NCBI RefSeq assembly: GCF_026236535.1
Contig: NZ_JAHTMW010000009.1
Span: forward strand, 124,001-188,000
DNA length: 64,000 nucleotides
DNA from: Streptomyces sp. SKN60
GTDB lineage: Bacteria > Actinomycetota > Actinomycetes > Streptomycetales > Streptomycetaceae
Reading direction: 5' to 3'
Made by a program: the position numbers and the translations under genes. The notes below the pieces were generated by a model, which did no database searches, was not told the origin of the DNA, and saw only the letters and a program-made list of their open reading frames with translations. Positions within the stretch are counted from its first letter, which is position 1. Every line of letters starts with the position of its first letter. Below, piece by piece: positions 1 to 64,000 of the stretch.

Positions 1-56
1 TTAAACTGACGCCGACCGCAGTGTTCACTGCGGCAGAGACTGAGCGAGGAGCGCAC

Positions 57-1328
57 GTGGGCCTTGTCGTGCAGAAGTACGGAGGCTCCTCCGTTGCCGA
101 TGCCGAAGGCATCAAGCGCGTCGCCAAGCGAATCGTGGAAGCCAAGAAGAACGGCCACCAGGTGGTCGTCGTGGTCTCCGCGATGGGCGACACGACGGAC
201 GAGTTGATCGATCTCGCCGAGCAGGTATCCCCGATGCCGGCCGGCCGTGAGTTCGACATGCTGCTGACCGCCGGAGAGCGGATCTCCATGGCCCTGCTGG
301 CCATGGCGATCAAAAACCTGGGCCACGAGGCCCAGTCGTTCACGGGCAGCCAGGCCGGTGTCATCACCGACTCGGTCCACAACAAAGCGCGCATCATCGA
401 TGTCACGCCGGGCCGGATCCGTACCGCGCTCGACGAGGGCAACATCGCCATCGTGGCCGGCTTCCAGGGCGTGTCCGCCGACAAGAAGGACATCACCACC
501 CTGGGCCGCGGCGGCTCGGACACGACCGCCGTCGCCCTGGCCGCCGCGCTCGACGCCGAGGTCTGCGAGATCTACACGGACGTCGACGGCGTCTTCACCG
601 CCGACCCGCGCGTGGTGAAGAAGGCGAAGAAGATCGACTGGATCTCCTTCGAGGACATGCTGGAGCTCGCCGCCTCCGGCTCCAAGGTGCTGCTGCACCG
701 GTGCGTCGAGTACGCACGCCGCTACAACATCCCGATCCACGTCCGCTCCTCCTTCTCGGGGCTGCAGGGCACGTGGGTCAGCAACGAACCGACAGGGGAT
801 CCGAAGGTGGAGCAGGCCATCATCTCCGGTGTCGCGCACGACACCTCCGAGGCCAAGATCACGGTCGTCGGCGTGCCGGACAAGCCGGGCGAGGCCGCCG
901 CCATCTTCCGGGCCGTCGCGGACGCCGAGATCAACATCGACATGATCGTGCAGAACGTGTCCGCGGCCTCCACCGGCCTGACGGACATCTCCTTCACGCT
1001 CCCCAAGGCCGAGGGCCGCAAGGCCATCGACGCCCTGGAGAAGACGAAGGCCACGATCGGCTTCGACTCGCTGCGCTACGACGACCAGATCGGCAAGATC
1101 TCCCTGGTCGGCGCCGGCATGAAGACCAACCCGGGCGTCACCGCGGACTTCTTCCGCGCGCTGTCCGACGCGGGCGTCAACATCGAGCTGATCTCCACCT
1201 CCGAGATCCGCATCTCGGTCGTGACCCGCGCCGACGACGTCAACGAGGCCGTGACCGCCGTGCACACCGCCTTCGGTCTGGACTCCGACTCCGACGAGGC
1301 CGTCGTCTACGGCGGCACCGGCCGGTGA
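57..1328 (+). CDS. ask: aspartate kinase
   Basis: Phosphorylates L-aspartate with ATP, the first step of the cytoplasmic aspartate pathway to lysine, threonine, methionine and diaminopimelate. The 423-aa product begins [12 protein letters not shown], the family's nucleotide-binding KYGGSS motif. The amino-acid kinase domain covers about residues 1-250 and two ACT regulatory domains follow (about 265-420). An upstream GTG at 21 is in frame, but GTG 57 fits the family start and has GAGGAG just 5'. An internal in-frame GTG at 807 (residue 251), preceded by GGGGAT, lies where actinobacterial aspartate kinases start a separate regulatory beta subunit, so an alpha2beta2 enzyme is likely (family knowledge). 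asd follows after 1 nt, so the two form an operon. Confidence 0.96.
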
Positions 1329-1329
1329 C

Positions 1330-2487
1330 GTGCCCCCGGTAGGTACGTCGGGTACATCGGGCACGGGTACATCGGGCATGCCCGGCACCGGCAAGCCGAC
1401 GCTCGCGGTCGTGGGAGCGACCGGGGCGGTCGGCTCCGTGCTGCTCCGGACGCTGTCGCACCACGCGGACGTCTGGGGCGAGATCCGGCTGCTCGCCTCC
1501 CCTCGTACGGCCGGCCGCAGGCTGACCGTACGAGGGGAGGAGTGCGAGGTCCTCGCGCTGAGCGAGGCGCACGAGGAGCACCTGGCGGGCGTCGACCTCG
1601 CGCTCTTCCTGGTGCCCGAGGCCGTCGCGGCCCGCTGGGCGCCGATCGCCGCCGCCAAGGGCGCGGTGGTCGTGGACACCTCCGCCGCCTTCCGGGGCGA
1701 CTCCGACGTGCCGCTCGTGGTCCCCGAGATCAACGCGCACGCCGCCCGGGTGCGCCCGCGCGGCATCGTCGCCAGCCCCGGCTGCGCGACCCTCACCCTG
1801 GCCGTCGCCGCGGGCGCGCTGCACGCCGAGTACGGACTCGACGAGCTCGTCGTGACGGTCCAGCAGGCCGCCAGCGGTGCGGGCAGGGCCGGTACGGGCG
1901 CGCTGCGCGAGCAGCTGGCCCTGGTCACCGGCAGCGAGCTCGGCAAGCACCCCGGGGACGTCCGGCGGGCCGTCGGCGACCACACCGGCCCCTTCCCCGG
2001 GCCGCTCGCCCTGAACGTGCTGCCCTGGTCGGGCACGCCCGCCGCCGACGGCTGGTCCTCCGAGGAGCTGGCCGTCCGCGAGGAGATCCGCAAGATCCTG
2101 GACCTGCCGCGGCTGCGGGTCACCGCCACCTGCGTCCGGGTGCCGGTCGTCACCGGGCACTCCGCCTCCGTGCACGCCCGCTTCGAGCGGCCGGTGACGG
2201 TGGAGCGCGCGCACGAGATCCTGGCCACCTCGCCGGGAGTGGTGCTGTACGACGACCCCGCCGCCGGCGACTACCCGACGCCGGCCGACGTCGTGGGCAC
2301 CGACCCCACGTGGGTGGGGCGGGTGCGCCGGAGCCCCGACGACGAGCGGGCCCTGGAGTTCTTCGCCTGCGCCGACAACCTCCGCAAGGGCGCCGCCCTG
2401 AACGCCGTACAGATCGCCGAGCACATCGCGGCCGAGCTGTCCGGCCGCCCCTCAGGCACTCCGGCCGGTGAAGGCCTCTGCCGGTGA
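1330..2487 (+). CDS. asd: aspartate-semialdehyde dehydrogenase
   Basis: Reduces aspartyl phosphate from aspartate kinase to aspartate semialdehyde with NADPH. The 385-aa product has an N-terminal Rossmann motif (VVGATGAVGS) and the segment SPGCATL, which holds the likely catalytic cysteine. Its start lies 1 nt after the ask stop, so the genes are co-transcribed and probably coupled. The first 16 or so residues are a Gly-Thr-Ser repeat encoded by a 15-bp near-tandem repeat (about 1347-1381). ATG 1378 is therefore a plausible alternative start close to the usual N-terminus. A perfect 12-bp inverted repeat (1499-1510 and 1526-1537) lies inside the coding region. Length and domain order are otherwise normal. 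Confidence 0.93.
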   Translation: MPPVGTSGTSGTGTSGMPGTGKPTLAVVGATGAVGSVLLRTLSHHADVWGEIRLLASPRTAGRRLTVRGEECEVLALSEAHEEHLAGVDLALFLVPEAVAARWAPIAAAKGAVVVDTSAAFRGDSDVPLVVPEINAHAARVRPRGIVASPGCATLTLAVAAGALHAEYGLDELVVTVQQAASGAGRAGTGALREQLALVTGSELGKHPGDVRRAVGDHTGPFPGPLALNVLPWSGTPAADGWSSEELAVREEIRKILDLPRLRVTATCVRVPVVTGHSASVHARFERPVTVERAHEILATSPGVVLYDDPAAGDYPTPADVVGTDPTWVGRVRRSPDDERALEFFACADNLRKGAALNAVQIAEHIAAELSGRPSGTPAGEGLCR

Positions 2488-2789
2488 GTGTCCGAAAATC
2501 GGCCTCCCCGTGTCGATCAACTTTGTAGGATCTGTGAACGCCTTGTGAGCAAATCGGCGTCGGATGCCTCTTGATCAGGTCAGATGTCCTGGACGACGAT
2601 GCTGTTCCCTCCCTCTGCAACCGGTGGTCGGGCGGGAGCGTCTTCGCGTGCACCCGAACCATGTGCCACGGAGCACGTCGCACAATGGGGCATCGGGGGA
2701 GAACGGGTACGCATGAGGGCGAATGGCGCACCGCCAAAAACGGTGCCGTACGCGTACAACCCTGACGGGGGGAAGCGTGTCCAACAGGC
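2488..2789. other. intergenic region upstream of the sigma factor gene
   Basis: About 300 bp with no recognisable conserved gene. It has a possible -10 (CACAAT, about 2682-2687) and a GGGGGA purine run before ATG 2713. Another purine run (about 2767-2775) precedes GTG 2777. Both of these starts open frames other than that of the sigma factor. They may be short upstream ORFs or chance. Confidence 0.4.
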
Positions 2790-3473
2790 GTGGCAGAGGT
2801 ACTCGACATCGCAGCGGTCATCCCGCTGCGCAGCGCAGCGGTCGCGGTGCGCCCGCTCCGGCGGCCGCGCCCGGCCGGCGGCATGCCGGTGATCGCGCCG
2901 ATGCCCATCAGGACCGGCCGGCCGGCCACCATCAGCGGTATTCCGGCGCCCCGCGAGGGCGCTGACGACACGATGGCTGCCGGCACCACCGTCGACCACC
3001 TCACCGAGACCTACCGCGCGCACTACCGCTCGCTCCTGGGTCTCGCCGCGCTGCTCCTCGACGACACCGCCTCCTGCGAGGACGTCGTCCAGGAGGCCTT
3101 CATCCGGGTGCACTCGGCGCGCAGCCGGGTGCGCGACCCCGAGAAGACCCTGGCCTATCTGCGGCAGACGGTCGTCAACCTCTCGCGCTCCGCGCTGCGC
3201 CGGCGCATCCTCGGCCTCAAGCTGCTCTCCAAGCCCATGCCCGACATGGCGAGCGCGGAGGAGGGCGCCTACGACCAGCTGGAGCGGGATGCGCTGATCA
3301 AGGCGATGCGCGGACTCCAGCGGCGGCAGCGCGAGGTCCTGGTGCTGAGATACTTCGCGGACATGACGGAGGCTCAGGTCGCGGAGACCCTCGGGATCTC
3401 CCTGGGCTCCGTCAAGGCGTACGGCTCCCGCGGCATCGCGGCGCTGCGCGTCGCCATGGAGGCCACGTCATGA
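2790..3473 (+). CDS. RNA polymerase sigma factor, SigE/ECF type
   Basis: A 227-aa ECF-group sigma factor that would direct RNA polymerase to a stress or envelope regulon. Region 2 (about residues 70-135, around LTETYRAHYRSLLGL and EDVVQEAFIRVH) and region 4 (about 165-222, RQREVLVLRYF then a helix-turn-helix with ETLGISLGSVKAY) are clear. The first 65 or so residues form a basic, Pro-rich extension typical of the Streptomyces SigE-like family. The start is uncertain: GTG 2790 keeps the longest frame, but the best purine run (about 2767-2775) is closer to an out-of-frame GTG at 2777. Its stop overlaps the next start (ATGA), which suggests a sigma/partner pair. Confidence 0.88.
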   Translation: MAEVLDIAAVIPLRSAAVAVRPLRRPRPAGGMPVIAPMPIRTGRPATISGIPAPREGADDTMAAGTTVDHLTETYRAHYRSLLGLAALLLDDTASCEDVVQEAFIRVHSARSRVRDPEKTLAYLRQTVVNLSRSALRRRILGLKLLSKPMPDMASAEEGAYDQLERDALIKAMRGLQRRQREVLVLRYFADMTEAQVAETLGISLGSVKAYGSRGIAALRVAMEATS

Positions 3474-4660
3474 GCGGGCCGCTGGACGGCGCCGGTGACG
3501 GCACCCGGGAGGGTGCCCGTGACGGTGCCGCGGAGAGGCGCGCCGCGGCGCGGCAGGCCCGCGCGCAGTGGCGCGGGCAGCACGACGAGCACGGTGACCG
3601 GGACGACCTGAGTGGACGCGGGATGGTGAACGAAGCGCCGGACAACGGCACGCCCGACGAGCTGGCGCTGCGGCGGCTGCTCCAGGGCGCGGTGGCCGGT
3701 CTCGAACCCACCGAGGGCGCGCTCGACCACCTGCGCCGCGCCGTGCCCGCCCGGCGGGCCCGCAAGCGGCAGGCGCTGGTCGGCATGGCCGCCGCGGTCG
3801 TCCTCGTCGGTACGGCCGTCCCGGCCCTGGTGCACGTCGCCTCCTCGGACGGGATCACCGCCGACAACGCGATCAACGCCGGGCACGGCGAGCAGGCCCA
3901 GGGCGGCACGGGCACCGAGACCGGCATCGAGGGCGGGCAGCACACCGCCGCCCCGCTGCCCGGCACCGCCGCGCCGAAGCCGGGCGAGGCCGACGGCACC
4001 AGCGGGAAGCCGAGCGCCTCGGCGCAGAACCCGGGCACCGGCACCGACCCGGCCGGCACGCCGACCGGTGCCCCGCCGACCCAGCCGGTCTGCGCGGCCG
4101 GGCAGCTGGGCGTCAGCTCGGTCCAGACGGGCGCGCCCGACGCCACCGGCAAGGTCTACGGCACCTTCCGCATCGCCAACGTCTCCGCCAGCGACTGTGT
4201 GGTCGGCGGCGCCGGCCAGGTCGGCTTCGCCGCCCGCGGCGCGGCCGACGGCGCGAAGATCGCGGTCGTCGAGCACACCAGCGGGGACGCGGCGAGCGGT
4301 CTGCCCGACCCCTCGCAGGAGGCGCCCCAGCTGCTGCTGACCCCGGACAACGCGTACGAGGTGCGGTTCGCCTGGGTGCCCAGCGAGACCTGCCCCACCA
4401 CCGGCACCACGCCGACGCCCACCCCCACCCCGTCGACGGGCGGCTCCACCTCGGGGGGCGCGGGCACGACCGGCGGCTCCACGGGCACGGGAGCGGCGGA
4501 CAACGCGGTGGCACCTCAGCTCGGCACCGACGGCACCCCGTCCGACGGCAGCGTCGAGGTCACCCACACCGCCGACCCCGGCGGCCCGGTCGCCGCGGCC
4601 ACCATCCCCAACGCCTGCGCCGGCACGATCTACCGCACGGGAGTCCTGGACGCGTCCTGA
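3470..4660 (+). CDS. membrane-anchored putative anti-sigma/partner protein
   Basis: A 396-aa protein translationally coupled to the sigma gene (ATGA overlap). The charged cytoplasmic N-terminus (about 1-105) includes a helical stretch around residues 65-85. One transmembrane segment follows (about 106-127, VGMAAAVVLVGTAVPALVHV), then a long Gly/Thr/Pro-rich extracytoplasmic region with two low-complexity linkers around a compact domain (about 205-305). That domain contains paired cysteines and resembles the extracellular DUF4232-like folds of actinobacteria. Position and topology suggest it holds or senses for the sigma factor at the membrane. No canonical zinc anti-sigma motif (HxxxCxxC) is visible, so anti-sigma activity is inferred only from context. 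Confidence 0.75.
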   Translation: MSGPLDGAGDGTREGARDGAAERRAAARQARAQWRGQHDEHGDRDDLSGRGMVNEAPDNGTPDELALRRLLQGAVAGLEPTEGALDHLRRAVPARRARKRQALVGMAAAVVLVGTAVPALVHVASSDGITADNAINAGHGEQAQGGTGTETGIEGGQHTAAPLPGTAAPKPGEADGTSGKPSASAQNPGTGTDPAGTPTGAPPTQPVCAAGQLGVSSVQTGAPDATGKVYGTFRIANVSASDCVVGGAGQVGFAARGAADGAKIAVVEHTSGDAASGLPDPSQEAPQLLLTPDNAYEVRFAWVPSETCPTTGTTPTPTPTPSTGGSTSGGAGTTGGSTGTGAADNAVAPQLGTDGTPSDGSVEVTHTADPGGPVAAATIPNACAGTIYRTGVLDAS

Positions 4661-4717
4661 GGACCGGGGCCCCGGCCGGGCGCGGGGCCTTGGCCCGTGG
4701 CCTGGGGCCCCGGGGAC

Positions 4718-5458
4718 CTACAGGCCCAGGGCGGCGTCCCGGGAGGCCTCGGCCTCCCGGCGGAGCAGGCGGAACCACATGAAGACCACGAAGCCGGCGA
4801 ACACGAACCACTCGGCCGTGTAGCCCAGGTTCTGGAAGGCCTTCATGTCCAGGCCGGTGCCCGCGGCCGCCTGGGCCGGAACCGGGGTGAGGCCGGAGGG
4901 CGACTCGGTCAGGGTGATCCAGGCGTCGTAGACGTCGTCCGACACCACGTTCACCAGGGACGCCGCGCTGATCATGCCGAGCTGGCCCTGCGGCAGCCCG
5001 CCGGCCGTGCGGACGCCCTTGGTGCCCTGGCTCTCCGAGGCCTGCAGCGCGCCCGTCACGGTGACCTCGCCGGACGGCGGGGCCGGCGCCTTCGCGCCGG
5101 ACGGCAGCCAGCCCCGTACCACCGGCAGCGCCCGGCCGCCGTCGGTCTTCAGCAGGGTCAGCACGTACGCGCCGGAGCGCCCGTCCAGCTCCCGGTCCGG
5201 GACCAGGAACTGCTCGCCGTACCGCCCGCTGGCCCGGGCGACCCGCCCCGAGGTCTCCTTGTCCACCGGCAGCAGGGTGTCCAGCGCCTCGGGCGCCTGG
5301 GTCGACGGGTCGGGCCGCCGCTCCGCCTGTTCGTGCGACGCGACACGGTCCTCGAACTTCCCCATCTGCCAGGTCCCCATGAACAGGCAGAACGGGATCG
5401 CCAGCAGGACGAAGACGTTGATCCCCCACCAGCGGGGCGTTCTCAGGAACCGGTACAC
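4718..5458 (-). CDS. SURF1 family cytochrome oxidase biogenesis protein
   Basis: A 246-aa membrane protein of the SURF1 family, which helps assemble cytochrome c oxidase. It has an N-terminal transmembrane helix (about residues 11-31, WWGINVFVLLAIPFCLFMG) followed by the family signature GTWQM. A second helix near the C-terminus (about 205-228, WFVFAGFVVFMWFRLL) completes the two-helix topology with a soluble middle domain. The GTG start at 5458 has a GGGGGT run just upstream. It lies 23 nt behind the S9 peptidase gene on the same strand and may be co-transcribed with it, although no functional tie is evident. Confidence 0.9.
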   Translation of the reverse strand: MYRFLRTPRWWGINVFVLLAIPFCLFMGTWQMGKFEDRVASHEQAERRPDPSTQAPEALDTLLPVDKETSGRVARASGRYGEQFLVPDRELDGRSGAYVLTLLKTDGGRALPVVRGWLPSGAKAPAPPSGEVTVTGALQASESQGTKGVRTAGGLPQGQLGMISAASLVNVVSDDVYDAWITLTESPSGLTPVPAQAAAGTGLDMKAFQNLGYTAEWFVFAGFVVFMWFRLLRREAEASRDAALGL

Positions 5459-5481
5459 ACCCCCACGGTACGCAAGGCCGT

Positions 5482-7374
5482 TCAGCCCACCTCCTTCCGG
5501 GTCCCCAAGTGGCGGGCCGCGAAGTCCAGGTCAAGGGCGACCTGCTTGATCCGCTCGTCCACCACCAGCGAGCCGTGGCCCGCGTCGTACCGGTACACCT
5601 CGTGCACCGCGCCGCGGGCCGCCAGCCGGTCCACGTAGTTGTCGATCTGGCGGATCGGGCAGCGCGGGTCGTTGACGCCGGCGGAGATGTGCACCGGGGC
5701 CGTCACCGCGTCCACATAGGTCAGCGGCGACGAGGCCGCGTACCGCTCGGGCACCTCCTCGGGCGAGCCGCCGAGCAGCGTGCGGTCGAGCGCCTTCAGG
5801 GCCTCCATCTCGTCCTCGTAGGCCGTCACGTAATCCGCGACGGGCACCGCGGCGAGCCCGACCGCCCAGGCGTCCGGCTGGGTGCCGAGGCCGAGCAGGG
5901 TCAGATAGCCGCCCCACGAGCCGCCGGCGAGGACGAGCCGCTCCGGGTCGGCGAGGCCGCTGTCGACGGCCCAGGTGCGGACCGCGGCGATGTCCTCCAG
6001 CTCGATGAGCCCGACCCGGTGCTTCAGCGCGTCCGTCCACTCCCGGCCGTAGCCGGTGGAGCCGCGGTAGTTCACCCGCACCACCGCGTACCCGTGGTCG
6101 ACCCAGGCCGCGGGACCGGACGCGAAGGCGTCGCTGTCGTGCCAGGTCGGGCCGCCGTGCACCTCGAACACGGTCGGGAACGGGCCCTCGCCCTCCGCCG
6201 GACGCTGCACCAGCGCGTGGACCCGGCCCCCGGGGCCCTCCACCCACACGTCCTCCACCGGCACCGACGGCGGCGCCTTCTGCCCCGGAGGGTCCAGGAC
6301 CACCGAGCCGTCCGTGGAGCGCACGACCGGCGGCTGGGCGGCCGAGGACCACAGGTACTCCACCGAGCCGTCCGGGCGGGCCGTCGCGCTCGACACCGAC
6401 CCGGCCGGGGTGTCCACCCGGACCAGGGCGCCGGTGCCGATCTCGTACCGCCACAGCTCGCTGCGGGCCTCGAAGCCGTGCACGATCAGCAGCCCCGAGC
6501 CGTCCGGATACCACTCCGCCGACACGTCGCCCGGCAGGTCGAGCCGCAGATCGGTCTCCGCGCCCGTGGCCACGTCCCACAGCATCGGCTCCCAGCGGCC
6601 GCGCCGCTGGTGCCCCACGAGCAGCCGGGTGTCCCCGGCCAGCGGCGCGAAGCCGAGGACGCTCAGGCCCAGCTCCTCCGTACCGCCCTTGGTGTCGTCG
6701 AGCTCCGCCACCACCGAGGCGTCCGCGGCCCGCAGCACCCGGATCGCCGAGTGCATCGCGTCCCCGTGCTCGGTGTGCTCGACCGCCACCAGGGTCGCGT
6801 CGTGCGACAGGTCGCCGACCCCGGCCGACTCCCGGTGCCGGTAGATCTCCACCGGCCCGTCGGCGCCGGGGCGGACGAGATGCACGGTCGAACCGTCCTC
6901 GTCCGTGGACCGGCCCACCACGACCGTGCCGTCCCGGCCGAGCGCCAGCCCCGCCGGATAGGAGGCGGCGAGCCCCGGCACGGCCTCCTCGTCCGCACCG
7001 CCGCCGAACGGCTGCCGCATCCACACGCCGAACTCGTCGCCGTCGGTGTCCGCGAACCACCAGACCCACCGCCCGTCCGGGCTGAGCGTGCCGTCCGTCG
7101 TCCCGTTCGGCCGGTCGGTGACCTGCCGCTGCCCGCCGGTCGCCCGGTCCCACGCGTACAGCTCGAAGGTCCCCGTCGCGTTCGACACGAACAGCGAACG
7201 GTCCGGGGCCTCCTCCGCCCACTCGGGCAGCGACACCCGCGGCGCCCGGAACCGCTGCTCCCAGAGCGGCACCGCGGTGCCGTTGTCCTCGACGTCGGCC
7301 TTGCCGCCGGCCTTGCCGCCGGCCTTGTCCCCGGCCTTGTTCCCGGCCTTGTTCTCGTCCTTGATCTCCGTCAT
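5482..7374 (-). CDS. S9 family peptidase (prolyl oligopeptidase/acylaminoacyl type)
   Basis: A 630-aa serine peptidase with a beta-propeller N-terminal region and a C-terminal alpha/beta-hydrolase domain. The nucleophile lies in GGSWGGY (GxSxG), the acid in the NDPRCP segment and the histidine in AGHGS, so the triad is complete. No signal peptide is seen, so it is probably cytoplasmic and cleaves short peptides. ATG 7374 is preferred over the further upstream 7458 because it opens directly into the conserved part. Residues 5-22 are a Lys-Ala-Gly repeat encoded by five 12-bp units (7297-7356). It is divergent from the methyltransferase gene, and a DnaA-box-like TGTGGATAA (7427-7435) lies between them. 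Confidence 0.9.
   Translation of the reverse strand: MTEIKDENKAGNKAGDKAGGKAGGKADVEDNGTAVPLWEQRFRAPRVSLPEWAEEAPDRSLFVSNATGTFELYAWDRATGGQRQVTDRPNGTTDGTLSPDGRWVWWFADTDGDEFGVWMRQPFGGGADEEAVPGLAASYPAGLALGRDGTVVVGRSTDEDGSTVHLVRPGADGPVEIYRHRESAGVGDLSHDATLVAVEHTEHGDAMHSAIRVLRAADASVVAELDDTKGGTEELGLSVLGFAPLAGDTRLLVGHQRRGRWEPMLWDVATGAETDLRLDLPGDVSAEWYPDGSGLLIVHGFEARSELWRYEIGTGALVRVDTPAGSVSSATARPDGSVEYLWSSAAQPPVVRSTDGSVVLDPPGQKAPPSVPVEDVWVEGPGGRVHALVQRPAEGEGPFPTVFEVHGGPTWHDSDAFASGPAAWVDHGYAVVRVNYRGSTGYGREWTDALKHRVGLIELEDIAAVRTWAVDSGLADPERLVLAGGSWGGYLTLLGLGTQPDAWAVGLAAVPVADYVTAYEDEMEALKALDRTLLGGSPEEVPERYAASSPLTYVDAVTAPVHISAGVNDPRCPIRQIDNYVDRLAARGAVHEVYRYDAGHGSLVVDERIKQVALDLDFAARHLGTRKEVG
7297..7356. repeat. 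12-bp tandem repeat, five units
   Basis: Five adjacent copies of a GGCCTTG-headed 12-bp unit sit in the 5' end of the S9 peptidase gene and encode the repeating KAGx segment. The length is a multiple of three, so copy-number changes would keep the frame. Confidence 0.85.
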
Positions 7375-7445
7375 GCAGCCATGATGCTCCGCGCGACCGA
7401 CAAACCGTTCGCCCCGCCCACGAACCTGTGGATAACCTCGCGGAC

Positions 7446-8288
7446 ATGTACGCATCACAGCCGCCCGAGGACTGGTACGAGGCCAACCGGGCCCGCTGGG
7501 ACGAGCGCGTCCCGCTGCACGCCGCCAGCGAGTTCTACGGCCTCGCTGATTTCCGGGCCGGCAAGGACCCCCTGCGCGACTTCGAGCTCGCCGAGGTCGG
7601 CGACGTCACCGGCCGCAGCCTGCTGCACCTGCAGTGCCACATGGGCCAGGACACCCTGTCCTGGGCCCGCCACGGCGCCTCCCGCGTCGTCGGCCTCGAC
7701 TTCTCCGAGCCCGCCGTCGAGACCGCCTGCACCCTCGCGGCCGACCTCGGCCTGGGCCCGGACCGGGCGGCGTTCGTCGCCGCCGACGCCTACGACGCGG
7801 CCGGGGCCGTGCCCGACTCCGCGTACGACATCGTCTACACCGGTGGCGGGGCGCTGTGCTGGCTCCCCGACATCGACCGCTGGGCCGAGACCGCCGCGGC
7901 CCTGGTGGCCCCCGGCGGCTTCCTCTACCTCGCCGAGTTCCATCCGCTCATCGACGTCTTCGACGACGAGACCGGCTCGCGGGTGATCAACGACTACTTC
8001 ACCAGCGACGTGTGGGTGGACACCACCCCCGGCACCTACACGGACATCGAGACCGAGATCGAGACCGTCCACAACCGCAGCGTGGAGTGGCAGCACCCGA
8101 TCGGCGAGGTCGTCACCGCCATCGCCAAGGCGGGCCTGCGCATCGAGTTCCTGCACGAGCACGACGTCACGCTGTTCGAGCGCTACGGCACCCTCAGGCG
8201 CCACGACGACGGTTACTACCGCTTCCCGGCGGACCGTCCCCGTATCCCGCTGATGTACTCGATCAAGGCGTCCAAGCCGGCGGCCTGA
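7446..8288 (+). CDS. class I SAM-dependent methyltransferase
   Basis: A 280-aa cytoplasmic methyltransferase with a Rossmann core. Motif I is recognisable as LLHLQCHMGQDT (about residues 58-69), the acidic loop after strand 2 as VVGLDFS, and motif IV as YDIVYTGGGALCW. The C-terminal part (about 180-275) is a lid with conserved aromatic and histidine residues. The substrate cannot be read from the sequence, and many such proteins act on small molecules. ATG 7446 is chosen over GTG 7428 because it opens MYASQPPEDW, the family-like N-terminus. It is divergent from the S9 peptidase gene. Confidence 0.85.
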   Translation: MYASQPPEDWYEANRARWDERVPLHAASEFYGLADFRAGKDPLRDFELAEVGDVTGRSLLHLQCHMGQDTLSWARHGASRVVGLDFSEPAVETACTLAADLGLGPDRAAFVAADAYDAAGAVPDSAYDIVYTGGGALCWLPDIDRWAETAAALVAPGGFLYLAEFHPLIDVFDDETGSRVINDYFTSDVWVDTTPGTYTDIETEIETVHNRSVEWQHPIGEVVTAIAKAGLRIEFLHEHDVTLFERYGTLRRHDDGYYRFPADRPRIPLMYSIKASKPAA

Positions 8289-8377
8289 CCGGCGCCCCGC
8301 CCGCGTCGGTGCTCATCCGGCTTGCGTGCGGGGCCAGTTGTCGGCGGGATGTCGGTCGCGGTGTCTACGATGTCCGC

Positions 8378-9397
8378 ATGTTCGTATTCGTCGTGGTCGC
8401 CGCCGTCTTCGCCGTGCTCTTCGGGCTCGGCGTGCTGCGCGACCGGCGGCGCTTCAGCAACGCGGTGTACCTCGGACTCGCCGTCAGCTTCCTCGGCCTC
8501 GGGCTGCTCGCCGGGATCGACGAGGCGCCGCACGGCGTGGCCGAGACGGTCATGGTGGTCGGGCTGCTCGTGCTCGCGCTCGGCCCGGTGGCCCTCGCCG
8601 GGCTGCTGTGCGCCAACGGGGTCAAGATGGTCCGCAAGGAGGGCAGACGCCCCGCCAACCTGCTCTCGCTGCTCGCCGGGCTCGGCATCTTCGGCGTCAT
8701 GGGCCTGATGGCCGCCGCCTTCGCCACCGGGTCGCAGACCCTCGGGATCGTCGTCGCCACCCTCCTGATGATCCTCGGCTATGTCTCCTTCCTCTTCCTC
8801 TGCTTCATCGGCTACGCCTTCCTGTACGGCCGGATGCGCATCCGCCGCGACGCCGACTACGTCGTCGTCCTCGGCTCCGGGCTCATAGGCGGCCGCCGGG
8901 TGCCGCCGCTGCTCGCCAGCCGGCTGGAGCGCGGTCGTGAGGTGTACGAGACGCTGGCCCGGCGCCGCGAGGTGGACCGCACCCCGGTCCTGATCACCTC
9001 CGGCGGTCAGGGCCCCGACGAGCAGCTGCCCGAGTCGCACGCCATGGCCGACTATCTGATGGAGCGCGGCTTCCCGGCCGACCGGATCGTGCGCGAGGAC
9101 CGCTCGCGCACCACCGAGGAGAACATGCTCTTCAGCAAGGCCGTGATGGAGGCGGAGCGCCCCGGCTCCGAGTGCGTGATCGTCACCAACAACTTCCACG
9201 CCTTCCGGGCCGCCCTGATGGCCCGGAAGGCGGGGGTGAACGGTCAGGTGGTGGGCTCGCCGACCGCCGCGTACTTCTGGCCGAGCGCGACCATCCGCGA
9301 GTTCGCCGCGGTCTTCCTCCAGTACAAGGCGGTCAACCTGGGAATCTGCGGCTCCCTGGTCCTGCTGGGAGGCCTGGCCCTCGCCTTCACGGGGTGA
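8378..9397 (+). CDS. YdcF/ElyC-like DUF218 membrane protein
   Basis: A 339-aa protein with four or five N-terminal transmembrane helices (about residues 1-150), a DUF218 domain (about 165-310, starting YVVVLGSGL and containing TSGGQGPDEQ and RSRTTEEN), and a final hydrophobic helix. DUF218 proteins are implicated in envelope or lipid-carrier metabolism, but the reaction is not settled. A -10-like TACGAT (8366-8371) ends 6 nt before the ATG, so the transcript is probably leaderless. The frame is open much further upstream, but that extension overlaps the preceding gene and is rejected. Confidence 0.85.
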   Translation: MFVFVVVAAVFAVLFGLGVLRDRRRFSNAVYLGLAVSFLGLGLLAGIDEAPHGVAETVMVVGLLVLALGPVALAGLLCANGVKMVRKEGRRPANLLSLLAGLGIFGVMGLMAAAFATGSQTLGIVVATLLMILGYVSFLFLCFIGYAFLYGRMRIRRDADYVVVLGSGLIGGRRVPPLLASRLERGREVYETLARRREVDRTPVLITSGGQGPDEQLPESHAMADYLMERGFPADRIVREDRSRTTEENMLFSKAVMEAERPGSECVIVTNNFHAFRAALMARKAGVNGQVVGSPTAAYFWPSATIREFAAVFLQYKAVNLGICGSLVLLGGLALAFTG

Positions 9398-9512
9398 GGA
9401 CCGGCCGAGCGGACCATGGGCGACGTACTACCGCATGTCAGACAGCGCGGGAGGTCCTACCCTGGAAGTCCTACCCTGGAGGGCAGGCGGCCCGGCGCGC
9501 GGAGGCGACGTC

Positions 9513-9794
9513 ATGAGAGCACGGCACCACTTCCACATCGACTACCGCGGCCACTCGGTCAGCGCCACCGTCCAGACCGGACACCACCCGGTCGTCGAGA
9601 TCCTGGTCGACGGCAAGGAGACGGGCCACGCGACGAGCCAGGACGACCGCCCGGTCATGGTCCACATCGAGCTGCCGACCGAGCCGCCGACCCCGGTCGT
9701 CGTCCGGGCCACACCCGGCCCGGGGGTGCCGCGCTGCCTGCTGCTCGGCCCGGAGGAGCAGGAGGGCCATGTGATGGCCCCGCGGATCTACTGA
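9513..9794 (+). CDS. conserved hypothetical protein, 93 aa
   Basis: A small protein starting MRARHHFHIDYRGHS, with GGAGG 7 nt before the ATG. Alternating hydrophobic residues suggest a small beta-rich fold. No catalytic motif, signal peptide or membrane helix is seen. An in-frame upstream ATG at 9435 would add 26 low-complexity residues and lacks a good ribosome site. Function unknown. It lies tail-to-tail with the kinase gene. Confidence 0.65.
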   Translation: MRARHHFHIDYRGHSVSATVQTGHHPVVEILVDGKETGHATSQDDRPVMVHIELPTEPPTPVVVRATPGPGVPRCLLLGPEEQEGHVMAPRIY

Positions 9795-9860
9795 TCTCCT
9801 GATCTATTGATCTACTGAGCCGCTGCCGGACCGACCGGCCGACCGACTGACCGGCCTGGC
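9792..9860. repeat. short TGATCT direct repeats and GACCG repeats
   Basis: The gap between the 93-aa gene and the kinase gene holds three tandem TGATCTnn octamers followed by several GACCG(A/G) units. It leads into a perfect 24-bp palindrome at 9853-9876. Confidence 0.6.
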
Positions 9861-9876
9861 TCAGCTGAGCCAGGCC
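9853..9876. terminator. perfect 24-bp palindrome over the kinase 3' end
   Basis: The sequence centred on TCAGCTGA reads identically on both strands for 24 bp and includes the kinase stop codon. It lies between convergent genes, so a bidirectional terminator or a protein-binding site are both possible. There is no T-run on either side. Confidence 0.45.
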
Positions 9877-10994
9877 ATCCCGATCAGCAGGAAGACGACG
9901 AAGGCGACCGCACCGGCCACGGCGGCGGTTCTGCGCGGTCTGCGCCGGGATATCGCCGCCAGCGCGTTCTCGGTGGGCGGCTGGGCGCGCCGGGACGTCC
10001 GTGACTGCGGCGGTGTCGGCGCCATCACGGCCGGGCCGGGAGCCGGGGCCGGGGCGGCCTGCGGTGCGTGGTGCGGCGCGCGCGGTGCGGTGTGCGGTGC
10101 CGTGTGCGGTGCCGTGTGCGGTGCCGTGTGCGGTACGGGACGGGGTACGGGCTGCGGTACGGCCGGGGGCAGCGGCATCGGCTGGTCGCGCCACGAACCC
10201 GAGGTGAACCAGTCGGCGATGGCCTGCGCCGAGGGGCGCTGCTCCGGCTGCTTGGCGAGCAGCGACAGCAGGTACGCCTCGAAGGCGGCCGGCATCGGCA
10301 CGCCGAGCTGCCGCGGCGGCGCCGGCGGGGTGTCGATGTGCTGGTAGAGCAGCGCGGTCGCGGTGTCGGCGCGGAACGGCGGCTGTCCGGTGAGCAGTTG
10401 GTAGAGCACGCAGCCCAGCGAGTACACGTCCGAGGCGGGCGAGGCGGGCTGCCCGAGGGCCCGCTCGGGCGCGAGATAGAGGCCGGTGCCGACGATCTGG
10501 CCGGTGGTGGTGAGTCCGGCCGAGGGGTCGTCGACGAAGCGGGCGATGCCGAAGTCGGCGAGCTTCACGGTCCCGTCGGCGTCCATCAGCAGGTTCCCCG
10601 GCTTGATGTCGCGGTGCACCACGCCCTGCCGGTGCGCCGCGGCGAGCCCGGCGGCGGCGTGCGCGGCCACCGTGGCCACCTGCTCGGGCCCGAGCACCAC
10701 CGAACGGCCCCGGTCGCCGGCCAGGCTGTCGCCGGACACCAACTCCATGACGAGGAACAGCTTGCCGTCCCAGGTCCCGAAGTCGAAGACGCCGACCACA
10801 TGCGGATGGCTCAGCCGCGCCGCGGTCTGCGCCTCCATCCGGAACCGCTCGGCCGCCGACGGATCGTGCTCGTGCCCCAGCATCAGCTTCACGGCGACAT
10901 CGCGCCCGAGCACCTCGTCGGTCGCCCGCCACACCTCACCCATGCCGCCACGCCCGACACACACTTGGAGCTGATATCGGTCCGCGACCAGCAC
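9861..10994 (-). CDS. serine/threonine protein kinase, tail-anchored
   Basis: A 377-aa Hanks-type kinase. The kinase domain covers about residues 5-265: glycine loop GRGGMG, catalytic lysine in VAVKLM, HRDIKPGN catalytic loop, DFG in LADFGIA, and APE as LAPERA. A Pro/His/Ala linker follows (about 275-345) with a TAPH repeat encoded by a 12-bp tandem repeat (10090-10136). The last 20 residues form one transmembrane helix ending at the stop. There is therefore no extracellular PASTA or other sensor domain, unlike PknB. The GTG start at 10994 is preceded by a GAAGAAGG run. It is divergent from the CHAT gene, and both promoters share the -10 TACGAT. Confidence 0.92.
   Translation of the reverse strand: MLVADRYQLQVCVGRGGMGEVWRATDEVLGRDVAVKLMLGHEHDPSAAERFRMEAQTAARLSHPHVVGVFDFGTWDGKLFLVMELVSGDSLAGDRGRSVVLGPEQVATVAAHAAAGLAAAHRQGVVHRDIKPGNLLMDADGTVKLADFGIARFVDDPSAGLTTTGQIVGTGLYLAPERALGQPASPASDVYSLGCVLYQLLTGQPPFRADTATALLYQHIDTPPAPPRQLGVPMPAAFEAYLLSLLAKQPEQRPSAQAIADWFTSGSWRDQPMPLPPAVPQPVPRPVPHTAPHTAPHTAPHTAPRAPHHAPQAAPAPAPGPAVMAPTPPQSRTSRRAQPPTENALAAISRRRPRRTAAVAGAVAFVVFLLIGMAWLS
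10090..10136. repeat. 12-bp tandem repeat, about 3.9 copies
   Basis: Tandem GTGTGCGGTGCC units inside the kinase gene encode the repeating TAPH linker. The array is in phase with the codons, so length variation would not break the frame. Confidence 0.85.
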
Positions 10995-11139
10995 CTGAGA
11001 CCCACCCTTCTTCTCGACGCCCCATCGTAGAGCGGGTTTTGAAGGGCTCTTGCGTCGCGTCCGGATCAAGGGACACGGCCCGTCAGGGAAGCTCGGGGTC
11101 GCCTTCACTACGATGGGTGTCCGACGAATGGGGGGATTC
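10995..11139. promoter_or_regulatory. divergent promoter region, kinase/CHAT genes
   Basis: A -10-like TACGAT is present on the + strand at 11109-11114 and on the - strand at 11029-11024, each inside the shared 10-mer CTACGATGGG. Predicted leaders are about 20 nt for both genes. No good -35 is seen on either side. The matched elements suggest that kinase and protease genes are expressed together. Confidence 0.55.
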
Positions 11140-14100
11140 GTGACGGACGCGCGCCGCGGGACCGAGGACGAGGGACCGGCCCAGCCCGAGATCCCCGAAA
11201 AACCCGAGAACCCCGAGGTTCGACGCCAGGCCGAAGCCCTGCTCGACCTCGCCCGCCGGTTCACGTCGCGCGTACTGACCGAGGACGAGGCCCTGCGCCG
11301 CGTGCGGGACCCCGCCCTCGAACTCTCGGAGGCCGCCCTGGGCTCGGTCGTGCTGGGGGCGTTACGCGTCGTCCGGGCCGGCACGCCGGGCGACGCGGTG
11401 CCGGCGCTCACCCTCGTACTGGAGGCCGCGCGGTCCCGCTGGGGCGCCCGGCAGAGAACGCCGTGGTGGTGGGCGGCCGACGCCTATGTCGAGGCGGCAC
11501 GCCTCGCCCTGGTGGACGTGGCGGACGGGCTGCTGTTCCGCCGGGCCTGCGCGGTGGCGGACGAACAGATCGCCGTTCTCCGCGACGGCGGCCGCGCCGA
11601 GAACGTCGCCGAACTCGCCGAGACGCTGTTCGCCGCGGGTCTGCTGCGCGTCACGCCGTATCTGGGAGGCATGGCGGGACTGACCTTCCAGTCGGCGTAC
11701 GCCCTGTGGCGTGAACGCAGAGCCCGGCACCGTGCCGTCCACCCCGACGACTCCCTCCCGTCGGAGACCGCGGAGATGCCGCCTCCCCTGGCCGCGGTCG
11801 AGGAAGGCGTCGGCTATCTGCGCGAGGCCGTCGAGCTGTCGCGCGGGCACGAACGGGCGCGGGTCCTCAAGGCGCTGGCCGAGGCTCTGACCATGGTCGC
11901 CGGTCTTCGGCAGGAGTCGTACGACGAGGAGATCCGGGCCCTGGCCCGCGAGGCGTTCGACCTGCTGGATCCCGTCAAGGACCCGCTCACCCTCCTCTAC
12001 CTGCTGAGGATCCTGCATCTGCTCGGTGAGCTCTCGCTGCCCGCCGACCTCCAGGACCTGCTGCCGCTGCCGTTGGCCGCCATCCGGGCCCGGCAGGGGG
12101 CGCAGGAGGCCGCGGGCGTCCTCTCCGAGGCGCTCACCCTCGCCGAGGAGGCCCGCCGGCCCGATCTGGAGTTCCAGCTCCTCCAGGCCGCCGACCGCGA
12201 GCTGCCCGAACTGCCCGGGGACGCGTACCGCCGGCGCCGCTGGGCCAGCGAAGTGCACTGTCTCGCGGGCGAACGCCTGGGCTGTTTCGCGGGCCGGATC
12301 CGCGTGGCGGAGGCCGCGGACCTGATCCGCGAACGCGCGGCGGAAGAGGGCTGGACCCCCGAGGAGCGCGCGGCAACCCTCGTCCATCTGGCGGCACATG
12401 CCCGCGGGAGCGGCGAGGAGCACCTCGGCCGCGCTCTGACGGCGGAGGCTCGGGAGCTGGCGCCGGAGCTGCGCCGACGGTGCGGTCCCGCACTGGACTA
12501 TCTGGACGCGACGCTCTCGTACGAGACGGGCATCGGCACCCCGGCGGGACAGGAGGCCCTCGCCGCCCGCCACTTCGCCGACGCGCTCGCCTCCTACGCG
12601 CTGTGCGGCCAGCTCGATCTGGCGCTGAACAGCCTCGACGCCGCACTGCGCAGCGTGCAGGCGGCCGACGCGAACGACGCCGGCGCGGCCGCGGCCGCGC
12701 TGATTCCCGCCTCCGTATGGCTCCGGGGCGGGTTCGACGAGGTCATCGGCTGGAAACTGCGCGATCTCTACCAGCAGTTGGTCCTCGCACTGAGCGGCCC
12801 CACCCTCTCGTACGGTCTGATGCTGGCGATCCATCAGGCCGCCAAGGGCGTCGACTTCACGTTCCGCACCGGACGGCCCGGCCCGTTCGCACCCTCCGAA
12901 CGGCTCTCGCGCTTTCTCGCCCGTATCCGCGCGGACGAGTCACCGTCGCTGTCACCGTCGTCGGCGCCATCGTTCCCGCCTGAACCGCTCGGCGAGCCCG
13001 AACTCCCGGGCGCTGAGGAAGCCATGCTCTTCTACGTGGCCACCGGCGAATCGGAGCCCGGCAGCGACGCCCAGACGCTGCGCCGCAACGCACAGCGCGC
13101 CGCGGACCGGTGGATCAGCCAGGAACTCGTGGCCGAGGCGCCCGCGGACGGCATTCCGATGATGTTCCCCGACGAGCTGCAGGCGCTCCTGCCCGAGGAC
13201 ACGGTGCTGCTCTCGCTCTTCCTCGCCCACACGCGCCGGGACGGCTCCGACGCGCCGGTGGCCTCGCTCTCCGGCCTCGCGGTGACCCGCGACGACATGC
13301 GGCACCACACCGTGATCCTCTCCGATTTCGAAGCCGGGCTCATCCGCTTCACGAAGGCGGGGCACACCCTCTCCGCCCACCCGGTGGCGTTCCACGTCGC
13401 CGAGCTACGGCAGGCCGTCGTCGCGGACCCGCTGCACCGCCAGGTCGGCCGTCAGGCGCAGGAGCGGCTCCGACAGGACGGCGTCACGCATCTGGCGGCC
13501 TTCACCACCGCCCTCGACGACTGGCGGGCCCAGGGGAAGCGCCATCTCTGCATCTGGCCCAACGGCCCCTTGCACTACGTCCCTTATCACCTGCTCGACG
13601 TCGACGGCCGTCCGCTCGCCGACGACTGGACCGTCACGCAGGTGCCGAGCCTGGGTTTCCTCCGGTCGCCGGCACCCGGCAGTTCGCCCGCACCCGGCGG
13701 TCCGCGGGCCCCTGGGCGGGGACTTCTCGCCTTCGCGTCCGGCGCCGGAGGCGCCCCGCACGGTTTCCCCGCCCAGGACGACCTGGAGACGCATGCCGCC
13801 CGGGTCGCCGCGGCGATGGGCGGCCGTGCCGTGCTGGGGGCCGCGGCGACACCGCGACGGCTCCTCGCCGAACTCCCCGGGGCGCGCTACGTCCACGTGG
13901 CCGCGCACGGCGCGCACAACGAGTGGGCCTCCTGGTACCAGTGCCTGTTCCTGTCGCCGGACCCGGACAACGACGGTCGCGTCTTCGCCCACGACATCCT
14001 CCGGGCGGACCTGCGGGGCGTCGAACTCGTGACGATGAGTTCCTGCGAGTCCGCCCTGGGGCGTTTCGACGTCAACGACAACCTGCGCGGCCTGCCCGCC

Positions 14101-14343
14101 GCCTTCCTGTCCGCCGGGGCCTCGGCCGTCATCGGCTGCCTGTGGCCGGTCCACCCCCAGGTGGCCACGGATTTCTTCGGGACCCTTTACGAGCACCTCG
14201 CACGGACGCCGGACCGGCGGGCCGCCTTCCGCGCCGCCCAGACGGGCGTCCGAGGCCGCCACCCGGCATACCGGGACTGGGGCTCGTTCTGTTTCATCGG
14301 CGACTGGCGCCAGTCGAACGCGAACCACGGAGCTGCCACGTGA
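11140..14343 (+). CDS. TPR-CHAT domain protein (caspase-like protease)
   Basis: A 1067-aa protein. About residues 30-640 are alpha-helical repeats of TPR type. The C-terminal 330 or so residues are a CHAT domain, the caspase-like peptidase fold of separase relatives. It shows the PNGPLHYVPYHLL segment, catalytic histidine in VAAHG (H923) and catalytic cysteine in SSCESA (C969), so both active-site residues are present. GTG 11140 is chosen because a GGGGGGA ribosome site (11130-11136) sits just before it. The frame opens earlier, at 11050. Codon 75 is the rare leucine codon TTA (11362-11364), implying bldA tRNA dependence. It overlaps the next gene by GTGA. TPR-CHAT proteases serve in programmed death and CRISPR-linked defence (family knowledge); its substrate here is unknown. 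Confidence 0.88.
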   Translation: MTDARRGTEDEGPAQPEIPEKPENPEVRRQAEALLDLARRFTSRVLTEDEALRRVRDPALELSEAALGSVVLGALRVVRAGTPGDAVPALTLVLEAARSRWGARQRTPWWWAADAYVEAARLALVDVADGLLFRRACAVADEQIAVLRDGGRAENVAELAETLFAAGLLRVTPYLGGMAGLTFQSAYALWRERRARHRAVHPDDSLPSETAEMPPPLAAVEEGVGYLREAVELSRGHERARVLKALAEALTMVAGLRQESYDEEIRALAREAFDLLDPVKDPLTLLYLLRILHLLGELSLPADLQDLLPLPLAAIRARQGAQEAAGVLSEALTLAEEARRPDLEFQLLQAADRELPELPGDAYRRRRWASEVHCLAGERLGCFAGRIRVAEAADLIRERAAEEGWTPEERAATLVHLAAHARGSGEEHLGRALTAEARELAPELRRRCGPALDYLDATLSYETGIGTPAGQEALAARHFADALASYALCGQLDLALNSLDAALRSVQAADANDAGAAAAALIPASVWLRGGFDEVIGWKLRDLYQQLVLALSGPTLSYGLMLAIHQAAKGVDFTFRTGRPGPFAPSERLSRFLARIRADESPSLSPSSAPSFPPEPLGEPELPGAEEAMLFYVATGESEPGSDAQTLRRNAQRAADRWISQELVAEAPADGIPMMFPDELQALLPEDTVLLSLFLAHTRRDGSDAPVASLSGLAVTRDDMRHHTVILSDFEAGLIRFTKAGHTLSAHPVAFHVAELRQAVVADPLHRQVGRQAQERLRQDGVTHLAAFTTALDDWRAQGKRHLCIWPNGPLHYVPYHLLDVDGRPLADDWTVTQVPSLGFLRSPAPGSSPAPGGPRAPGRGLLAFASGAGGAPHGFPAQDDLETHAARVAAAMGGRAVLGAAATPRRLLAELPGARYVHVAAHGAHNEWASWYQCLFLSPDPDNDGRVFAHDILRADLRGVELVTMSSCESALGRFDVNDNLRGLPAAFLSAGASAVIGCLWPVHPQVATDFFGTLYEHLARTPDRRAAFRAAQTGVRGRHPAYRDWGSFCFIGDWRQSNANHGAAT

Positions 14344-15053
14344 CCCTTCTCGAACTGCCCCTGCCCGTGCCCCCGCTCCACGAGATCGACCTCGTGGCCG
14401 TGGACCGGCTCCAGTCACCCGCTCCCCAGCCCCGTATCGAGGGACGGGTGTCGCTCAGCACGGCCGTCGTCCATCCGCTGACGCCGGAGGAGGCGGCCGG
14501 AGGCGAGGCGGAATGGCTCGGCTTCCTGACGGCGGAAGCCCCGCACAGCGCCTACTTCCTCCTCAGCCTCACCTGCGCGTTCCGTCCCCCGGGGAACGGC
14601 GATCCGTTCGCCGACGCGGCAGTGGGCGTCCTCCTGGAGTCCCCCGACGAGCCGGCCGACCGACAGCCGATCGCCTGGTCGATCTCCCCCAAGAAGCGCT
14701 CCCACCCGGTCGAACGGTCCGGCTCCATCGCGCTCAGCGCCAGTCTCGCGATCGTCGAGACCACCCTCGAGCTCACCCCCGGCCAGGGCCGTGAGGACAT
14801 CTCCGTCATCGGAATGGGCGAAAGGGACAGCGACCCGGAGTGGCGCCTCCAGGCGACCGGCCGCCGCCCCCTCATCGGCGACGAGACCTTCACGATGATC
14901 GTCAAAGCCGCCGCCGGCGCCCCCGTCCAGGCCCACGTCACCGTCGCCGCCACCATCAGACACCGCCGCTTCGGCCTGATCCCCTACCGCGCGGACCTCC
15001 CCACCGCCCTCCGGACCATCAACCTGCAACGATGTCTCGGCTCAGGCCCCTGA
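14340..15053 (+). CDS. unrecognised 237-aa partner of the CHAT protease
   Basis: Coupled to the CHAT gene by a 4-nt GTGA overlap, so the two are made together. The product has no signal peptide or membrane helix. It alternates hydrophobic and polar residues in a pattern suggesting mostly beta strands, with a basic C-terminal segment (HRRFGLIPYRADLP) and a conserved-looking GDETF turn. I do not recognise the family. Genes beside CHAT proteases often encode substrates, inhibitors or sensors, which would fit but is inference. The last seven codons and the stop lie inside the left copy of the tRNA-derived repeat (15031-15111), so its 3' end is shared with the integration site. Confidence 0.7.
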   Translation: MTLLELPLPVPPLHEIDLVAVDRLQSPAPQPRIEGRVSLSTAVVHPLTPEEAAGGEAEWLGFLTAEAPHSAYFLLSLTCAFRPPGNGDPFADAAVGVLLESPDEPADRQPIAWSISPKKRSHPVERSGSIALSASLAIVETTLELTPGQGREDISVIGMGERDSDPEWRLQATGRRPLIGDETFTMIVKAAAGAPVQAHVTVAATIRHRRFGLIPYRADLPTALRTINLQRCLGSGP

Positions 15054-15111
15054 CCTGGTCTTGCGGCTGTCGGGGTGGCGGGATTTGAACCCACGACCTC
15101 TTCGTCCCGAA
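15031..15111. repeat. left attachment-site copy: displaced 3' half of tRNA-Pro(CGG)
   Basis: These 81 bp match 21505-21585 with two differences, and 15046-15111 is exact over 66 bp. The repeat contains the tRNA from the anticodon loop to its 3' end plus downstream flank. No tRNA 5' half follows: identity ends in the anticodon loop. This is the layout left by site-specific integration into a tRNA gene. Confidence 0.88.
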
Positions 15112-15130
15112 TGACGTTCGGTCCGGATCG

Positions 15131-16099
15131 TCACCGGCCGGTGTGCGCCAGCGCCGCCAGGTGGCGTTCGGTGTCGAGGGCGGCCTGGCAGCCGCTGGCG
15201 GCGGCGGTGATGGCCTGGCGGTAGGTGTGGTCGACGACGTCGCCGGCGGCGAAGACACCGGGGAGGTTTGTGCGCGTCGAGGGGGACTCCACCTTGATGT
15301 AGCCCTCGCTGTCGAGGTCGATCTGGCTGGTGAAGAGTTCGGTGCGCGGGTCGTGGCCGATGGCGATGAACAGGCCGGTGGCGTCGAGGTCGCGGGTCTT
15401 GCCGGTGATGACATCGCGGAGGACGACGCCGGCGAGCATGCCGTTCTCTTCCTTGAGTTCGGCGATCTCGCTGTCGAAGGCGAAGGAGATCTTGTCGTCG
15501 GCGAACGCGCGGTTCTGCATGACCTGGGAGGCGCGCAGGGTGGAGCGGCGGTGGACGACGGTGACGGAGCGGGCGAAGCGGGTGAGGAAGGTGGCTTCCT
15601 CCATGGCGGTGTCGCCGCCGCCGACCACGACGATGTCGCGGTCGCGGAAGAAGAACCCGTCGCAGGTGGCGCACCAGGACACCCCGCGGCCGGACAGTTC
15701 GTCCTCCTTGGGGAGGCCGAGCTTGCGGTAGCCGGAGCCGGTGGCGATGATCACGGTCCTCGCGCGGTGGACGGTGCCGGCGGAGTCGGTCAGCCGCTTG
15801 ATGTCGCCGGTGAGGTCCACCTCGACGATGTCGTCGTCGATCATCTCGGCGCCGAACTTCTCGGCCTGGGCCCGCATGTTGTCCATGAGGTCGGGGCCGT
15901 CGATGCCGGTCGGGAAGCCGGGGAAGTTCTCGACCTCGGTGGTCGTGGTGAGCGAGCCGCCGACGAAGATCGAGCTGCCGAAGAGCAGCGGCTTGAGCTG
16001 GGCGCGGGCCGTGTAGAGCGCGGCGGTGTATCCGGCGGGGCCGGAGCCTATGACGATGACCTCGCGGACGTCGTCGGTGGCGGCGGGGGTGTCGGTCAC
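15131..16099 (-). CDS. trxB: thioredoxin reductase
   Basis: A 322-aa cytoplasmic flavoprotein that passes electrons from NADPH to thioredoxin. It has the N-terminal FAD site GSGPAGYTAA, the redox pair in CATC (about residues 148-151), the NADPH site VVGGGDTA and the C-terminal FAD motif VFAAGDV. It lies 4 nt after arsC on the same strand, with AGGAGG inside the arsC 3' end, so the two genes form an operon. Arsenate reductases of the neighbouring type need thioredoxin, so this copy most likely serves arsenate reduction and is extra to the housekeeping enzyme expected elsewhere. It is the leftmost island gene, ending 19 bp from the attachment repeat. Confidence 0.93.
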   Translation of the reverse strand: MTDTPAATDDVREVIVIGSGPAGYTAALYTARAQLKPLLFGSSIFVGGSLTTTTEVENFPGFPTGIDGPDLMDNMRAQAEKFGAEMIDDDIVEVDLTGDIKRLTDSAGTVHRARTVIIATGSGYRKLGLPKEDELSGRGVSWCATCDGFFFRDRDIVVVGGGDTAMEEATFLTRFARSVTVVHRRSTLRASQVMQNRAFADDKISFAFDSEIAELKEENGMLAGVVLRDVITGKTRDLDATGLFIAIGHDPRTELFTSQIDLDSEGYIKVESPSTRTNLPGVFAAGDVVDHTYRQAITAAASGCQAALDTERHLAALAHTGR

Positions 16100-16103
16100 G
16101 GGG

Positions 16104-16520
16104 TCATGCCTCCTGCGTGGCGTCGATCTCGGCGATCAGGGACTCGATGCGGGTCTTGATCTCGTCGCGGATGGGACGGACGGCCTCGACGCTCTTGCCG
16201 TCGGGGTCTTCCAGCTCCCAGTTGAGGTACTTCTTGCCGGGGAAGATCGGGCAGGCGTCGCCGCAGCCCATGGTGATGACGTAGTCGGACGCTTGGACGG
16301 CCTCGGTGGTGAGGATCTTGGGGGCCTGGCCGGCGATGTCGATGCCGAGTTCGGCCATGGCTTCCACGGCGGCCGGGTTGATCTGATCGGCGGGGAGGGA
16401 GCCCGCGGAGCGGACCTCGATGCGGTCGCCGGCGCGGTCGGAGAGGAATCCGGCGGCCATCTGGGAACGGCCGGCGTTGTGGACGCAGACGAACAGGACG
16501 GAGGCGAGCGAGGCAGGCAT
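16104..16520 (-). CDS. arsC: thioredoxin-coupled arsenate reductase
   Basis: A 138-aa reductase with the low-molecular-weight phosphatase fold, which converts arsenate to arsenite. The CX5R loop VCVHNAGRSQ (about residues 11-20) carries the nucleophilic cysteine. Further cysteines in MGCGDACP (about 83-90) fit the resolving residues of thioredoxin-dependent ArsC. Length is normal. It is followed by trxB in the same operon and divergent from arsR1 and acr3, so reduction and export are expressed from one control region. Confidence 0.94.
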   Translation of the reverse strand: MPASLASVLFVCVHNAGRSQMAAGFLSDRAGDRIEVRSAGSLPADQINPAAVEAMAELGIDIAGQAPKILTTEAVQASDYVITMGCGDACPIFPGKKYLNWELEDPDGKSVEAVRPIRDEIKTRIESLIAEIDATQEA

Positions 16521-16790
16521 GAGGGCGTTCCTTTGGTGCGGTCGTGCAAGGGGTCACGTGCCGAGGCCGGTGGCATGGCAGTGCGGTGACGCGGGTGTCG
16601 AGGCTGCTGCGGACGCACGGCGATGCCGGTGTCCGGCAGGTCGGGTAACGGTCCGGCCGGGCCGTGATGGCCGCAGGCGGCCGGCTGCGAGGAGGCGGTC
16701 ATGGCAGGGGCCTCCTTCGACGGCCATAAGTCAGCCCAAGATGTCAGTACGAACTGGTGTCAGTGTCGACTGATGTGAGAGTATCAGTCC
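16521..16790. promoter_or_regulatory. divergent arsC/arsR1 control region with inverted operator pair
   Basis: Two 14-bp sites, TCAGTGTCGACTGA (16760-16773) and its reverse complement (16800-16813), flank the arsR1 start, the second inside its codons. They are probable ArsR1 operators. On the - strand an AAGGAGG (16709-16715) precedes an ATG at 16702 that opens a frame running into arsC in another phase and containing a TTA codon (16648-16646). It may be a leader or a gene relic. Confidence 0.55.
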
Positions 16791-17099
16791 ATGATGACGT
16801 CAGTCGACACTGATCTGATTCGGGTGCTGGGCGACCCCCTGCGCCTCCGGATCGTGACCCTGCTAGCCCGCGAGACGCTGTGCACCACCCACCTCGTGGA
16901 GGAGACCGGCGCCAAGCAGACCAACCTCTCCAACCACCTGAGAGTCCTGCGCGAGGCCGGGGTCGTCGAGACCGAGCCCTGCGGCCGGTTCACGTATTAC
17001 CGGCTCAAGCCGGACGTCATCGAGCAGCTCGCCGGCCAGTTGGCCGAGCTGGCCGAGTCCGCCCGTAACGCCGCCGAGAACAAGAGGGCCTGTCCGTGA
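16791..17099 (+). CDS. arsR: ArsR family metalloregulator (arsR1)
   Basis: A 102-aa winged-helix repressor that should leave DNA on binding arsenite or antimonite. The recognition helix is QTNLSNHLRVLREAG (about residues 42-56) and the wing is GRFTYYRL. One cysteine lies before the helix (TLCTTHL) and others in the EPCGR wing and at the C-terminus (ACP). The classical CVC pair is absent, so its metal site differs from arsR2 and arsR3. It starts ATGATG; either codon could be used. The GTGA overlap with acr3 makes it the first gene of an arsR-acr3 operon. Confidence 0.9.
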   Translation: MMTSVDTDLIRVLGDPLRLRIVTLLARETLCTTHLVEETGAKQTNLSNHLRVLREAGVVETEPCGRFTYYRLKPDVIEQLAGQLAELAESARNAAENKRACP

Positions 17100-18196
17100 C
17101 TCCACCCGCTCCCGTGACCGCTGCCGAAGAACAGTCGGTGGTCGCGAAGCTGTCGACGCTCGACCGCTTCCTCGCCGTCTGGATCCTGCTCGCCATGGCG
17201 CTCGGCCTGGGCCTCGGCCGGCTGATTCCGGGCCTGAATGATGCCCTGGCGAAGGTCGAGGTCGGCGGTGTCTCGCTGCCGATCGCGGTCGGCCTGCTGA
17301 TCATGATGTACCCGGTGCTCGCGAAGGTCCGCTACGACAAGCTCGACGCCGTCACCGGCGACCGCAAGCTGATGGTCTCGTCGCTGGTGATCAACTGGGC
17401 CCTCGGGCCCGCGGTCATGTTCGCCCTTGCCTGGATCTTCCTGGCGGACCTGCCCGAGTACCGCACCGGCCTGATCATCGTGGGCCTCGCCCGCTGCATC
17501 GCCATGGTGATCATCTGGAACGACCTCGCCTGCGGAGACCGCGAGGCCGCCGCCGTCCTCGTCGCCCTCAACAGCGTCTTCCAGGTCCTGGCCTTCGGCC
17601 TGCTGGGCTGGTTCTACCTCGACATCCTGCCCGGGTGGCTGGGCCTCGGCGAGGGTGAGACCCTCGACATCTCCATGTGGAAGATCGCCCTCAACGTCGT
17701 CATCTTCCTCGGCATCCCGCTGCTCGCCGGCTTCCTCACCCGCCGCATCGGCGAGAAGAGGCTCGGCCGCGAGTCCTACGAGGTGAAGTTCCTGCCGAAG
17801 ATCGGGCCGTGGGCGCTGTACGGGCTGCTGTTCACGATCGTCATCCTCTTCGCTCTACAGGGGAAGACGATCACCTCGCAGCCCCTCGACGTGGCCCGCA
17901 TTGCGCTTCCGCTCCTCGTGTACTTCGCCGTGATGTGGTTCGGCACCTTCGCCCTCGGCAAGGCGATCGGCCTGCACTACGACCGCACCGCCACCCTCGC
18001 CTTCACCGCCGCCGGCAACAACTTCGAGCTCGCCATCGCCGTCGCCATCGCCACCTTCGGCGTCACCAGCGGTCAGGCCCTGTCCGGCGTCGTCGGCCCG
18101 CTCATCGAGGTCCCCGTCCTGGTCGCGCTCGTCTACGTGTCGCTGGCCTGGCGCAGGAAGTTCGCCGCCCCGGCCCACGTGCCCACGCGGCGGTAG
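17096..18196 (+). CDS. acr3: ACR3-type arsenite efflux permease
   Basis: A 366-aa integral membrane protein with about ten transmembrane helices that exports arsenite using the proton motive force. The conserved ACR3 cysteine lies in VGLARCIAMVIIWN (about residues 125-138), the site involved in arsenite transport, and the family segment AAGNNFELAIAVAIA is present near the C-terminus. Length is typical. It is coupled to arsR1 by a GTGA overlap. It is often labelled arsB, but the sequence is ACR3, not the NhaA-fold ArsB. Confidence 0.93.
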   Translation: MTPPAPVTAAEEQSVVAKLSTLDRFLAVWILLAMALGLGLGRLIPGLNDALAKVEVGGVSLPIAVGLLIMMYPVLAKVRYDKLDAVTGDRKLMVSSLVINWALGPAVMFALAWIFLADLPEYRTGLIIVGLARCIAMVIIWNDLACGDREAAAVLVALNSVFQVLAFGLLGWFYLDILPGWLGLGEGETLDISMWKIALNVVIFLGIPLLAGFLTRRIGEKRLGRESYEVKFLPKIGPWALYGLLFTIVILFALQGKTITSQPLDVARIALPLLVYFAVMWFGTFALGKAIGLHYDRTATLAFTAAGNNFELAIAVAIATFGVTSGQALSGVVGPLIEVPVLVALVYVSLAWRRKFAAPAHVPTRR

Positions 18197-18254
18197 ACGC
18201 GGTGCCGTGCGCTCCCGGCCGTCCCGCTCCTTCCGGCGGGCGCGGCCGGCGCGG

Positions 18255-18617
18255 TCATTCCGAGGCGGCCTTGATCAGCAGGCGGCCCATGGCGGCGAGC
18301 ACGGCGGGTTCGAAGCGGTAGTAGACCCAGGTGCCGCGTCGCTCGGAGGAGAGCAGGCCGGCCTCCTTGAGCTTCTTCAGGTGGTGCGACACGGTCGGCC
18401 CCGACACGCCCACGTCGGAGATGGCGCAGACGCACGGCTGCCCCTCCTCGTACGAGGCGATCGTGGACAGGAGCTGGAGGCGGATCGGATGGGCGAGGAC
18501 GTGGAACGCCTTCGCGGTCCGCTCGGCCTCGTCTGCGGTCAGGGGGCGCTCGTTCAGGGGCGTGGCGGAGAGCTCGGCCTCGACCCGGGGCAATGGAAGC
18601 CTGGGGGAGTTCGGCAT
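18255..18617 (-). CDS. ArsR family regulator (arsR2), duplicate lacking the N-terminal Cys pair
   Basis: A 120-aa winged-helix repressor with recognition helix SGPTVSHHLKKLKEAGLL and a CVC metal-binding motif (QPCVCAISD). It is closely related to arsR3: roughly 90 bp around the recognition helix (about 18333-18421 versus 19233-19328) are almost identical. Unlike arsR3 it has no N-terminal CC, which forms part of the arsenite site in corynebacterial ArsR proteins (family knowledge). Its metal response may be altered. An operator-like box sits 5 bp upstream of its start. It faces acr3 tail-to-tail. Confidence 0.88.
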   Translation of the reverse strand: MPNSPRLPLPRVEAELSATPLNERPLTADEAERTAKAFHVLAHPIRLQLLSTIASYEEGQPCVCAISDVGVSGPTVSHHLKKLKEAGLLSSERRGTWVYYRFEPAVLAAMGRLLIKAASE

Positions 18618-18621
18618 TCCC

Positions 18622-18642
18622 CTATGTTGACATACATCGAAT
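18622..18642. promoter_or_regulatory. ArsR operator-like box upstream of arsR2
   Basis: Shares the core CTATGTTGACA with boxes at 19529-19550 and 19591-19613. Its position directly before the arsR2 start suggests autoregulation. Confidence 0.55.
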
Positions 18643-18659
18643 CAGGCGGCGCCGTGGCG

Positions 18660-19163
18660 TCAGGCGATGTGAGGGCTGCGGCGTTCGACGAGCACGGTGT
18701 CGCGCCAGCGGCCGTGGTGCAGTGCGATGCGTTCGCGGGTGCCGATGATCCGGAAGCCGGCCCGCTGGTGGACGGCGAGGCTGGCGGCGTTCTCGGGGAA
18801 GATTCCGGACTGGATCGTCCAGATCCCGGCCGCCTCCGTCGAGTCGATCAGCGCCTTGAGCAGGGACGCGGCGACGCCCCGCCCGCGCGCGTCGGGGTGT
18901 ACGTAGACGGAGTGCTCGACCACACCCGCGTACGCGGCCCGCTCGGAGACCTTGCTCGCGGCGACCCAGCCGTGCACACGGCCGGTCTCGTCGACGGCGG
19001 CGAAGCGGTGCCTGGGCAGTCTGGCGGCGTCGAACCGCTCCCAGGTGGGAGCGGCGGTCTCGAAAGTGGCGTTGCCCTCGTCGATCCCGGCCTGGTAGAT
19101 CGCCAGGACCTGCTCGGCGTGCTCCGCCGCGAGGGGTACGACGGCCGCGGTGGAGGCGGTCAC
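18660..19163 (-). CDS. arsN: GNAT N-acetyltransferase, ArsN1-like
   Basis: A 167-aa acetyltransferase of the phosphinothricin/arsinothricin type. Early motif IYQAGIDEGNATFET (about residues 17-31) is the substrate-side signature of this family, and HPDARGRGVAASLL (about 93-106) is the acetyl-CoA pyrophosphate loop. In ars operons these enzymes N-acetylate the arsenic antibiotic arsinothricin (family knowledge). Phosphinothricin acetylation is the alternative. The GTG start overlaps the arsR3 stop by 4 nt, so the gene is coupled to arsR3 and repressed by it. Confidence 0.85.
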   Translation of the reverse strand: MTASTAAVVPLAAEHAEQVLAIYQAGIDEGNATFETAAPTWERFDAARLPRHRFAAVDETGRVHGWVAASKVSERAAYAGVVEHSVYVHPDARGRGVAASLLKALIDSTEAAGIWTIQSGIFPENAASLAVHQRAGFRIIGTRERIALHHGRWRDTVLVERRSPHIA

Positions 19164-19525
19164 GCGGCGGCTGCCTTGGTGAGCAGCTGCCCCATCGCCG
19201 CGAGTACGGCCGGCTCGACCCGGTAGTGCACCCAGGTGCCGCGTCGCTCGGAGGAGAGCAGGCCGGCCTCCTTCAGCTTCTTCAGGTGGTGCGACACGGT
19301 CGGCCCCGACACGCCCACGTCGGAGATGTCGCACACGCACGCCTCGCCGCCCTCGTGGGAGGCGACCGCCGAGAACAGGCGCAGGCGGATCGGGTTGCCC
19401 AGCGCGTCGAACATCTTCGCGGTCCGCTCGGCCTCCTCGGAGGTCAGCGGGCGCTCGTTCAGCGGCGGGCAGCAAGGGGCGGCGGCCTCAGGCTGGATCA
19501 GCGGGAACTCGGTGCTATTCGACAT
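19160..19525 (-). CDS. ArsR family regulator (arsR3)
   Basis: A 121-aa winged-helix repressor with an N-terminal cysteine pair (PCCPP, residues 18-19) and a CVC motif (residues 63-65). These match the three-cysteine arsenite site of corynebacterial ArsR. The recognition helix is identical to that of arsR2. ATG 19525 is chosen because it overlaps the operator and starts MSNSTEF; a longer frame reaches 19606 but crosses both operators. It is followed by arsN in an overlapping operon and is divergent from arsO. Confidence 0.9.
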   Translation of the reverse strand: MSNSTEFPLIQPEAAAPCCPPLNERPLTSEEAERTAKMFDALGNPIRLRLFSAVASHEGGEACVCDISDVGVSGPTVSHHLKKLKEAGLLSSERRGTWVHYRVEPAVLAAMGQLLTKAAAA

Positions 19526-19546
19526 GTGTCTATGTTGACACATGTC
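19521..19546. promoter_or_regulatory. ArsR operator with perfect 10-bp arms
   Basis: GACATGTGTC (19521-19530) and its exact reverse complement (19537-19546) flank the 6-bp spacer TATGTT. The site covers the arsR3 start codon, so bound repressor would block arsR3-arsN expression directly. Confidence 0.7.
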
Positions 19547-19586
19547 GAACCAGTAGAGGGGGGCGGGGTTACCAGGCAACTTCGAT

Positions 19587-19653
19587 GAATGTCTATGTTG
19601 ACGCATGTCAATTCAGGTGTCATGCTGGCCGAGCAATACATCGACAGATGTCG
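19587..19653. promoter_or_regulatory. second ArsR-type box and CGACA/TGTCG repeat upstream of arsO
   Basis: A box with the GTCTATGTTGAC core (about 19591-19602, continuing to 19613) and a short inverted repeat (CGACA 19642-19646, TGTCG 19649-19653) lie in the arsO leader. They probably bring arsO under the same ArsR control. Confidence 0.5.
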
Positions 19654-19672
19654 AAATAGAGAGGGGAACGTC

Positions 19673-21046
19673 GTGAACGCCACCGTCACCGACCAGCTGC
19701 CTGTCCTCGTGATCGGCGCCGGGCCTGCCGGCCTGGCCGCAGCCGCCCACCTCGTCGAGCGCGGGCTCGAACCGCTGGTCCTGGAGGCCGGGCCGGTCGC
19801 CGGCGCGGCGGTGCGCGAGTGGTCGCACGTCCGGCTGTTCTCCACCTGGGGCGAGATCACAGACCAGGCCGCCGAGAAGCTCCTGGCCCCCACCGGCTGG
19901 GTGAAGCCCGACGCGAAGACGTACCCGACCGGCGGCGACTGGGCGGAGAAGTACCTCCAGCCGCTGGCCGACGTCCTCGGCGACAAGGTCCGCTTCGGCG
20001 CCACGGTCACCGGCGTCTCCCGCTCCGGCCGCGACCGGATCGTCGACGCCGACCGGGAGACCCAGCCCTTCGTCGTCCACGTCGCCCACGCCGACGGACG
20101 CGAAGAGCGACTTTTCGCCCGTGCCGTGATCGACGCCTCCGGCACCTGGTCCACCCCGAGCCCGGCCGGCGCCTCCGGCCTGCCGGCCCTGGGCGAGAAG
20201 GCCGCCGCCGACCGCGTCACCTACCGCGTCCCCGACCTCAAGGACCCGGTCGTTCGCTCCCGTTTCGCGGGCAAGCGCACCGCAGTGATCGGCTCCGGCG
20301 CCTCCGCGTTCAACGCGCTCACCTCGCTCGCGGACCTGGCCCGGGCCGAGGACGGCGAGGGGACCAAGGCGGTATGGATCCTGCGCCGTGGCATCTCCGG
20401 CTCCACCTTCGGCGGTGGCACCGCCGACCAGCTGCCCGCCCGCGGCGCCCTCGGGCTTGCCGCCAAGGCCGCCGTCGACGAGGGCCACGCCGACGCCGTC
20501 ACCGGCTTCCGTACGGAGGCGATCGAGCGCGACGGCGACCAGCTCGTGCTGGTGGCCGAGGACGGCCGACGGCTCGAAACGGTCGACGAGGTCATCGTCC
20601 TCACCGGCTTCCGCCCCGACCTGTCCTTCCTCGACGAGCTGCGCCTCGGCCTGGACGAGCGCCTTCAGGCCCCGGTCGAACTCGCTCCGCTGATCGACCC
20701 CAACCAGCACTCCTGCGGCACCGTCTACCCGCACGGCGTGAAGGAGCTCTCCCACCCGGAGGAAGACGTCTACCTCGTCGGCATGAAGTCCTACGGCCGC
20801 GCCCCGACCTTCCTCGCCCTCACCGGCTACGAGCAGGTCCGCTCCGTGGTCGCCTCCATCGCCGGCGACCACGAGTCCGCCGAACGCGTCGAACTCGTCC
20901 TGCCCGAAACCGGAGTCTGCGGCGGATCCGGCCTCTTCGACCAGCCCGACACCGACAACCAGTCCGACGGCGGCGGCTGCTGCGCCCCCGCCCCGGCCCT
21001 CATCCAGCTCGGCACCAACACCCAGGCGCCGTCCTGCGGATCGTGA
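19673..21046 (+). CDS. arsO: ArsO-type FAD/NAD(P)-dependent monooxygenase
   Basis: A 457-aa flavoprotein. The FAD site GAGPAGLAAAAH is at about residues 13-24 and a second Rossmann motif VIGSGASAFN lies at about 206. The segment VREWSHVRLFSTW is typical of the ArsO/flavin monooxygenase-like family of ars operons, whose reaction is not firmly established. The C-terminal tail is cysteine-rich (GVCGGSG, GGGCCAP), which may bind trivalent arsenic (inference). The GTG start has GAGAGGGGA 5 nt upstream; the frame is open further upstream, but that part covers operators. Its stop overlaps a truncated acetyltransferase start. Confidence 0.85.
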   Translation: MNATVTDQLPVLVIGAGPAGLAAAAHLVERGLEPLVLEAGPVAGAAVREWSHVRLFSTWGEITDQAAEKLLAPTGWVKPDAKTYPTGGDWAEKYLQPLADVLGDKVRFGATVTGVSRSGRDRIVDADRETQPFVVHVAHADGREERLFARAVIDASGTWSTPSPAGASGLPALGEKAAADRVTYRVPDLKDPVVRSRFAGKRTAVIGSGASAFNALTSLADLARAEDGEGTKAVWILRRGISGSTFGGGTADQLPARGALGLAAKAAVDEGHADAVTGFRTEAIERDGDQLVLVAEDGRRLETVDEVIVLTGFRPDLSFLDELRLGLDERLQAPVELAPLIDPNQHSCGTVYPHGVKELSHPEEDVYLVGMKSYGRAPTFLALTGYEQVRSVVASIAGDHESAERVELVLPETGVCGGSGLFDQPDTDNQSDGGGCCAPAPALIQLGTNTQAPSCGS

Positions 21047-21263
21047 CCGACCTGACCACCCGGGGCCCAGCGCGCAGGTCGATACGGCTTGGCAGCCGTG
21101 AACCGGTCGTGGTGCGGCCGTTCGCCGAGGGCGACTCCGTTGCGCAGTTGACGCGTCTGCTTGTATGCGTGCCGCACGCCACGTCCGACCCCGATATCCG
21201 GATCTTGCAGGGACTCCCCGAACGGGTCGGTCGCCCGCAGGTCCGGTTGTGCTGGTCGGTCAT
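21000..21263 (-). CDS. small Cys/His-rich protein, chimeric C-terminus
   Basis: An 87-aa frame with ATG 21263 preceded by GAGGGGAC. The first 34 residues hold a zinc-knuckle-like set, CGRPTRSGSPC then ACGTH, of a kind common on phages and integrative elements. After THT the frame crosses the presumed junction (about 21162) into the antisense of the acetyltransferase fragment and arsO, so the rest is probably not native. It may be a relic of the mobile element that carried the ars genes. Confidence 0.4.
   Translation of the reverse strand: MTDQHNRTCGRPTRSGSPCKIRISGSDVACGTHTSRRVNCATESPSANGRTTTGSRLPSRIDLRAGPRVVRSVTIRRTAPGCWCRAG
21043..21162 (+). pseudogene. truncated GNAT acetyltransferase start
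   Basis: A GTG overlapping the arsO stop (GTGA) opens a frame whose residues 24-40 (VVRPFAEGDSVAQLTRLL) look like the N-terminus of a GNAT acetyltransferase. After LL, at about 21162, the similarity ends abruptly and the frame continues into unrelated basic sequence. The acetyl-CoA loop is missing, so this is a 5' fragment, probably cut by a recombination junction inside the island. Confidence 0.55.
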
Positions 21264-21431
21264 GTGCACTGGTCCCCTCTGGCGGAAAGCCGATCGGGAT
21301 CTTCTCCCGGATTGCTCCCGAGGGAGGGGAACGCGGAAATCGGTCGCGCGCTACGTGGCGGTGGAGCGGGCTCGGCGGAAGGCCCCCGATGCCGAGCGCA
21401 GGCCCCGCTGCCGACGGCGTCGGACCCGCTC

Positions 21432-21471
21432 TGGGAGCCGGATCCTGAAGTCGGCTCCCACACGGCTCCCA
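21432..21471. repeat. GGCTCCCA repeats near the right attachment site
   Basis: TGGGAGCC occurs at 21432-21439, and its complement GGCTCCCA at 21453-21460 and 21464-21471, two of them 11 bp apart. Short repeats beside an attachment core are typical of integrase arm-binding sites. That role is inferred. Confidence 0.4.
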
Positions 21472-21490
21472 AGGTGCCCAGAAAACCACT

Positions 21491-21526
21491 CAGGGGCCTG
21501 ATCCGATGTCTCGGATCAAGCCCCTG
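21491..21526 (-). terminator. tRNA-Pro terminator hairpin
   Basis: A 16-bp stem (21491-21506 with 21511-21526, one mismatch) and a TGTC loop lie just 3' of the tRNA gene. Half of this hairpin is inside the duplicated attachment repeat; at the left copy (15031-15050) the partner arm is absent. Confidence 0.75.
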
Positions 21527-21585
21527 ACCTGGTCTTGCGGCTGTCGGGGTGGCGGGATTTGAACCCACGACCTCTTCGTCCCGAA
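21505..21585. repeat. right attachment-site copy overlapping tRNA-Pro(CGG)
   Basis: Matches 15031-15111 with two differences; 21520-21585 is an exact 66-bp repeat. The match starts in the tRNA anticodon loop and runs through its 3' end. The island 15112-21519 lies between the two copies. Confidence 0.88.
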
Positions 21586-21617
21586 CGAAGCGCGCTGCCA
21601 AGCTGCGCTACACCCCG
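21544..21617 (-). tRNA. tRNA-Pro (anticodon CGG)
   Basis: A full cloverleaf on the - strand: 7-bp acceptor stem CGGGGTG/CACCCCG, D stem GCGC/GCGC, anticodon stem CTTCG/CGAAG with loop TTCGGGA (anticodon CGG), T stem GTGGG/CCCGC with loop TTCAAAT, and discriminator A. CCA is not encoded. Its 3' half is duplicated at 15031-15111. Confidence 0.97.
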
Positions 21618-21657
21618 ATGTCGCTGCTCTGGTCTTTCTCCGTCGCGGCGACATCGC

Positions 21658-22338
21658 TTACTTTAGCCCACCCGCGCCCAGAGACGAAATCCGGTTTACG
21701 CGGCCCGCCACCGCAGGTCGGAAGCGGTCTGCCGTGACCAGGGCGAGGCCCAGGGCGTAGAAGGCCAGGGCGAGCACCAGGGCGTTGGTGAGGACGCCGG
21801 CATAGCCGTGGGCGGTGACGTCGAGGAAGGGGTACGTGTAGCGGGTCGGGGTGTCCGGGGGGAGCAGGGCGCCGCGGGTCAGGGCGAAGAGCAGGTAGGC
21901 GGCGGGGGCGGCGAGCCACTGGGCGGCGTGGCGCCGGCGGAGGGTGCCCGGCGGGGTGAGGAGCAGCCAGTCGAGGAGTACGCCGAGCGGGGTCACCGTG
22001 TGGAGGAGCTGGTTGGCGACCGCCCGGGGGCCGGAGAGGCGGGCGATCTCGGCGGCCTGGTTGAAGGGGCTCGCCGGGTTGTCCAGGACCAGGTGGAAGA
22101 CGAGGCCGACCACCGAGATGCAGAGCAGCACCCCGCCCGTCCACAGCGGGGCCGGCGGCGGCAGGCGCCGCCAGGCCCGTACGGCGCCCAGGCCGAGGAC
22201 GGCGGCGACCGCGGTGTTCGACCAGATGGTGAAGAAGGAGAAGACGACGAGGGGGCTGCCCTCGACGCACTCGATCACGATGCCCGTCGCGGCGGCCAGG
22301 GCGATCAGCCCGCGGAGGAGTGAGGTCACGTACGGCAT
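21658..22338 (-). CDS. Pr6Pr family membrane protein
   Basis: A 226-aa integral membrane protein with about six transmembrane helices. It matches the actinobacterial Pr6Pr family in length and in segments such as FSFFTIWSNTAVA, the HTVTPLGVLLDWLL helix and YTYPFLDV. Conserved His, Asn and Asp residues lie within the membrane, but no biochemical role is known to me. It has its own - strand unit between the tRNA and the phosphoesterase gene. Confidence 0.8.
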   Translation of the reverse strand: MPYVTSLLRGLIALAAATGIVIECVEGSPLVVFSFFTIWSNTAVAAVLGLGAVRAWRRLPPPAPLWTGGVLLCISVVGLVFHLVLDNPASPFNQAAEIARLSGPRAVANQLLHTVTPLGVLLDWLLLTPPGTLRRRHAAQWLAAPAAYLLFALTRGALLPPDTPTRYTYPFLDVTAHGYAGVLTNALVLALAFYALGLALVTADRFRPAVAGRVNRISSLGAGGLK

Positions 22339-22365
22339 GGGGGCACCGTACGGCTACACGTACGG

Positions 22366-23304
22366 CTACCCGCGCGCCGTCAGGGTGAGCAGCGTCGCCT
22401 CGGGCGGGCAGGCGAAGCGGACCGGGGTGTAGCGGTTGGTGCCGCAGCCGGCCGAGACGTGCAGGTAGGAGGTGTGGCCGCCGGCCGTGTGGGTGGACAG
22501 GCCCTTCACGCGGTCGGTGTCGAGGTCGCAGTTGGTGACCAGGGCGCCGTAGAAGGGGACGCACAGCTGCCCGCCGTGCGTGTGGCCGGCCAGGAGCAGG
22601 TCGTAGCCGTCCGCGGTGAAGGCGTCCAGGGCCCGCAGGTACGGGGCGTGGACGACGCCCATCGAGAAGTCGGCGTCCTGGTCGGGGCCGCCGGCCACCC
22701 GCTCGTACCGGTCCCGCTTGATGTGCGGGTCGTCGACGCCGGTGAAGGCGAGGTCCAGGTCGGGCAGCTTGAGCCGGCCGCGGGTGTTGGTGAGGTTCAC
22801 CCAGCCCGCCGCGTCGAACGCGTCCCGCAGGCCCTCCCAGGGGTTGTGGACGGCGCCGACCACCGGCGGGTTGCCGTTGAGGCCGTGCTTGCCCTGCACC
22901 TTCTCCTTCAGGTAGAGCGCGGGGTTGCGCAGCCGCGGCCCGTAGTAGTCGTTGGAGCCGAAGACGTACACACCGGGGAACTCCATCAGCGGACCCAGCG
23001 CGTCGAGCACCTCCGGCACCGCCTCGGTGTCGGAGAGGTTGTCGCCGGTGTTCACGACGAAGTCGGGACGCAGCCCGGCGAGCGACTGGAGCCAGGCGCG
23101 CTTCTTGCGCTGGCCGCTGACCATGTGGATGTCGGAGACCTGGAGGACCCGCAGGTCGCGCATGCCCCGGGGGAGCACCGGGATGGTCACCCGGCGCAGT
23201 CGGAAGGAGCGGGCCTCGAAGCCCGCCGCGTAGACGAGGCCGGCCGCCGCCGTCGCCGTGAGGCCTGCCGTGATCTTCAGGGGGATCCCGTACCGTGCGC
23301 GCAT
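22366..23304 (-). CDS. metallophosphoesterase
   Basis: A 312-aa calcineurin-like phosphoesterase with an N-terminal signal anchor (about residues 8-26). The metal-binding motifs are in order: SDIHM, NTGDNLSD, FGSNDYYG (N/D in place of GNH), and GHTHGGQ. It resembles the YkuE/YaeI type, membrane-attached hydrolases of phosphate esters or lipid-linked substrates. Asn replacing the usual His arrangement in the GNxx motif is common in this subgroup. The start at 23304 (MRARYGIPL) is preferred to the longer frame from 23370. Confidence 0.87.
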   Translation of the reverse strand: MRARYGIPLKITAGLTATAAAGLVYAAGFEARSFRLRRVTIPVLPRGMRDLRVLQVSDIHMVSGQRKKRAWLQSLAGLRPDFVVNTGDNLSDTEAVPEVLDALGPLMEFPGVYVFGSNDYYGPRLRNPALYLKEKVQGKHGLNGNPPVVGAVHNPWEGLRDAFDAAGWVNLTNTRGRLKLPDLDLAFTGVDDPHIKRDRYERVAGGPDQDADFSMGVVHAPYLRALDAFTADGYDLLLAGHTHGGQLCVPFYGALVTNCDLDTDRVKGLSTHTAGGHTSYLHVSAGCGTNRYTPVRFACPPEATLLTLTARG

Positions 23305-23378
23305 CCCCTTATCGTCGCAGACCCGATGAGCCGAAATGCGCGGGCGGTCGAGGCCCGGCACCTGCCACACTTGACCCC

Positions 23379-23843
23379 ATGACCACGCTCAAGGCCAAGC
23401 TTCAGGACGACCTCACCGCCGCGATCAAGGGACGCGACGAGCTGCGCTCCTCGACCCTGCGGATGACCATCGCCGCGATCAACAAGGAGGAGGTCGCGGG
23501 CAAGACCAAGCGCGAGCTCTCCGAGGACGAGGTGCAGAAGGTGATCGCCAAGGAGGCGAAGAAGCGCCGCGAGGCCGCCGACGCCTTCACCCAGGGCGGT
23601 CGTGCCGAGTCCGCCGCGCGTGAGCTGGCCGAGGGCGAGGTCCTCGACGCGTACCTGCCGAAGCAGCTGAGCGACGAGGAGCTGGAGGCCGTCGTGGCCG
23701 CCGCCGTCGCGGAGGCGAAGGCCGCGGGCGCCGAGGGGCCGCGCGCGATGGGCGCCGTGATGAAGATCGTGAACCCGAAGGTCGCCGGGCAGGCGGAGGG
23801 CGGCCGCGTGGCCGCCGCCGTGAAGAAGCTGCTCGCGGGCTGA
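23379..23843 (+). CDS. GatB/YqeY domain protein
   Basis: A 154-aa cytoplasmic protein of the YqeY family, related to the tRNA-interacting tail of GatB. It is helical and charged (TTLKAKLQDDLTAAIKGRD; PKQLSDEELEAVV). Its exact role is unknown. A CACACT -10-like element ends a few nt before ATG 23379, suggesting a leaderless transcript. The gene ends at a strong shared terminator. Confidence 0.9.
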   Translation: MTTLKAKLQDDLTAAIKGRDELRSSTLRMTIAAINKEEVAGKTKRELSEDEVQKVIAKEAKKRREAADAFTQGGRAESAARELAEGEVLDAYLPKQLSDEELEAVVAAAVAEAKAAGAEGPRAMGAVMKIVNPKVAGQAEGGRVAAAVKKLLAG

Positions 23844-23868
23844 CCGCCCACAGGACGTCGTACACAAG

Positions 23869-23905
23869 AAGGCGCCCCTCCCGAACGGATCGGGAGGGGC
23901 GCCTT
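23869..23905. terminator. bidirectional terminator
   Basis: A perfect 16-bp stem (23869-23884 and 23890-23905) with a 5-nt loop, between the convergent YqeY and penicillin-binding protein genes. Confidence 0.9.
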
Positions 23906-23945
23906 CGTCGCTGCTGCTGTTCCTGCGCCTGTTCCTGTGGCGGGA

Positions 23946-26174
23946 CTAGTTCCCGCCGCGGCCGTGGCCGGGCTTGCCGCTGGTGCCGCCGATCAGGTCC
24001 GGCGGGAGGACGATCCCGCCCGGCAGGGTGGTGCCCGGGTTCGGGCCGCCGCCCGGCTTGTTGTCGTCGCCGGGCTTCGGCTTGTCCTTGTCGCCCGGCT
24101 GCGCACCGCGCGGGATGTTGATCGGGACGAAGGAGGGGGTCTCGCCGGCGTTCAGGGCGCCGGTCATCGCGATCCGCCAGATCGGGCCGGGGAGGCAGCC
24201 ACCGCAGACCTTGTCGTAGTACTGGCCGCCGATGGTGATGTCGTACATCGACTTCTTCTCGCCGATGTCGTCGCCGACCCACACCGCCGTGGACAGGTTC
24301 GGCGTGTAGCCGACGAACCAGGCGTCCTTGCGGTCGTTGGTCGTACCCGTCTTGCCCGCGTTGTCGCGGTCGCTCAGACCGGCCTTGGTGCCGGTGCCGT
24401 CCTCGACGACGCCCTTCAGCATCTGGTTGACCATGTCGGCGGTGCGGTCGCTCATCGCCTTGGAGCACTCGGTCTGCGGGACCTTGAGCTTCTGGCCGGC
24501 CGCCGTCGTGATCGACTCGATGGCGATCGGGGTGCAGTACGTGCCGCGGTTGGCGAAGGTCGCGTAGACCGAGGCCATGTCGAGCGGGGTGCTCTCGACT
24601 GCGCCCAGGGTCGCGGACGGGCTCTGCACGATGGGCTTGCCCAGCTCGCGCTCGTAGCCGACCTTCTTCGCCATCGTCAGCGTCTCGCAGAGGCCGGCCA
24701 TCTGCTCGAGGCGGGCGAAGTACGTGTTGATGGACTTGCCGAGGGCACTGGTCATGTCGTACATGCCCTTTTCCGACTTGAGCTCGTTGCCGACCTTCCA
24801 GTTGGCGTAGCCGGACGGCTTTCCGTCGCAGCGGGTGTAGTCCCGCTCCGAGAGGGTGATCTCCGTCGGGTCGTCGAAGCTCTGCGCGGGGCTGAGGCCC
24901 TTCTCCAGCGCGGCGGCGGCCGTGATCGGCTTGAAGGTCGAACCGACCTGGAAGCCGTAGGTGGTGCCGCCCATCTTCTTGCCGACGGAGAGGTTGAGGG
25001 TCGTCTGGTGCAGCTTCTGGTCGAGGCCGTACGGGCGGGACTGACCCATCGAGAGGATCTTGCCGGTGCCGGGCTGGACCTGGACCACCGCGGCGGCGAC
25101 CGGGTCGTCCTTGTCGACCTTGGCGATGGCGGCCTCGTTCGCCGCCTCCTGGGCGCGCGGCGAGAGGGTGGTCTTGATGGTGAGACCGCCCAGGTTCCAC
25201 AGCTTCTGGCGCTCCTCGACCGTCTTGCCGAAGACCGGGTCGCTGAGGATCGTCTTGCGGACGTAGTCGCAGAAGAAGCCGGAGCCGTCGACGGCGGTGA
25301 TGCAGCCGTTCTTCGGCGACTTCACCTTCAGCTTGATCGGCGTGGCCTTCGCCTTGTCGGCCTCCGCCTGGCTGATGTCCTTGACGTCGGCCATGCGCTG
25401 GAGGACGGTGTTGCGCCGCTTGGTCGCCTCCTGGAGGTCGTTGACCGGGTCGTAGCGGCTCGGCGACTGCACCAGGCCGGCCATCATGGCGGACTCGGCG
25501 AGGGTCAGGTCGGCGGCGTGCTTGGAGAAGTAGCGCTGCGAGGCGGCCTCGATGCCGTACGCCTGCTGCCCGAAGAACGTGATGTTGAGGTAGTTCTCCA
25601 GGATCTTCTTCTTGCCGAGCTCCTCCTCGACCTGGATCGCGAACTTCAGCTCGCGCACCTTGCGGCCCATCGTCTGCTGGGTGGCCTGGGCGACCTTCTC
25701 GGGGTCGTCACCGGCCTCCTCGACGAAGACGTTCTTCACGTACTGCTGGGTGAGCGTGGACGCGCCCTGCGCGACCCCGCCCGACTGCGCGTTGCGGTTG
25801 ATGGCGCGCAGCACGCCCTTGAGGTCGATCGCGCCGTGCTCGTAGAACCGCGAGTCCTCGATGGCGACGATCGCCTTCTGCATGTACGGCGAGATCTTGT
25901 CGATCGGCACGACCTGCCGGTCGCGCGAGTACACGGTGGCGATGTGGCCGCCCTCTGAGTCGAGGATCGTGGTGCGCTGACTCAGTGGCGGCGTCTTCAG
26001 GTTGGACGGGATTTCGTCGAACCCTTCGACCGTGCCCTTGGCCGCCAGCCCCAGTGCTCCGGCCGCGGGCAGGGCGATGCCTGCCAGCACGGCTCCGGAG
26101 AGCACACTGACCCCGAGGAACTTGGCGGCCTGCTGGGTCCCGGTCAGACCTCCGCCCGAGCGCTTCTTTGCCAT
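23946..26174 (-). CDS. class A penicillin-binding protein
   Basis: A 742-aa bifunctional peptidoglycan synthase. A short cytoplasmic tail and one membrane anchor (about residues 18-45) precede the GT51 glycosyltransferase domain (about 70-250, EDSRFYEHGAID, GASTLTQQYVKN). The transpeptidase domain (about 340-640) has the serine motif GSTFKP, SxN as KSINTY and KTGTT. The C-terminal tail (about 690-742) is a Pro/Gly/Lys-rich extracellular extension without PASTA repeats. All catalytic motifs are intact. It is transcribed alone, divergent from wblA. Confidence 0.95.
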   Translation of the reverse strand: MAKKRSGGGLTGTQQAAKFLGVSVLSGAVLAGIALPAAGALGLAAKGTVEGFDEIPSNLKTPPLSQRTTILDSEGGHIATVYSRDRQVVPIDKISPYMQKAIVAIEDSRFYEHGAIDLKGVLRAINRNAQSGGVAQGASTLTQQYVKNVFVEEAGDDPEKVAQATQQTMGRKVRELKFAIQVEEELGKKKILENYLNITFFGQQAYGIEAASQRYFSKHAADLTLAESAMMAGLVQSPSRYDPVNDLQEATKRRNTVLQRMADVKDISQAEADKAKATPIKLKVKSPKNGCITAVDGSGFFCDYVRKTILSDPVFGKTVEERQKLWNLGGLTIKTTLSPRAQEAANEAAIAKVDKDDPVAAAVVQVQPGTGKILSMGQSRPYGLDQKLHQTTLNLSVGKKMGGTTYGFQVGSTFKPITAAAALEKGLSPAQSFDDPTEITLSERDYTRCDGKPSGYANWKVGNELKSEKGMYDMTSALGKSINTYFARLEQMAGLCETLTMAKKVGYERELGKPIVQSPSATLGAVESTPLDMASVYATFANRGTYCTPIAIESITTAAGQKLKVPQTECSKAMSDRTADMVNQMLKGVVEDGTGTKAGLSDRDNAGKTGTTNDRKDAWFVGYTPNLSTAVWVGDDIGEKKSMYDITIGGQYYDKVCGGCLPGPIWRIAMTGALNAGETPSFVPINIPRGAQPGDKDKPKPGDDNKPGGGPNPGTTLPGGIVLPPDLIGGTSGKPGHGRGGN

Positions 26175-26579
26175 GGGGGCAGCCTACGTTCTCATTCGCC
26201 GGACACACGTATATGCCTTGGCCTAAGCTGCTCACAACTGTCACAGCAGTGCGGTCCCGCATCAAGACCCGTGCATGCCCCGTGCACGCCCCGTGCGAGA
26301 TCCGCGCAAGACCAGTGCGTGGCATCGGCAGGAATTCCCGCGTCCCCGAAGCGCGGTGACTTCATGCCTGAATCCGGCTCATGTCCGGTATGGCTATTAT
26401 GTCCTGGCGTCACTCCCCTGGGTGATCTGCCGGGCACGCATAGTCCGTTCGGGCCATTCAAGATTGGGCCCGAAGGGGGTGTTGCGCTGTCCCCACCTTC
26501 CGTAACGTCCCAACTGGCAGCGGTGAATATGCCGCTACCGCCGTGGGGGAGCCTCGATTCGGGAGAGGACGGCGCCGGT
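26175..26579. promoter_or_regulatory. divergent control region, pbp/wblA
   Basis: About 400 bp with no convincing gene. It holds a -10-like TATTAT (26394-26399) on the + strand, a short CTGCT...AGCAG inverted repeat near 26229-26250, and three CCCCGTGC repeats around 26276-26302. The long leader before wblA is consistent with several regulator sites, none identified by sequence here. Confidence 0.5.
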
Positions 26580-26924
26580 ATGGGCTGGGTAGCTGACTGG
26601 AGTGCGCAGGCGGCCTGCCGCACTACCGATCCGGATGAACTTTTCGTGCAGGGCGCGGCGCAGAACAGGGCGAAGGCGGTGTGCACCGGATGTCCGGTGC
26701 GGACCGAGTGCCTCGCCGACGCCCTCGACAACCGCGTGGAATTCGGCGTGTGGGGCGGCATGACGGAGCGCGAACGGCGCGCCCTGCTGCGCCGCCGGCC
26801 GACCGTCACCTCGTGGCGCCGGCTCCTGGAGACCGCGCGCACCGAGTACGAGCGGGGAGCGGGCCTGCTGCCCGTGGCGATGGACGACGACGCGACGTAC
26901 GAGACGTACGCGGCGGTGGGCTAG
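26580..26924 (+). CDS. wblA: WhiB-like regulator WblA
   Basis: A 114-aa iron-sulfur transcription regulator. The four cluster cysteines lie in AACRT and AVCTGCPVRTEC, followed by the WhiB turn GVWGGM and a basic C-terminal segment that contacts DNA or sigma factor. The sequence DPDELFVQGAAQNRAKAVC matches streptomycete WblA, which controls the aerial hypha to spore transition and represses antibiotic production. ATG 26580 has GAGAGGA about 11 nt upstream; the in-frame ATG at 26529 and earlier starts are alternatives. Confidence 0.92.
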   Translation: MGWVADWSAQAACRTTDPDELFVQGAAQNRAKAVCTGCPVRTECLADALDNRVEFGVWGGMTERERRALLRRRPTVTSWRRLLETARTEYERGAGLLPVAMDDDATYETYAAVG

Positions 26925-27091
26925 GCGGCTGGGCCGCCTGGGCCGCCTGGTTGACGGGCACTGGCCTTTCGCAGGCCCGCCGAGTGGCTTCGCAGGCCTG
27001 GGCCCGAGGGTCTGGAGAGCCTGCCGCCCGGTGCCGCACCGGCGGTGCGATCGGGCGACCGGGTCGGCCGTGGTGCCGGTCGGCGTGCCCG

Positions 27092-28579
27092 TCAGGGCAT
27101 ACGGCCGACCGCCAGGCGCTCACCGATGGCCCGCAGCCCGTCGAGGTCGTGCACATCGCCGGGCAGGGCGGCCACTTCGGCAACCGCCACCTCGGGGTGG
27201 AGCGCGGTGAAGCGGTCGCGCGTGCGTTGCTCGCGTGCGAGCACCTGCATCCGCTCGGCATGGAGACGGAGCAGTCCTGCGGTCAGTTGCTGAACATCCG
27301 GGTCCGCTCCGGCTGTGGGGGCAGCCTCGGACTCGGAACCTGTGGAACCTGCGGTGCGGGTGGTGCCGGTGGTGCCCGTGGTGCTGGTGGTGACAGCGGC
27401 GGCGGTGGCGAGGTGTTCGGCAAGCTCTGCGGTGGGGTGCGCAGCGGGATCTGACGGCTCGGGAGACTCGGAAGACTCGGGAGAGGTGGCCCGGGAGCCA
27501 CGCCCACTAGGTTTCCCGGCGCCCTGATCCACAATGCGCCCCTCGTCAAGATTTTCTGCGGCGGCCCGCGCCCGCTCGGCCGACAGCCGGGCGGCGCCGC
27601 TGCCATGGACCCGGTTGAGGACGATCCCCGCGAGCGGCATCTCCTCCGCGGCCAGCCGCTCCACGAAGTACGCCGCCTCGCGCAGCGCGTCCCGCTCCGG
27701 GGTGGCGACCACGAGGAAGGCCGTGCCCGGAGCCTGGAGCAGTCGGTACGTGGCGTCCGCGCGGGTCCGGAAACCGCCGAACATCGTGTCCATCGCCGCC
27801 ACGAAGGTCTGCACGTCCTTCAGGAACTGACCCCCGAGCAGCTTCCCCAGCGTCCCCGTCATCATCGACATGCCGACGTTGAGGAACTTCATCCCCGCCC
27901 GGCCGCCCACCTTCGCCGGCGCCATCAGCAGCTTGATGAACGTGCCGTCGAGGAAGGAACCGAGCCGCTTCGGCGCGTCCAGGAAGTCGAGCGCCGACCG
28001 CGACGGCGGCGTGTCGACCACGATCAGGTCCCACTCGTCCTTGGCCCGGAGCTGGCCCAGCTTCTCCATCGCCATGTACTCCTGCGTACCGGCGAAACCG
28101 GCCGACAGGGACTGGTAGAAGGGGTTCTCCAGGATCGCCCGGGCCCGGTCGGCGTCCGCGTGCGCCTCGACGATCTCGTCGAAGGTCCGCTTCATGTCGA
28201 GCATCATGGCGTGCAGTTCGCCGCCGTCGCAGCCCTTGATGCCGTCCACCTTGCGCGGCACGTTGTCCAGCGAGTCGATGCCCATCGACTGGGCCAGCCG
28301 CCGCGCCGGGTCGATGGTGAGCACCACGACCCGCCGGCCGCGCTCCGCCGCCCGCACGCCCAGCGCCGCCGCCGTCGTCGTCTTGCCGACCCCGCCCGCG
28401 CCGCAGCACACGATGATGCGCGTCGCCGGATCGTCGATCAGCGGATCCAGGTCCAGGACGGACACGCTGTCCAGACCGGCCGCAACCGCCGGAACCGCCG
28501 GAGCCCCGTCTGCCCCGTCTGCCCCGGCGGTACCCTGCGTGCCCTGCCTGCTCTGCCCGCTCTGCGTGGCCTGCGTCAC
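27092..28579 (-). CDS. ArsA/Get3-like ATPase, second copy
   Basis: A 495-aa P-loop ATPase with GAGGVGKTTT (about residues 60-69), switch motif VVDTPPSRSALDFL and a long C-terminal region. A Ser/Thr/Gly-rich low-complexity insert (about 345-420) precedes a C-terminal helical segment. It forms a pair with the upstream ArsA-like gene (ATGA overlap), like the paired ATPases beside wblA in other Streptomyces. Despite the name, these chromosomal pairs are not arsenite pumps, and there is no arsB/acr3 here. The role is unknown; Get3-like protein targeting or complex assembly are possibilities. Confidence 0.88.
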   Translation of the reverse strand: MTQATQSGQSRQGTQGTAGADGADGAPAVPAVAAGLDSVSVLDLDPLIDDPATRIIVCCGAGGVGKTTTAAALGVRAAERGRRVVVLTIDPARRLAQSMGIDSLDNVPRKVDGIKGCDGGELHAMMLDMKRTFDEIVEAHADADRARAILENPFYQSLSAGFAGTQEYMAMEKLGQLRAKDEWDLIVVDTPPSRSALDFLDAPKRLGSFLDGTFIKLLMAPAKVGGRAGMKFLNVGMSMMTGTLGKLLGGQFLKDVQTFVAAMDTMFGGFRTRADATYRLLQAPGTAFLVVATPERDALREAAYFVERLAAEEMPLAGIVLNRVHGSGAARLSAERARAAAENLDEGRIVDQGAGKPSGRGSRATSPESSESPEPSDPAAHPTAELAEHLATAAAVTTSTTGTTGTTRTAGSTGSESEAAPTAGADPDVQQLTAGLLRLHAERMQVLAREQRTRDRFTALHPEVAVAEVAALPGDVHDLDGLRAIGERLAVGRMP

Positions 28580-29538
28580 GCGCCCACCCCTTGTCTGCGC
28601 AGCTCCTTCGCCAGCCGGTACAGGCCGGCGATGTCCGCCCCGTCCCCCAGGAAGGGCAGTTCGTACGACGGGACGCCGATGCCGTCCAGGGTCTCCCGCT
28701 GCGCCCGCTCCAGCTCCACCCGCTGGGCGTGCTCGGCGGCCTGCTCCAGGAGCGGCTCGACCAGCCTGGTGCCGCCCTTGACGCCGACGGACGCCAGCGT
28801 GCCGGCGATGGCGTCGCGGTGGGCGCCGGAGGCGGCCCGTACCGCCGCCTCGTCGAGGACGTGCGGGCGGACCATGTTCACCACCACGCGGCCCACCGGC
28901 AGTTCGGCGGCGCGCAGCTCCGCGATGCCGTCGGCGGTCTCCTGGACCGGCATCTCCTCCAGGAGGGTCACCAGGTGCACCGCGGTGTCCGGGGACTTCA
29001 GGAAGCGCATGATCGCCTGGGCCTGATTGTGTATCGGGCCGATCCTCGCCAGGCCCGCCACCTCGTCGTTGACATTGAGGAAGCGGGTGATGCGGCCGGT
29101 CGGCGGCGCGTCCATCACCACGTAGTCGTACGTGAAGCCGCCGGCCTTCTCGCGGCGGCGGACCGCCTCGCAGGCCTTCCCGGTGAGCAGCACGTCCCGC
29201 ACGCCCGGCGCTATCGTCGTCGCGAAGTCGATCGCCCCGAGCTTCTTCAGCGCCCGGCCCGCGCTGCCCAGTTTGTAGAACATCTGGAGGTAGTCGAGGA
29301 GGGCCCGCTCGGCGTCGATGGCCAGCGCGAACACCTCGCCGCCGCCCGGCGCGACGGCGATCTTGCGCTCCTCGTACGGCAACGCCTCCGTCTCGAAGAG
29401 TTGCGCGATGCCCTGTCTGCCCTCCACCTCGACCAGGAGGGTCCGCTTGCCCTCCGTGGCGAGGGCGAGCGCGAGTGCCGCGGCCACCGTCGTCTTACCG
29501 GTACCGCCCTTGCCGCTGACGACCTGGAGCCTGCTCAC
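28576..29538 (-). CDS. ArsA/Get3-like ATPase, first copy
   Basis: A 320-aa P-loop ATPase starting MSRLQVVSGKGGTGKTT, the deviant Walker A with the signature lysine. Switch motifs are YVVMDAPPTGRITRFL and VVVNMVRP. It is shorter than its partner and lacks the insert. The GTG at 29538 is chosen because it puts the P-loop at the usual distance from the start. It overlaps the next gene by ATGA, so the two products are made in equal amounts and may form a heterodimer (inference). Confidence 0.88.
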   Translation of the reverse strand: MSRLQVVSGKGGTGKTTVAAALALALATEGKRTLLVEVEGRQGIAQLFETEALPYEERKIAVAPGGGEVFALAIDAERALLDYLQMFYKLGSAGRALKKLGAIDFATTIAPGVRDVLLTGKACEAVRRREKAGGFTYDYVVMDAPPTGRITRFLNVNDEVAGLARIGPIHNQAQAIMRFLKSPDTAVHLVTLLEEMPVQETADGIAELRAAELPVGRVVVNMVRPHVLDEAAVRAASGAHRDAIAGTLASVGVKGGTRLVEPLLEQAAEHAQRVELERAQRETLDGIGVPSYELPFLGDGADIAGLYRLAKELRRQGVGA

Positions 29539-29682
29539 GTCTTCGAGCCTAACCACTGGCGGCCCGCCCCAATCAGAGGGTCGCCCCGGACGCGCCCCCC
29601 GAACACGCCCCCCCGATCACCTAGGGGTCACCCCGGGGGCCGGCTCGGCGGCCCGCCCCCGCGCAGCGGCTACAGTCGGCTC

Positions 29683-29844
29683 ATGACCAAGTGGGAGTAC
29701 GCGACTGTGCCGCTGCTGGTGCACGCGACGAAGCAGATTCTTGACACCTGGGGCGAGGACGGCTGGGAGCTCGTCCAGGTCGTGCCCGGCCCGAACAACC
29801 CCGAGCAGCTCGTGGCCTACCTGAAGCGGGAGAAGACCTCGTGA
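29683..29844 (+). CDS. DUF4177-like small protein
   Basis: A 53-aa protein, MTKWEYATVPL then GEDGWELVQVV, matching small DUF4177-type proteins with a beta-beta-alpha-beta pattern. Function unknown. A -10-like TACAGT (29671-29676) ends 6 nt before the ATG, so the mRNA is probably leaderless. It overlaps the RidA gene by GTGA. Confidence 0.85.
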   Translation: MTKWEYATVPLLVHATKQILDTWGEDGWELVQVVPGPNNPEQLVAYLKREKTS

Positions 29845-30317
29845 GCGGGGCCGGAGCCGTCGAGGCGAAGATCGCCGAGCTGGGCCTGACGCTGCCCGAG
29901 GTCGTCCCGCCGATCGCGGCCTACCAGCCGGCCGTGCAGTCCGGCGTGTACGTCTACACCTCGGGCCAGCTCCCGATGGTGGCCGGCAAGCTCCCGGTGA
30001 CCGGCAAGGTCGGCGCCGAGGTCACGGCCGAGGAGGCCAAGGAGCTCGCCGCCACCTGCGCGCTCAACGCGCTCGCGGCCGTGAAGTCGGTCGCCGGTGA
30101 CCTGGACCGGATCAAGCGGGTCGTGAAGGTGGTCGGCTTCGTCGCCTCCGCCCCCGACTTCACCGGCCAGCCCGGCGTCATCAACGGCGCCAGCGAGCTG
30201 CTCGGCGCCGTCCTCGGCGACAAGGGCGTGCACGCCCGCAGCGCCGTCGGCGTCACGGTCCTCCCGCTGGACGCCCCCGTCGAGGTCGAGGTCCAGGTGG
30301 AGCTCGAGTCGGCCTGA
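29841..30317 (+). CDS. RidA family protein
   Basis: A 158-aa member of the Rid/YjgF/UK114 family, which hydrolyses reactive enamine and imine intermediates from PLP enzymes. It has YVYTSGQLPMV near the N-terminus and VTVLPLDAPVEVEV at the end. The strictly conserved arginine of canonical RidA is not obvious in the 'HARSAVGV' segment, where an Arg is present but the context differs, so it may belong to another Rid subgroup. It is translationally coupled to the preceding 53-aa protein. Confidence 0.87.
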   Translation: MSGAGAVEAKIAELGLTLPEVVPPIAAYQPAVQSGVYVYTSGQLPMVAGKLPVTGKVGAEVTAEEAKELAATCALNALAAVKSVAGDLDRIKRVVKVVGFVASAPDFTGQPGVINGASELLGAVLGDKGVHARSAVGVTVLPLDAPVEVEVQVELESA

Positions 30318-30419
30318 GGCCCGTACACAGGCTGCCGACGCGCCGCCCGGAGCCGGTTCCCTCCCACCCGGAGGGGATCGGCTCTCGTGCATTCCGATGC
30401 TTGCGCATAGCATCCGGCC

Positions 30420-31421
30420 ATGCCGAATGGTCAGACGAACGGTCAGTCGAGTGGGCAGCCCGGTGGGCAGCCGAGCGGTCAGTCGAGCGGTCAGACGAAC
30501 GGGCAGTGGTACCCGGCGGAGTGGCCCGACCGCATCCGTGCCCTCGCCGCCGGTGAGCTGGTCCCCGCGACGCCCCGGCGGGCCGCCACCGTGCTGCTCC
30601 TGAAGGACGGCGCCGACGGCCCGCTGGTCCACATGCTGCGCCGGCGCGCCTCCATGGCCTTCGCGGGCGGCGCGTACGCCTACCCCGGCGGCGGCGTCGA
30701 CCCGCGCGACGAGCACCCGGTGCGCTGGGCCGGCCCCGCCCGCGAGGAGTGGGCGGCCCGCCTCGGCCTCCCGGACGCCGCGCAGGCGCAGGCCGTGGTC
30801 TGCGCCGCCGTGCGCGAGACGTACGAGGAGGCGGGCGTCCTGCTCGCCGGGGAGACCCCGGACACGGTCGTCGGCGACACGACCGGCGAGGACTGGGAGA
30901 AGGACCGGGCGGCGCTGGTCGCCCGCGAGCTGTCCTTCGCGGACTTCCTCGACCGGCGCGGGCTGGTGCTGCGCTCGGACCTGCTCGGCGCCTGGGCGCG
31001 CTGGATCACCCCCGAGTTCGAGCCGCGGCGCTACGACACCTGGTTCTTCGTCGCCGCCCTCCCGGCCGGCCAGCGCACCCGGAACGCCTCCACCGAGGCC
31101 GACCGGACCGTGTGGATCCGCCCGGCCGACGCCGCCGCCGGTTACGACCGGGGCGAGCTCACGATGATGCCGCCGACCATCTCGACCCTCCGCGCCCTCG
31201 AACCGTACGGGAGCGCCGCCGGCGCCCTGGCCGCGGCGGCCGACCAGGACATGACCCCGGTTCTCGCGCAGGCCCGCCTGGAGGGCGATGAGGTGATCCT
31301 GAGCTGGCCGGGGCACGATGAATTCACGAAGCACATCCCCACCGCCGGGGGCGGCGCCACTGACGGGACCGCCGACCGGCCCGCCGGGCGGCCCACCGGG
31401 CGGGAAGGAGGCTCGATATGA
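30420..31421 (+). CDS. NUDIX hydrolase
   Basis: A 333-aa protein. The first 29 residues are Gly-Gln-Ser/Thr repeats encoded by short DNA repeats (about 30428-30510). The NUDIX domain follows, with the box seen as AAVRETYEEAGVLL and AYPGGGVDPRD upstream, resembling NUDT19-type CoA or acyl-CoA diphosphatases. The C-terminal half contains a long insertion between the NUDIX box and the WFFVAALP strand. It overlaps the MBL gene by ATGA; this NUDIX-MBL pair is conserved in actinobacteria and suggests linked hydrolase steps. Confidence 0.85.
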   Translation: MPNGQTNGQSSGQPGGQPSGQSSGQTNGQWYPAEWPDRIRALAAGELVPATPRRAATVLLLKDGADGPLVHMLRRRASMAFAGGAYAYPGGGVDPRDEHPVRWAGPAREEWAARLGLPDAAQAQAVVCAAVRETYEEAGVLLAGETPDTVVGDTTGEDWEKDRAALVARELSFADFLDRRGLVLRSDLLGAWARWITPEFEPRRYDTWFFVAALPAGQRTRNASTEADRTVWIRPADAAAGYDRGELTMMPPTISTLRALEPYGSAAGALAAAADQDMTPVLAQARLEGDEVILSWPGHDEFTKHIPTAGGGATDGTADRPAGRPTGREGGSI

Positions 31422-32248
31422 GCCACGCCCACACCCTCCCCGGGCAGCCGCGCGGCGCCGTCGTCTCCGGGCCCGCGACCGCCCGCGCCGTCAACGTCCT
31501 CGCGCCGAACCCGTCCGCGATGACCCTGGACGGCACCAACACCTGGATCGTCGCCGAGCCGGACTCCGACCTCGCCGTCGTCATCGATCCCGGGCCGCTC
31601 GACGAGGGGCACCTGCGCCACGTCGTCGCCACCGCCGAGAAGCTCGGCAAGCGGATCGGCCTCACCCTGCTCACCCACGGGCACCCCGACCACGCCGAGG
31701 GCGCGGCGCGCTTCGCCGAGCTGACCCGCACCACGGTGCGGGCGCTCGACCCGGCGCTCCGGCTCGGCGACGAGGGTCTCGGGGAGGGCGACGTGATCAC
31801 CACGGGCGGGCTCGAACTCCGCGTCTTGGCCACCCCCGGCCACACCTCCGACTCGCTCTCCTTCCACCTCCCGGCCGACCGGGCCGTGCTGACCGGTGAC
31901 ACGATCCTGGGCCGGGGCACGACGATCGTGGCCCACCCGGACGGGCGGCTCGGCGAGTACCTGGACTCCCTGCGGCGGCTGCGCTCGCTCACCGTCGACG
32001 ACGGGGTGCACACGGTCCTGCCCGGGCACGGGCCGGTCCTGGAGGACGCGCAGGGGGCCGTGGAGTTCTACCTCGCCCACCGCGCGAACCGGCTCGCCCA
32101 GGTCGAGGCGGCCGTCGAGAGCGGCCTGCGGACCGCCCCGGAGGTCGTGGCCCACGTCTACGCGGACGTCGACCGCTCCCTGTGGCCGGCCGCCGAGCTC
32201 TCCGTGCGGGCGCAGCTGGACTATCTGCGGGAGCGCGGCCTGAGCTGA
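31418..32248 (+). CDS. MBL-fold metallo-hydrolase (LACTB2-like)
   Basis: A 276-aa metallo-beta-lactamase-fold enzyme. Metal ligands are in LTHGHPDHAEG (HxHxDH), TPGHTSDS, TGDTILG and PGHGP. The C-terminal helical region (about 205-275) resembles LACTB2-type hydrolases, which can have endoribonuclease activity. The substrate here is unknown. It is coupled to the NUDIX gene. Confidence 0.88.
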   Translation: MSHAHTLPGQPRGAVVSGPATARAVNVLAPNPSAMTLDGTNTWIVAEPDSDLAVVIDPGPLDEGHLRHVVATAEKLGKRIGLTLLTHGHPDHAEGAARFAELTRTTVRALDPALRLGDEGLGEGDVITTGGLELRVLATPGHTSDSLSFHLPADRAVLTGDTILGRGTTIVAHPDGRLGEYLDSLRRLRSLTVDDGVHTVLPGHGPVLEDAQGAVEFYLAHRANRLAQVEAAVESGLRTAPEVVAHVYADVDRSLWPAAELSVRAQLDYLRERGLS

Positions 32249-32414
32249 GGCGCGGGGCGGGGACGCACCGGGCGGCCGGTCCGCATGCCCTCGCCATCCG
32301 GCCCCGGCCCCCACCCCGGTCCCTTGGCCCTTGGCCCCGGCCCCGGAACCTTTGGGCTCCCCCGAGTGTCTTACGCTCCGCTTATATCTGGCCGTAGCTC
32401 TCGGGGGGAAGCCC

Positions 32415-33299
32415 GTGTTCGTCATAGCCATCCTGCTGGTCATCACGGCGGTGGTGCTCTACATCGTCGGCCGCGTGAACGACACCCGCGGCCTGAAGCT
32501 CGGCGCCGTCGGCGCCCTGCTCGCCGGCCTGTTCTCGCTGATCGCGAGCATGACGTACGTGATCAGCGCGTACGAGGTCGGCGTCCCGGTCGCGTTCGGC
32601 AAGGTCGGTACGCCGATGACCTCCGGCATGCACATGAAGTCGCCGTTCACCAACGTCACGACCTTCTCCACCCGCCCCGTCGACCTCAACCTCTCCGACA
32701 AGGACGTGGTCGAGGTCCGCTCCTCGCAGGGCGGCGTGATGTACGCCGAGGTCACCGTGAAGTGGGCGGTCCACCCGTCCAAGGCGGTCGAGCTCTACAA
32801 GCTGGCCGGCAGCGAGGACGCCATCCAGCAGCGCCTGGTCTACCCGGACAGCCGCGAGATCGTCCGCAACGTCTTCGCCCGCTACTCGAGCGAGCAGGGC
32901 TACGCCTCCGACCGCGAGAAGATCAACGCGGAGATCGCCCGCCTCATCAAGGAGCGGCTCGCCCCGCGCGGCATCGACGTCACCACCGTGAACCTGCGCA
33001 ACGTGAAGCCCTCGCAGGCCCTGCAGGACCAGATCGACCGCAAGATCCAGCAGCAGCAGGCCACCGAGCGGGCCCTGGAGGCCTCCCGTACGGCCAAGGC
33101 GGAGGCCGACCGGCGCCGTATCGAGGCGGAGGGCATCGCCCGCGCCAACAAGATCCTCAACGACTCGCTGACCGACAAGGTCCTCACGAACCAGTGCATC
33201 GAGGCCTACAAGGAGGCCGCGGCGAAGAACCCGGTCTACGCGGTGCCCTGCGGCAGCGGCGGTTCGAACCCGCTGATCGTGGACGGCACGAAGCGCTGA
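32415..33299 (+). CDS. SPFH/Band 7 (prohibitin-like) membrane protein
   Basis: A 294-aa protein with two N-terminal transmembrane segments (about residues 3-20 and 32-55), an SPFH domain (about 60-215) and a coiled-coil (about 215-260, rich in Glu, Ala, Arg). SPFH proteins scaffold membrane microdomains and protease complexes. The GTG start has GGGGGGAA (32403-32410) upstream. It ends before a strong hairpin. It stands alone with no NfeD partner next to it. Confidence 0.88.
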   Translation: MFVIAILLVITAVVLYIVGRVNDTRGLKLGAVGALLAGLFSLIASMTYVISAYEVGVPVAFGKVGTPMTSGMHMKSPFTNVTTFSTRPVDLNLSDKDVVEVRSSQGGVMYAEVTVKWAVHPSKAVELYKLAGSEDAIQQRLVYPDSREIVRNVFARYSSEQGYASDREKINAEIARLIKERLAPRGIDVTTVNLRNVKPSQALQDQIDRKIQQQQATERALEASRTAKAEADRRRIEAEGIARANKILNDSLTDKVLTNQCIEAYKEAAAKNPVYAVPCGSGGSNPLIVDGTKR

Positions 33300-33382
33300 T
33301 CACTGCTCACGAGTAGATAGCGCCGGTATCCACGAGATATCCGCGAGACGAGGAACGAGACGAGGCACGAGACGAGACATGA

Positions 33383-33419
33383 GAAGGAGGCCGCCCGGTT
33401 CGACCGGGCGGCCCCCTTC
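33383..33419. terminator. bidirectional terminator
   Basis: A 17-bp stem with one mismatch (33383-33399 and 33403-33419) and a TCG loop, between the convergent SPFH and crp genes. Confidence 0.85.
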
Positions 33420-33439
33420 TCGTACGCACGGGGTGGTGC

Positions 33440-34114
33440 TCAGCGCGAGCGCTTCGCGAGGCGCTCCACGTCGAGCAGGATCACCGCGCGGGCCTCCAGG
33501 CGCAGCCAGCCGCGCTGGGCGAAGTCGGCGAGCGCCTTGTTGACCGTCTCGCGGGAGGCGCCGACCAGCTGGGCCAGCTCCTCCTGGGTGAGGTCGTGGA
33601 CGACGTGGATGCCCTCCTCGGACTGCACGCCGAAGCGGCGCGACAGGTCGAGGAGCGCGCGGGCGACCCGGCCCGGCACGTCGGAGAAGACCAGGTCGGA
33701 CATCTGGTCGTTGGTCTTGCGCAGCCGGCGGGCGACGGCGCGCAGCAGGGCGCTGGCCACCTCGGGCCGGGCGTTCAGCCAGGGCTGGAGGTCGCCGTGG
33801 CCGAGGCCGAGCAGCTTGACCTCGGTCAGCGCGGTCGCGGTGGCGGTGCGCGGGCCCGGGTCGAACAGGGACAGCTCGCCGATCAGCTCGCCGGGGCCGA
33901 GGACGGCCAGCATGTTCTCGCGGCCGTCGGGCGAGGTGCGGTGCAGCTTCACCTTGCCTTCGGTGACCACGTAGAGCCGGTCGCCCGGGTCGCCCTCGTG
34001 GAAGAGTGCGTCGCCTCGGGCCAGCGTCGCCTCACTCATCGAGGCGCGCAGCTCAGCGGCCTGCTCGTCGTCGAGCGCCGCGAACAGCGGGGCGCGCCGC
34101 AGAACGTCGTCCAC
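33440..34114 (-). CDS. crp: Crp/Fnr family regulator
   Basis: A 224-aa cyclic-nucleotide-binding regulator. The N-terminal beta-roll (about residues 1-115) contains GELIGELSLFDPGPRTATATA, the phosphate-binding cassette for cAMP. The long dimer helix follows, then a helix-turn-helix (about 170-205, TQEELAQLVGASRETVNKAL). Sequence and place next to nth match the streptomycete Crp that controls germination and antibiotic precursor supply. A Crp-like site (34139-34152) upstream suggests autoregulation. Confidence 0.93.
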   Translation of the reverse strand: MDDVLRRAPLFAALDDEQAAELRASMSEATLARGDALFHEGDPGDRLYVVTEGKVKLHRTSPDGRENMLAVLGPGELIGELSLFDPGPRTATATALTEVKLLGLGHGDLQPWLNARPEVASALLRAVARRLRKTNDQMSDLVFSDVPGRVARALLDLSRRFGVQSEEGIHVVHDLTQEELAQLVGASRETVNKALADFAQRGWLRLEARAVILLDVERLAKRSR

Positions 34115-34138
34115 GAGTTCTCTCCTATGTCGACCTCA

Positions 34139-34152
34139 GTGCGATCAATCAC
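34139..34152. promoter_or_regulatory. possible Crp binding site
   Basis: GTG-N8-CAC, 25 bp upstream of crp, close to the GTG(N6)GNCAC motif reported for streptomycete Crp, with one deviation (A for G). Suggests autoregulation. Confidence 0.35.
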
Positions 34153-34258
34153 AACAAGTTTGACGCACCGGACCGCCTTTCCGTACGTCAGGGGCCCGAT
34201 TGGGTCGTGATCGGGGGCGCGCGGGGCGGATGTCGGCGGCGGCCCCTAGGCTGGCCGG

Positions 34259-35311
34259 GTGTCCAACTCGCCGGTGAGAGCACAGGCCAAGGGGGCTGGA
34301 AGAGTGCGGGACGAAGCCAATTCCGCTGTGGGCGAACACGGAGTGTCGAAACAGACGAAACCGACAAATCGCCCCGGCGGTGGGTCGGGAGGACCCGACA
34401 AACCGGCGGCGGCCGAGGCAAAGGCGGCCGCCAAGAAGGCCACGCCCAAGAAGGCCACGCCCAAGAAGCCCGGCGCCGACAAGTCCAGCGTCGGCAAGCC
34501 CGGCGCCAAGAAGGCCGCCAAGCCCGAGTCGCACCTCGCCATGGTCCGGCGGGCCCGGAAGATCAACCGGGAACTGGCGGAGGTCTATCCGTACGCGCAT
34601 CCCGAGCTCGACTTCACGAACCCCTTCGAGCTGCTCGTCGCCACGGTCCTCTCCGCTCAGACCACGGACCTGCGGGTCAACCAGACGACGCCCGCGCTCT
34701 TCGCGAAGTACCCGACGCCCGAGGACCTGGCCGCCGCCGTGCCCGAGGAGGTCGAGGAGCTGATCCGGCCGACCGGCTTCTTCCGCGCCAAGACCAAGTC
34801 GATCATGGGCCTTGCCGCGGCCCTCAGGGACGACTTCGGCGGCGAGGTGCCCGGCCGCCTGGACGACCTGGTCAAGCTGCCCGGCGTCGGCCGGAAGACG
34901 GCCTTCGTCGTCCTCGGCAACGCCTTCGGAGTGCCCGGCATCACCGTGGACACCCACTTCATGCGCCTCGCCCGGCGCTGGAAGTGGACCGAGTCCGACG
35001 ACCCGGTGAAGATCGAGGCCGAGGTCGCCGCGATCTTCCCGAAGAGCGAGTGGACGATGCTCTCGCACCGGGTGATCTTCCACGGGCGCCGCATCTGCCA
35101 CGCCCGCAAGCCCGCGTGCGGCGCCTGCCCGATCACCCACCTCTGCCCCTCGTACGGCGAGGGCGAGACCGATCCGGAGAAGGCGCGCAAGCTGCTGAAG
35201 TACGAGAAGGGCGGCTTCCCGGGCCAGCGGCTCAACCCGCCGCCGGACTACCCGGGCCTCCCCGCGCCCCCGCTGGGCGCGAACTCCGAAGCCCTGAGCC
35301 CTGAGGCCTGA
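34259..35311 (+). CDS. nth: endonuclease III
   Basis: A 350-aa DNA glycosylase/AP lyase of base-excision repair. A Lys/Ala/Pro-rich, DNA-binding-like N-terminal extension covers about residues 1-90. The glycosylase domain has the helix-hairpin-helix LPGVGRKTA with the catalytic lysine, the catalytic aspartate in VDTHFMR, and the iron-sulfur cysteines in [18 protein letters not shown] -10-like TAGGCT (34247-34252) ends 6 nt before GTG 34259, which favours a leaderless start there; GTG 34304 is an alternative. The C-terminus runs into a CCCTGAG-type repeat. Confidence 0.93.
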
Positions 35312-35351
35312 GGCCGGAGCCCTGGGCCCTGAGCACCGAGCACTGAGCCCG
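35286..35351. repeat. degenerate CCCTGAG tandem repeat
   Basis: About eight imperfect 7-9-bp units of CCTGAG/CCCTGAG run from the end of nth into the spacer. They look like slippage-derived low-complexity DNA. Confidence 0.6.
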
Positions 35352-35403
35352 GGAACGAACCGGGACGCCGACCGCGTTGTGAAACACGGGATGAGACACG
35401 GGG

Positions 35404-36108
35404 GTGCCTATGACGCGCACTGGTGAAGGGCTCCAGGGCTCGGGCGGCCTGCTCAGCAGAGCGGGGCTGCCCGACTGGCTCGCGCCGGTCGACCACGCCG
35501 CCCGCACGGTCGAGCCGGAGCAGCTGAGCCGCTTCCTGCCGCCCGCGGACGGCGCGGGGCGGCAGTCCGCCGTGCTCGTCCTCTTCGGCGAGGGCGCGCG
35601 CGGCCCCGAGCTGCTCCTCATGGAGCGCTCCGGCACCCTCCGCTCGCACGCGGGCCAGCCCTCCTTCCCCGGCGGCGCCCTCGACCCCGAGGACGGCGAC
35701 CCGGCCGACGGCGGGCTGCTCCGGGCCGCGCTGCGCGAGGCCCGCGAGGAGACCGGCCTCGATCCGGCCGGCGTCCAGCTCTTCGGCGTGCTGCCCCGGC
35801 TCTACATCCCGGTGAGCGGATTCGTCGTGACGCCCGTCCTCGGCTGGTGGCGGACCCCCAGCCCGGTCGGGGTCGTCGACCCCGCCGAGACCGCCCGGGT
35901 CTTCACCGTGCCCGTGGCGGATCTCACGGACCCCGCCAACCGCGCCCTGGCCGTCCATCCGCTCGGCCACGAAGGCCCCGCATTCCTCGTCGAATCGGCC
36001 CTGGTCTGGGGATTTACCGCAGGAGTGATCGACCGGATCCTGCATTTCGCAGGCTGGGAGCGGCCCTGGGACCGGTCGAAGCGGGTCCCGCTCGACTGGA
36101 GGTCATGA
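35404..36108 (+). CDS. NUDIX hydrolase, CoA diphosphatase type
   Basis: A 234-aa NUDIX enzyme. The segment RSHAGQPSFPGGALDPEDG followed by AALREAREETGLD is the NUDT7/8 CoA-pyrophosphatase signature merged with a NUDIX box, so it probably cleaves CoA or its esters to phosphopantetheine and 3',5'-ADP. Alternative starts GTG 35404 and ATG 35410 differ by two codons. It lies just before marP on the same strand with a 48-bp gap. Confidence 0.88.
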   Translation: MPMTRTGEGLQGSGGLLSRAGLPDWLAPVDHAARTVEPEQLSRFLPPADGAGRQSAVLVLFGEGARGPELLLMERSGTLRSHAGQPSFPGGALDPEDGDPADGGLLRAALREAREETGLDPAGVQLFGVLPRLYIPVSGFVVTPVLGWWRTPSPVGVVDPAETARVFTVPVADLTDPANRALAVHPLGHEGPAFLVESALVWGFTAGVIDRILHFAGWERPWDRSKRVPLDWRS

Positions 36109-36156
36109 CAGGCTGGCCCCGGGGCGATCGATGACGAATCTGCGAGGCTACTGACG

Positions 36157-37356
36157 GTGAACGTGCTGGACATTCTGCTGCTGCTCGCCGCCGTCTGGTT
36201 CGCGATCATCGGCTACCGCCAGGGATTCGTCGTCGGCATCCTCTCGGTGATCGGTTTCCTCGGCGGCGGTCTCGTCGCCGTTCTGCTGCTGCCGGCCCTC
36301 TGGAACCAGCTGACCGACCACAGCGAGGTCTCGACGACCGCGACGGTGATCTTCGTGATGGTGGTGATCATCAGCGCCTCCGTCGGCCAGGCCTTCACCA
36401 CCCACCTCGGCAGCAAGCTGCGCCGGCACATCACCCGGACGCCCGCCCGCGTCCTGGACGCCACCGGCGGCGCCCTGGTCAACGTGGTCGCGATGCTGCT
36501 CGTCGCCTGGCTCATCGGCTCCGCGCTCGCCGGCACCGCGATGCCCACCCTGGGCAAGGAGGTCCGCGGCTCCAAGGTGCTCCTCGGAGTCGACCAGGTG
36601 ATGCCGGATCAGGCGCCCGGCTGGTTCTCCGACTTCACCTCGGCGCTCGCCCAGAACGGCTTCCCGCAGGTCTTCAGCCCGTTCTCCAACGAGCCCATCA
36701 CCGAGGTCCTGCCGCCCGACCCGGCGCTCGCCGGCAGCCCGGTCGCCGCCCGCGCCCAGGACTCCATCGTCAAGGTCGTCGGCACCGCCCCCAGCTGCGG
36801 CAAGGTCCTCGAAGGCACCGGCTTCGTCTTCGCCGAGCGCCGGGTCATGACCAACGCCCATGTCGTCGGCGGCGTCGACGAGCCGACCGTCCAGATAGGC
36901 GGTGAGGGCAAGCTCCACGACGCCAAGGTCGTGCTCTACGACTGGAAGCGCGACATCGCCGTCCTCGACGTGCCCGATCTCCAGGCCCGCCCGCTGCAGT
37001 TCACCGACCAGGACGCGCGCAGCGGCGACAACGCCATCGTCGCCGGCTTCCCGGAGAACGGCGCCTACGACGTGCGCTCCGCCCGCGTCCGCGGCCGCAT
37101 CGCCGCCGAAGGCCCCGACATCTACCACCGCGGCGAGGTGCGCAGGGACGTGTACTCGCTGTATGCGACGGTCCGTCAGGGCAACTCCGGTGGACCGCTG
37201 CTCACCGCCGACGGCAAGGTGTACGGCGTGATCTTCGCCCGCTCCCTCGACGACGCCAACACCGGTTACGCGCTGACGGTCGACGAGATCCGTGACGACA
37301 TCCTCCGCGGCCGCTCGGCCAACCAGCAGGTCGACAGCCAGGGCTGCGCCCTCTAG
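36157..37356 (+). CDS. MarP family membrane serine protease
   Basis: A 399-aa periplasmic protease anchored by an N-terminal CvpA-like domain of four transmembrane helices (about residues 1-135). The trypsin-like domain (about 200-390) has the triad His in MTNAHVVGG, Asp in WKRDIAVLD and Ser in RQGNSGGPL. MarP in mycobacteria protects against acid and oxidative stress and activates cell-wall hydrolases. The cysteines in PSCGK and the C-terminal QGCAL could form the regulatory disulfide known in MarP. Length and order are typical. Confidence 0.92.
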   Translation: MNVLDILLLLAAVWFAIIGYRQGFVVGILSVIGFLGGGLVAVLLLPALWNQLTDHSEVSTTATVIFVMVVIISASVGQAFTTHLGSKLRRHITRTPARVLDATGGALVNVVAMLLVAWLIGSALAGTAMPTLGKEVRGSKVLLGVDQVMPDQAPGWFSDFTSALAQNGFPQVFSPFSNEPITEVLPPDPALAGSPVAARAQDSIVKVVGTAPSCGKVLEGTGFVFAERRVMTNAHVVGGVDEPTVQIGGEGKLHDAKVVLYDWKRDIAVLDVPDLQARPLQFTDQDARSGDNAIVAGFPENGAYDVRSARVRGRIAAEGPDIYHRGEVRRDVYSLYATVRQGNSGGPLLTADGKVYGVIFARSLDDANTGYALTVDEIRDDILRGRSANQQVDSQGCAL

Positions 37357-37389
37357 GGCCCGCCCCGGGGCCGTGCGGCGGTCCGGAGG

Positions 37390-37578
37390 CTACGTACGGG
37401 TGTGGCGCAGCCGGGCCGACATCCAGCGGGCCCGGCGGCGGAGGATGCGCGAGATCCCCACGGCCCCCGCCGGGTGCGGACGGCCCTGCTCCTGCGTACC
37501 GCCCCGTTCCGGGGCGCCGGCGCCGCCGATCGAGCGGCGGTCGCGTGCTGTGTCACTGTAGTCGTGCGTCCAGCCCAT
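37390..37578 (-). CDS. small basic hypothetical protein, 62 aa
   Basis: Frame MGWTHDYSDTARDRR followed by a basic C-terminus (ISRILRRRARWMSARLRH). No strong ribosome site is seen, and the function is unknown. A basic amphipathic tail may bind membrane or nucleic acid. It is convergent with marP. Treat as probable, not certain. Confidence 0.45.
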   Translation of the reverse strand: MGWTHDYSDTARDRRSIGGAGAPERGGTQEQGRPHPAGAVGISRILRRRARWMSARLRHTRT

Positions 37579-37721
37579 ACCCGGACGTCTGCCCGGGGCC
37601 CAAGGTCGGTAACCGCCCGGGGGCCCGCCAATTGGAGTATGCGCGAGGCACATGGCAGTTCGACGGATCCCTGTGCGCCGCCGATTCAGCCGCTGGCTCA
37701 GCCCCGACTCGGCCGCCGGGC

Positions 37722-38672
37722 TCAGCGGTCGGGCTCGGGGTCCTTCAGCCAGTTGACGAGCTCGGTGGTGAACGCCACCGGGTCCTCCTCGTGGGGGAAG
37801 TGCCCGAGGCCGTCGAACAGCCGCCAGCGGTAGGGCGCCTCCACGTACTCCCCGGAGCCGGCCGCGCTGCGGGTCCGCATCACCGGGTCGAGCGAACCGT
37901 GCAGATGCAGCGTGGGCACCCGCACCGGCCGCTTCATGCGCCGGTTGAACTGGATGCCGTCCGGGCGGGCCAGCGAGCGCACCATCCACCGGTACGGCTC
38001 GATGGAGCAGTGCGCGGTCGACGGGATGCACATGGCCCGCCGGTAGACCGCGAGGGCCTCCGCCTCGTCGGCCGCCGCGCGCGGGTCCGGCCCCGACCAG
38101 TCCTGGATGAGCCGCCCCACGAGCGCCGCCTCGTCGACGACGAGCTGACGCTCCGGCAGCCACGGGCGCTGGAAGCCCCACACGTACGAACCGGCACGGG
38201 TCTGCGCGAAGTCGGAGAGCATCGCCGAACGCCAGCGGCGCGGGTGCGGCATCGAGGAGACGACGAGCCGCCGCACCAGCTTGGGGCGCATCACGGCGGC
38301 CGTCCAGGCGAGATAGCCGCCCAGGTCGTGGCCGACGAGGGCGGCGTCCGGCTCGCCGAGCGAGCGGATCACGCCGGTGATGTCGAGGGCCAGGTTGGCC
38401 GGATCGTAACCGCGGGGCGTGCGGTCGCTGCCGCCGACGCCGCGCAGGTCCATCGCCACCGCCCGGAAGCCGGCCTCGGCGAGGGCCGGCAGCTGGTGGC
38501 GCCAGGTCCACCAGAACTGCGGGAAGCCGTGCAGCAGCAGCACCAGGGGGCCGTCGCCCATCTCGGCGATGTGGAAGCGGGCGCCGTTCGCCGCGACATC
38601 GCGGTGGGTCCACGGCCCGTCGATGCGGACGGGGCTCCCGCCGTTGGCGCTGCTGCTCTCAGGGACGGTCAT
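37722..38672 (-). CDS. alpha/beta hydrolase
   Basis: A 316-aa hydrolase resembling epoxide hydrolases/haloalkane dehalogenases. The oxyanion motif is LLLHGFPQFWW. The nucleophile elbow is VGHDLGGYLAW, so the nucleophile is aspartate, not serine, which favours epoxide hydrolase chemistry. The likely acid lies in LHGSLDPV and the histidine in GLGHFPHEE. Start at 38672 overlaps the stop of the upstream gene (ATGA), so it is coupled to the holin-fold gene. The substrate is unknown. Confidence 0.88.
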   Translation of the reverse strand: MTVPESSSANGGSPVRIDGPWTHRDVAANGARFHIAEMGDGPLVLLLHGFPQFWWTWRHQLPALAEAGFRAVAMDLRGVGGSDRTPRGYDPANLALDITGVIRSLGEPDAALVGHDLGGYLAWTAAVMRPKLVRRLVVSSMPHPRRWRSAMLSDFAQTRAGSYVWGFQRPWLPERQLVVDEAALVGRLIQDWSGPDPRAAADEAEALAVYRRAMCIPSTAHCSIEPYRWMVRSLARPDGIQFNRRMKRPVRVPTLHLHGSLDPVMRTRSAAGSGEYVEAPYRWRLFDGLGHFPHEEDPVAFTTELVNWLKDPEPDR

Positions 38673-39166
38673 GCGGACGAGCGTGCCACAGTCTCGCCCT
38701 TGTCCAGGGCGATCCGGGCCGCGTCCGCCGCGACCGGCCGCGGGTGCGGCTTGACGTTCTGGATGACCGCCGCGGTCTCCTTGGCGGAGGCGATGGACTT
38801 CTCCGGCTTCTTGACCTTCTTGAACTTGGCGTACGCGATCAGCCCGAGCAGGCCCGCGAGCAGCACGTTCGCGGCGAAGGACAGCAGGAAGCACCAGATC
38901 ATGTTCCAGCCGCCGTTGCCGTTGTGCCCGCCGGTCCAGGTGTTGATGGCGTAGGCGAGCGCGAAGCTCAGCATCGGCAGGGAGAACAGCAGCACAACCC
39001 CGGCGGCGATGAACGCGGCACTGCCGATCGCGCCGCGCTTCACGTCCTGGCGGATCTCGGCCTTGGCGAGGGCGAGCTCGTCGTGCACCAGGGCGGACAT
39101 CTCGGCGGTCGCCGAGGCGACCAGCTGGCCGAGGCTGCGCTCGGTTCCGTCGAACGGGTCGCTCAT
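38669..39166 (-). CDS. phage-holin-fold (DUF1469) membrane protein
   Basis: A 165-aa protein with a charged N-terminal helix (LGQLVASATAEMSALVHDE) and two transmembrane helices (about residues 50-75 and 88-112). It matches the actinobacterial 'phage holin family/superfamily III' annotation, which covers chromosomal membrane proteins unrelated to prophage lysis. There are no phage genes around it. It has a coiled, Lys-rich C-terminus and is coupled to the hydrolase. Confidence 0.85.
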   Translation of the reverse strand: MSDPFDGTERSLGQLVASATAEMSALVHDELALAKAEIRQDVKRGAIGSAAFIAAGVVLLFSLPMLSFALAYAINTWTGGHNGNGGWNMIWCFLLSFAANVLLAGLLGLIAYAKFKKVKKPEKSIASAKETAAVIQNVKPHPRPVAADAARIALDKGETVARSSA

Positions 39167-39203
39167 GGCTGCTCCCTCTTCTCCTGTGTCGTCTGCCCTC
39201 AGA

Positions 39204-40607
39204 TCATGCCGGACGGTCGGCCTCATCGCGCGACGCCCCCGCCAGTTGGGCGCGCTCGCGATGCTCCGCGGCCTTCCGCTCGTAGATTTCGGCCATCCTC
39301 AGGTGGTACTCGGGGGTGTGCTCCTCGTAGACGTCGGGGATGCCGTCCTGGTCGTCGTCGCGCTCCTCCTCCACCACAAGTGCCTGGTAGGTGCGGACCC
39401 GCAGCTTCAGGAGCACGGAGGCGAGGACGGCGGCTATCAGGGAGCCGGCCAGGACTGCGGCCTTCACCTGGCTCGTCAGCGCGGGGTCGTCCTCGAAGGC
39501 CAGTTCGCCGATGAGCAGCGACACGGTGAAGCCGATGCCGGCGAGGGTGGCGACGGCGAAGACGTCCGGCCAGGCCAGGTCAGGGTTGAGCGACGCCCTG
39601 GTGAAGCGGGCGGTGAGCCAGGTGCCGCCGAAGATGCCGACCGCCTTGCCGACGACGAGTCCGAGGACCACGCCGAGGGTGACGGGCTCGGTGAACACGT
39701 CGCCGATGGACTTGCCGGAGATGGTGACCCCGGCGGAGAACAGCGCGAACAGCGGCACGGCGAAACCGGCGGAGAGCGGCCGGACCAGGTGCTCGATCCG
39801 CTCGCCGGGGGAGTGCTCCTCGCCCTCGCGGGTGGTGCAGCGCAGCATCAGGCCCATGGCCACGCCGGCGATGGTGGCGTGGACGCCGCTGTTGTACATC
39901 AGGCCCCAGATGACCAGGGCCAGCGGCACGTACACGTACCAGCCGCGGACGCCCTTGCGCAGCAGCAGCCAGAAGACGGCGAGGCCGGCGAAGGCGCCGC
40001 CGAGGGCGGCGAAGTTGAGGCTGTCGGTGAAGAAGATCGCGATGATGAGGATCGCGAGCAGGTCGTCGACGACGGCGAGGGTGAGCAGGAAGGCCCGCAG
40101 CGCCGAGGGCAGCGAGGTGCCGATCACGGCGAGGACGGCGAGTGCGAAGGCGATGTCGGTGGCGGTGGGCACGGCCCAGCCGCCGAGGCTGCCGCCGCCG
40201 ACCGCGTTGACCACGGTGTAGACCAGAGCGGGCACCGCCATGCCGCATATCGCGGCGATGACGGGGAGCGCGGCGGCCTTGGGCTCGCGCAGCTCGCCCG
40301 CGACGAGCTCGCGCTTGAGCTCGATGCCGGCGACGAAGAAGAAGATCGCGAGGAGGCCGTCGGCGGCCCAGTGCTGCACCGACAGGTCGAGGCCGAGGGC
40401 GGCCGGGCCCAGGTGGAAGTTCTGTACGGCCGCGTAGCTGCTTTTCAGCGGGGTGTTGGCCCAGATGAGTGCGATGACCGCGGCGACAAGGAGCAGCACG
40501 CCGCCGACGGTCTCCGTGCGCAGCGCATCGGCGACGAAGCGGCGCTCGGGCAGTGAGAGGCGGCCGAGGAACCGGCGGTCGGTGGGCTGGGGCGCGGACG
40601 CGGGCAC
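39204..40607 (-). CDS. nhaA: Na+/H+ antiporter NhaA
   Basis: A 467-aa inner-membrane antiporter with about 12 transmembrane helices. The ion-binding aspartates are in LAVVDDLLAI, and the family segments VPTATDIAFALAVLAVIG and FFFVAGIELKRE are present. The GTG start has GGAGG upstream. The C-terminal cytoplasmic tail (about 405-467) is longer than in E. coli NhaA. It contains DDDQDGIPD, a calcium-binding-like aspartate loop, and a charged helix; a regulatory role is inference. It is separated from acsA by a spacer with DnaA boxes. Confidence 0.93.
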   Translation of the reverse strand: MPASAPQPTDRRFLGRLSLPERRFVADALRTETVGGVLLLVAAVIALIWANTPLKSSYAAVQNFHLGPAALGLDLSVQHWAADGLLAIFFFVAGIELKRELVAGELREPKAAALPVIAAICGMAVPALVYTVVNAVGGGSLGGWAVPTATDIAFALAVLAVIGTSLPSALRAFLLTLAVVDDLLAILIIAIFFTDSLNFAALGGAFAGLAVFWLLLRKGVRGWYVYVPLALVIWGLMYNSGVHATIAGVAMGLMLRCTTREGEEHSPGERIEHLVRPLSAGFAVPLFALFSAGVTISGKSIGDVFTEPVTLGVVLGLVVGKAVGIFGGTWLTARFTRASLNPDLAWPDVFAVATLAGIGFTVSLLIGELAFEDDPALTSQVKAAVLAGSLIAAVLASVLLKLRVRTYQALVVEEERDDDQDGIPDVYEEHTPEYHLRMAEIYERKAAEHRERAQLAGASRDEADRPA

Positions 40608-40682
40608 GGTGAGAACCTCCGGTCGGTGGGCAGGGCTTAGCACATGCCGACCAGACTTCCCGGCGCACCTAGGTGTTCTTGT

Positions 40683-40697
40683 CGCGTCACTGACGCG
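40683..40697. promoter_or_regulatory. 15-bp palindrome upstream of nhaA
   Basis: CGCGTCA-C-TGACGCG is a perfect palindrome about 80 bp upstream of the nhaA start. It could be an operator; the regulator is unknown. Confidence 0.4.
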
Positions 40698-40775
40698 GTC
40701 CTTACCTTACCTAACGGTGCTCGGTGGTGTCCGGTGATCTTCACTTTAGGTGCATACGCGGACACCGGCACCCCC

Positions 40776-40798
40776 TGTGGACAACGGCCTGTGGACAA
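40776..40798. promoter_or_regulatory. two perfect DnaA boxes in tandem
   Basis: TGTGGACAA at 40776-40784 and 40790-40798 are exact reverse complements of TTGTCCACA, the preferred streptomycete DnaA box. They have the same orientation, 14 bp apart. They lie between nhaA and acsA, away from any dnaA gene in view. Confidence 0.6.
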
Positions 40799-40815
40799 CG
40801 GGCCGGGCATGCGGA

Positions 40816-40848
40816 AGCGCCCGCCCCGGATGCTCCGGAACGGGCGCT
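40816..40848 (-). terminator. acsA terminator hairpin
   Basis: An outer AGCGCCCG/CGGGCGCT stem with an inner CCGGA/TCCGG stem, about 30 bp downstream of the acsA stop. Confidence 0.75.
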
Positions 40849-40878
40849 CACCTGCGGTTCTGTCACTCAGTCGGCAGC

Positions 40879-42834
40879 TCAGTCCTCGCTGGGCGCGGCC
40901 GGCAGCTTGGTCTGGATGAGGTCCATGACCGAGGAGTCCGTCAGCGTCGTGACATCGCCCAGTTCGCGGTTCTCGGCGACGTCCCGGAGCAGCCGGCGCA
41001 TGATCTTTCCGGAGCGGGTCTTGGGCAGCTCGGCCACCGGCAGGATCCGCTTCGGCTTGGCGATCGGGCCGAGGGTCGCGCCGACGTGGTTGCGCAGCTC
41101 GGCGACGAGGCCCTCGTCCTCGCTGGCCGTGCCGCGCAGGATCACGAAGGCGACGATGGCCTGGCCGGTCGTCTCGTCGGCGGCGCCGACCACGGCGGCC
41201 TCGGCGACGGACGGGTGGGAGACCAGCGCGGACTCGACCTCGGTGGTGGAGATGTTGTGGCCCGAGACGAGCATGACGTCGTCGACCCGGCCGAGCAGCC
41301 AGATGTCGCCGTCCTCGTCCTTCTTCGCGCCGTCGCCCGCGAAGTACTTGCCGTCGAAGCGCGACCAGTAGGTGTCGATGAAGCGCTGGTCGTCCCCCCA
41401 GATGGTGCGGAGCATCGACGGCCACGGCTCGGTGAGGACCAGATAGCCGCCGCCGCCGTTCGGCACCTCGTTGGCCTCGTCGTCGACGACGGTGGCCGAG
41501 ATGCCGGGCAGCGGGCGCTGCGCGGAGCCGGGCTTGGTCTCGATGACGCCCGGCAGCGGCGAGATCATCGCCGCGCCGGTCTCGGTCTGCCACCACGTGT
41601 CCACGATCGGGCACGTGTCGGCGCCGATGTGCTTGCGGTACCAGATCCACGCCTCGGGGTTGATCGGCTCGCCGACCGAGCCGAGCACCCGCAGCGACGA
41701 CAGGTCGAACTTGGCGGGGATGTCGTCGCCCCACTTCATGAACGTGCGGATCAGCGTCGGCGCCGTGTAGAGGATGGTGACGCCGTACTTCTGCACGATC
41801 TCGAACACCCGGCCCTGGTGCGGGGTGTCCGGGGTGCCCTCGTACATGACCTGGGTGGCGCCGTTGGCCAGCGGGCCGTAGACGATGTACGTGTGCCCGG
41901 TGACCCAGCCGATGTCGGCGGTGCACCAGAAGACGTCGCTCTCCGGCTTGAGGTCGAAGATGGCGTGGTGGGTGTAGGCGGCCTGGGTGAGGTAGCCGCC
42001 GGAGGTGTGCAGGATGCCCTTCGGCTTACCCGTGGTGCCCGAGGTGTAGAGGATGAAGAGCGGGTGCTCCGCCTCGAAGGCCTCGGGGGTGTGCTCGGCG
42101 GACTGGCGGGTGACGATGTCGTCCCACCACACGTCGCGGCCCTCGGTGAACGCGGTGTCCTGGCCGGTGCGGCGGACCACGAGGACGTGCTCGACCTGCG
42201 GGCACTTGGCGACGGCCTCGTCGATGGCCGGCTTGAGGGCGGACGGCTTGCCGCGGCGGTAGCCGCCGTCGGCGGTGACGACCAGCTTGGCGTCGGCGTC
42301 CTGGATGCGTGAGGCGACGGCGTCGGCCGAGAAGCCGCCGAAGACCACCGAGTGGGCGGCGCCGATGCGGGCGCAGGCCAGCATGGTGATGGCGGCCTCG
42401 GGGATCATCGGCAGATAGACCGCGACCCGGTCGCCCTTGCGGACGCCCAGCTCGGTCAGGGCGTTGGCGGCCCGGGAGACCTCGTCCTTGAGCTCGGCGT
42501 AGGTGATGGCGCGGCTGTCGCCCGGCTCGCCCTCGAAGTGGATGGCGACCCGGTCGCCGTTGCCGGCCTCGACGTGCCGGTCCACGCAGTTGTACGCGAC
42601 GTTCAGCTCGCCGTCGGCGAACCACTTGGCGAACGGCGGGTTCGACCAGTCCAGGGTCTCGGTCGGCTCGGTGGCCCAGCTGAGCCGCTTGGCCTGTTCG
42701 GCCCAGAAGCCCAGCCTGTCCGCCTTGGCCTGCTCGTACGCCTCCGCCGTGACATTGGCGTGCGCGGCCAGCTCGGCGGGCGGCGCGAATCGGCGCTCTT
42801 CCTTGAGCAGATTGGCCAAGGATTCGTTGCTCAC
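40879..42834 (-). CDS. acsA: acetyl-CoA synthetase
   Basis: A 651-aa AMP-forming enzyme making acetyl-CoA from acetate, ATP and CoA. Adenylation motifs are YTSGTTGKPKG (about residues 262-272), TWWQTETG and YWSRFDGKYFAGD. The C-terminal PKTRSGKIMRR carries the lysine that is reversibly acetylated in this family, so activity is probably controlled by an acetyltransferase/deacetylase. Length is standard. A DasR-box-like sequence lies about 95 bp upstream (42929-42940). Confidence 0.96.
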   Translation of the reverse strand: MSNESLANLLKEERRFAPPAELAAHANVTAEAYEQAKADRLGFWAEQAKRLSWATEPTETLDWSNPPFAKWFADGELNVAYNCVDRHVEAGNGDRVAIHFEGEPGDSRAITYAELKDEVSRAANALTELGVRKGDRVAVYLPMIPEAAITMLACARIGAAHSVVFGGFSADAVASRIQDADAKLVVTADGGYRRGKPSALKPAIDEAVAKCPQVEHVLVVRRTGQDTAFTEGRDVWWDDIVTRQSAEHTPEAFEAEHPLFILYTSGTTGKPKGILHTSGGYLTQAAYTHHAIFDLKPESDVFWCTADIGWVTGHTYIVYGPLANGATQVMYEGTPDTPHQGRVFEIVQKYGVTILYTAPTLIRTFMKWGDDIPAKFDLSSLRVLGSVGEPINPEAWIWYRKHIGADTCPIVDTWWQTETGAAMISPLPGVIETKPGSAQRPLPGISATVVDDEANEVPNGGGGYLVLTEPWPSMLRTIWGDDQRFIDTYWSRFDGKYFAGDGAKKDEDGDIWLLGRVDDVMLVSGHNISTTEVESALVSHPSVAEAAVVGAADETTGQAIVAFVILRGTASEDEGLVAELRNHVGATLGPIAKPKRILPVAELPKTRSGKIMRRLLRDVAENRELGDVTTLTDSSVMDLIQTKLPAAPSED

Positions 42835-42928
42835 GACATCTCCCTTTCCCAGGGCGTCCTATGTGCCTGTGTGTCCCGCGTCATAGCTCATCAGGCGGAT
42901 GCCCGGGTGACAAGAGCCTCCGGACAAT

Positions 42929-42940
42929 TGGTTTAGACCT
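42929..42940. promoter_or_regulatory. possible DasR (dre-like) site
   Basis: TGGTTTAGACCT differs at two positions from the TGGTCTAGACCA core of DasR-responsive elements. It lies upstream of acsA, a plausible target because N-acetylglucosamine breakdown yields acetate. Confidence 0.3.
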
Positions 42941-42959
42941 GTGGGGTGACATGCGGAGG

Positions 42960-42998
42960 TGACCCCTCGCTCCCCGAGCGGTGGGGAGCGAGGGGTCA
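42960..42998. terminator. terminator hairpin
   Basis: A perfect 16-bp stem (42960-42975 and 42983-42998) with a 7-nt loop, downstream of the SulP-carbonic anhydrase gene. Confidence 0.88.
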
Positions 42999-43029
42999 CA
43001 CACTTGCACGGACGGACGGAACGGAAGGT

Positions 43030-45513
<2,484 letters not shown>

Positions 45514-45792
45514 GTTCCCGTCTCCTCCGGAGGGGCAGCGTGGCGCGGCTCGTGCGGGGTGCAGCGGCGGGTACAGCGATCGTCACTGATCAACGCTCAG
45601 TAAATGGATGGTAATGGAGAGTAAAGTCTCCGGCATTATTTTCGGGGCAAACAGGGCAATGATTCACCGGATCAGGTGACAGAACGTGGTCATGCCGCTT
45701 GTCGTTGCCGCGCTCCGGCCGTCGTGGTGCGACGTTGTCGCCGCTTGTACGGAAATCCGAGGAACCGTGCCGCAACGAGGAGAGGTGTGCGG
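45514..45792. promoter_or_regulatory. divergent control region, SulP-CA/deacetylase
   Basis: An AT-richer 280-bp region. GGAGA/TCTCC (45616-45631) forms a short inverted repeat, and an AT-rich CATTATTTTC stretch lies just downstream of it. No gene is seen. Confidence 0.45.
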
Positions 45793-47124
45793 ATGTCAGC
45801 CGCCGTGAGAAGGACCGCCGCGAGAAGGACCACTGTCCAGAAGAGGGCGCTCGCCGTCGGCGCCCTCGCCGTCGCCCTCACGGCCGGGCTCGCCGGCTGC
45901 TCGGGCTCCGGCGGTTCCGCCCCACAGGGCGCACCGGGCGGCGCGGGTGCCAAGAAGGGCCCGGCCGCGGCCCCGCAGAGCGCGGTCCGGCTGATCGGCG
46001 ACGGCTCCACCGCCTTCACCGGCACGCAGCCCCACCAGCCCAGCTGGCAGCGTCTGAAGCCGGGTCAGCAGCCGCCGCAGTTCGTGGTGTTCTCCTGGGA
46101 CGGCGCGGGCGAGGACAGCCAGAAGCTGTTCTCCCACTTCCGCAAGGTCGGCAAGCAGTACGGCGCGAACATGACGTACTTCCTCAGCGGCGTCTACCTG
46201 CTGCCGGAGTCCAAGCGCGAGATGTACGACCCGCCGCAGCACTCCCCGGGCCGCTCGGACATCGGCTTCAACGACGTCGAGGGCATCCGCGACACCGTGC
46301 GCGAACTGCGCGGCGCCTGGGAGGAGGGCAACGAGATCGGCACCCACTTCAACGGGCACTTCTGCGGCAAGGACGGGGGCGTGGGCACCTGGTCGGTCGA
46401 CGAGTGGAAGAGCGAGATCAACCAGGCAAAGTCCTTCGTCAAGCACTGGAAGACCAATGCCGGACTGAAGGCGGAGCAGCCGCTTCCGTTCGACTACGAC
46501 AAGGAGCTCGTCGGCGCCCGCACGCCGTGCCTGGAGGGCCGCGCGAACTTCGTGAAGGCGGCGTCCCAGATGGGCTTCCGCTACGACACCAGCGGCGTCA
46601 ACGACCAGATCTGGCCCAAGAAGGACCAGGGCCTGTGGGACCTGTCGATGCAGCTGGTGCCGGTCCCCGGCCGTGCCTTCCAGACCCTGTCGATGGACTA
46701 CAACTTCCTGGTCAACCAGTCCGGTACGACCAAGGGCGACCCGTCGATGTACGAGTACTGGGGCAACCAGATGCGCGACGGCCTGGTGCAGGCCTTCGAG
46801 CGCTCCTATCGGGGCAACCGCGCGCCGCTGATCATCGGCAACCACTTCGAGTCCTGGAACGGCGGCACCTACATGCGCGCCATCGAGGAGACCATCGCCA
46901 CGGTCTGCGTGCAGAAGGACGTCGAGTGCGTCTCCTTCCGCCAGCTCGCCGACTGGCTCGACGCCCAGGACTCGGCGGTCGTCGCCAAGCTCCGCACCCT
47001 GAAGGTCGGCGAGGCCCCGGCCGCCGGCTGGCAGTCCTTCCTGGCCCCGCAGCCCGCCGCCCCGGCCGGAGCGGCGGGCAAGCCGGCCGCGCCGCCCGCC
47101 GTCAAGCCGGCTGAACGGCGCTGA
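45793..47124 (+). CDS. polysaccharide deacetylase-like lipoprotein
   Basis: A 443-aa secreted lipoprotein. A signal peptide ends in lipobox LAGC (cysteine at about residue 36). The mature part has a NodB-like fold: VFSWDGAGED (metal-binding Asp), and GTHFNGHFC, which matches the HxxxH metal motif. Later RTPCLEG fits motif 3. The domain is more divergent than standard chitooligosaccharide deacetylases, so it may act on wall or extracellular polysaccharide. ATG 45793 is preferred with GAGGAGAGG 7 nt upstream. The Ala/Pro-rich tail overlaps a relic on the other strand. Confidence 0.82.
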   Translation: MSAAVRRTAARRTTVQKRALAVGALAVALTAGLAGCSGSGGSAPQGAPGGAGAKKGPAAAPQSAVRLIGDGSTAFTGTQPHQPSWQRLKPGQQPPQFVVFSWDGAGEDSQKLFSHFRKVGKQYGANMTYFLSGVYLLPESKREMYDPPQHSPGRSDIGFNDVEGIRDTVRELRGAWEEGNEIGTHFNGHFCGKDGGVGTWSVDEWKSEINQAKSFVKHWKTNAGLKAEQPLPFDYDKELVGARTPCLEGRANFVKAASQMGFRYDTSGVNDQIWPKKDQGLWDLSMQLVPVPGRAFQTLSMDYNFLVNQSGTTKGDPSMYEYWGNQMRDGLVQAFERSYRGNRAPLIIGNHFESWNGGTYMRAIEETIATVCVQKDVECVSFRQLADWLDAQDSAVVAKLRTLKVGEAPAAGWQSFLAPQPAAPAGAAGKPAAPPAVKPAERR

Positions 47125-47187
47125 GCCCTTCCGCCAGTACGAAGTCGGGGTCGACCTGCGCCGCCAGGTCGGCCCCGGCCCCTTCTT
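47102..47187 (-). pseudogene. relic of a CooC-like ATPase C-terminus
   Basis: On the - strand, 28 codons ending TGA (47104-47102) encode GADLAAQVDPDFVLAEGL, which aligns with GADLAGQVDPGFVLDERL at the C-terminus of the neighbouring ATPase gene. No other part of a gene is found, so this is a remnant of a duplicated copy. It overlaps the end of the deacetylase gene. Confidence 0.6.
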
Positions 47188-47281
47188 TCTCGCCCCCTCG
47201 CACCGCTCGGCGCCGGGGCGCCTCCCGGGCGTCGGGAGCGGTGCCGGACTCCGTCCGGCGAGGCGGGACGGGGCGGGCGCG

Positions 47282-48274
47282 TCAGCTCGGCTGCGGCACG
47301 GCGAGGCGCTCGTCGAGGACGAAGCCCGGGTCGACCTGACCCGCCAGGTCGGCCCCCGTTTTGGCGTTGCCCCAGCTCTCCGCGTTCTTCAGGTGGAAGT
47401 GGACCATCTGGCGCGTGTAGCGCTCCCAGTCGCGGTGGGCGTACGAGTCGTCCGCCGCGTTCTGGAGGAGCTGCAGGGCCGTGCGGTTGGTGGCCTCCAG
47501 GAGCTCGAAGAGCGGCGGGCGGCCCTTCTCCATCGAGCGCACCCAGTCGGAGTGGCCGACCGTCACCAGCAGGTCGTCGCCGACCTCGGCGCGCAGGAAG
47601 TCGACGTCGTCCGGGCCCTGCACCTTGTTGCCGACGACCTTCAGCGCGACCCCGAAGTCCCGCGCGTACTCCTTGTACTGGCGGTAGACGGACACGCCCT
47701 TGCGGGTCGGCTCGGCCACCAGGAAGGTCATGTCGAAGCGGGTGAACATGCCCGACGCGAAGGAGTCCGAACCGGCCGTCATGTCGACCACCACGTATTC
47801 GTCCGGCCCGTCCACCAGGTGGTTCAGGCACAGCTCCACCGCGCCGACCTTCGAGTGGTAGCAGGCCACCCCGAGGTCCGACTCGGTGAACGGGCCCGTC
47901 GCCATCAGCCGGATCCCGTCCCCGTCGAGCACCACCGGACGGGCACAGGCCTCGTACACCGGGTTGTCCTCGCGGACCCGGAGCAGCCGCGAACCCGCCC
48001 CGGGCGGCGTCGTCTTGATCATCGTGTCGGCGGAGGCGATCCGCGGGTTGACGCCCCGCAGGTACTCCTTGATCAGCGGCAGATGCGCCCCCATGGCGGG
48101 CAGCGCGGCGGCCTCCTCGTCGGAGAGGCCGAGCGCCGCTCCGAGGTGCTGGTTGATGTCTGCGTCGACCGCCATGACCGGGGCTCCGGCGGCGGCGAGG
48201 TGTCGGATGAAGAGCGAGGACAGCGTCGTCTTGCCGCTGCCGCCCTTCCCCACGAAAGCGATCTTCATGTTCAC
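47282..48274 (-). CDS. CooC/MinD-like ATP-binding protein
   Basis: A 330-aa cytoplasmic P-loop ATPase, MKIAFVGKGGSGKTT with deviant Walker A, followed by AVDADINQHLG and VVVDMTAGSDSFASG. Such proteins include CooC-type nickel-insertion ATPases and ParA relatives; the target is unknown. A -10-like TACGCT lies 5-6 nt before the GTG at 48274, suggesting a leaderless mRNA, and the ATG two codons later is an alternative. It is divergent from the Fic-like gene, and a partial copy of its 3' end lies at 47102-47187. Confidence 0.85.
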   Translation of the reverse strand: MNMKIAFVGKGGSGKTTLSSLFIRHLAAAGAPVMAVDADINQHLGAALGLSDEEAAALPAMGAHLPLIKEYLRGVNPRIASADTMIKTTPPGAGSRLLRVREDNPVYEACARPVVLDGDGIRLMATGPFTESDLGVACYHSKVGAVELCLNHLVDGPDEYVVVDMTAGSDSFASGMFTRFDMTFLVAEPTRKGVSVYRQYKEYARDFGVALKVVGNKVQGPDDVDFLRAEVGDDLLVTVGHSDWVRSMEKGRPPLFELLEATNRTALQLLQNAADDSYAHRDWERYTRQMVHFHLKNAESWGNAKTGADLAGQVDPGFVLDERLAVPQPS

Positions 48275-48370
48275 CTAGCGTAGTGGCATGCATGCTCGCC
48301 GTGGTCAAGGTGCGTGAAGAAGACCACTCCAAGGTGGGGTCCGAGCCGCAGGCGCGTAGCCTCCCTACTT

Positions 48371-49189
48371 ATGAGTACGCACGCCTCTGACCCCCTGGCC
48401 GCCCTCGGCTCCCTGCCGGGCGTCGCCGACTCGGTGGACTCCGTACGCAAGGCCGTCGACCGGGTCTACGGCCACCGTGTGATGCGCCGTCGCAGCAACG
48501 AGATCACCGCCGAGGCGGCGCTGCGCGGGGCGCGCGGCTCCGCCGCGCTCGCGGGCGCCGACTGGGCCCTCGAAGAGGTCCGTCGGCGCACCGACTTCGG
48601 CGCGGACCCGGAGGCCCGCACGGTCGGCGCGGCGCTGCGGCTGGGCGCCGAGAGCGGGCAGCTGCTCTCCATCTGGCGCCAGTCGCCGCTGCGGGTGCTG
48701 GCCCGACTGCACCTGGTCGCCGAGGGCGAGCCGCGCGAGTCGACGGGACGGCCGCGGCAGGCGGGCGAGCCGGTGGACGAGCCGCTGATCGAGGCGCCGC
48801 TGCCGGACCCGGCGGAGGTCTCCGGCCGGCTCGACGGCCTCGCCGACCTGATCATCGCGGGCGGCGACGCCCCGGCGCTCGTCACGGCCGCCGTGGTGCA
48901 CGGCGAACTGCTCGCGCTGCGCCCCTTCACCTCGTACAACGGCCTGATCGCGCGGGCGGCTGAGCGGATCGTGCTGATCGGCAGCGGTCTCGACCCGAAG
49001 GCGATCTGCCCGGCCGAGGTCGGCCACGCCGAGCTGGGCCGGGCGGCGTACCTGGCCGCCTTCGACGGCTATCTCTCCGGGACCCCGGACGGCATGGGCG
49101 CCTGGATCGCGCACTGCGGACGCGCGGTGGAACTCGGGGTGCGGGAGTCGACGGCCGTCTGCGAGGCGCTGCAGCGCGGCGCGGCCTGA
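48371..49189 (+). CDS. Fic-like protein with degenerate active site
   Basis: A 272-aa protein with the helical Fic fold. At the active-site loop it reads LRPFTSYNGLIAR instead of HPFx(D/E)GNGRxxR. The catalytic histidine is Arg (R184) and the acidic residue and one arginine are lost, so AMP transfer by the usual mechanism is not expected. The domain is conserved in Streptomyces and may serve binding only. It is divergent from the CooC-like gene; a perfect hairpin lies 42 bp after its stop. Confidence 0.8.
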   Translation: MSTHASDPLAALGSLPGVADSVDSVRKAVDRVYGHRVMRRRSNEITAEAALRGARGSAALAGADWALEEVRRRTDFGADPEARTVGAALRLGAESGQLLSIWRQSPLRVLARLHLVAEGEPRESTGRPRQAGEPVDEPLIEAPLPDPAEVSGRLDGLADLIIAGGDAPALVTAAVVHGELLALRPFTSYNGLIARAAERIVLIGSGLDPKAICPAEVGHAELGRAAYLAAFDGYLSGTPDGMGAWIAHCGRAVELGVRESTAVCEALQRGAA

Positions 49190-49590
49190 GCGCTTCTCGT
49201 ACGTCCCGGGCGCGCCCCCAAACATGGGTTGCGGCGGTACCAGACTTCGGTACCGCCGCTGGCACGTCTACCCAGTTACCAAGCGTCCTCGATATGTGCC
49301 CATCAGGCGGGGAACTTTGCCCTGCGCCTGGTGCGGCTGGCCCTTAATCGAAGGGTCGACGTCGCGTGGGTGCCAGGTTTCTGTGCATCAGGTCCGTGGG
49401 GCCGTCATGCTCAACAGGTGATCCTCTCGGATGTCCCCGGTCTCGCGGGCCTGATTCCTTTCTACTCCTGTCCGGATGGAAGCGAAAGTCCTGAATCCGC
49501 TTCTTTGCGCCCTTCTCAAATCCAGGCAAAGGGATCGGCAAGTCCCGAGGTCGGAGCGGTGGGTCGCCCCGGGCTCTCCGAGATGAGGGC
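49190..49590. other. intergenic region with hairpin
   Basis: About 400 bp without a supportable gene. A perfect 11-bp hairpin (49231-49241 and 49249-49259, loop AGACTTC) is the probable terminator of the Fic-like gene. The remaining sequence has no ribosome site with a conserved frame on either strand. Confidence 0.55.
49231..49259 (+). terminator. hairpin after Fic-like gene
   Basis: GCGGCGGTACC and its exact reverse complement with a 7-nt loop. No U-run follows, as is usual in Streptomyces. Confidence 0.6.
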
Positions 49591-50451
49591 TCAGGCGACG
49601 GCCCGGGCCGCCGCGCGGGCGAGCGCGGCCTGCCGGCGGCGGCTGGCGTACCAGACGAGGCCCGCGGTGGCCGCCGCCGCACCCACCGCCGCCGCGGCGA
49701 CGAGCGCCGGACGCGGCGGCATCCGGAACTCCGGCAGCCGCTGCTTGAGCCGGACCGGCTTGTCGAAGACCAGGACCGGCCAGTCCCGCGAGGTCGCCTC
49801 GCGGCGCAGCGCCCGGTCGGGGTTCACCGCGTACGGGTGGCCCACGGCCTCCAGCATCGGCAGGTCGGTCGCCGAGTCGCTGTACGCGAAGCAGCGCGAG
49901 AGGTCGTAGCCCTCGGACTCGGCGAGCTCCCGGATGGCCTCCGCCTTGGTCGGGCCGTACGCGTAGTACTCCACCTCGCCCGTGAAGCAGCCGTCCTCGC
50001 CGACCACCATGCGCGTGGCGACCACCCGGTCGGCGCCGAGCATCTCGCCGACGGGCTCCACGACCTCGGCCCCGGAGGTCGAGACGATCACGACGTCGCG
50101 GCCGGCGGCGTGGTGGTCCTCGATGAGTGAGGCCGCCTCGTCGTAGATGATCGGGTCGATCAGATCGTGCAGGGTCTCGGCCACGAGCTGCTTCACCTGA
50201 GCGACGTTCCAGCCTTTGCAGAGCTCGGAAAGATATTCGCGCATCCGCTCCATCTGGTCGTGATCGGCCCCGCCGACCAGGTATACGAACTGGATGTACG
50301 CCGTCCGCAGTGCGGCACGGCGACTGATCAGTCCGCCCCGGTAGAAGGACTTGCTGAAGGTCAGCGTCGAGGACTTCGCAATGACCGTCTTGTCCAGGTC
50401 AAAGAAGGCGGCTGCGCGCGGCATCGAGTGGTTTTCCACGTGCCCGAGCAT
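49591..50451 (-). CDS. HAD-IB family phosphatase
   Basis: A 286-aa HAD-superfamily hydrolase. Motif I is FFDLDKTVIA (DxDxT), motif II VIVSTSG, motif III in PTKAEAI and motif IV YSDSATDLPML. The SerB/CicA-like subgroup hydrolyses small phosphate esters. The C-terminus (about 250-275) has a predicted membrane helix followed by a basic tail. ATG 50451 is the most upstream start; a GTG twelve nt later is also possible. Substrate unknown. Confidence 0.87.
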   Translation of the reverse strand: MLGHVENHSMPRAAAFFDLDKTVIAKSSTLTFSKSFYRGGLISRRAALRTAYIQFVYLVGGADHDQMERMREYLSELCKGWNVAQVKQLVAETLHDLIDPIIYDEAASLIEDHHAAGRDVVIVSTSGAEVVEPVGEMLGADRVVATRMVVGEDGCFTGEVEYYAYGPTKAEAIRELAESEGYDLSRCFAYSDSATDLPMLEAVGHPYAVNPDRALRREATSRDWPVLVFDKPVRLKQRLPEFRMPPRPALVAAAAVGAAAATAGLVWYASRRRQAALARAAARAVA

Positions 50452-50483
50452 AGGTGCCCGCCATTCGGCGTACGCTGGGGCGC

Positions 50484-50549
50484 GTGGGTTTGCCTGAGAA
50501 GGCTCTCGGGTACACCATGGAAGTCACGGATCGTTCGCGACCGTGCTAA
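50484..50549 (+). CDS. possible leaderless 21-aa peptide gene
   Basis: A -10-like TACGCT (50471-50476) ends 7 nt before GTG 50484, which opens a 21-codon frame (GLPEKALGYTMEVTDRSRPC) ending in TAA. No ribosome site is seen, so it would be leaderless. A strong hairpin follows (50587-50621). It could be a leader peptide for the downstream region or a small RNA. I do not recognise it. Confidence 0.35.
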   Translation: MGLPEKALGYTMEVTDRSRPC

Positions 50550-50586
50550 CCCGGTCCGGCTCCTCCCCCCCCGAGTCGGCCGGAGA

Positions 50587-50621
50587 GACGACCCCCGCTC
50601 TCCCCCCCGGCGGGGGTCGTC
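50587..50621 (+). terminator. hairpin, possible attenuator/terminator
   Basis: Perfect GACGACCCCCGC/GCGGGGGTCGTC stem with an 11-nt loop, downstream of the possible 21-aa peptide gene. Confidence 0.55.
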
Positions 50622-50778
50622 GCATGTCCGGACGGGTTTTCGTCCACTCTTCACTCATCTTCTCCCCTTCCTCCGGCGCGCGTCGCGGCGACGGCGAGGT
50701 GCGCGCACGAACCCTCGTTTCGTTACTCAGCGTAGTCGTCGGGCTGCTCTCCGGGCAGTCCCGGATCGGGTGACGGAG

Positions 50779-50805
50779 TTATTCACAGGCAGCCGGTTAT
50801 CCACA
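50779..50805. promoter_or_regulatory. two DnaA-box-like sequences
   Basis: TTATTCACA (50779-50787) and TTATCCACA (50797-50805), same orientation, 18 bp apart, both matching the general TTATNCACA box. They are upstream of ssd. Confidence 0.4.
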
Positions 50806-50893
50806 GTTTTCGAGCAAGATCCACTTGATTTCCGGGGCTGCTGCACGGTGATTCCGGTTGCGAAGTCCGCGAACCGCAGGAATCACGTGAGGG

Positions 50894-52126
50894 GTGGGTG
50901 CCGTGGAGGGACCGAAGGCTTCCGGAACGCCGGCGCGAGGCACGACGGTGCGAGGCGTGGGGGAGCGAAGCGTGGCGGCGCGGGGCATGGCGGCGAGGCG
51001 CCGGGGCGAGGGCCCGGGCGCGGGTGGGGATCCGGGCACGGGCGTGGGAGCTGGGGACGGCGGCGCGCCGCCGGTCCGGCCGCTGCTCGTCACCGAGGAC
51101 CTGGTGCTGCTCGACGACCTGCTGCGGCTGTGCGCGGCGGCGGGCGCCGAGCCCGAGGTGCACCACACCGTGCCCGAGCGCCGGGCGAGCTGGACCGACC
51201 CGCCGCTCGTGCTCGTCGGCGACGACGCGGCGGTCCGCTGCCGCACCGCCGCCCGAAGGCCGGGCGTGCTGCTCGTCGGCAGGGAACCCGACGACCCCGA
51301 CGTATGGCGGCGGGCCGTCCGGATCGGCGCGGAAGGCGTGCTGATCCTGCCTGGTGACGAGGGCCGGCTGGTGGATCTGCTCGCCGACGCCGTCGAGGGC
51401 GTCGGGCGGCAGGCCCCGACCGTCGGCGTCATCGGCGGGCGCGGCGGCGCCGGGGCCTCCACCCTGGCCTGCGCCCTGGCCCTCGCCGCCGTCCGGGCCG
51501 GGCAGCGCACCCTCCTCGTCGACGGCGACCTGCTCGGCGGCGGCCTCGACGTCCTGCTCGGCGCAGAGCGCGCCGAGGGCCGCCGCTGGCCCGACTTCGC
51601 CGCCTCGAAGGGCCGGCTGGCCGGCGCCGCACTGGAGGAGTCGCTGCCCGAGGCGCACGGACTGCGGGTGCTCAGCTGGGACCGCGGCGATCCGGTGCTC
51701 GTGCCGCCCGAGGCCATGCGCTCGGTGCTCGCCGCCGCCCGGCGGCGCGGCGGGGTCGTCGTGGTCGACCTGCCCCGCCGGATCGACGACACGGTCACCG
51801 AGGCCCTCGCCCAGCTCGACCTCGGACTGCTGCTCGTCCCCGGCGAACTCCGCGCCGTCGCCGCCGCCCAGCGGGTGGCCGGCGCCGTCGGCACCGTGGT
51901 GCGCGACCTGCGCGCCGTCGTCCGCGGGCCGTACGCGCCCGGGCTCGACGAGCAGTGGATCGCCGACGCCCTCCGGCTCCCCCTCGTCGGCGAACTTCCC
52001 CACGACCCCGGCCTGTCGACGGCCGGCGACGGCGGACCCCCGCCCGGCGCGGAGGCCAGGAGCGGGCTCGCCCGGTTCGGTGCCGCGTTCTGGGACCGGG
52101 TCCTCACCCCGGAGCGTGCGGCATGA
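50894..52126 (+). CDS. ssd: septum site-determining protein Ssd (TadZ/CpaE-like)
   Basis: A 410-aa MinD/ParA-family protein. A basic, Gly-rich start (about 1-60) leads to a receiver-like domain (about 65-170) and the ATPase with GGRGGAGAST as deviant Walker A (about residue 180), then VDLPRRIDD. It heads the tad operon and probably places the secretion ATPase, as TadZ does. GTG 50894 is chosen; GTG 50903 is possible. The stop overlaps the next ATG (ATGA). Confidence 0.85.
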   Translation: MGAVEGPKASGTPARGTTVRGVGERSVAARGMAARRRGEGPGAGGDPGTGVGAGDGGAPPVRPLLVTEDLVLLDDLLRLCAAAGAEPEVHHTVPERRASWTDPPLVLVGDDAAVRCRTAARRPGVLLVGREPDDPDVWRRAVRIGAEGVLILPGDEGRLVDLLADAVEGVGRQAPTVGVIGGRGGAGASTLACALALAAVRAGQRTLLVDGDLLGGGLDVLLGAERAEGRRWPDFAASKGRLAGAALEESLPEAHGLRVLSWDRGDPVLVPPEAMRSVLAAARRRGGVVVVDLPRRIDDTVTEALAQLDLGLLLVPGELRAVAAAQRVAGAVGTVVRDLRAVVRGPYAPGLDEQWIADALRLPLVGELPHDPGLSTAGDGGPPPGAEARSGLARFGAAFWDRVLTPERAA

Positions 52127-53274
52127 GCGGTACGGGACTCCTCGACGCCGTCCGCCAGCGCCTCGCCGAGAGCGGCGCCGAGCCGACCCCGGCCCGGGTC
52201 GCGGCGGCGCTCCGCGCCCAGGGACGCCTGCTCGGGGACGCCGAAGTGCTCGGCGCCGCCGAGCAATTGCGCAGCGAACTGGTCGGCACCGGACCGCTGG
52301 AGCCGCTGCTCGCCGACCCGCTGGTCACCGACGTCCTGGTCTCCGCACCCGACCGGGTCTGGGTCGACCGCGGCGCCGGACTGGAGACGACCGGGGTGAC
52401 CTTCCCCGACGCGGCTGCGGTACGGCGCCTGGCGCAGCGGCTCGCGGCGGTGGCCGGCCGGCGGCTCGACGACGCCCGGCCCTGGGTCGACGCCCGCCTG
52501 CCCGACGGCACCCGCATGCACGCCGTCCTGCCGCCGGTCGCCGTCGGCTCGACCTGTCTGTCCCTGCGGGTGGTGCGGCCCCGGGCCTTCTCGGTGGCCG
52601 AACTGACCGACGCGGGCACCGTCCCGCCCGGCGGTGAACCGGTGCTGCGGGCGCTGATCGAGGCCCGGGTGTCCTTCCTCGTCAGCGGCGGTACGGGCTC
52701 GGGCAAGACCACCCTGCTGTCCACGCTGCTCGGCCTGGTCGGCCCGCGCGAGCGGATCGTCATCGCCGAGGACTCCGCCGAACTGCGCCCCGACCACCCG
52801 CACGTGGTGCGCCTGGAGGCCCGCCCGCCCAACCAGGAGGGCGCGGGTCTCGTGACCCTGCGGGACCTGGTGCGGCAGGCGCTGCGGATGCGGCCGGACC
52901 GGCTGGTCGTCGGAGAGGTCCGCGGCCCCGAGGCGGTCGATCTGCTGGCCGCCCTCAACACGGGCCACGAAGGCGGCTGCGGCACCGTCCACGCCAACGC
53001 GGCGGCGGACGTGCCCGCCCGGCTCGAGGCCCTGGGGACGGCCGCGGGCCTCGACCGGGCCGCCCTGCACAGCCAGTTGGGCGCCGGGCTCTCCGCGGTG
53101 CTGCACCTGGTGCGGGACCGGTCCGGCACGCGCCGGATCGCCGAGGTGCATGTCCTCGAACGGGACCGGGAGGGGCTGGTGGTGACGGTGCCCGCGCTCA
53201 GCTGGAAACCGGGCGGATTCCAGCGGGAGCGGGGCTGGGGCCGGCTGCGGGCGCTGATCGGGGGCGAGCGATGA
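52123..53274 (+). CDS. tadA: TadA/CpaF secretion ATPase
   Basis: A 383-aa type II/IV secretion ATPase powering assembly of Flp-type pili. Walker A is GGTGSGKTTL (about residues 189-198), the Asp box IAEDSAEL, Walker B RLVVGEVRGPEA and the His box GHEGGCGTVHANA. It is coupled to ssd and to tadB by ATGA overlaps. Length is typical of the streptomycete locus. Confidence 0.94.
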   Translation: MSGTGLLDAVRQRLAESGAEPTPARVAAALRAQGRLLGDAEVLGAAEQLRSELVGTGPLEPLLADPLVTDVLVSAPDRVWVDRGAGLETTGVTFPDAAAVRRLAQRLAAVAGRRLDDARPWVDARLPDGTRMHAVLPPVAVGSTCLSLRVVRPRAFSVAELTDAGTVPPGGEPVLRALIEARVSFLVSGGTGSGKTTLLSTLLGLVGPRERIVIAEDSAELRPDHPHVVRLEARPPNQEGAGLVTLRDLVRQALRMRPDRLVVGEVRGPEAVDLLAALNTGHEGGCGTVHANAAADVPARLEALGTAAGLDRAALHSQLGAGLSAVLHLVRDRSGTRRIAEVHVLERDREGLVVTVPALSWKPGGFQRERGWGRLRALIGGER

Positions 53275-54116
53275 CGGCGACGGTCCTCGGCGCGGCGCTG
53301 TGCGCGGTGCTCGCCCTGGCCTGGACGGCGGGGCACGAACGGGCCGCCCGCCGGGCGCGAGCGGTGCTGGCGGTCCCCGGCGGCCCGGCGCGAACCTGGA
53401 GCACGGCGCTCGGGCTCTGGTGGGAACGCCTGCGCGGCCGCCCCGAGTGGCTGTGTCTGCCGGCGGCCGGGGTGCCGGCCGTGCTCGGCTCCTCACCGCT
53501 GCCGCTCCTCGCGGGCGCCCTCGCGGTGCCGCTGGCCGGGCGCCGGTTGAGAGCGGCCCGGGCGCGCCGTGAGCGGGAGCGGCGGGCCGACCGGGTGGTC
53601 GCACTGTGCGGAGCCGTCGCGGGAGAACTGCGGGCCGGCTGGCAGCCCGCCCAGGCGCTGACGTTCGCGGCCCGCACCAGCGGGGCGCTCGGCGGGCAGG
53701 AGGCGGCCGTCCTCGCGGCGGCCCGCTTCGGCGGGGACGTGCCCGAGGCGCTGCGCCGGGCCGCCCGCCGGGACGGAGCCGACGGCCTGGCGGGGATCGC
53801 CGCCTGCTGGCAGGTCGCCGTGGACGGCGGCGCCGGCCTCGCCGCCGGCCTGGACCGCCTGGAGTCCGCCCTCCGGTCCCACCGGGACCAGCAGGAACGG
53901 CTGCGGGCCCAACTGGCCGGTGCCTGGGCGACGGTGGCCGTCCTCGCGGTCCTCCCCGTCGCCGGCCTCGGCCTCGGCTCGGCCCTCGGCGCCCGCCCCC
54001 TGTGGGTGCTGCTCCACACTCCTGCGGGGCTCGGCTGCCTGTTCGTCGGCGGGGTCCTGGAGGCGGCGGGTCTGTGGTGGGCGGCCCGGATCGTGCGGGG
54101 AGGTGAGCGTCTGTGA
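53271..54116 (+). CDS. tadB: TadB-like membrane protein (GspF domain)
   Basis: A 281-aa inner-membrane platform protein. Two N-terminal helices, a GspF-like cytoplasmic helical domain (about 110-205) and two C-terminal helices (about 215-270) are visible. It is coupled to tadA. The C-terminal sequence GLGCLFVGGVLEAAGLWW is repeated in diverged form in the next small frame, showing a tandem duplication of the gene's tail. Confidence 0.9.
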   Translation: MTATVLGAALCAVLALAWTAGHERAARRARAVLAVPGGPARTWSTALGLWWERLRGRPEWLCLPAAGVPAVLGSSPLPLLAGALAVPLAGRRLRAARARRERERRADRVVALCGAVAGELRAGWQPAQALTFAARTSGALGGQEAAVLAAARFGGDVPEALRRAARRDGADGLAGIAACWQVAVDGGAGLAAGLDRLESALRSHRDQQERLRAQLAGAWATVAVLAVLPVAGLGLGSALGARPLWVLLHTPAGLGCLFVGGVLEAAGLWWAARIVRGGERL

Positions 54117-54238
54117 CGGTGCTGCTCAGGGCGATGTGCGCCTTCGCGGGGATCGGCTGCTTCCTTGCCGGTGGCGCCCTGGAGATCGCGGGCCTGTGGT
54201 GGGCCGGCCGGACCGAACGGGGCGGTGAGCGCCCGTGA
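54113..54238 (+). CDS. 41-aa mini-ORF, duplicate of the tadB C-terminus
   Basis: Starts at GTG overlapping the tadB stop and ends overlapping the next GTG. Its product has one membrane helix (GIGCFLAGGALEIAGLWW) and a tail GRTERGGERP. This matches the end of TadB (GLGCLFVGGVLEAAGLWW, then VRGGERL). A 122-bp tandem duplication with preserved coupling explains it. It may be made as a small membrane peptide. Confidence 0.6.
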   Translation: MTVLLRAMCAFAGIGCFLAGGALEIAGLWWAGRTERGGERP

Positions 54239-54360
54239 TCGCGCTGCTCACGGCGGTGTGCGCCCTCGCGGGGCTCTCCTGTCGCCACGGCGAGGTCGCT
54301 CTGAAGGCGCCCGGTTCATGGTGGGCCGCTCAGCCCCTGCCGGGAGGTGAGCGTCCGTGA
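54235..54360 (+). CDS. 41-aa mini-ORF, second diverged duplicate
   Basis: Same length and frame logic as the preceding mini-ORF, with N-terminus LLTAVCALAGLSC and end PGGERP. The middle is no longer hydrophobic, so the membrane helix is decayed. It overlaps the tadC start by GTGA. It might act only as a translational bridge between tadB and tadC. Confidence 0.5.
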   Translation: MIALLTAVCALAGLSCRHGEVALKAPGSWWAAQPLPGGERP

Positions 54361-55127
54361 TCGCGATCCTCACCGTGGTGGTGGCCCTCGCGGCCCTCGT
54401 GCTGACCCTCGCCGACCGGCGGCGCGGGCGGCGGGCTCGAGGGCGGGCGGCGGCCCTGCTCGCGACCCGGCAGGCGCCGGGGCGGCGCCGGTGGCCGGGG
54501 CTTCCTGTCCGGGTGCGGGCCTGGGGCGTGCCCGCTGTGGCGGGTCTCGCCGGGGGTGTGTTCGTCGGCGGGCTGCCCGGACCGGCGGTTGGGGGCGGTG
54601 TCGCCTGGGGCGTGTGGTGCCTCGGGAAACGGCGCGCGCGGGCCCGAGGGGCCGCCGGGGAGGCGGCGGAGGAGGAGAGGGCCGAGACGGCCCGTCAGCT
54701 GCCGCTCGCGGCCGATCTGCTGGCCGCCTGCGCTTCGGCCGGTGCGCCGCCGGGGGAGTCCGCCGAGGCGGTGGGGCGGTCCCTGGGCGGACCGGTCGGG
54801 GAGCGGCTGGTGCGCACCGCCGCCGAGCTGCGGCTCGGTGGCGAACCGGCCGAGGTGTGGCGGAGGTTCGGCGCGATACCCGGCGCGGAGGGACTGGCCC
54901 GCTGCCTGGAGCGGGCCGCCTCCTCCGGGGCGCCCGCGGCCGATGCCGTGGCGCGCCACGCCGAGGGGCTGCGGGCCGCCCGCGCCCGCACGGCGGCCGC
55001 CCGGGCACAGCGCGCGCAGGTGCTGATCACCGCGCCGGTCGGGCTGTGCTTCCTGCCCGCCTTCCTGGCGGTGGGGGTGGCGCCGGTGGTGATCGGCCTG
55101 GCGAGCGGACTGCTCGGCGGCCGGTGA
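54357..55127 (+). CDS. tadC: TadC-like membrane protein (GspF domain)
   Basis: A 256-aa platform protein paired with TadB. It has N-terminal helices (about residues 1-18 and 60-88), a GspF-type domain with LPLAADLLAACASAGAPP (about 115-190), and a C-terminal membrane region. Its first codons (VIAILTVV) resemble those of the mini-ORFs, so the duplication may have reached its start. Confidence 0.88.
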   Translation: MIAILTVVVALAALVLTLADRRRGRRARGRAAALLATRQAPGRRRWPGLPVRVRAWGVPAVAGLAGGVFVGGLPGPAVGGGVAWGVWCLGKRRARARGAAGEAAEEERAETARQLPLAADLLAACASAGAPPGESAEAVGRSLGGPVGERLVRTAAELRLGGEPAEVWRRFGAIPGAEGLARCLERAASSGAPAADAVARHAEGLRAARARTAAARAQRAQVLITAPVGLCFLPAFLAVGVAPVVIGLASGLLGGR

Positions 55128-55204
55128 GGACGGACGGGGCGCCCCGAAGGGACGCCCGACGAGACGACGACGGGTCCGGAGACGGACCCGAGGAGGTTCG
55201 AAGG

Positions 55205-55435
55205 ATGCAAGTGAAGGCGCAGACGCAGACGCAGGTCAGGAAGCGGCTGGGTGCGTGGTGGCGGGCCCGGAGGGCCGCGGCGCGGCGGGACGCGGGGATG
55301 AGCACCACCGAGTACGCGATGGGCACCATCGCCGCGGCGGCCTTCGCCGCCGTGCTCTACAAGGTGCTCACCAGCGGCACGGTCTCCGAGGCCCTGGAAT
55401 CGGTGATCGGGAAGGCTCTCGATGTGCCGTTCTGA
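55205..55435 (+). CDS. DUF4244 pilin-like protein
   Basis: A 76-aa Flp-type prepilin candidate. A basic leader ends at the cleavage-like motif DAG/MSTTEY with glutamate at +5, followed by a hydrophobic stretch (AMGTIAAAAFAAVLYKVL). It is the likely main pilin of the tad locus; a prepilin peptidase is not in the window. It overlaps tadE. Confidence 0.87.
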   Translation: MQVKAQTQTQVRKRLGAWWRARRAAARRDAGMSTTEYAMGTIAAAAFAAVLYKVLTSGTVSEALESVIGKALDVPF

Positions 55436-55778
55436 CCGGGGCTCGGTGACCGCGGAGACGGCGGTCGCGCTGCCGGCGCTCGTGCTGTTCACGGCGGCGC
55501 TGCTGTGGGCGCTGGCGGCCGCCGCCGGGCAGATCCAGTGCGTGGACGCCGCCAGGGCCGGGGCGCGGGCGGTGGCCCGCTCCGAGCCGGTGCCGGCCGC
55601 CGAGGCGGCGGCCCGGGCGGCCGCCCCCGACGGAGCCCGGGTGACCGTGGTGCGGGAGGGCGAGCTGTGGCGGGTGACCGTCGAGGCGGCCGCGCCCGGG
55701 CCCGGCGGCCTGGGGCTGACCCTGCGGGCCGGGGCGGCGGCGCTCGCCGAGGACACGGTGGGGGAGGTGATGGCATGA
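55422..55778 (+). CDS. TadE family minor pilin
   Basis: A 118-aa protein with N-terminal GSVTAETAVALPALVLFT, the TadE signature, and one membrane helix. The ATG at 55422 lies inside the end of the pilin gene. It is coupled to the next gene (ATGA). Minor pilins of this kind are thought to initiate or decorate Flp pili. Confidence 0.87.
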   Translation: MCRSDRGSVTAETAVALPALVLFTAALLWALAAAAGQIQCVDAARAGARAVARSEPVPAAEAAARAAAPDGARVTVVREGELWRVTVEAAAPGPGGLGLTLRAGAAALAEDTVGEVMA

Positions 55779-56287
55779 ACCGGCGGCGGGCGGCCCGGGC
55801 GGACCGGGGAGCGGCGACGGTGTGGACCGCGTTCGCCGCGTGCGCTCTGTGCGTGGTGTTCGGTGCGGTGCTCGCACTCGGCCAGGTGGTCACGGCCCGG
55901 CACCGCGCAGGCGGTGCGGCCGACCTGGCCGCCCTCGCCGCCGCCGACAGGGCGCTGTGGGGCGAGGCGGACGCGTGTGCCGTCGCGACCCGGGTGGCGG
56001 CCGTCCAGGGCGCCGCTCTGCTGCGCTGCCGGGTCCGTGAGGACATCGCGGACGTCACCGCGAGGGTCGCCGTCGGTCCGTGGGCGAGCGAGGTCAGATC
56101 GCGAGCGGGCCCAGCAGGCCCCGGGGTGTTCCCCGGCCGGCGGAGTCCTACGGGGCCGCCGCCGGGCCCGGAAGATTCGGCCGGCCGGCCTGGGAACCAG
56201 GCGCGTCCCCGTGCGGGGCTCCCTCCGCCGTGGCTCCCTCGGCCCCCTCGACCCCCTCGTCCGGAGCGCCGCGGAGGAGTTCCGTGA
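55775..56287 (+). CDS. TadE/Rv3654c-like protein, extended C-terminus
   Basis: A 170-aa protein. Residues 1-105 match the Rv3654c-like pseudopilin family (RGAATVWTAFAACALCVV, then AGGAADLAALAAAD). After about residue 115 it is Pro/Arg/Gly-rich and its codons lie antisense to the helicase 3' end (overlap 56148-56287). Family members usually end near residue 120, so the tail is probably added by loss of a stop. A weak CCGGGG/CCCCGG hairpin lies at 56121-56136. Confidence 0.8.
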   Translation: MNRRRAARADRGAATVWTAFAACALCVVFGAVLALGQVVTARHRAGGAADLAALAAADRALWGEADACAVATRVAAVQGAALLRCRVREDIADVTARVAVGPWASEVRSRAGPAGPGVFPGRRSPTGPPPGPEDSAGRPGNQARPRAGLPPPWLPRPPRPPRPERRGGVP

Positions 56288-58706
56288 GGAGGCGGACGGC
56301 GCCGCGCTTGTGGAGCGGGTCGTTGCCATTGCCGCACTTGGGGGACTGGATGCAGGACGGGCAGCCGGCGTCGCACTCGCAGGAGGCGATGGCCTCGCGG
56401 GTGGCGTCGAGCCAGGCGCGGGCGGTGTGGAAGGCGCGCTCGGCGAAGCCGGCGCCGCCGGGGTGCCCGTCGTAGACGAAGACCGTCGGCAGCAGGGTGT
56501 CGGGGTGGAGCGGCACGGAGACGCCGCCGATGTCCCAGCGGTCGCAGGTGGCGAAGAGCGGGAGCATGCCGATGGAGGCGTGTTCGGCGGCGTGCAGGGC
56601 ACCGCCGAGGATCTCCGGGTTGATCCGGGCGCCGTCGAGCTGGTCCTCGGTGACCGTCCACCACACGGCCCGGGTGCGCAGGGTGCGGGGCGGCAGGTCG
56701 AGCTTGGTCTCGCCGAGCACCTCGCCGGTGATCAGACGGCGGCGGAGGAAGGAGACGACCTGGTTGGTGACCTCGACGGAGCCGTAGCAGAGGCGGCCGG
56801 CTCCCCAGGGGATCTCGGTGTCGGTGGACAGGACGGAGATGGAGGTGGTGTCGCGGGCGACGGTCGAGTAGGGCGGGTTCGCCTCCTCGACGAGGGCCAC
56901 GGAGTCCTTGAGGTCGAGCTCGCGGACGAGATAGGTCCGGCCCTGGTGGAGGTGGACGGCGCCCTCGTGGACGGCGGTGTGGGAGGCGGCCTCGTCGACC
57001 GTGCCGAGCAGCCGGCCGGTGCCGGACTCGACGATCCGGACGGGGCTGCCCCCGCCGCCCCGGATGTCGGTGAGGTCGGCGGCCCGCTCGCGGCGGGTCC
57101 AGTACCAGCCGGTGGAGCGGCGGCGGAGCAGTCCGGCGGACTCCAGCTGGGGCAGCAGTCCGGGCACGGCCGGGCCGAAGAGGGCCAGGTCGGCGTCGGT
57201 GAGCGGCAGCTCGGCCGCGGCGGCGCACAGATGCGGGGCGAGGACGTAGGGGTTGTCGGGGTCGAGGACGGTGGACTCGACGGGCTGCTGGAAGATCGCC
57301 TCGGGGTGGTGGACCAGGAAGGTGTCCAGCGGGTCGTCGCGGGCGACCAGGACCGCGAGCGCGCCCTCGCCCGTGCGCCCGGCGCGGCCGGCCTGCTGCC
57401 ACAGGGAGGCCCGGGTGCCGGGGTAGCCGGCGATCACCACGGCGTCGAGGCCGGAGACGTCCACGCCGAGCTCCAGGGCGGTGGTGGCGGCCAGGCCGAG
57501 GAGTTCGCCGGAGTGCAGGGCCTGCTCCAGGGCGCGCCGCTCCTCGGGCAGGTAGCCGCCCCGGTAGGCGGCGACCCGGCGGGCCAGGGAGCGGTCGACC
57601 TCGGCGAGGCGTTCCTGGGCGATCACCGAGATCAGCTCGGCGCCGCGCCGGGAGCGTACGAAGGCGACCGAGCGGACGCCCTGCACGGTCAGGTCGGTCA
57701 GCAGGTCGGCGGTCTCGGCGGTGGCGGTGCGGCGGACCGGAGCGCCCTGCTCGCCGTGCAGCTCGGTCAGCGGCGGCTCCCACAGGGCGAAGACCAGTTC
57801 GCCGCGCGGGGAGGCGTCGTCGGCGACCTCGGTGACCGGGAGGCCGGTGAGGCGGCCGGCGGCGAGGGCGGGCTCGGCGGAGGTGGCCGAGGCCAGCAGG
57901 AACACCGGCTCGGAGCCGTAACGGGCACAGATCCGGCGCAGCCGGCGCAGTACCTGGGCGACGTGGGAGCCGAAGACGCCGCGGTAGGTGTGGCACTCGT
58001 CGACGACGACATAGCGCAGGGAACGAAGGAAGGAGGACCAGCGGGGGTGGGACGGGAGGATGCCCCGGTGCAGCATGTCGGGGTTGGTGAGCACGTAGTT
58101 CGCGTACTGGCGGACCCACTCGCGCTCCTCGACCGGCGTGTCGCCGTCGTAGACGGCGGGGCGGATCCGGTTGCCGAGCGGGGCGGCGAGGGCGCGCACG
58201 GCGCGCCGCTGGTCGGCGGCGAGGGCCTTGGTGGGCGCGAGGTACAGGGCGGTCGTGCCGCGTCCGTTCGCGGCCTCGGAGCCGTCCAGGAGGGTGGAGA
58301 GGACGGGGGTGAGATAGGCGAGCGACTTGCCCGAGGCGGTTCCGGTGGCGATCACCACCGAGCTGCCGTCCAGGGCGTGCTCGGCGGCTTCCGCCTGGTG
58401 GGCCCAGGGATGCTCGATCCCGGCCTGCTCGACGGCCGCGATCACTTCCGCCCGGATGCGGTGCGGCCACACGGCATGCCGGCCCTCGCGGGCGGGCATG
58501 TGCTCCGTATGAGTGATGCGCGCGGCCCGGCTCTCGCCTCGCGAGAGCCGGTCGAGGACCTCGCCGGGAGAGGGGCGGCTGCCCGTTTCTCCCGTGGGTC
58601 GGCGGGGGCGGTGATTCTTGGCCATCGGCTCCGAGTGTGTCACCGGCGTGACGGACAATGCTCCCAAGGCGTCGTGCATGGCTGCCGGTAAGTGATTGAA
58701 TGCCAT
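56148..58706 (-). CDS. DEAD/DEAH helicase with DUF1998 (YprA/MrfA-like)
   Basis: An 852-aa superfamily 2 helicase. Walker A is ATGTASGKS, motif II DECH in VVVDECHTYRG, and motif VI QQAGRAGR. The C-terminal DUF1998 domain has four zinc-binding cysteines (CECDAGCPSCIQSPKCGN). MrfA-type helicases repair mitomycin-type DNA damage (family knowledge). ATG 58706 (MAFNHLPAAMH) is preferred to the long upstream frame. It is convergent with the tad locus and divergent from bldG. Confidence 0.9.
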   Translation of the reverse strand: MAFNHLPAAMHDALGALSVTPVTHSEPMAKNHRPRRPTGETGSRPSPGEVLDRLSRGESRAARITHTEHMPAREGRHAVWPHRIRAEVIAAVEQAGIEHPWAHQAEAAEHALDGSSVVIATGTASGKSLAYLTPVLSTLLDGSEAANGRGTTALYLAPTKALAADQRRAVRALAAPLGNRIRPAVYDGDTPVEEREWVRQYANYVLTNPDMLHRGILPSHPRWSSFLRSLRYVVVDECHTYRGVFGSHVAQVLRRLRRICARYGSEPVFLLASATSAEPALAAGRLTGLPVTEVADDASPRGELVFALWEPPLTELHGEQGAPVRRTATAETADLLTDLTVQGVRSVAFVRSRRGAELISVIAQERLAEVDRSLARRVAAYRGGYLPEERRALEQALHSGELLGLAATTALELGVDVSGLDAVVIAGYPGTRASLWQQAGRAGRTGEGALAVLVARDDPLDTFLVHHPEAIFQQPVESTVLDPDNPYVLAPHLCAAAAELPLTDADLALFGPAVPGLLPQLESAGLLRRRSTGWYWTRRERAADLTDIRGGGGSPVRIVESGTGRLLGTVDEAASHTAVHEGAVHLHQGRTYLVRELDLKDSVALVEEANPPYSTVARDTTSISVLSTDTEIPWGAGRLCYGSVEVTNQVVSFLRRRLITGEVLGETKLDLPPRTLRTRAVWWTVTEDQLDGARINPEILGGALHAAEHASIGMLPLFATCDRWDIGGVSVPLHPDTLLPTVFVYDGHPGGAGFAERAFHTARAWLDATREAIASCECDAGCPSCIQSPKCGNGNDPLHKRGAVRLLTELLRGAPDEGVEGAEGATAEGAPHGDAPGSQAGRPNLPGPAAAP

Positions 58707-58785
58707 CGCGGCCGGCGATCCGTCCCGTGGCTCCGCCCGGGAGACCCGAGGGACGGCCGCTCGATAGCTAGGTGCTGGAGGACCC

Positions 58786-59139
58786 GTGGACCTGTCTCTG
58801 TCGACTCGCACTGTGCCCGGCCCCAATGGCGACCGTACGGTCGTCGAGGTCGGTGGCGAGATTGATGTGTATACCGCGCCCAAGCTGCGCGAGCAGTTGG
58901 TCGAGTTGGTGAACGACGGCAGCTACCACCTGGTTGTCGACATGGAAGGCGTGGACTTCCTCGACTCGACCGGCCTCGGCGTGCTGGTGGGCGGTCTGAA
59001 GCGCGTGCGCGCGCACGAGGGATCGCTGCGCCTGGTCTGCAACCAGGAGCGCATTCTGAAGATCTTCCGGATCACCGGTCTGACCAAGGTGTTCCCGATC
59101 CACACCTCGGTCGAAGAGGCCATCAACGCGGCCGACTGA
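58786..59139 (+). CDS. bldG: anti-sigma factor antagonist BldG
   Basis: A 117-aa STAS protein. The phosphorylatable serine lies in [12 protein letters not shown], and [13 protein letters not shown] is the domain's typical start. The whole sequence matches streptomycete BldG, which is needed for aerial growth and antibiotic production by sequestering anti-sigma factors. GTG 58786 has CTGGAGGA upstream. The anti-sigma gene follows 55 bp on and is probably co-transcribed. Confidence 0.96.
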
Positions 59140-59194
59140 GCCCGCGCGGTCAGTCGTCGTCCCGTGCAGCCGCCGAGAATCCCAGGGGGATCGC

Positions 59195-59659
59195 ATGGCC
59201 ACCGTTGAACTGCTCTTCAGCGCCCAGCCCGAGCACGTCCGCACGGCCCGTCTGGTGGCCGCCGCGGTCGCGCGCCGGGCCGGGGTCGACGAGGCGGTCC
59301 TCGACGAGGTCCGGCTCGCCGTCGGCGAGGCCTGTTCCCGCGCGGTGGGGCTGCATCGCAGCAACGGGGTCACCACCCCGGTCCGGGTCGTGCTGACCGA
59401 GGAGGAGAAGTCCTTCTCCATCGAGGTCGGCGACGAGGTGCCCGGCGCGGGCGTGGCGGCAGCGGATGCCGCCGGTGTGCCCGGTGAGCGGGACGCGGCC
59501 CCGGCACCTGCCGAGGACTTCGACGACGCCGGCGGCGAGGACGAGATGGGTCTCGCGGTGATCCGCGGGCTCGTCGACGATGTCGAGGTGAGCGCCGGCG
59601 AGGACGGCGGCACCATCAGGATGAGCTGGCCCGCCAACCCGGACGCCGCGCTCGCCTGA
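59195..59659 (+). CDS. anti-sigma factor, RsbW-like kinase
   Basis: A 154-aa HATPase-fold protein. The N box is VRLAVGEACSRAV and the G-box-like region DEMGLAVIRGLVDDVE is near the end. A low-complexity acidic/Ala insert (about residues 92-118) separates the motifs. It matches the partner encoded after bldG in Streptomyces, which BldG binds. It ends at a strong terminator. Confidence 0.9.
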   Translation: MATVELLFSAQPEHVRTARLVAAAVARRAGVDEAVLDEVRLAVGEACSRAVGLHRSNGVTTPVRVVLTEEEKSFSIEVGDEVPGAGVAAADAAGVPGERDAAPAPAEDFDDAGGEDEMGLAVIRGLVDDVEVSAGEDGGTIRMSWPANPDAALA

Positions 59660-59706
59660 CACCTCCGCCGCCCGGCCCGCCCGGCGCGACGGACCCGAGA
59701 ACGAGA

Positions 59707-59735
59707 AGAGGCCCTGCCCCGCAGGGCCTCTTTTT
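59707..59735 (+). terminator. Rho-independent terminator of the bldG operon
   Basis: AGAGGCCCTGC/GCAGGGCCTCT stem with a CCC loop, followed by TTTT. Confidence 0.93.
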
Positions 59736-59847
59736 CATGCCCGGGCCCACACCTCCCCTCGCGACCGGGCGCCCGGTCGGGAATGCTTTGAGGGCATTAC
59801 CGCATTCGGCGGTACTTGTGAGGTATTCGGGAATTACCATTGCGGCG

Positions 59848-59879
59848 ACCTGTTTTGATCAGGTTTCCGTCCTTACAAT
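59848..59879. promoter_or_regulatory. hppA promoter region
   Basis: An ACCTG/CAGGT inverted repeat (59848-59864) sits 9 bp upstream of a -10-like TACAAT (59874-59879). This would put the start of transcription about 30 nt before the hppA ATG. Confidence 0.5.
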
Positions 59880-59917
59880 CCGGCTTGTCTTGACCTCGCG
59901 TCGTCAAGGAGGACGGA

Positions 59918-62272
59918 ATGGCGGGTCTCGCAGCCGCGGTGCTCACTCAGGAGAACCGCGTGATCGTGGTCGTCGTCGCGGGCGTCGCGCTCGCGGCGCT
60001 GGTCGTCGCCCAGCTCCTCGTCCGGCAGGTCCTCTCGGCCGGCGAGGGCACGGAGAAGATGAAGCAGATCGCGGCGGCGGTGCAGGAGGGCGCCAACGCG
60101 TATCTCGCCCGGCAGCTGCGCACCCTCGGCGTCTTCGCCGTCGTCGTGTTCTTCCTGCTGTTCCTGCTGCCCGCCGACGACTGGTCGCAGCGGGCCGGAC
60201 GCTCACTGTTCTTCCTGGTCGGCGCGCTTTTCTCGGCCGTCACCGGATATGTCGGCATGCGGCTCGCGGTGCGGGCGAACGTCCGGGTCGCCGCGGCGGC
60301 CCGTGAGGCGACCCCGGCCGAGGGCGAACCGGCGAGGAACCTGACGGATGTGTCGCACCGGGCGATGAAGATCGCGTTTCGTACGGGTGGCGTGGTCGGC
60401 ATGTTCACCGTCGGGCTCGGTCTGCTCGGCGCGTCCTGCGTGGTGCTCGTCTACGCCGCCGACGCGCCGAAGGTCCTGGAGGGCTTCGGCCTGGGCGCCG
60501 CGCTCATCGCCATGTTCATGAGGGTCGGCGGCGGCATCTTCACCAAGGCCGCCGACGTCGGCGCGGACCTGGTCGGCAAGGTCGAGCAGGGCATCCCCGA
60601 GGACGACCCGCGCAACGCCGCCACCATCGCCGACAACGTGGGCGACAACGTCGGCGACTGCGCGGGCATGGCCGCCGACCTCTTCGAGTCGTACGCCGTG
60701 ACCCTGGTCGCCGCCCTCATCCTCGGCAAGGCCGCCTTCGGCGACCTCGGCCTCGCCTTCCCGCTGCTCGTCCCGGCGATCGGCGTGGTCACCGCGATGA
60801 TCGGCATCTTCGCGGTGGCCCCGCGGCGCACCGACCGCAGCGGGATGACCGCCATCAACCGCGGCTTCTTCCTCTCCGCGGTGATCTCCCTCGCCCTGGT
60901 GGCCGTCGTCGCCTTCGCCTATCTGCCGTCCTCCTACGCCGAGCTCGACGGCGTCACCGAGCCCGGCATCACCGCCCACGACGGCGACCCGCGGATCCTC
61001 GCCCTGGTCGCGGTCGCCATCGGCATCGTGCTCGCCGCGCTGATCCAGCAGCTCACCGGCTACTTCACGGAGACCGGCCGGCGTCCGGTCCGCGACATCG
61101 GCAAGTCCTCGCTCACCGGCCCCGCCACCGTCGTCCTCGCCGGCGTCTCCATCGGCCTGGAGTCGGCCGTCTACACGGCGCTGCTCATCGGGCTCGCCGT
61201 CTACGGCGCCTTCCTGCTCGGCGGCGCCTCCATCATGCTGGCGCTGTTCGCGGTGGCCCTGGCCGGGACCGGGCTGCTCACCACGGTCGGCGTGATCGTC
61301 GCCATGGACACCTTCGGACCGGTCTCCGACAACGCGCAGGGCATCGCCGAGATGTCCGGCGACGTGGAGGGCGCCGGGGCGCAGGTGCTCACCGACCTCG
61401 ACGCCGTCGGCAACACCACCAAGGCGATCACCAAGGGCATCGCGATCGCCACCGCCGTCCTCGCCGCCTCCGCGCTCTTCGGCTCCTACCGGGACGCCAT
61501 CGCGACCGCCGTCGCCGACGTCGGGGCCAGGGCCGGCGAGGCCAACCTCTCCATGGACATCTCGCAGCCCAACAACCTCTTCGGGATGATCCTCGGCGCC
61601 GCGGTCGTCTTCCTCTTCTCCGGACTCGCGATCAACGCCGTCTCCCGGTCGGCCGGGGCGGTGGTGTACGAGGTGCGGCGGCAGTTCCGCGAGCACCCCG
61701 GGATCATGGACTACACCGAGAAACCGGAGTACGGGCGGGTCGTCGACATCTGCACCAAGGACGCGCTGCGCGAGCTCGCCACGCCCGGGCTGCTCGCCGT
61801 GACGGCCCCGATCGCGGTCGGCTTCTCCCTCGGCGTCGGCGCGCTCGGCTCGTACCTCGCGGGCGCCATCGGCACCGGCGCGCTGATGGCCGTCTTCCTC
61901 GCCAACTCCGGCGGCGCGTGGGACAACGCGAAGAAGCTGGTGGAGGACGGGCACCACGGCGGCAAGGGCAGCGACGCGCACGCCGCGACCGTGATCGGCG
62001 ACACCGTCGGCGACCCCTTCAAGGACACCGCGGGGCCGGCGATCAACCCGCTCCTGAAGGTGATGAACCTGGTCGCGCTGCTGATCGCGCCGGCGGTCGT
62101 GCAGTTCAGCTTCGGGGCCGACGCGAGCCCCTGGCTGCGGGCCCTGGTCGCGGTGCTCGCGATCGGTGTGATCGTGGCGGCGGTCCGGGTCTCCAAGCGG
62201 CGTTCGGTGGCCGTCGGCGACGACTCGGCGGAGCGCGACGGCACGTCGAAGGACGCCGCCGTCGCACCGTGA
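59918..62272 (+). CDS. hppA: proton-translocating membrane pyrophosphatase
   Basis: A 784-aa integral membrane enzyme with about 16-17 helices that hydrolyses pyrophosphate and pumps protons. Active-site motifs are DVGADLVGKVE, EDDPRNAATIADNVGDNVG and the late GDTVGDPFKDT. The segment AVGNTTKA has lysine at the position that marks potassium-independent pumps. Length matches streptomycete HppA. ATG 59918 has AAGGAGG upstream. Confidence 0.96.
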   Translation: MAGLAAAVLTQENRVIVVVVAGVALAALVVAQLLVRQVLSAGEGTEKMKQIAAAVQEGANAYLARQLRTLGVFAVVVFFLLFLLPADDWSQRAGRSLFFLVGALFSAVTGYVGMRLAVRANVRVAAAAREATPAEGEPARNLTDVSHRAMKIAFRTGGVVGMFTVGLGLLGASCVVLVYAADAPKVLEGFGLGAALIAMFMRVGGGIFTKAADVGADLVGKVEQGIPEDDPRNAATIADNVGDNVGDCAGMAADLFESYAVTLVAALILGKAAFGDLGLAFPLLVPAIGVVTAMIGIFAVAPRRTDRSGMTAINRGFFLSAVISLALVAVVAFAYLPSSYAELDGVTEPGITAHDGDPRILALVAVAIGIVLAALIQQLTGYFTETGRRPVRDIGKSSLTGPATVVLAGVSIGLESAVYTALLIGLAVYGAFLLGGASIMLALFAVALAGTGLLTTVGVIVAMDTFGPVSDNAQGIAEMSGDVEGAGAQVLTDLDAVGNTTKAITKGIAIATAVLAASALFGSYRDAIATAVADVGARAGEANLSMDISQPNNLFGMILGAAVVFLFSGLAINAVSRSAGAVVYEVRRQFREHPGIMDYTEKPEYGRVVDICTKDALRELATPGLLAVTAPIAVGFSLGVGALGSYLAGAIGTGALMAVFLANSGGAWDNAKKLVEDGHHGGKGSDAHAATVIGDTVGDPFKDTAGPAINPLLKVMNLVALLIAPAVVQFSFGADASPWLRALVAVLAIGVIVAAVRVSKRRSVAVGDDSAERDGTSKDAAVAP

Positions 62273-62308
62273 ACGGAGGCTCCCCGACAGCTTGATGAGT
62301 TCTCGTCA

Positions 62309-62354
62309 AAGCAGGGGCGGGCGGCGCGTTCTGACGTGACGTCCGCCCCTGCTT
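62309..62354 (+). terminator. hppA terminator
   Basis: AAGCAGGGGCGG and its reverse complement (62343-62354) with a 22-nt loop. Confidence 0.8.
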
Positions 62355-62463
62355 CCTTGGTTCAAAAGGCTGCAATATCGGATGAATCAGTCGCACGATC
62401 GGTGGAAGCCGTCCGTCCGGCGTGTATGTTCCGGGGCCGAGAGCCTTGGAAGGGACCGATCCG

Positions 62464-63123
62464 GTGAACAAGAAGCTTGCGGCCGCACTGTCCGGCGGCG
62501 CGGTACTGGTGCTCGTGCTGTCCGGATGCAGCAGCGACGACGAGGGCGACAAGGTCAACGACTGGGCCAAGACGTTCTGCGACCAGGCGCAGCCGCAGAT
62601 CCAGAAGCGGGCCAACGCCAACCAGCTGATCATCTCCACCGCGGCCGACAGCAAGCCCGAGACGATCAAGGCCGCCGACTCGAAGGCCTTCCAGGACATC
62701 GCCGACGCCGACCGGGCGCTCGCCAAGGCCGTCGAGAGCGCCGGCGCTCCGCCGGTCGACAACGGCCAGAAGATCCAGCAGGACGCCATCAAGGAGCTCA
62801 ACGCCACGGCCGTGGCCTACGACGGGCTGAAGAAGCAGGTCGACGCGCTGGACACCACGAACCAGCAGAAGTTCGCGGACGGGCTCAAGGTCGTCTCCGA
62901 CAACCTGGCGAAGATCCAGAACATGGACCAGGACGCCGTCGCCAAGCTCCAGGCCGGCGAGCTCGGCCAGGCCATGGCCAAGCAGCCCGGCTGCCAGACG
63001 CCGAAGGCGTCTGTGCCGCCGAGCGCCTCCCCGAAGGCCGGCGCCCCCGACGCGGGCACCAAGACCCCGGCGGCCAAGACCCCGGCGGCCAAGCCCTCCG
63101 CCTCGGCGAAGACCGAGGAGTAG
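62464..63123 (+). CDS. small secreted lipoprotein
   Basis: A 219-aa protein with a signal peptide and lipobox LSGC (cysteine at about residue 22). The mature part is helical (about 35-180), rich in Lys, Asp, Gln and Ala, and ends in an Ala/Pro/Lys tail with two KTPAA repeats. It matches a conserved actinobacterial lipoprotein without known function, usually beside hppA. The GTG start has GGAAGGGA upstream. Confidence 0.85.
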   Translation: MNKKLAAALSGGAVLVLVLSGCSSDDEGDKVNDWAKTFCDQAQPQIQKRANANQLIISTAADSKPETIKAADSKAFQDIADADRALAKAVESAGAPPVDNGQKIQQDAIKELNATAVAYDGLKKQVDALDTTNQQKFADGLKVVSDNLAKIQNMDQDAVAKLQAGELGQAMAKQPGCQTPKASVPPSASPKAGAPDAGTKTPAAKTPAAKPSASAKTEE

Positions 63124-63263
63124 GCCGCACAGGAAGCACCCGGACGTCGGGCACCCGGACGTCCGGGCGCCCGGTGGCTCCGGGGCCCCTCCGGGTCGGC
63201 TCCGGGACGGTTCAGGGACGTCGGTGGCTGCCGAAGTCGGTGGCGGCCGCCACAATGGGGCAT

Positions 63264-64000
63264 GTGAGTACGACCAGCACGACCCCCAGCCTTCCGGTGC
63301 CCACGCACGCCGCCCGACTGCGCGAGGCCCTGCTCGCCGCCGACTTCACCGCCGACGGCCTGCTCGACCTGCTCGGCGCCCAGGCCTACGCGGCCCTCGC
63401 GCGCAGCGAGACCGTGCCCGCCCTGCGCGCCACCCGAGGGGACTCCCCGCTGGAGACCCTCGTCCGGCTCTTCCTGCTCCAGCAGGACGTCGACACGGCG
63501 CGGGCCGCCGCCGCGCTCCCGCTCGACGAGGCCCTCGCCGACGGCTGGGTGACGGCCGAGGACGGCGCGGTGCGCGCCACCGTCGACGTCCGGCCGTACG
63601 GAGGACCGGACGGCGAGGACTGGTTCATCGTCTCCGACCTCGGCTGCGCCGTCGGCGGAGCCGGCGGCATCGGCAAGCAGGGCCGCGACGTGGCCGGCGC
63701 GGCCGTCGTCCTCGGCGTCGGCGGGGCCTCCACCACCCTCGCCGGCATCACCGTCCGCACCCCGGTCGACACCGCGCTCGACCTCGGCACCGGCTCCGGC
63801 ATCCAGGCCCTGCACGCCGCGCAGCACGCCACCCTGGTCACCGCCACCGACCTCAACCCGCGGGCCCTGGACTTCACCCGGCTCACCCTCGCCCTCTCCG
63901 GGGCGCGCGGCGCCGAGCTGCTGACCGGCTCGCTCTTCGAGCCCGTCGACGGCGACACGTACGACCTGATCGTCTCCAACCCGCCGTTCGTGATCTCTCC
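63264..64000 (+). CDS. SAM-dependent methyltransferase (HemK/RsmC-like), truncated by window edge
   Basis: The frame opens at GTG 63264 and runs off the window (245 codons seen). Residues 1-165 form a helical/beta N-terminal domain. The Rossmann core starts with ALDLGTGSGIQALHAA and ends at the NPPF motif at the window edge, which marks enzymes that methylate an amide or exocyclic amine of protein glutamine or nucleic acid. CACAAT lies 8 nt before the GTG, suggesting a leaderless mRNA. The 3' part is not visible. Confidence 0.85.
   Translation, partial: MSTTSTTPSLPVPTHAARLREALLAADFTADGLLDLLGAQAYAALARSETVPALRATRGDSPLETLVRLFLLQQDVDTARAAAALPLDEALADGWVTAEDGAVRATVDVRPYGGPDGEDWFIVSDLGCAVGGAGGIGKQGRDVAGAAVVLGVGGASTTLAGITVRTPVDTALDLGTGSGIQALHAAQHATLVTATDLNPRALDFTRLTLALSGARGAELLTGSLFEPVDGDTYDLIVSNPPFVIS

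What the first reader, a model, noticed from the sequence alone, without database searches (positions are those of the whole stretch)
9861..15053. Divergent Ser/Thr kinase / TPR-CHAT protease / unknown-protein module beside a tRNA integration site
Seen: a kinase gene divergent from a 1067-aa TPR-CHAT gene with intact H923 and C969, coupled by GTGA to a 237-aa protein of no family I recognise, with identical -10 10-mers on both strands and the tRNA-Pro attachment site starting inside the last gene. Known: CHAT proteases with TPRs act in programmed death and anti-phage systems, such as the Craspase of type III-E CRISPR. Inference: kinase signal to protease activation to cleavage of or by the partner, a possible new abortive-infection or developmental-death module.
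Basis: partly seen in the sequence, partly recalled or inferred. Interest (0 to 1): 0.8.

Follow-up and report, generated by a model that had tools for sequence, protein, structure and literature searches.

The report
Streptomyces caspase-like protease with paired partner
A soil bacterium carries a caspase-like protease gene tightly coupled to a partner gene of no known family; the two travel together in many Streptomyces and a few relatives and probably form a small cell-death or defence device, while the kinase next door is only a neighbour.

Summary
The genes are as described: a CHAT protease (11140-14343, His923 and Cys969 present) overlapping by GTGA a 237-aa protein with no Pfam, NCBIfam, PHROG or PADLOC family (14340-15053), divergent from a Ser/Thr kinase (9861-10994), with a tRNA-Pro attachment repeat starting inside the last gene. 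Pfam did not detect the claimed TPRs.

The module is two genes, not three. A partner profile gave 72 non-redundant loci: 35 have a long CHAT gene within 5 kb (25 of 33 tandem pairs share an in-frame [AG]TGA overlap), 20 instead an EAD1-CHAT gene, sometimes with a second EAD1 protein. A kinase like this one lies within 5 kb in 2 of 72. In two relatives the same kinase sits at the same place, divergent from a glycosyltransferase, without CHAT or partner. The arsenic-type island lies on the other side of the repeat; 2 of 35 other CHAT/partner loci searched have a tRNA in the fetched stretch.

Best reading: a two-component CHAT-protease/partner conflict or death module in which the partner is the protease's bound substrate or regulator. 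Two partner models (sharing one alignment) most resemble the leukocidin beta-sandwich, without sequence support; a cytosolic pore-former is the boldest reading left open.

The parts
11140..14343 (+). CHAT-domain protease gene, 1067 aa, GTG start; N-terminal ~780 residues without a Pfam family, probably helical repeats (inference)
   Evidence: Translation; Pfam CHAT 2.5e-40; alignments
13495..14304 (+). CHAT (caspase-like peptidase) domain, residues 786-1055
   Evidence: Pfam PF12770
13906..13908 (+). catalytic His923 codon (motif AAHGA)
   Evidence: Sequence; conserved in long CHAT relatives
14044..14046 (+). catalytic Cys969 codon (motif SSCES)
   Evidence: Sequence; conserved in long CHAT relatives
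14340..14343 (+). GTGA stop/start overlap coupling the two genes
   Evidence: Sequence; 25 of 33 tandem pairs have an in-frame [AG]TGA overlap
14340..15053 (+). partner protein, 237 aa, unnamed family, predicted beta-sandwich, no transmembrane helix by hydropathy
14688..14819 (+). low-confidence segment of the partner (residues 117-160): candidate cleavage or hairpin region (inference)
   Evidence: pLDDT under 50 for 117-160
11108..11117 (+). -10-like 10-mer upstream of the CHAT gene
11021..11030 (-). identical 10-mer upstream of the kinase
9861..10994 (-). Ser/Thr kinase with a hydrophobic C-terminal segment; neighbour, not part of the module
   Evidence: Pfam; synteny; hydropathy
15023..15114 (.). 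left copy of the tRNA-Pro attachment repeat; holds the last nine sense codons of the partner
21497..21588 (.). right copy of the repeat, overlapping the 3' end of the intact tRNA-Pro

Best explanation
A two-gene module: a CHAT (caspase-like) cysteine protease and a dedicated, closely coupled beta-sandwich partner. Most likely the long N-terminus of the protease senses or scaffolds a trigger, the CHAT domain becomes active, and the partner, made in step with it, is its immediate substrate or the regulator that holds it in check. The outcome is cell death or growth arrest in a conflict setting. In a derived branch the same partner works with a short EAD1-CHAT protein, which could recruit other effectors through EAD1. 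The kinase is a resident chromosomal gene beside which the pair was inserted, next to tRNA-Pro. Shown: the pairing, the overlap, the intact dyad, the swap of CHAT type, the absence of the kinase elsewhere. Inferred: binding, activation, cleavage, and the death or defence role.
For: A partner profile finds 41 of 392 Streptomyces genomes, the window's included, and 5 of 394 genomes of the class, in 4 of 137 genera, the window's included. Of 72 non-redundant loci (80 less 8 duplicates), 35 have a long CHAT gene and 20 an EAD1-CHAT gene within 5 kb; the window genome has only 2 CHAT genes. Reciprocally, of 8 strong CHAT-domain matches (E<1e-70, the window's included) in 150 Streptomyces, 7 have the partner adjacent and the eighth lies at a contig end. 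25 of 33 tandem pairs have an [AG]TGA overlap in the partner's frame. His and Cys are kept in the long CHAT proteins aligned (exception: an extra 446-aa CHAT gene in L088, aligned at Cys only). Partner tree of 64 rows: all 20 EAD1-CHAT rows lie in one branch with 9 CHAT-less rows and 2 long-CHAT rows, 99/96 support; L089 and L091 carry other CHAT proteins. EAD1 found by Pfam in 4 of 4 small CHAT proteins scanned, in a DEAD-helicase protein and a Clp_N protein. A plasmid copy lies beside annotated AbiEi/AbiEii genes and transposases.
Against: No trigger, binding, cleavage or phenotype is known. 17 of 72 loci have no CHAT gene called within 5 kb. In 11 of 19 small EAD1-CHAT proteins aligned the dyad is replaced (R and P for H and C), in a twelfth the Cys, and at 9 loci of the same chromosomal place the CHAT gene is gone while the partner stays, so the partner has some role without proteolysis there. 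No defence-gene enrichment was shown. No match in the two viral collections searched.
Confidence: 0.6

Rival explanations
1. The partner is not a substrate but a sensor or adaptor: a constant component that recognises the trigger and switches on the CHAT protease, whose real targets lie elsewhere or are brought in by EAD1.
For: It is the constant element while the CHAT protein and EAD1 proteins change; it outlives CHAT proteins without the dyad, as a binding or sensing part could. A constant-component design is described for EACC1 systems (passages of PMC7159879).
Against: No EAD1 or known sensor domain by Pfam, no TM helix by hydropathy in the six members printed; in long-CHAT loci it is usually the only linked protein and so the obvious substrate.
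Confidence: 0.35
2. One reading: the kinase signals to the protease, which acts with or on the partner.
For: Divergent adjacency and an identical 10-mer upstream of both genes.
Against: Kinase within 5 kb of the partner in 2 of 72 loci, the other (L086) a different 586-aa kinase 1.9 kb upstream of the partner, on a 4.9-kb contig where no CHAT gene was found; none beside L063, L064, L066; same kinase without CHAT in L129 and L133.
Confidence: 0.05
3. The partner is a cytosolic pore-former of leukocidin-like fold released by CHAT cleavage, an analogue of caspase and gasdermin.
For: Models of the window partner and of a homologue 29% identical to it (L160) both rank leukocidin-fold toxins first: Foldseek best E 1.1e-4 and 1.5e-4; VIA Z 10.2-9.0 with 50 of the 50 rows shown, rmsd 3.0-4.0 over 153-171 residues, and Z 10.0-8.8 with 47 of the 50 rows shown. 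The low-confidence segment lies mid-chain, where the stem lies in that fold (stem place recalled).
Against: TM-scores by query are only 0.17-0.38 and identity 5-14%; the two models used the same 32 sequences, so they are not independent; three adhesin sandwiches tie at Z 9.4-8.8 for L160 and a small Thermus protein and a macroglobulin domain rank among the Foldseek rows; no profile match in PDB sequences at E<=10 nor a leukocidin Pfam match in 32 members; the mid segment is short in EAD1-type partners and not clearly amphipathic.
Confidence: 0.15

Closest known systems
Craspase (Csx29 TPR-CHAT with Csx30), type III-E CRISPR
   Same: CHAT cysteine protease with a long N-terminus whose substrate is coded at the same locus (passages of PMC10028731).
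   Different: NCBIfam Csx29 model gives 15.1 bits against a cut-off of 300, CHAT region only; the partner matches no family; Csx30 itself was not compared.
Borvo (BovA)
   Same: CHAT protease with an anti-phage role (table row in PMC10952713); weak PADLOC match to the CHAT part, E 6.9e-6.
   Different: Match covers only residues 918-1038; Borvo is a single gene as I recall, here there is a conserved second gene.
Bacterial gasdermin with caspase-like protease
   Same: Protease gene adjacent to the gene of its executor; CHAT is counted among the caspase-like proteases there (passages of PMC9612521).
   Different: Partner shows no gasdermin family match in Pfam; its models rank another beta-sandwich first.
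EACC1 two-gene system and EAD-linked conflict systems (Kaur et al. 2020)
   Same: Actinobacterial two-gene set of a constant component and a caspase-superfamily peptidase; EAD1 links other effectors (passages of PMC7159879).
   Different: EACC1 is a single-TM domain encoded 5' of the caspase gene; this partner has no TM segment by hydropathy, is 3' of the CHAT gene in the long-CHAT tandem loci, and matches no Pfam family.

Membership tests
CHAT peptidase (PF12770) | Profile match above curated cut-off | tested here: met
   139.2 bits against 24
CHAT peptidase (PF12770) | His and Cys dyad | tested here: met
   His923, Cys969
TPR-CHAT | Tetratricopeptide repeats in the N-terminus | tested here: inconclusive
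   No TPR match in Pfam at E<=0.1; L091, a relative with another CHAT type, has TPRs
Craspase Csx29 | Csx29 NCBIfam model over cut-off | tested here: not met
   15.1 bits against 300
Craspase Csx29 | Linked gRAMP (Cas7-11) and CRISPR array | not tested
   The rest of the 64 kb was not annotated for this
Borvo | Full-length BovA match | tested here: inconclusive
   Partial CHAT-only match, 23.3 bits
EACC1 system | EACC1 domain with a single TM helix in the small protein | tested here: not met
   No Pfam family in the window partner at E<=10 (that an EACC1 model is in this Pfam copy is recalled); highest 19-residue hydropathy 1.18-1.58 in the six members printed
EAD-linked conflict system | EAD1 on system components | tested here: inconclusive
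   Absent from the three window proteins; present in 4 of 4 small CHAT proteins of relatives scanned and in two further proteins
Leukocidin-type pore-forming protein | Sequence-profile match | tested here: not met
   No match at E<=10 in PDB sequences, no leukocidin family in Pfam
Leukocidin-type pore-forming protein | Beta-sandwich fold with mid-chain stem hairpin | tested here: inconclusive
   hairpin not resolved
Gasdermin | Gasdermin fold | tested here: inconclusive
   Not among the 50 rows shown in each, which does not exclude it
CATRA systems | CATRA domains | tested here: inconclusive
   No Pfam match for the partner; presence of CATRA models in this Pfam copy is recalled, not checked

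The most novel reading that the evidence does not exclude
A bacterial death device parallel to caspase and gasdermin but built on another pore-former: a CHAT protease whose co-translated partner is a cytosolic leukocidin-fold protein, held inactive until cleavage in its flexible mid-segment, and re-usable with EAD1-linked CHAT proteins.
Probability: 0.15. Interest if true: 0.85.

Novelty: new variant of a known kind. Interest (0 to 1): 0.52.

Why it matters
It defines a conserved CHAT-protease partner family that has no entry in the four family libraries searched and is labelled 'hypothetical protein' in the one annotated RefSeq record seen (a plasmid), and shows that the partner has been kept while the protease type changed. 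That gives a compact two-gene system in which to test how caspase-like proteases are used in multicellular bacteria, and a specific candidate substrate. If the partner proves to be a pore-former, it would be another, independent route to protease-gated lysis besides gasdermins.

Tried and rejected
Kinase as a component: rejected on distribution and synteny. tRNA or island membership as a general trait: rejected; the island at the tRNA lies to the right of the left repeat. Defence-island test: my script listed 225 neighbour genes (90 aa or more, within 7.5 kb, window left out) of the long-CHAT loci and printed the nearest 145; 114 of these, from 33 loci, were scanned. 28 PADLOC families matched at E<=1e-10 (25 shown), four of them in two members and the other 21 shown in one, among them SduA and four MADS genes; no control set was run, so it shows nothing firm. 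Pfam on the same 114: mostly metabolic families, two each of rve and DDE_Tnp_1 (25 of 115 families shown). Partner in viruses: no match in either collection; viral fold library: nothing at E<=0.001. Sequence link of the partner to solved structures: none at E<=10. CHAT against solved structures: none for the single protein, only weak matches to 'CHAT domain protein' chains, E about 0.7-0.8, for a profile. Gasdermin was not among the fold rows shown. Amphipathic hairpin in the mid-segment: not convincing. Papers: nine full-text searches were answered; among the papers listed (lists capped at 12-25, some of thousands of hits) no title or abstract start was about this pair; the library holds open-licence papers only. 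Whole-CHAT genome searches gave no answer, so a fragment was used. Gene calls in relatives come from a simple codon-usage script, not a standard gene finder, so starts are approximate; names such as S9 peptidase, YdcF-like, acyl-CoA synthetase and the arsenic genes are by eye. An earlier count of 29 of 33 junctions looked at letters only; the in-frame recount is 25 of 33.
Full report
What is there. The window lies in an unnamed 7.87-Mb genome; its genus is Streptomyces, since same-genus contigs reappear under that name (for example the 120,559-base contig of G147 and of L143). The finding's genes are real: a kinase (9861-10994, minus), a CHAT protease (11140-14343, plus) and a partner of 237 aa (14340-15053, plus) coupled by GTGA. 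Pfam gives the CHAT domain E 2.5e-40 over residues 786-1055; no TPR is detected in it. The partner has no family in Pfam, NCBIfam, PADLOC or PHROGs; among 32 members only two stray Pfam matches appear, one member each, at E 0.058 and 0.29.

Two genes, not three. Partner homologues were found in 14 of 150 Streptomyces with the single sequence, 41 of 392 with a profile of 11 rows, and 5 of 394 genomes of the class, in 4 of 137 genera, the window's own genome counted each time; a scan of named genomes gave 32 loci, including Dactylosporangium and Pseudofrankia. I fetched neighbourhoods, called genes with a codon-usage script, and removed 8 duplicates of 80 loci, leaving 72 with the window. Within 5 kb, 35 have a long CHAT gene (in L085 and L088 convergent, in L080 and L083 split or broken, in L089 with a gene between) and 20 an EAD1-CHAT gene downstream. 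Of the other 17, two keep only the N-terminal part of the CHAT protein joined to the partner's C-terminal part (L078, L084), nine are partners alone at one conserved place beside an acyl-CoA-synthetase-like gene (L026, L074, L075, L163, L165, L166, L167, L169, L171), and six are fragments, decayed or distant members (L027, L086, L087, L090, L092, L164). Of 33 loci with the CHAT gene upstream in tandem, 25 have an [AG]TGA stop/start overlap in the partner's frame. Conversely, 8 CHAT-domain matches at E<1e-70 in 150 Streptomyces, the window's included, comprise 7 with the partner beside them; the eighth contig (G120) ends 28 bases after the match. Two weaker CHAT matches (G110, G054) each have a neighbour with a weak partner match (E 3e-7 and 3.9e-5).

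The kinase is a bystander. A kinase like P0001 (phmmer E<=1e-10) lies within 5 kb of the partner in 2 of 72 loci, the window and L086, where it is a different, 586-aa protein and no CHAT gene was found on the 4.9-kb contig. The window's nearest partner relatives, L063, L064 and L066 (up to 83% identity), have no kinase beside them. At the tRNA-Pro locus of two relatives, L129 and L133, the order S9 peptidase, methyltransferase, YdcF-like, small DUF, kinase is kept, with two or three extra genes between methyltransferase and YdcF-like (kinase 70-72% identical), but the kinase is divergent from a 280-aa family 2 glycosyltransferase (Pfam for L133), and neither CHAT nor partner matches there at E<=1e-10. 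Other relatives fetched at that locus (G005, G019) keep the peptidase and methyltransferase without a kinase match; G012, G006, G010 and G023 stretches did not reach or do not keep that block. G015, the genome of L129, has its CHAT/partner pair about 2.9 Mb away. The simplest reading is that the pair arrived between the kinase and the tRNA.

tRNA and island. The 92-nt repeat 15023-15114 / 21497-21588 flanks a 6.4-kb island of thioredoxin reductase, ArsC-, ArsR- and Acr3-like genes (by eye); no integrase was seen among its ORFs by eye. The island is to the right of the left repeat, so the pair is outside it. The last nine sense codons of the partner lie in the repeat, beyond where the nearest relatives' proteins end or diverge, so the partner's end was joined to the tRNA flank. 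tRNA-Pro carries partial copies (43-46 nt) in G015, G005, G006 and G023 as well, an ordinary hotspot. Of 35 other CHAT/partner loci searched (34 long-CHAT loci and the plasmid copy), L021 and L145 show a tRNA in the fetched stretch.

Variation and catalysis. In the long CHAT proteins the His and Cys are kept wherever aligned (one extra 446-aa CHAT gene in L088 aligns only at Cys). Among 19 small EAD1-CHAT proteins aligned the dyad is intact in 7 (L022, L160, L025, L028, L076, L095, L077), changed to R and P in 11, all at the acyl-CoA-synthetase locus, and Cys to Arg in L170. EAD1 is supported by Pfam in 4 of 4 small CHAT proteins scanned (CHAT itself over its cut-off in 3 of the 4), in a DEAD-helicase protein (L025) and in a Clp_N-repeat protein (L095). 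A partner tree of 64 of the 72 loci (those with enough sequence) puts all 20 EAD1-type rows, with 9 CHAT-less rows and the long-CHAT rows L096 and L079, in one branch (99/96); L091 is a very long branch, and the tool warns that deep joins of long rows may be false. L089 and L091 carry yet other CHAT proteins. A plasmid copy in Streptomyces sp. NBC_01724, 43.7% identical, lies beside annotated AbiEi/AbiEii genes and transposases.

What the partner may be. AlphaFold models of the window partner (pLDDT 75.3, pTM 0.73; residues 117-160 under 50) and of L160 (pLDDT 83.7, pTM 0.82) are beta-rich; both used the same 32 sequences. Both rank leukocidin-fold pore-forming toxins first: Foldseek E 1.1e-4 and 1.5e-4, with 3 and 24 chains at E<=0.001, one of the 24 being a small Thermus protein; VIA Z 10.2-9.0, 50 of 50 rows shown, and 10.0-8.8, 47 of 50 rows shown, the other three being staphylococcal adhesin sandwiches. 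Against this: TM-scores are low (0.17-0.38 by query), identity 5-14%, no sequence-profile match exists, the mid-segment is short in EAD1-type partners and not clearly amphipathic, and no TM segment shows by hydropathy in the six members printed. I read it as a sandwich of leukocidin-like arrangement with function unproven.

Mechanism and standing. The nearest working models are Csx29/Csx30, where a CHAT protease cuts the product of a linked gene (passages of PMC10028731), and caspase-like proteases with bacterial gasdermins (passages of PMC9612521). EAD1-linked systems and the EACC1/caspase pair of actinobacteria are described in PMC7159879 (passages; outline) and later EAD work in PMC8195603 (passages); the partner is not EACC1 by Pfam or by TM content. 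I conclude a two-gene CHAT/partner module, substrate or regulator, probably for death or conflict; the kinase relay is not supported. Nine searches of the open-licence library listed, within their capped lists, no paper about this pair.

Noticed in passing
window 15115-21496: A 6.4-kb arsenic-resistance-like island (thioredoxin reductase, ArsC, ArsR, Acr3-like, GNAT, monooxygenase by eye) between tRNA-Pro repeats, with no integrase seen by eye; two ArsR-like genes lie on a 300-nt repeat (82%).
   Followed up: partly
window 15023-15053: The last nine sense codons of the partner lie in the tRNA-flank repeat, beyond the family-conserved end.
   Followed up: yes
L078:6153-7787, L084:1101-2228, L027 near 8113-9643: Forms without the CHAT domain in which the N-terminal part of the CHAT protein is joined to, or left next to, the partner's C-terminal part; seen in three genomes.
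   Followed up: partly
L023, L024, L067, L069, L071, L072, L073, L154, L156, L159, L161 (small CHAT gene): EAD1-CHAT proteins whose catalytic His and Cys are replaced, beside an open partner gene; at the same place in related strains the CHAT gene is gone.
   Followed up: partly
L172:1982-9672 (plasmid NZ_CP109170.1): CHAT/partner pair on a plasmid beside annotated AbiEi/AbiEii toxin-antitoxin genes and transposases.
   Followed up: no
L133:2089-2373: Fragment that looks like the end of a tyrosine recombinase directly beside tRNA-Pro in a relative (by eye).
   Followed up: no
L088:8739-10079: A second CHAT-like gene of 446 aa near a convergent CHAT/partner pair.
   Followed up: no
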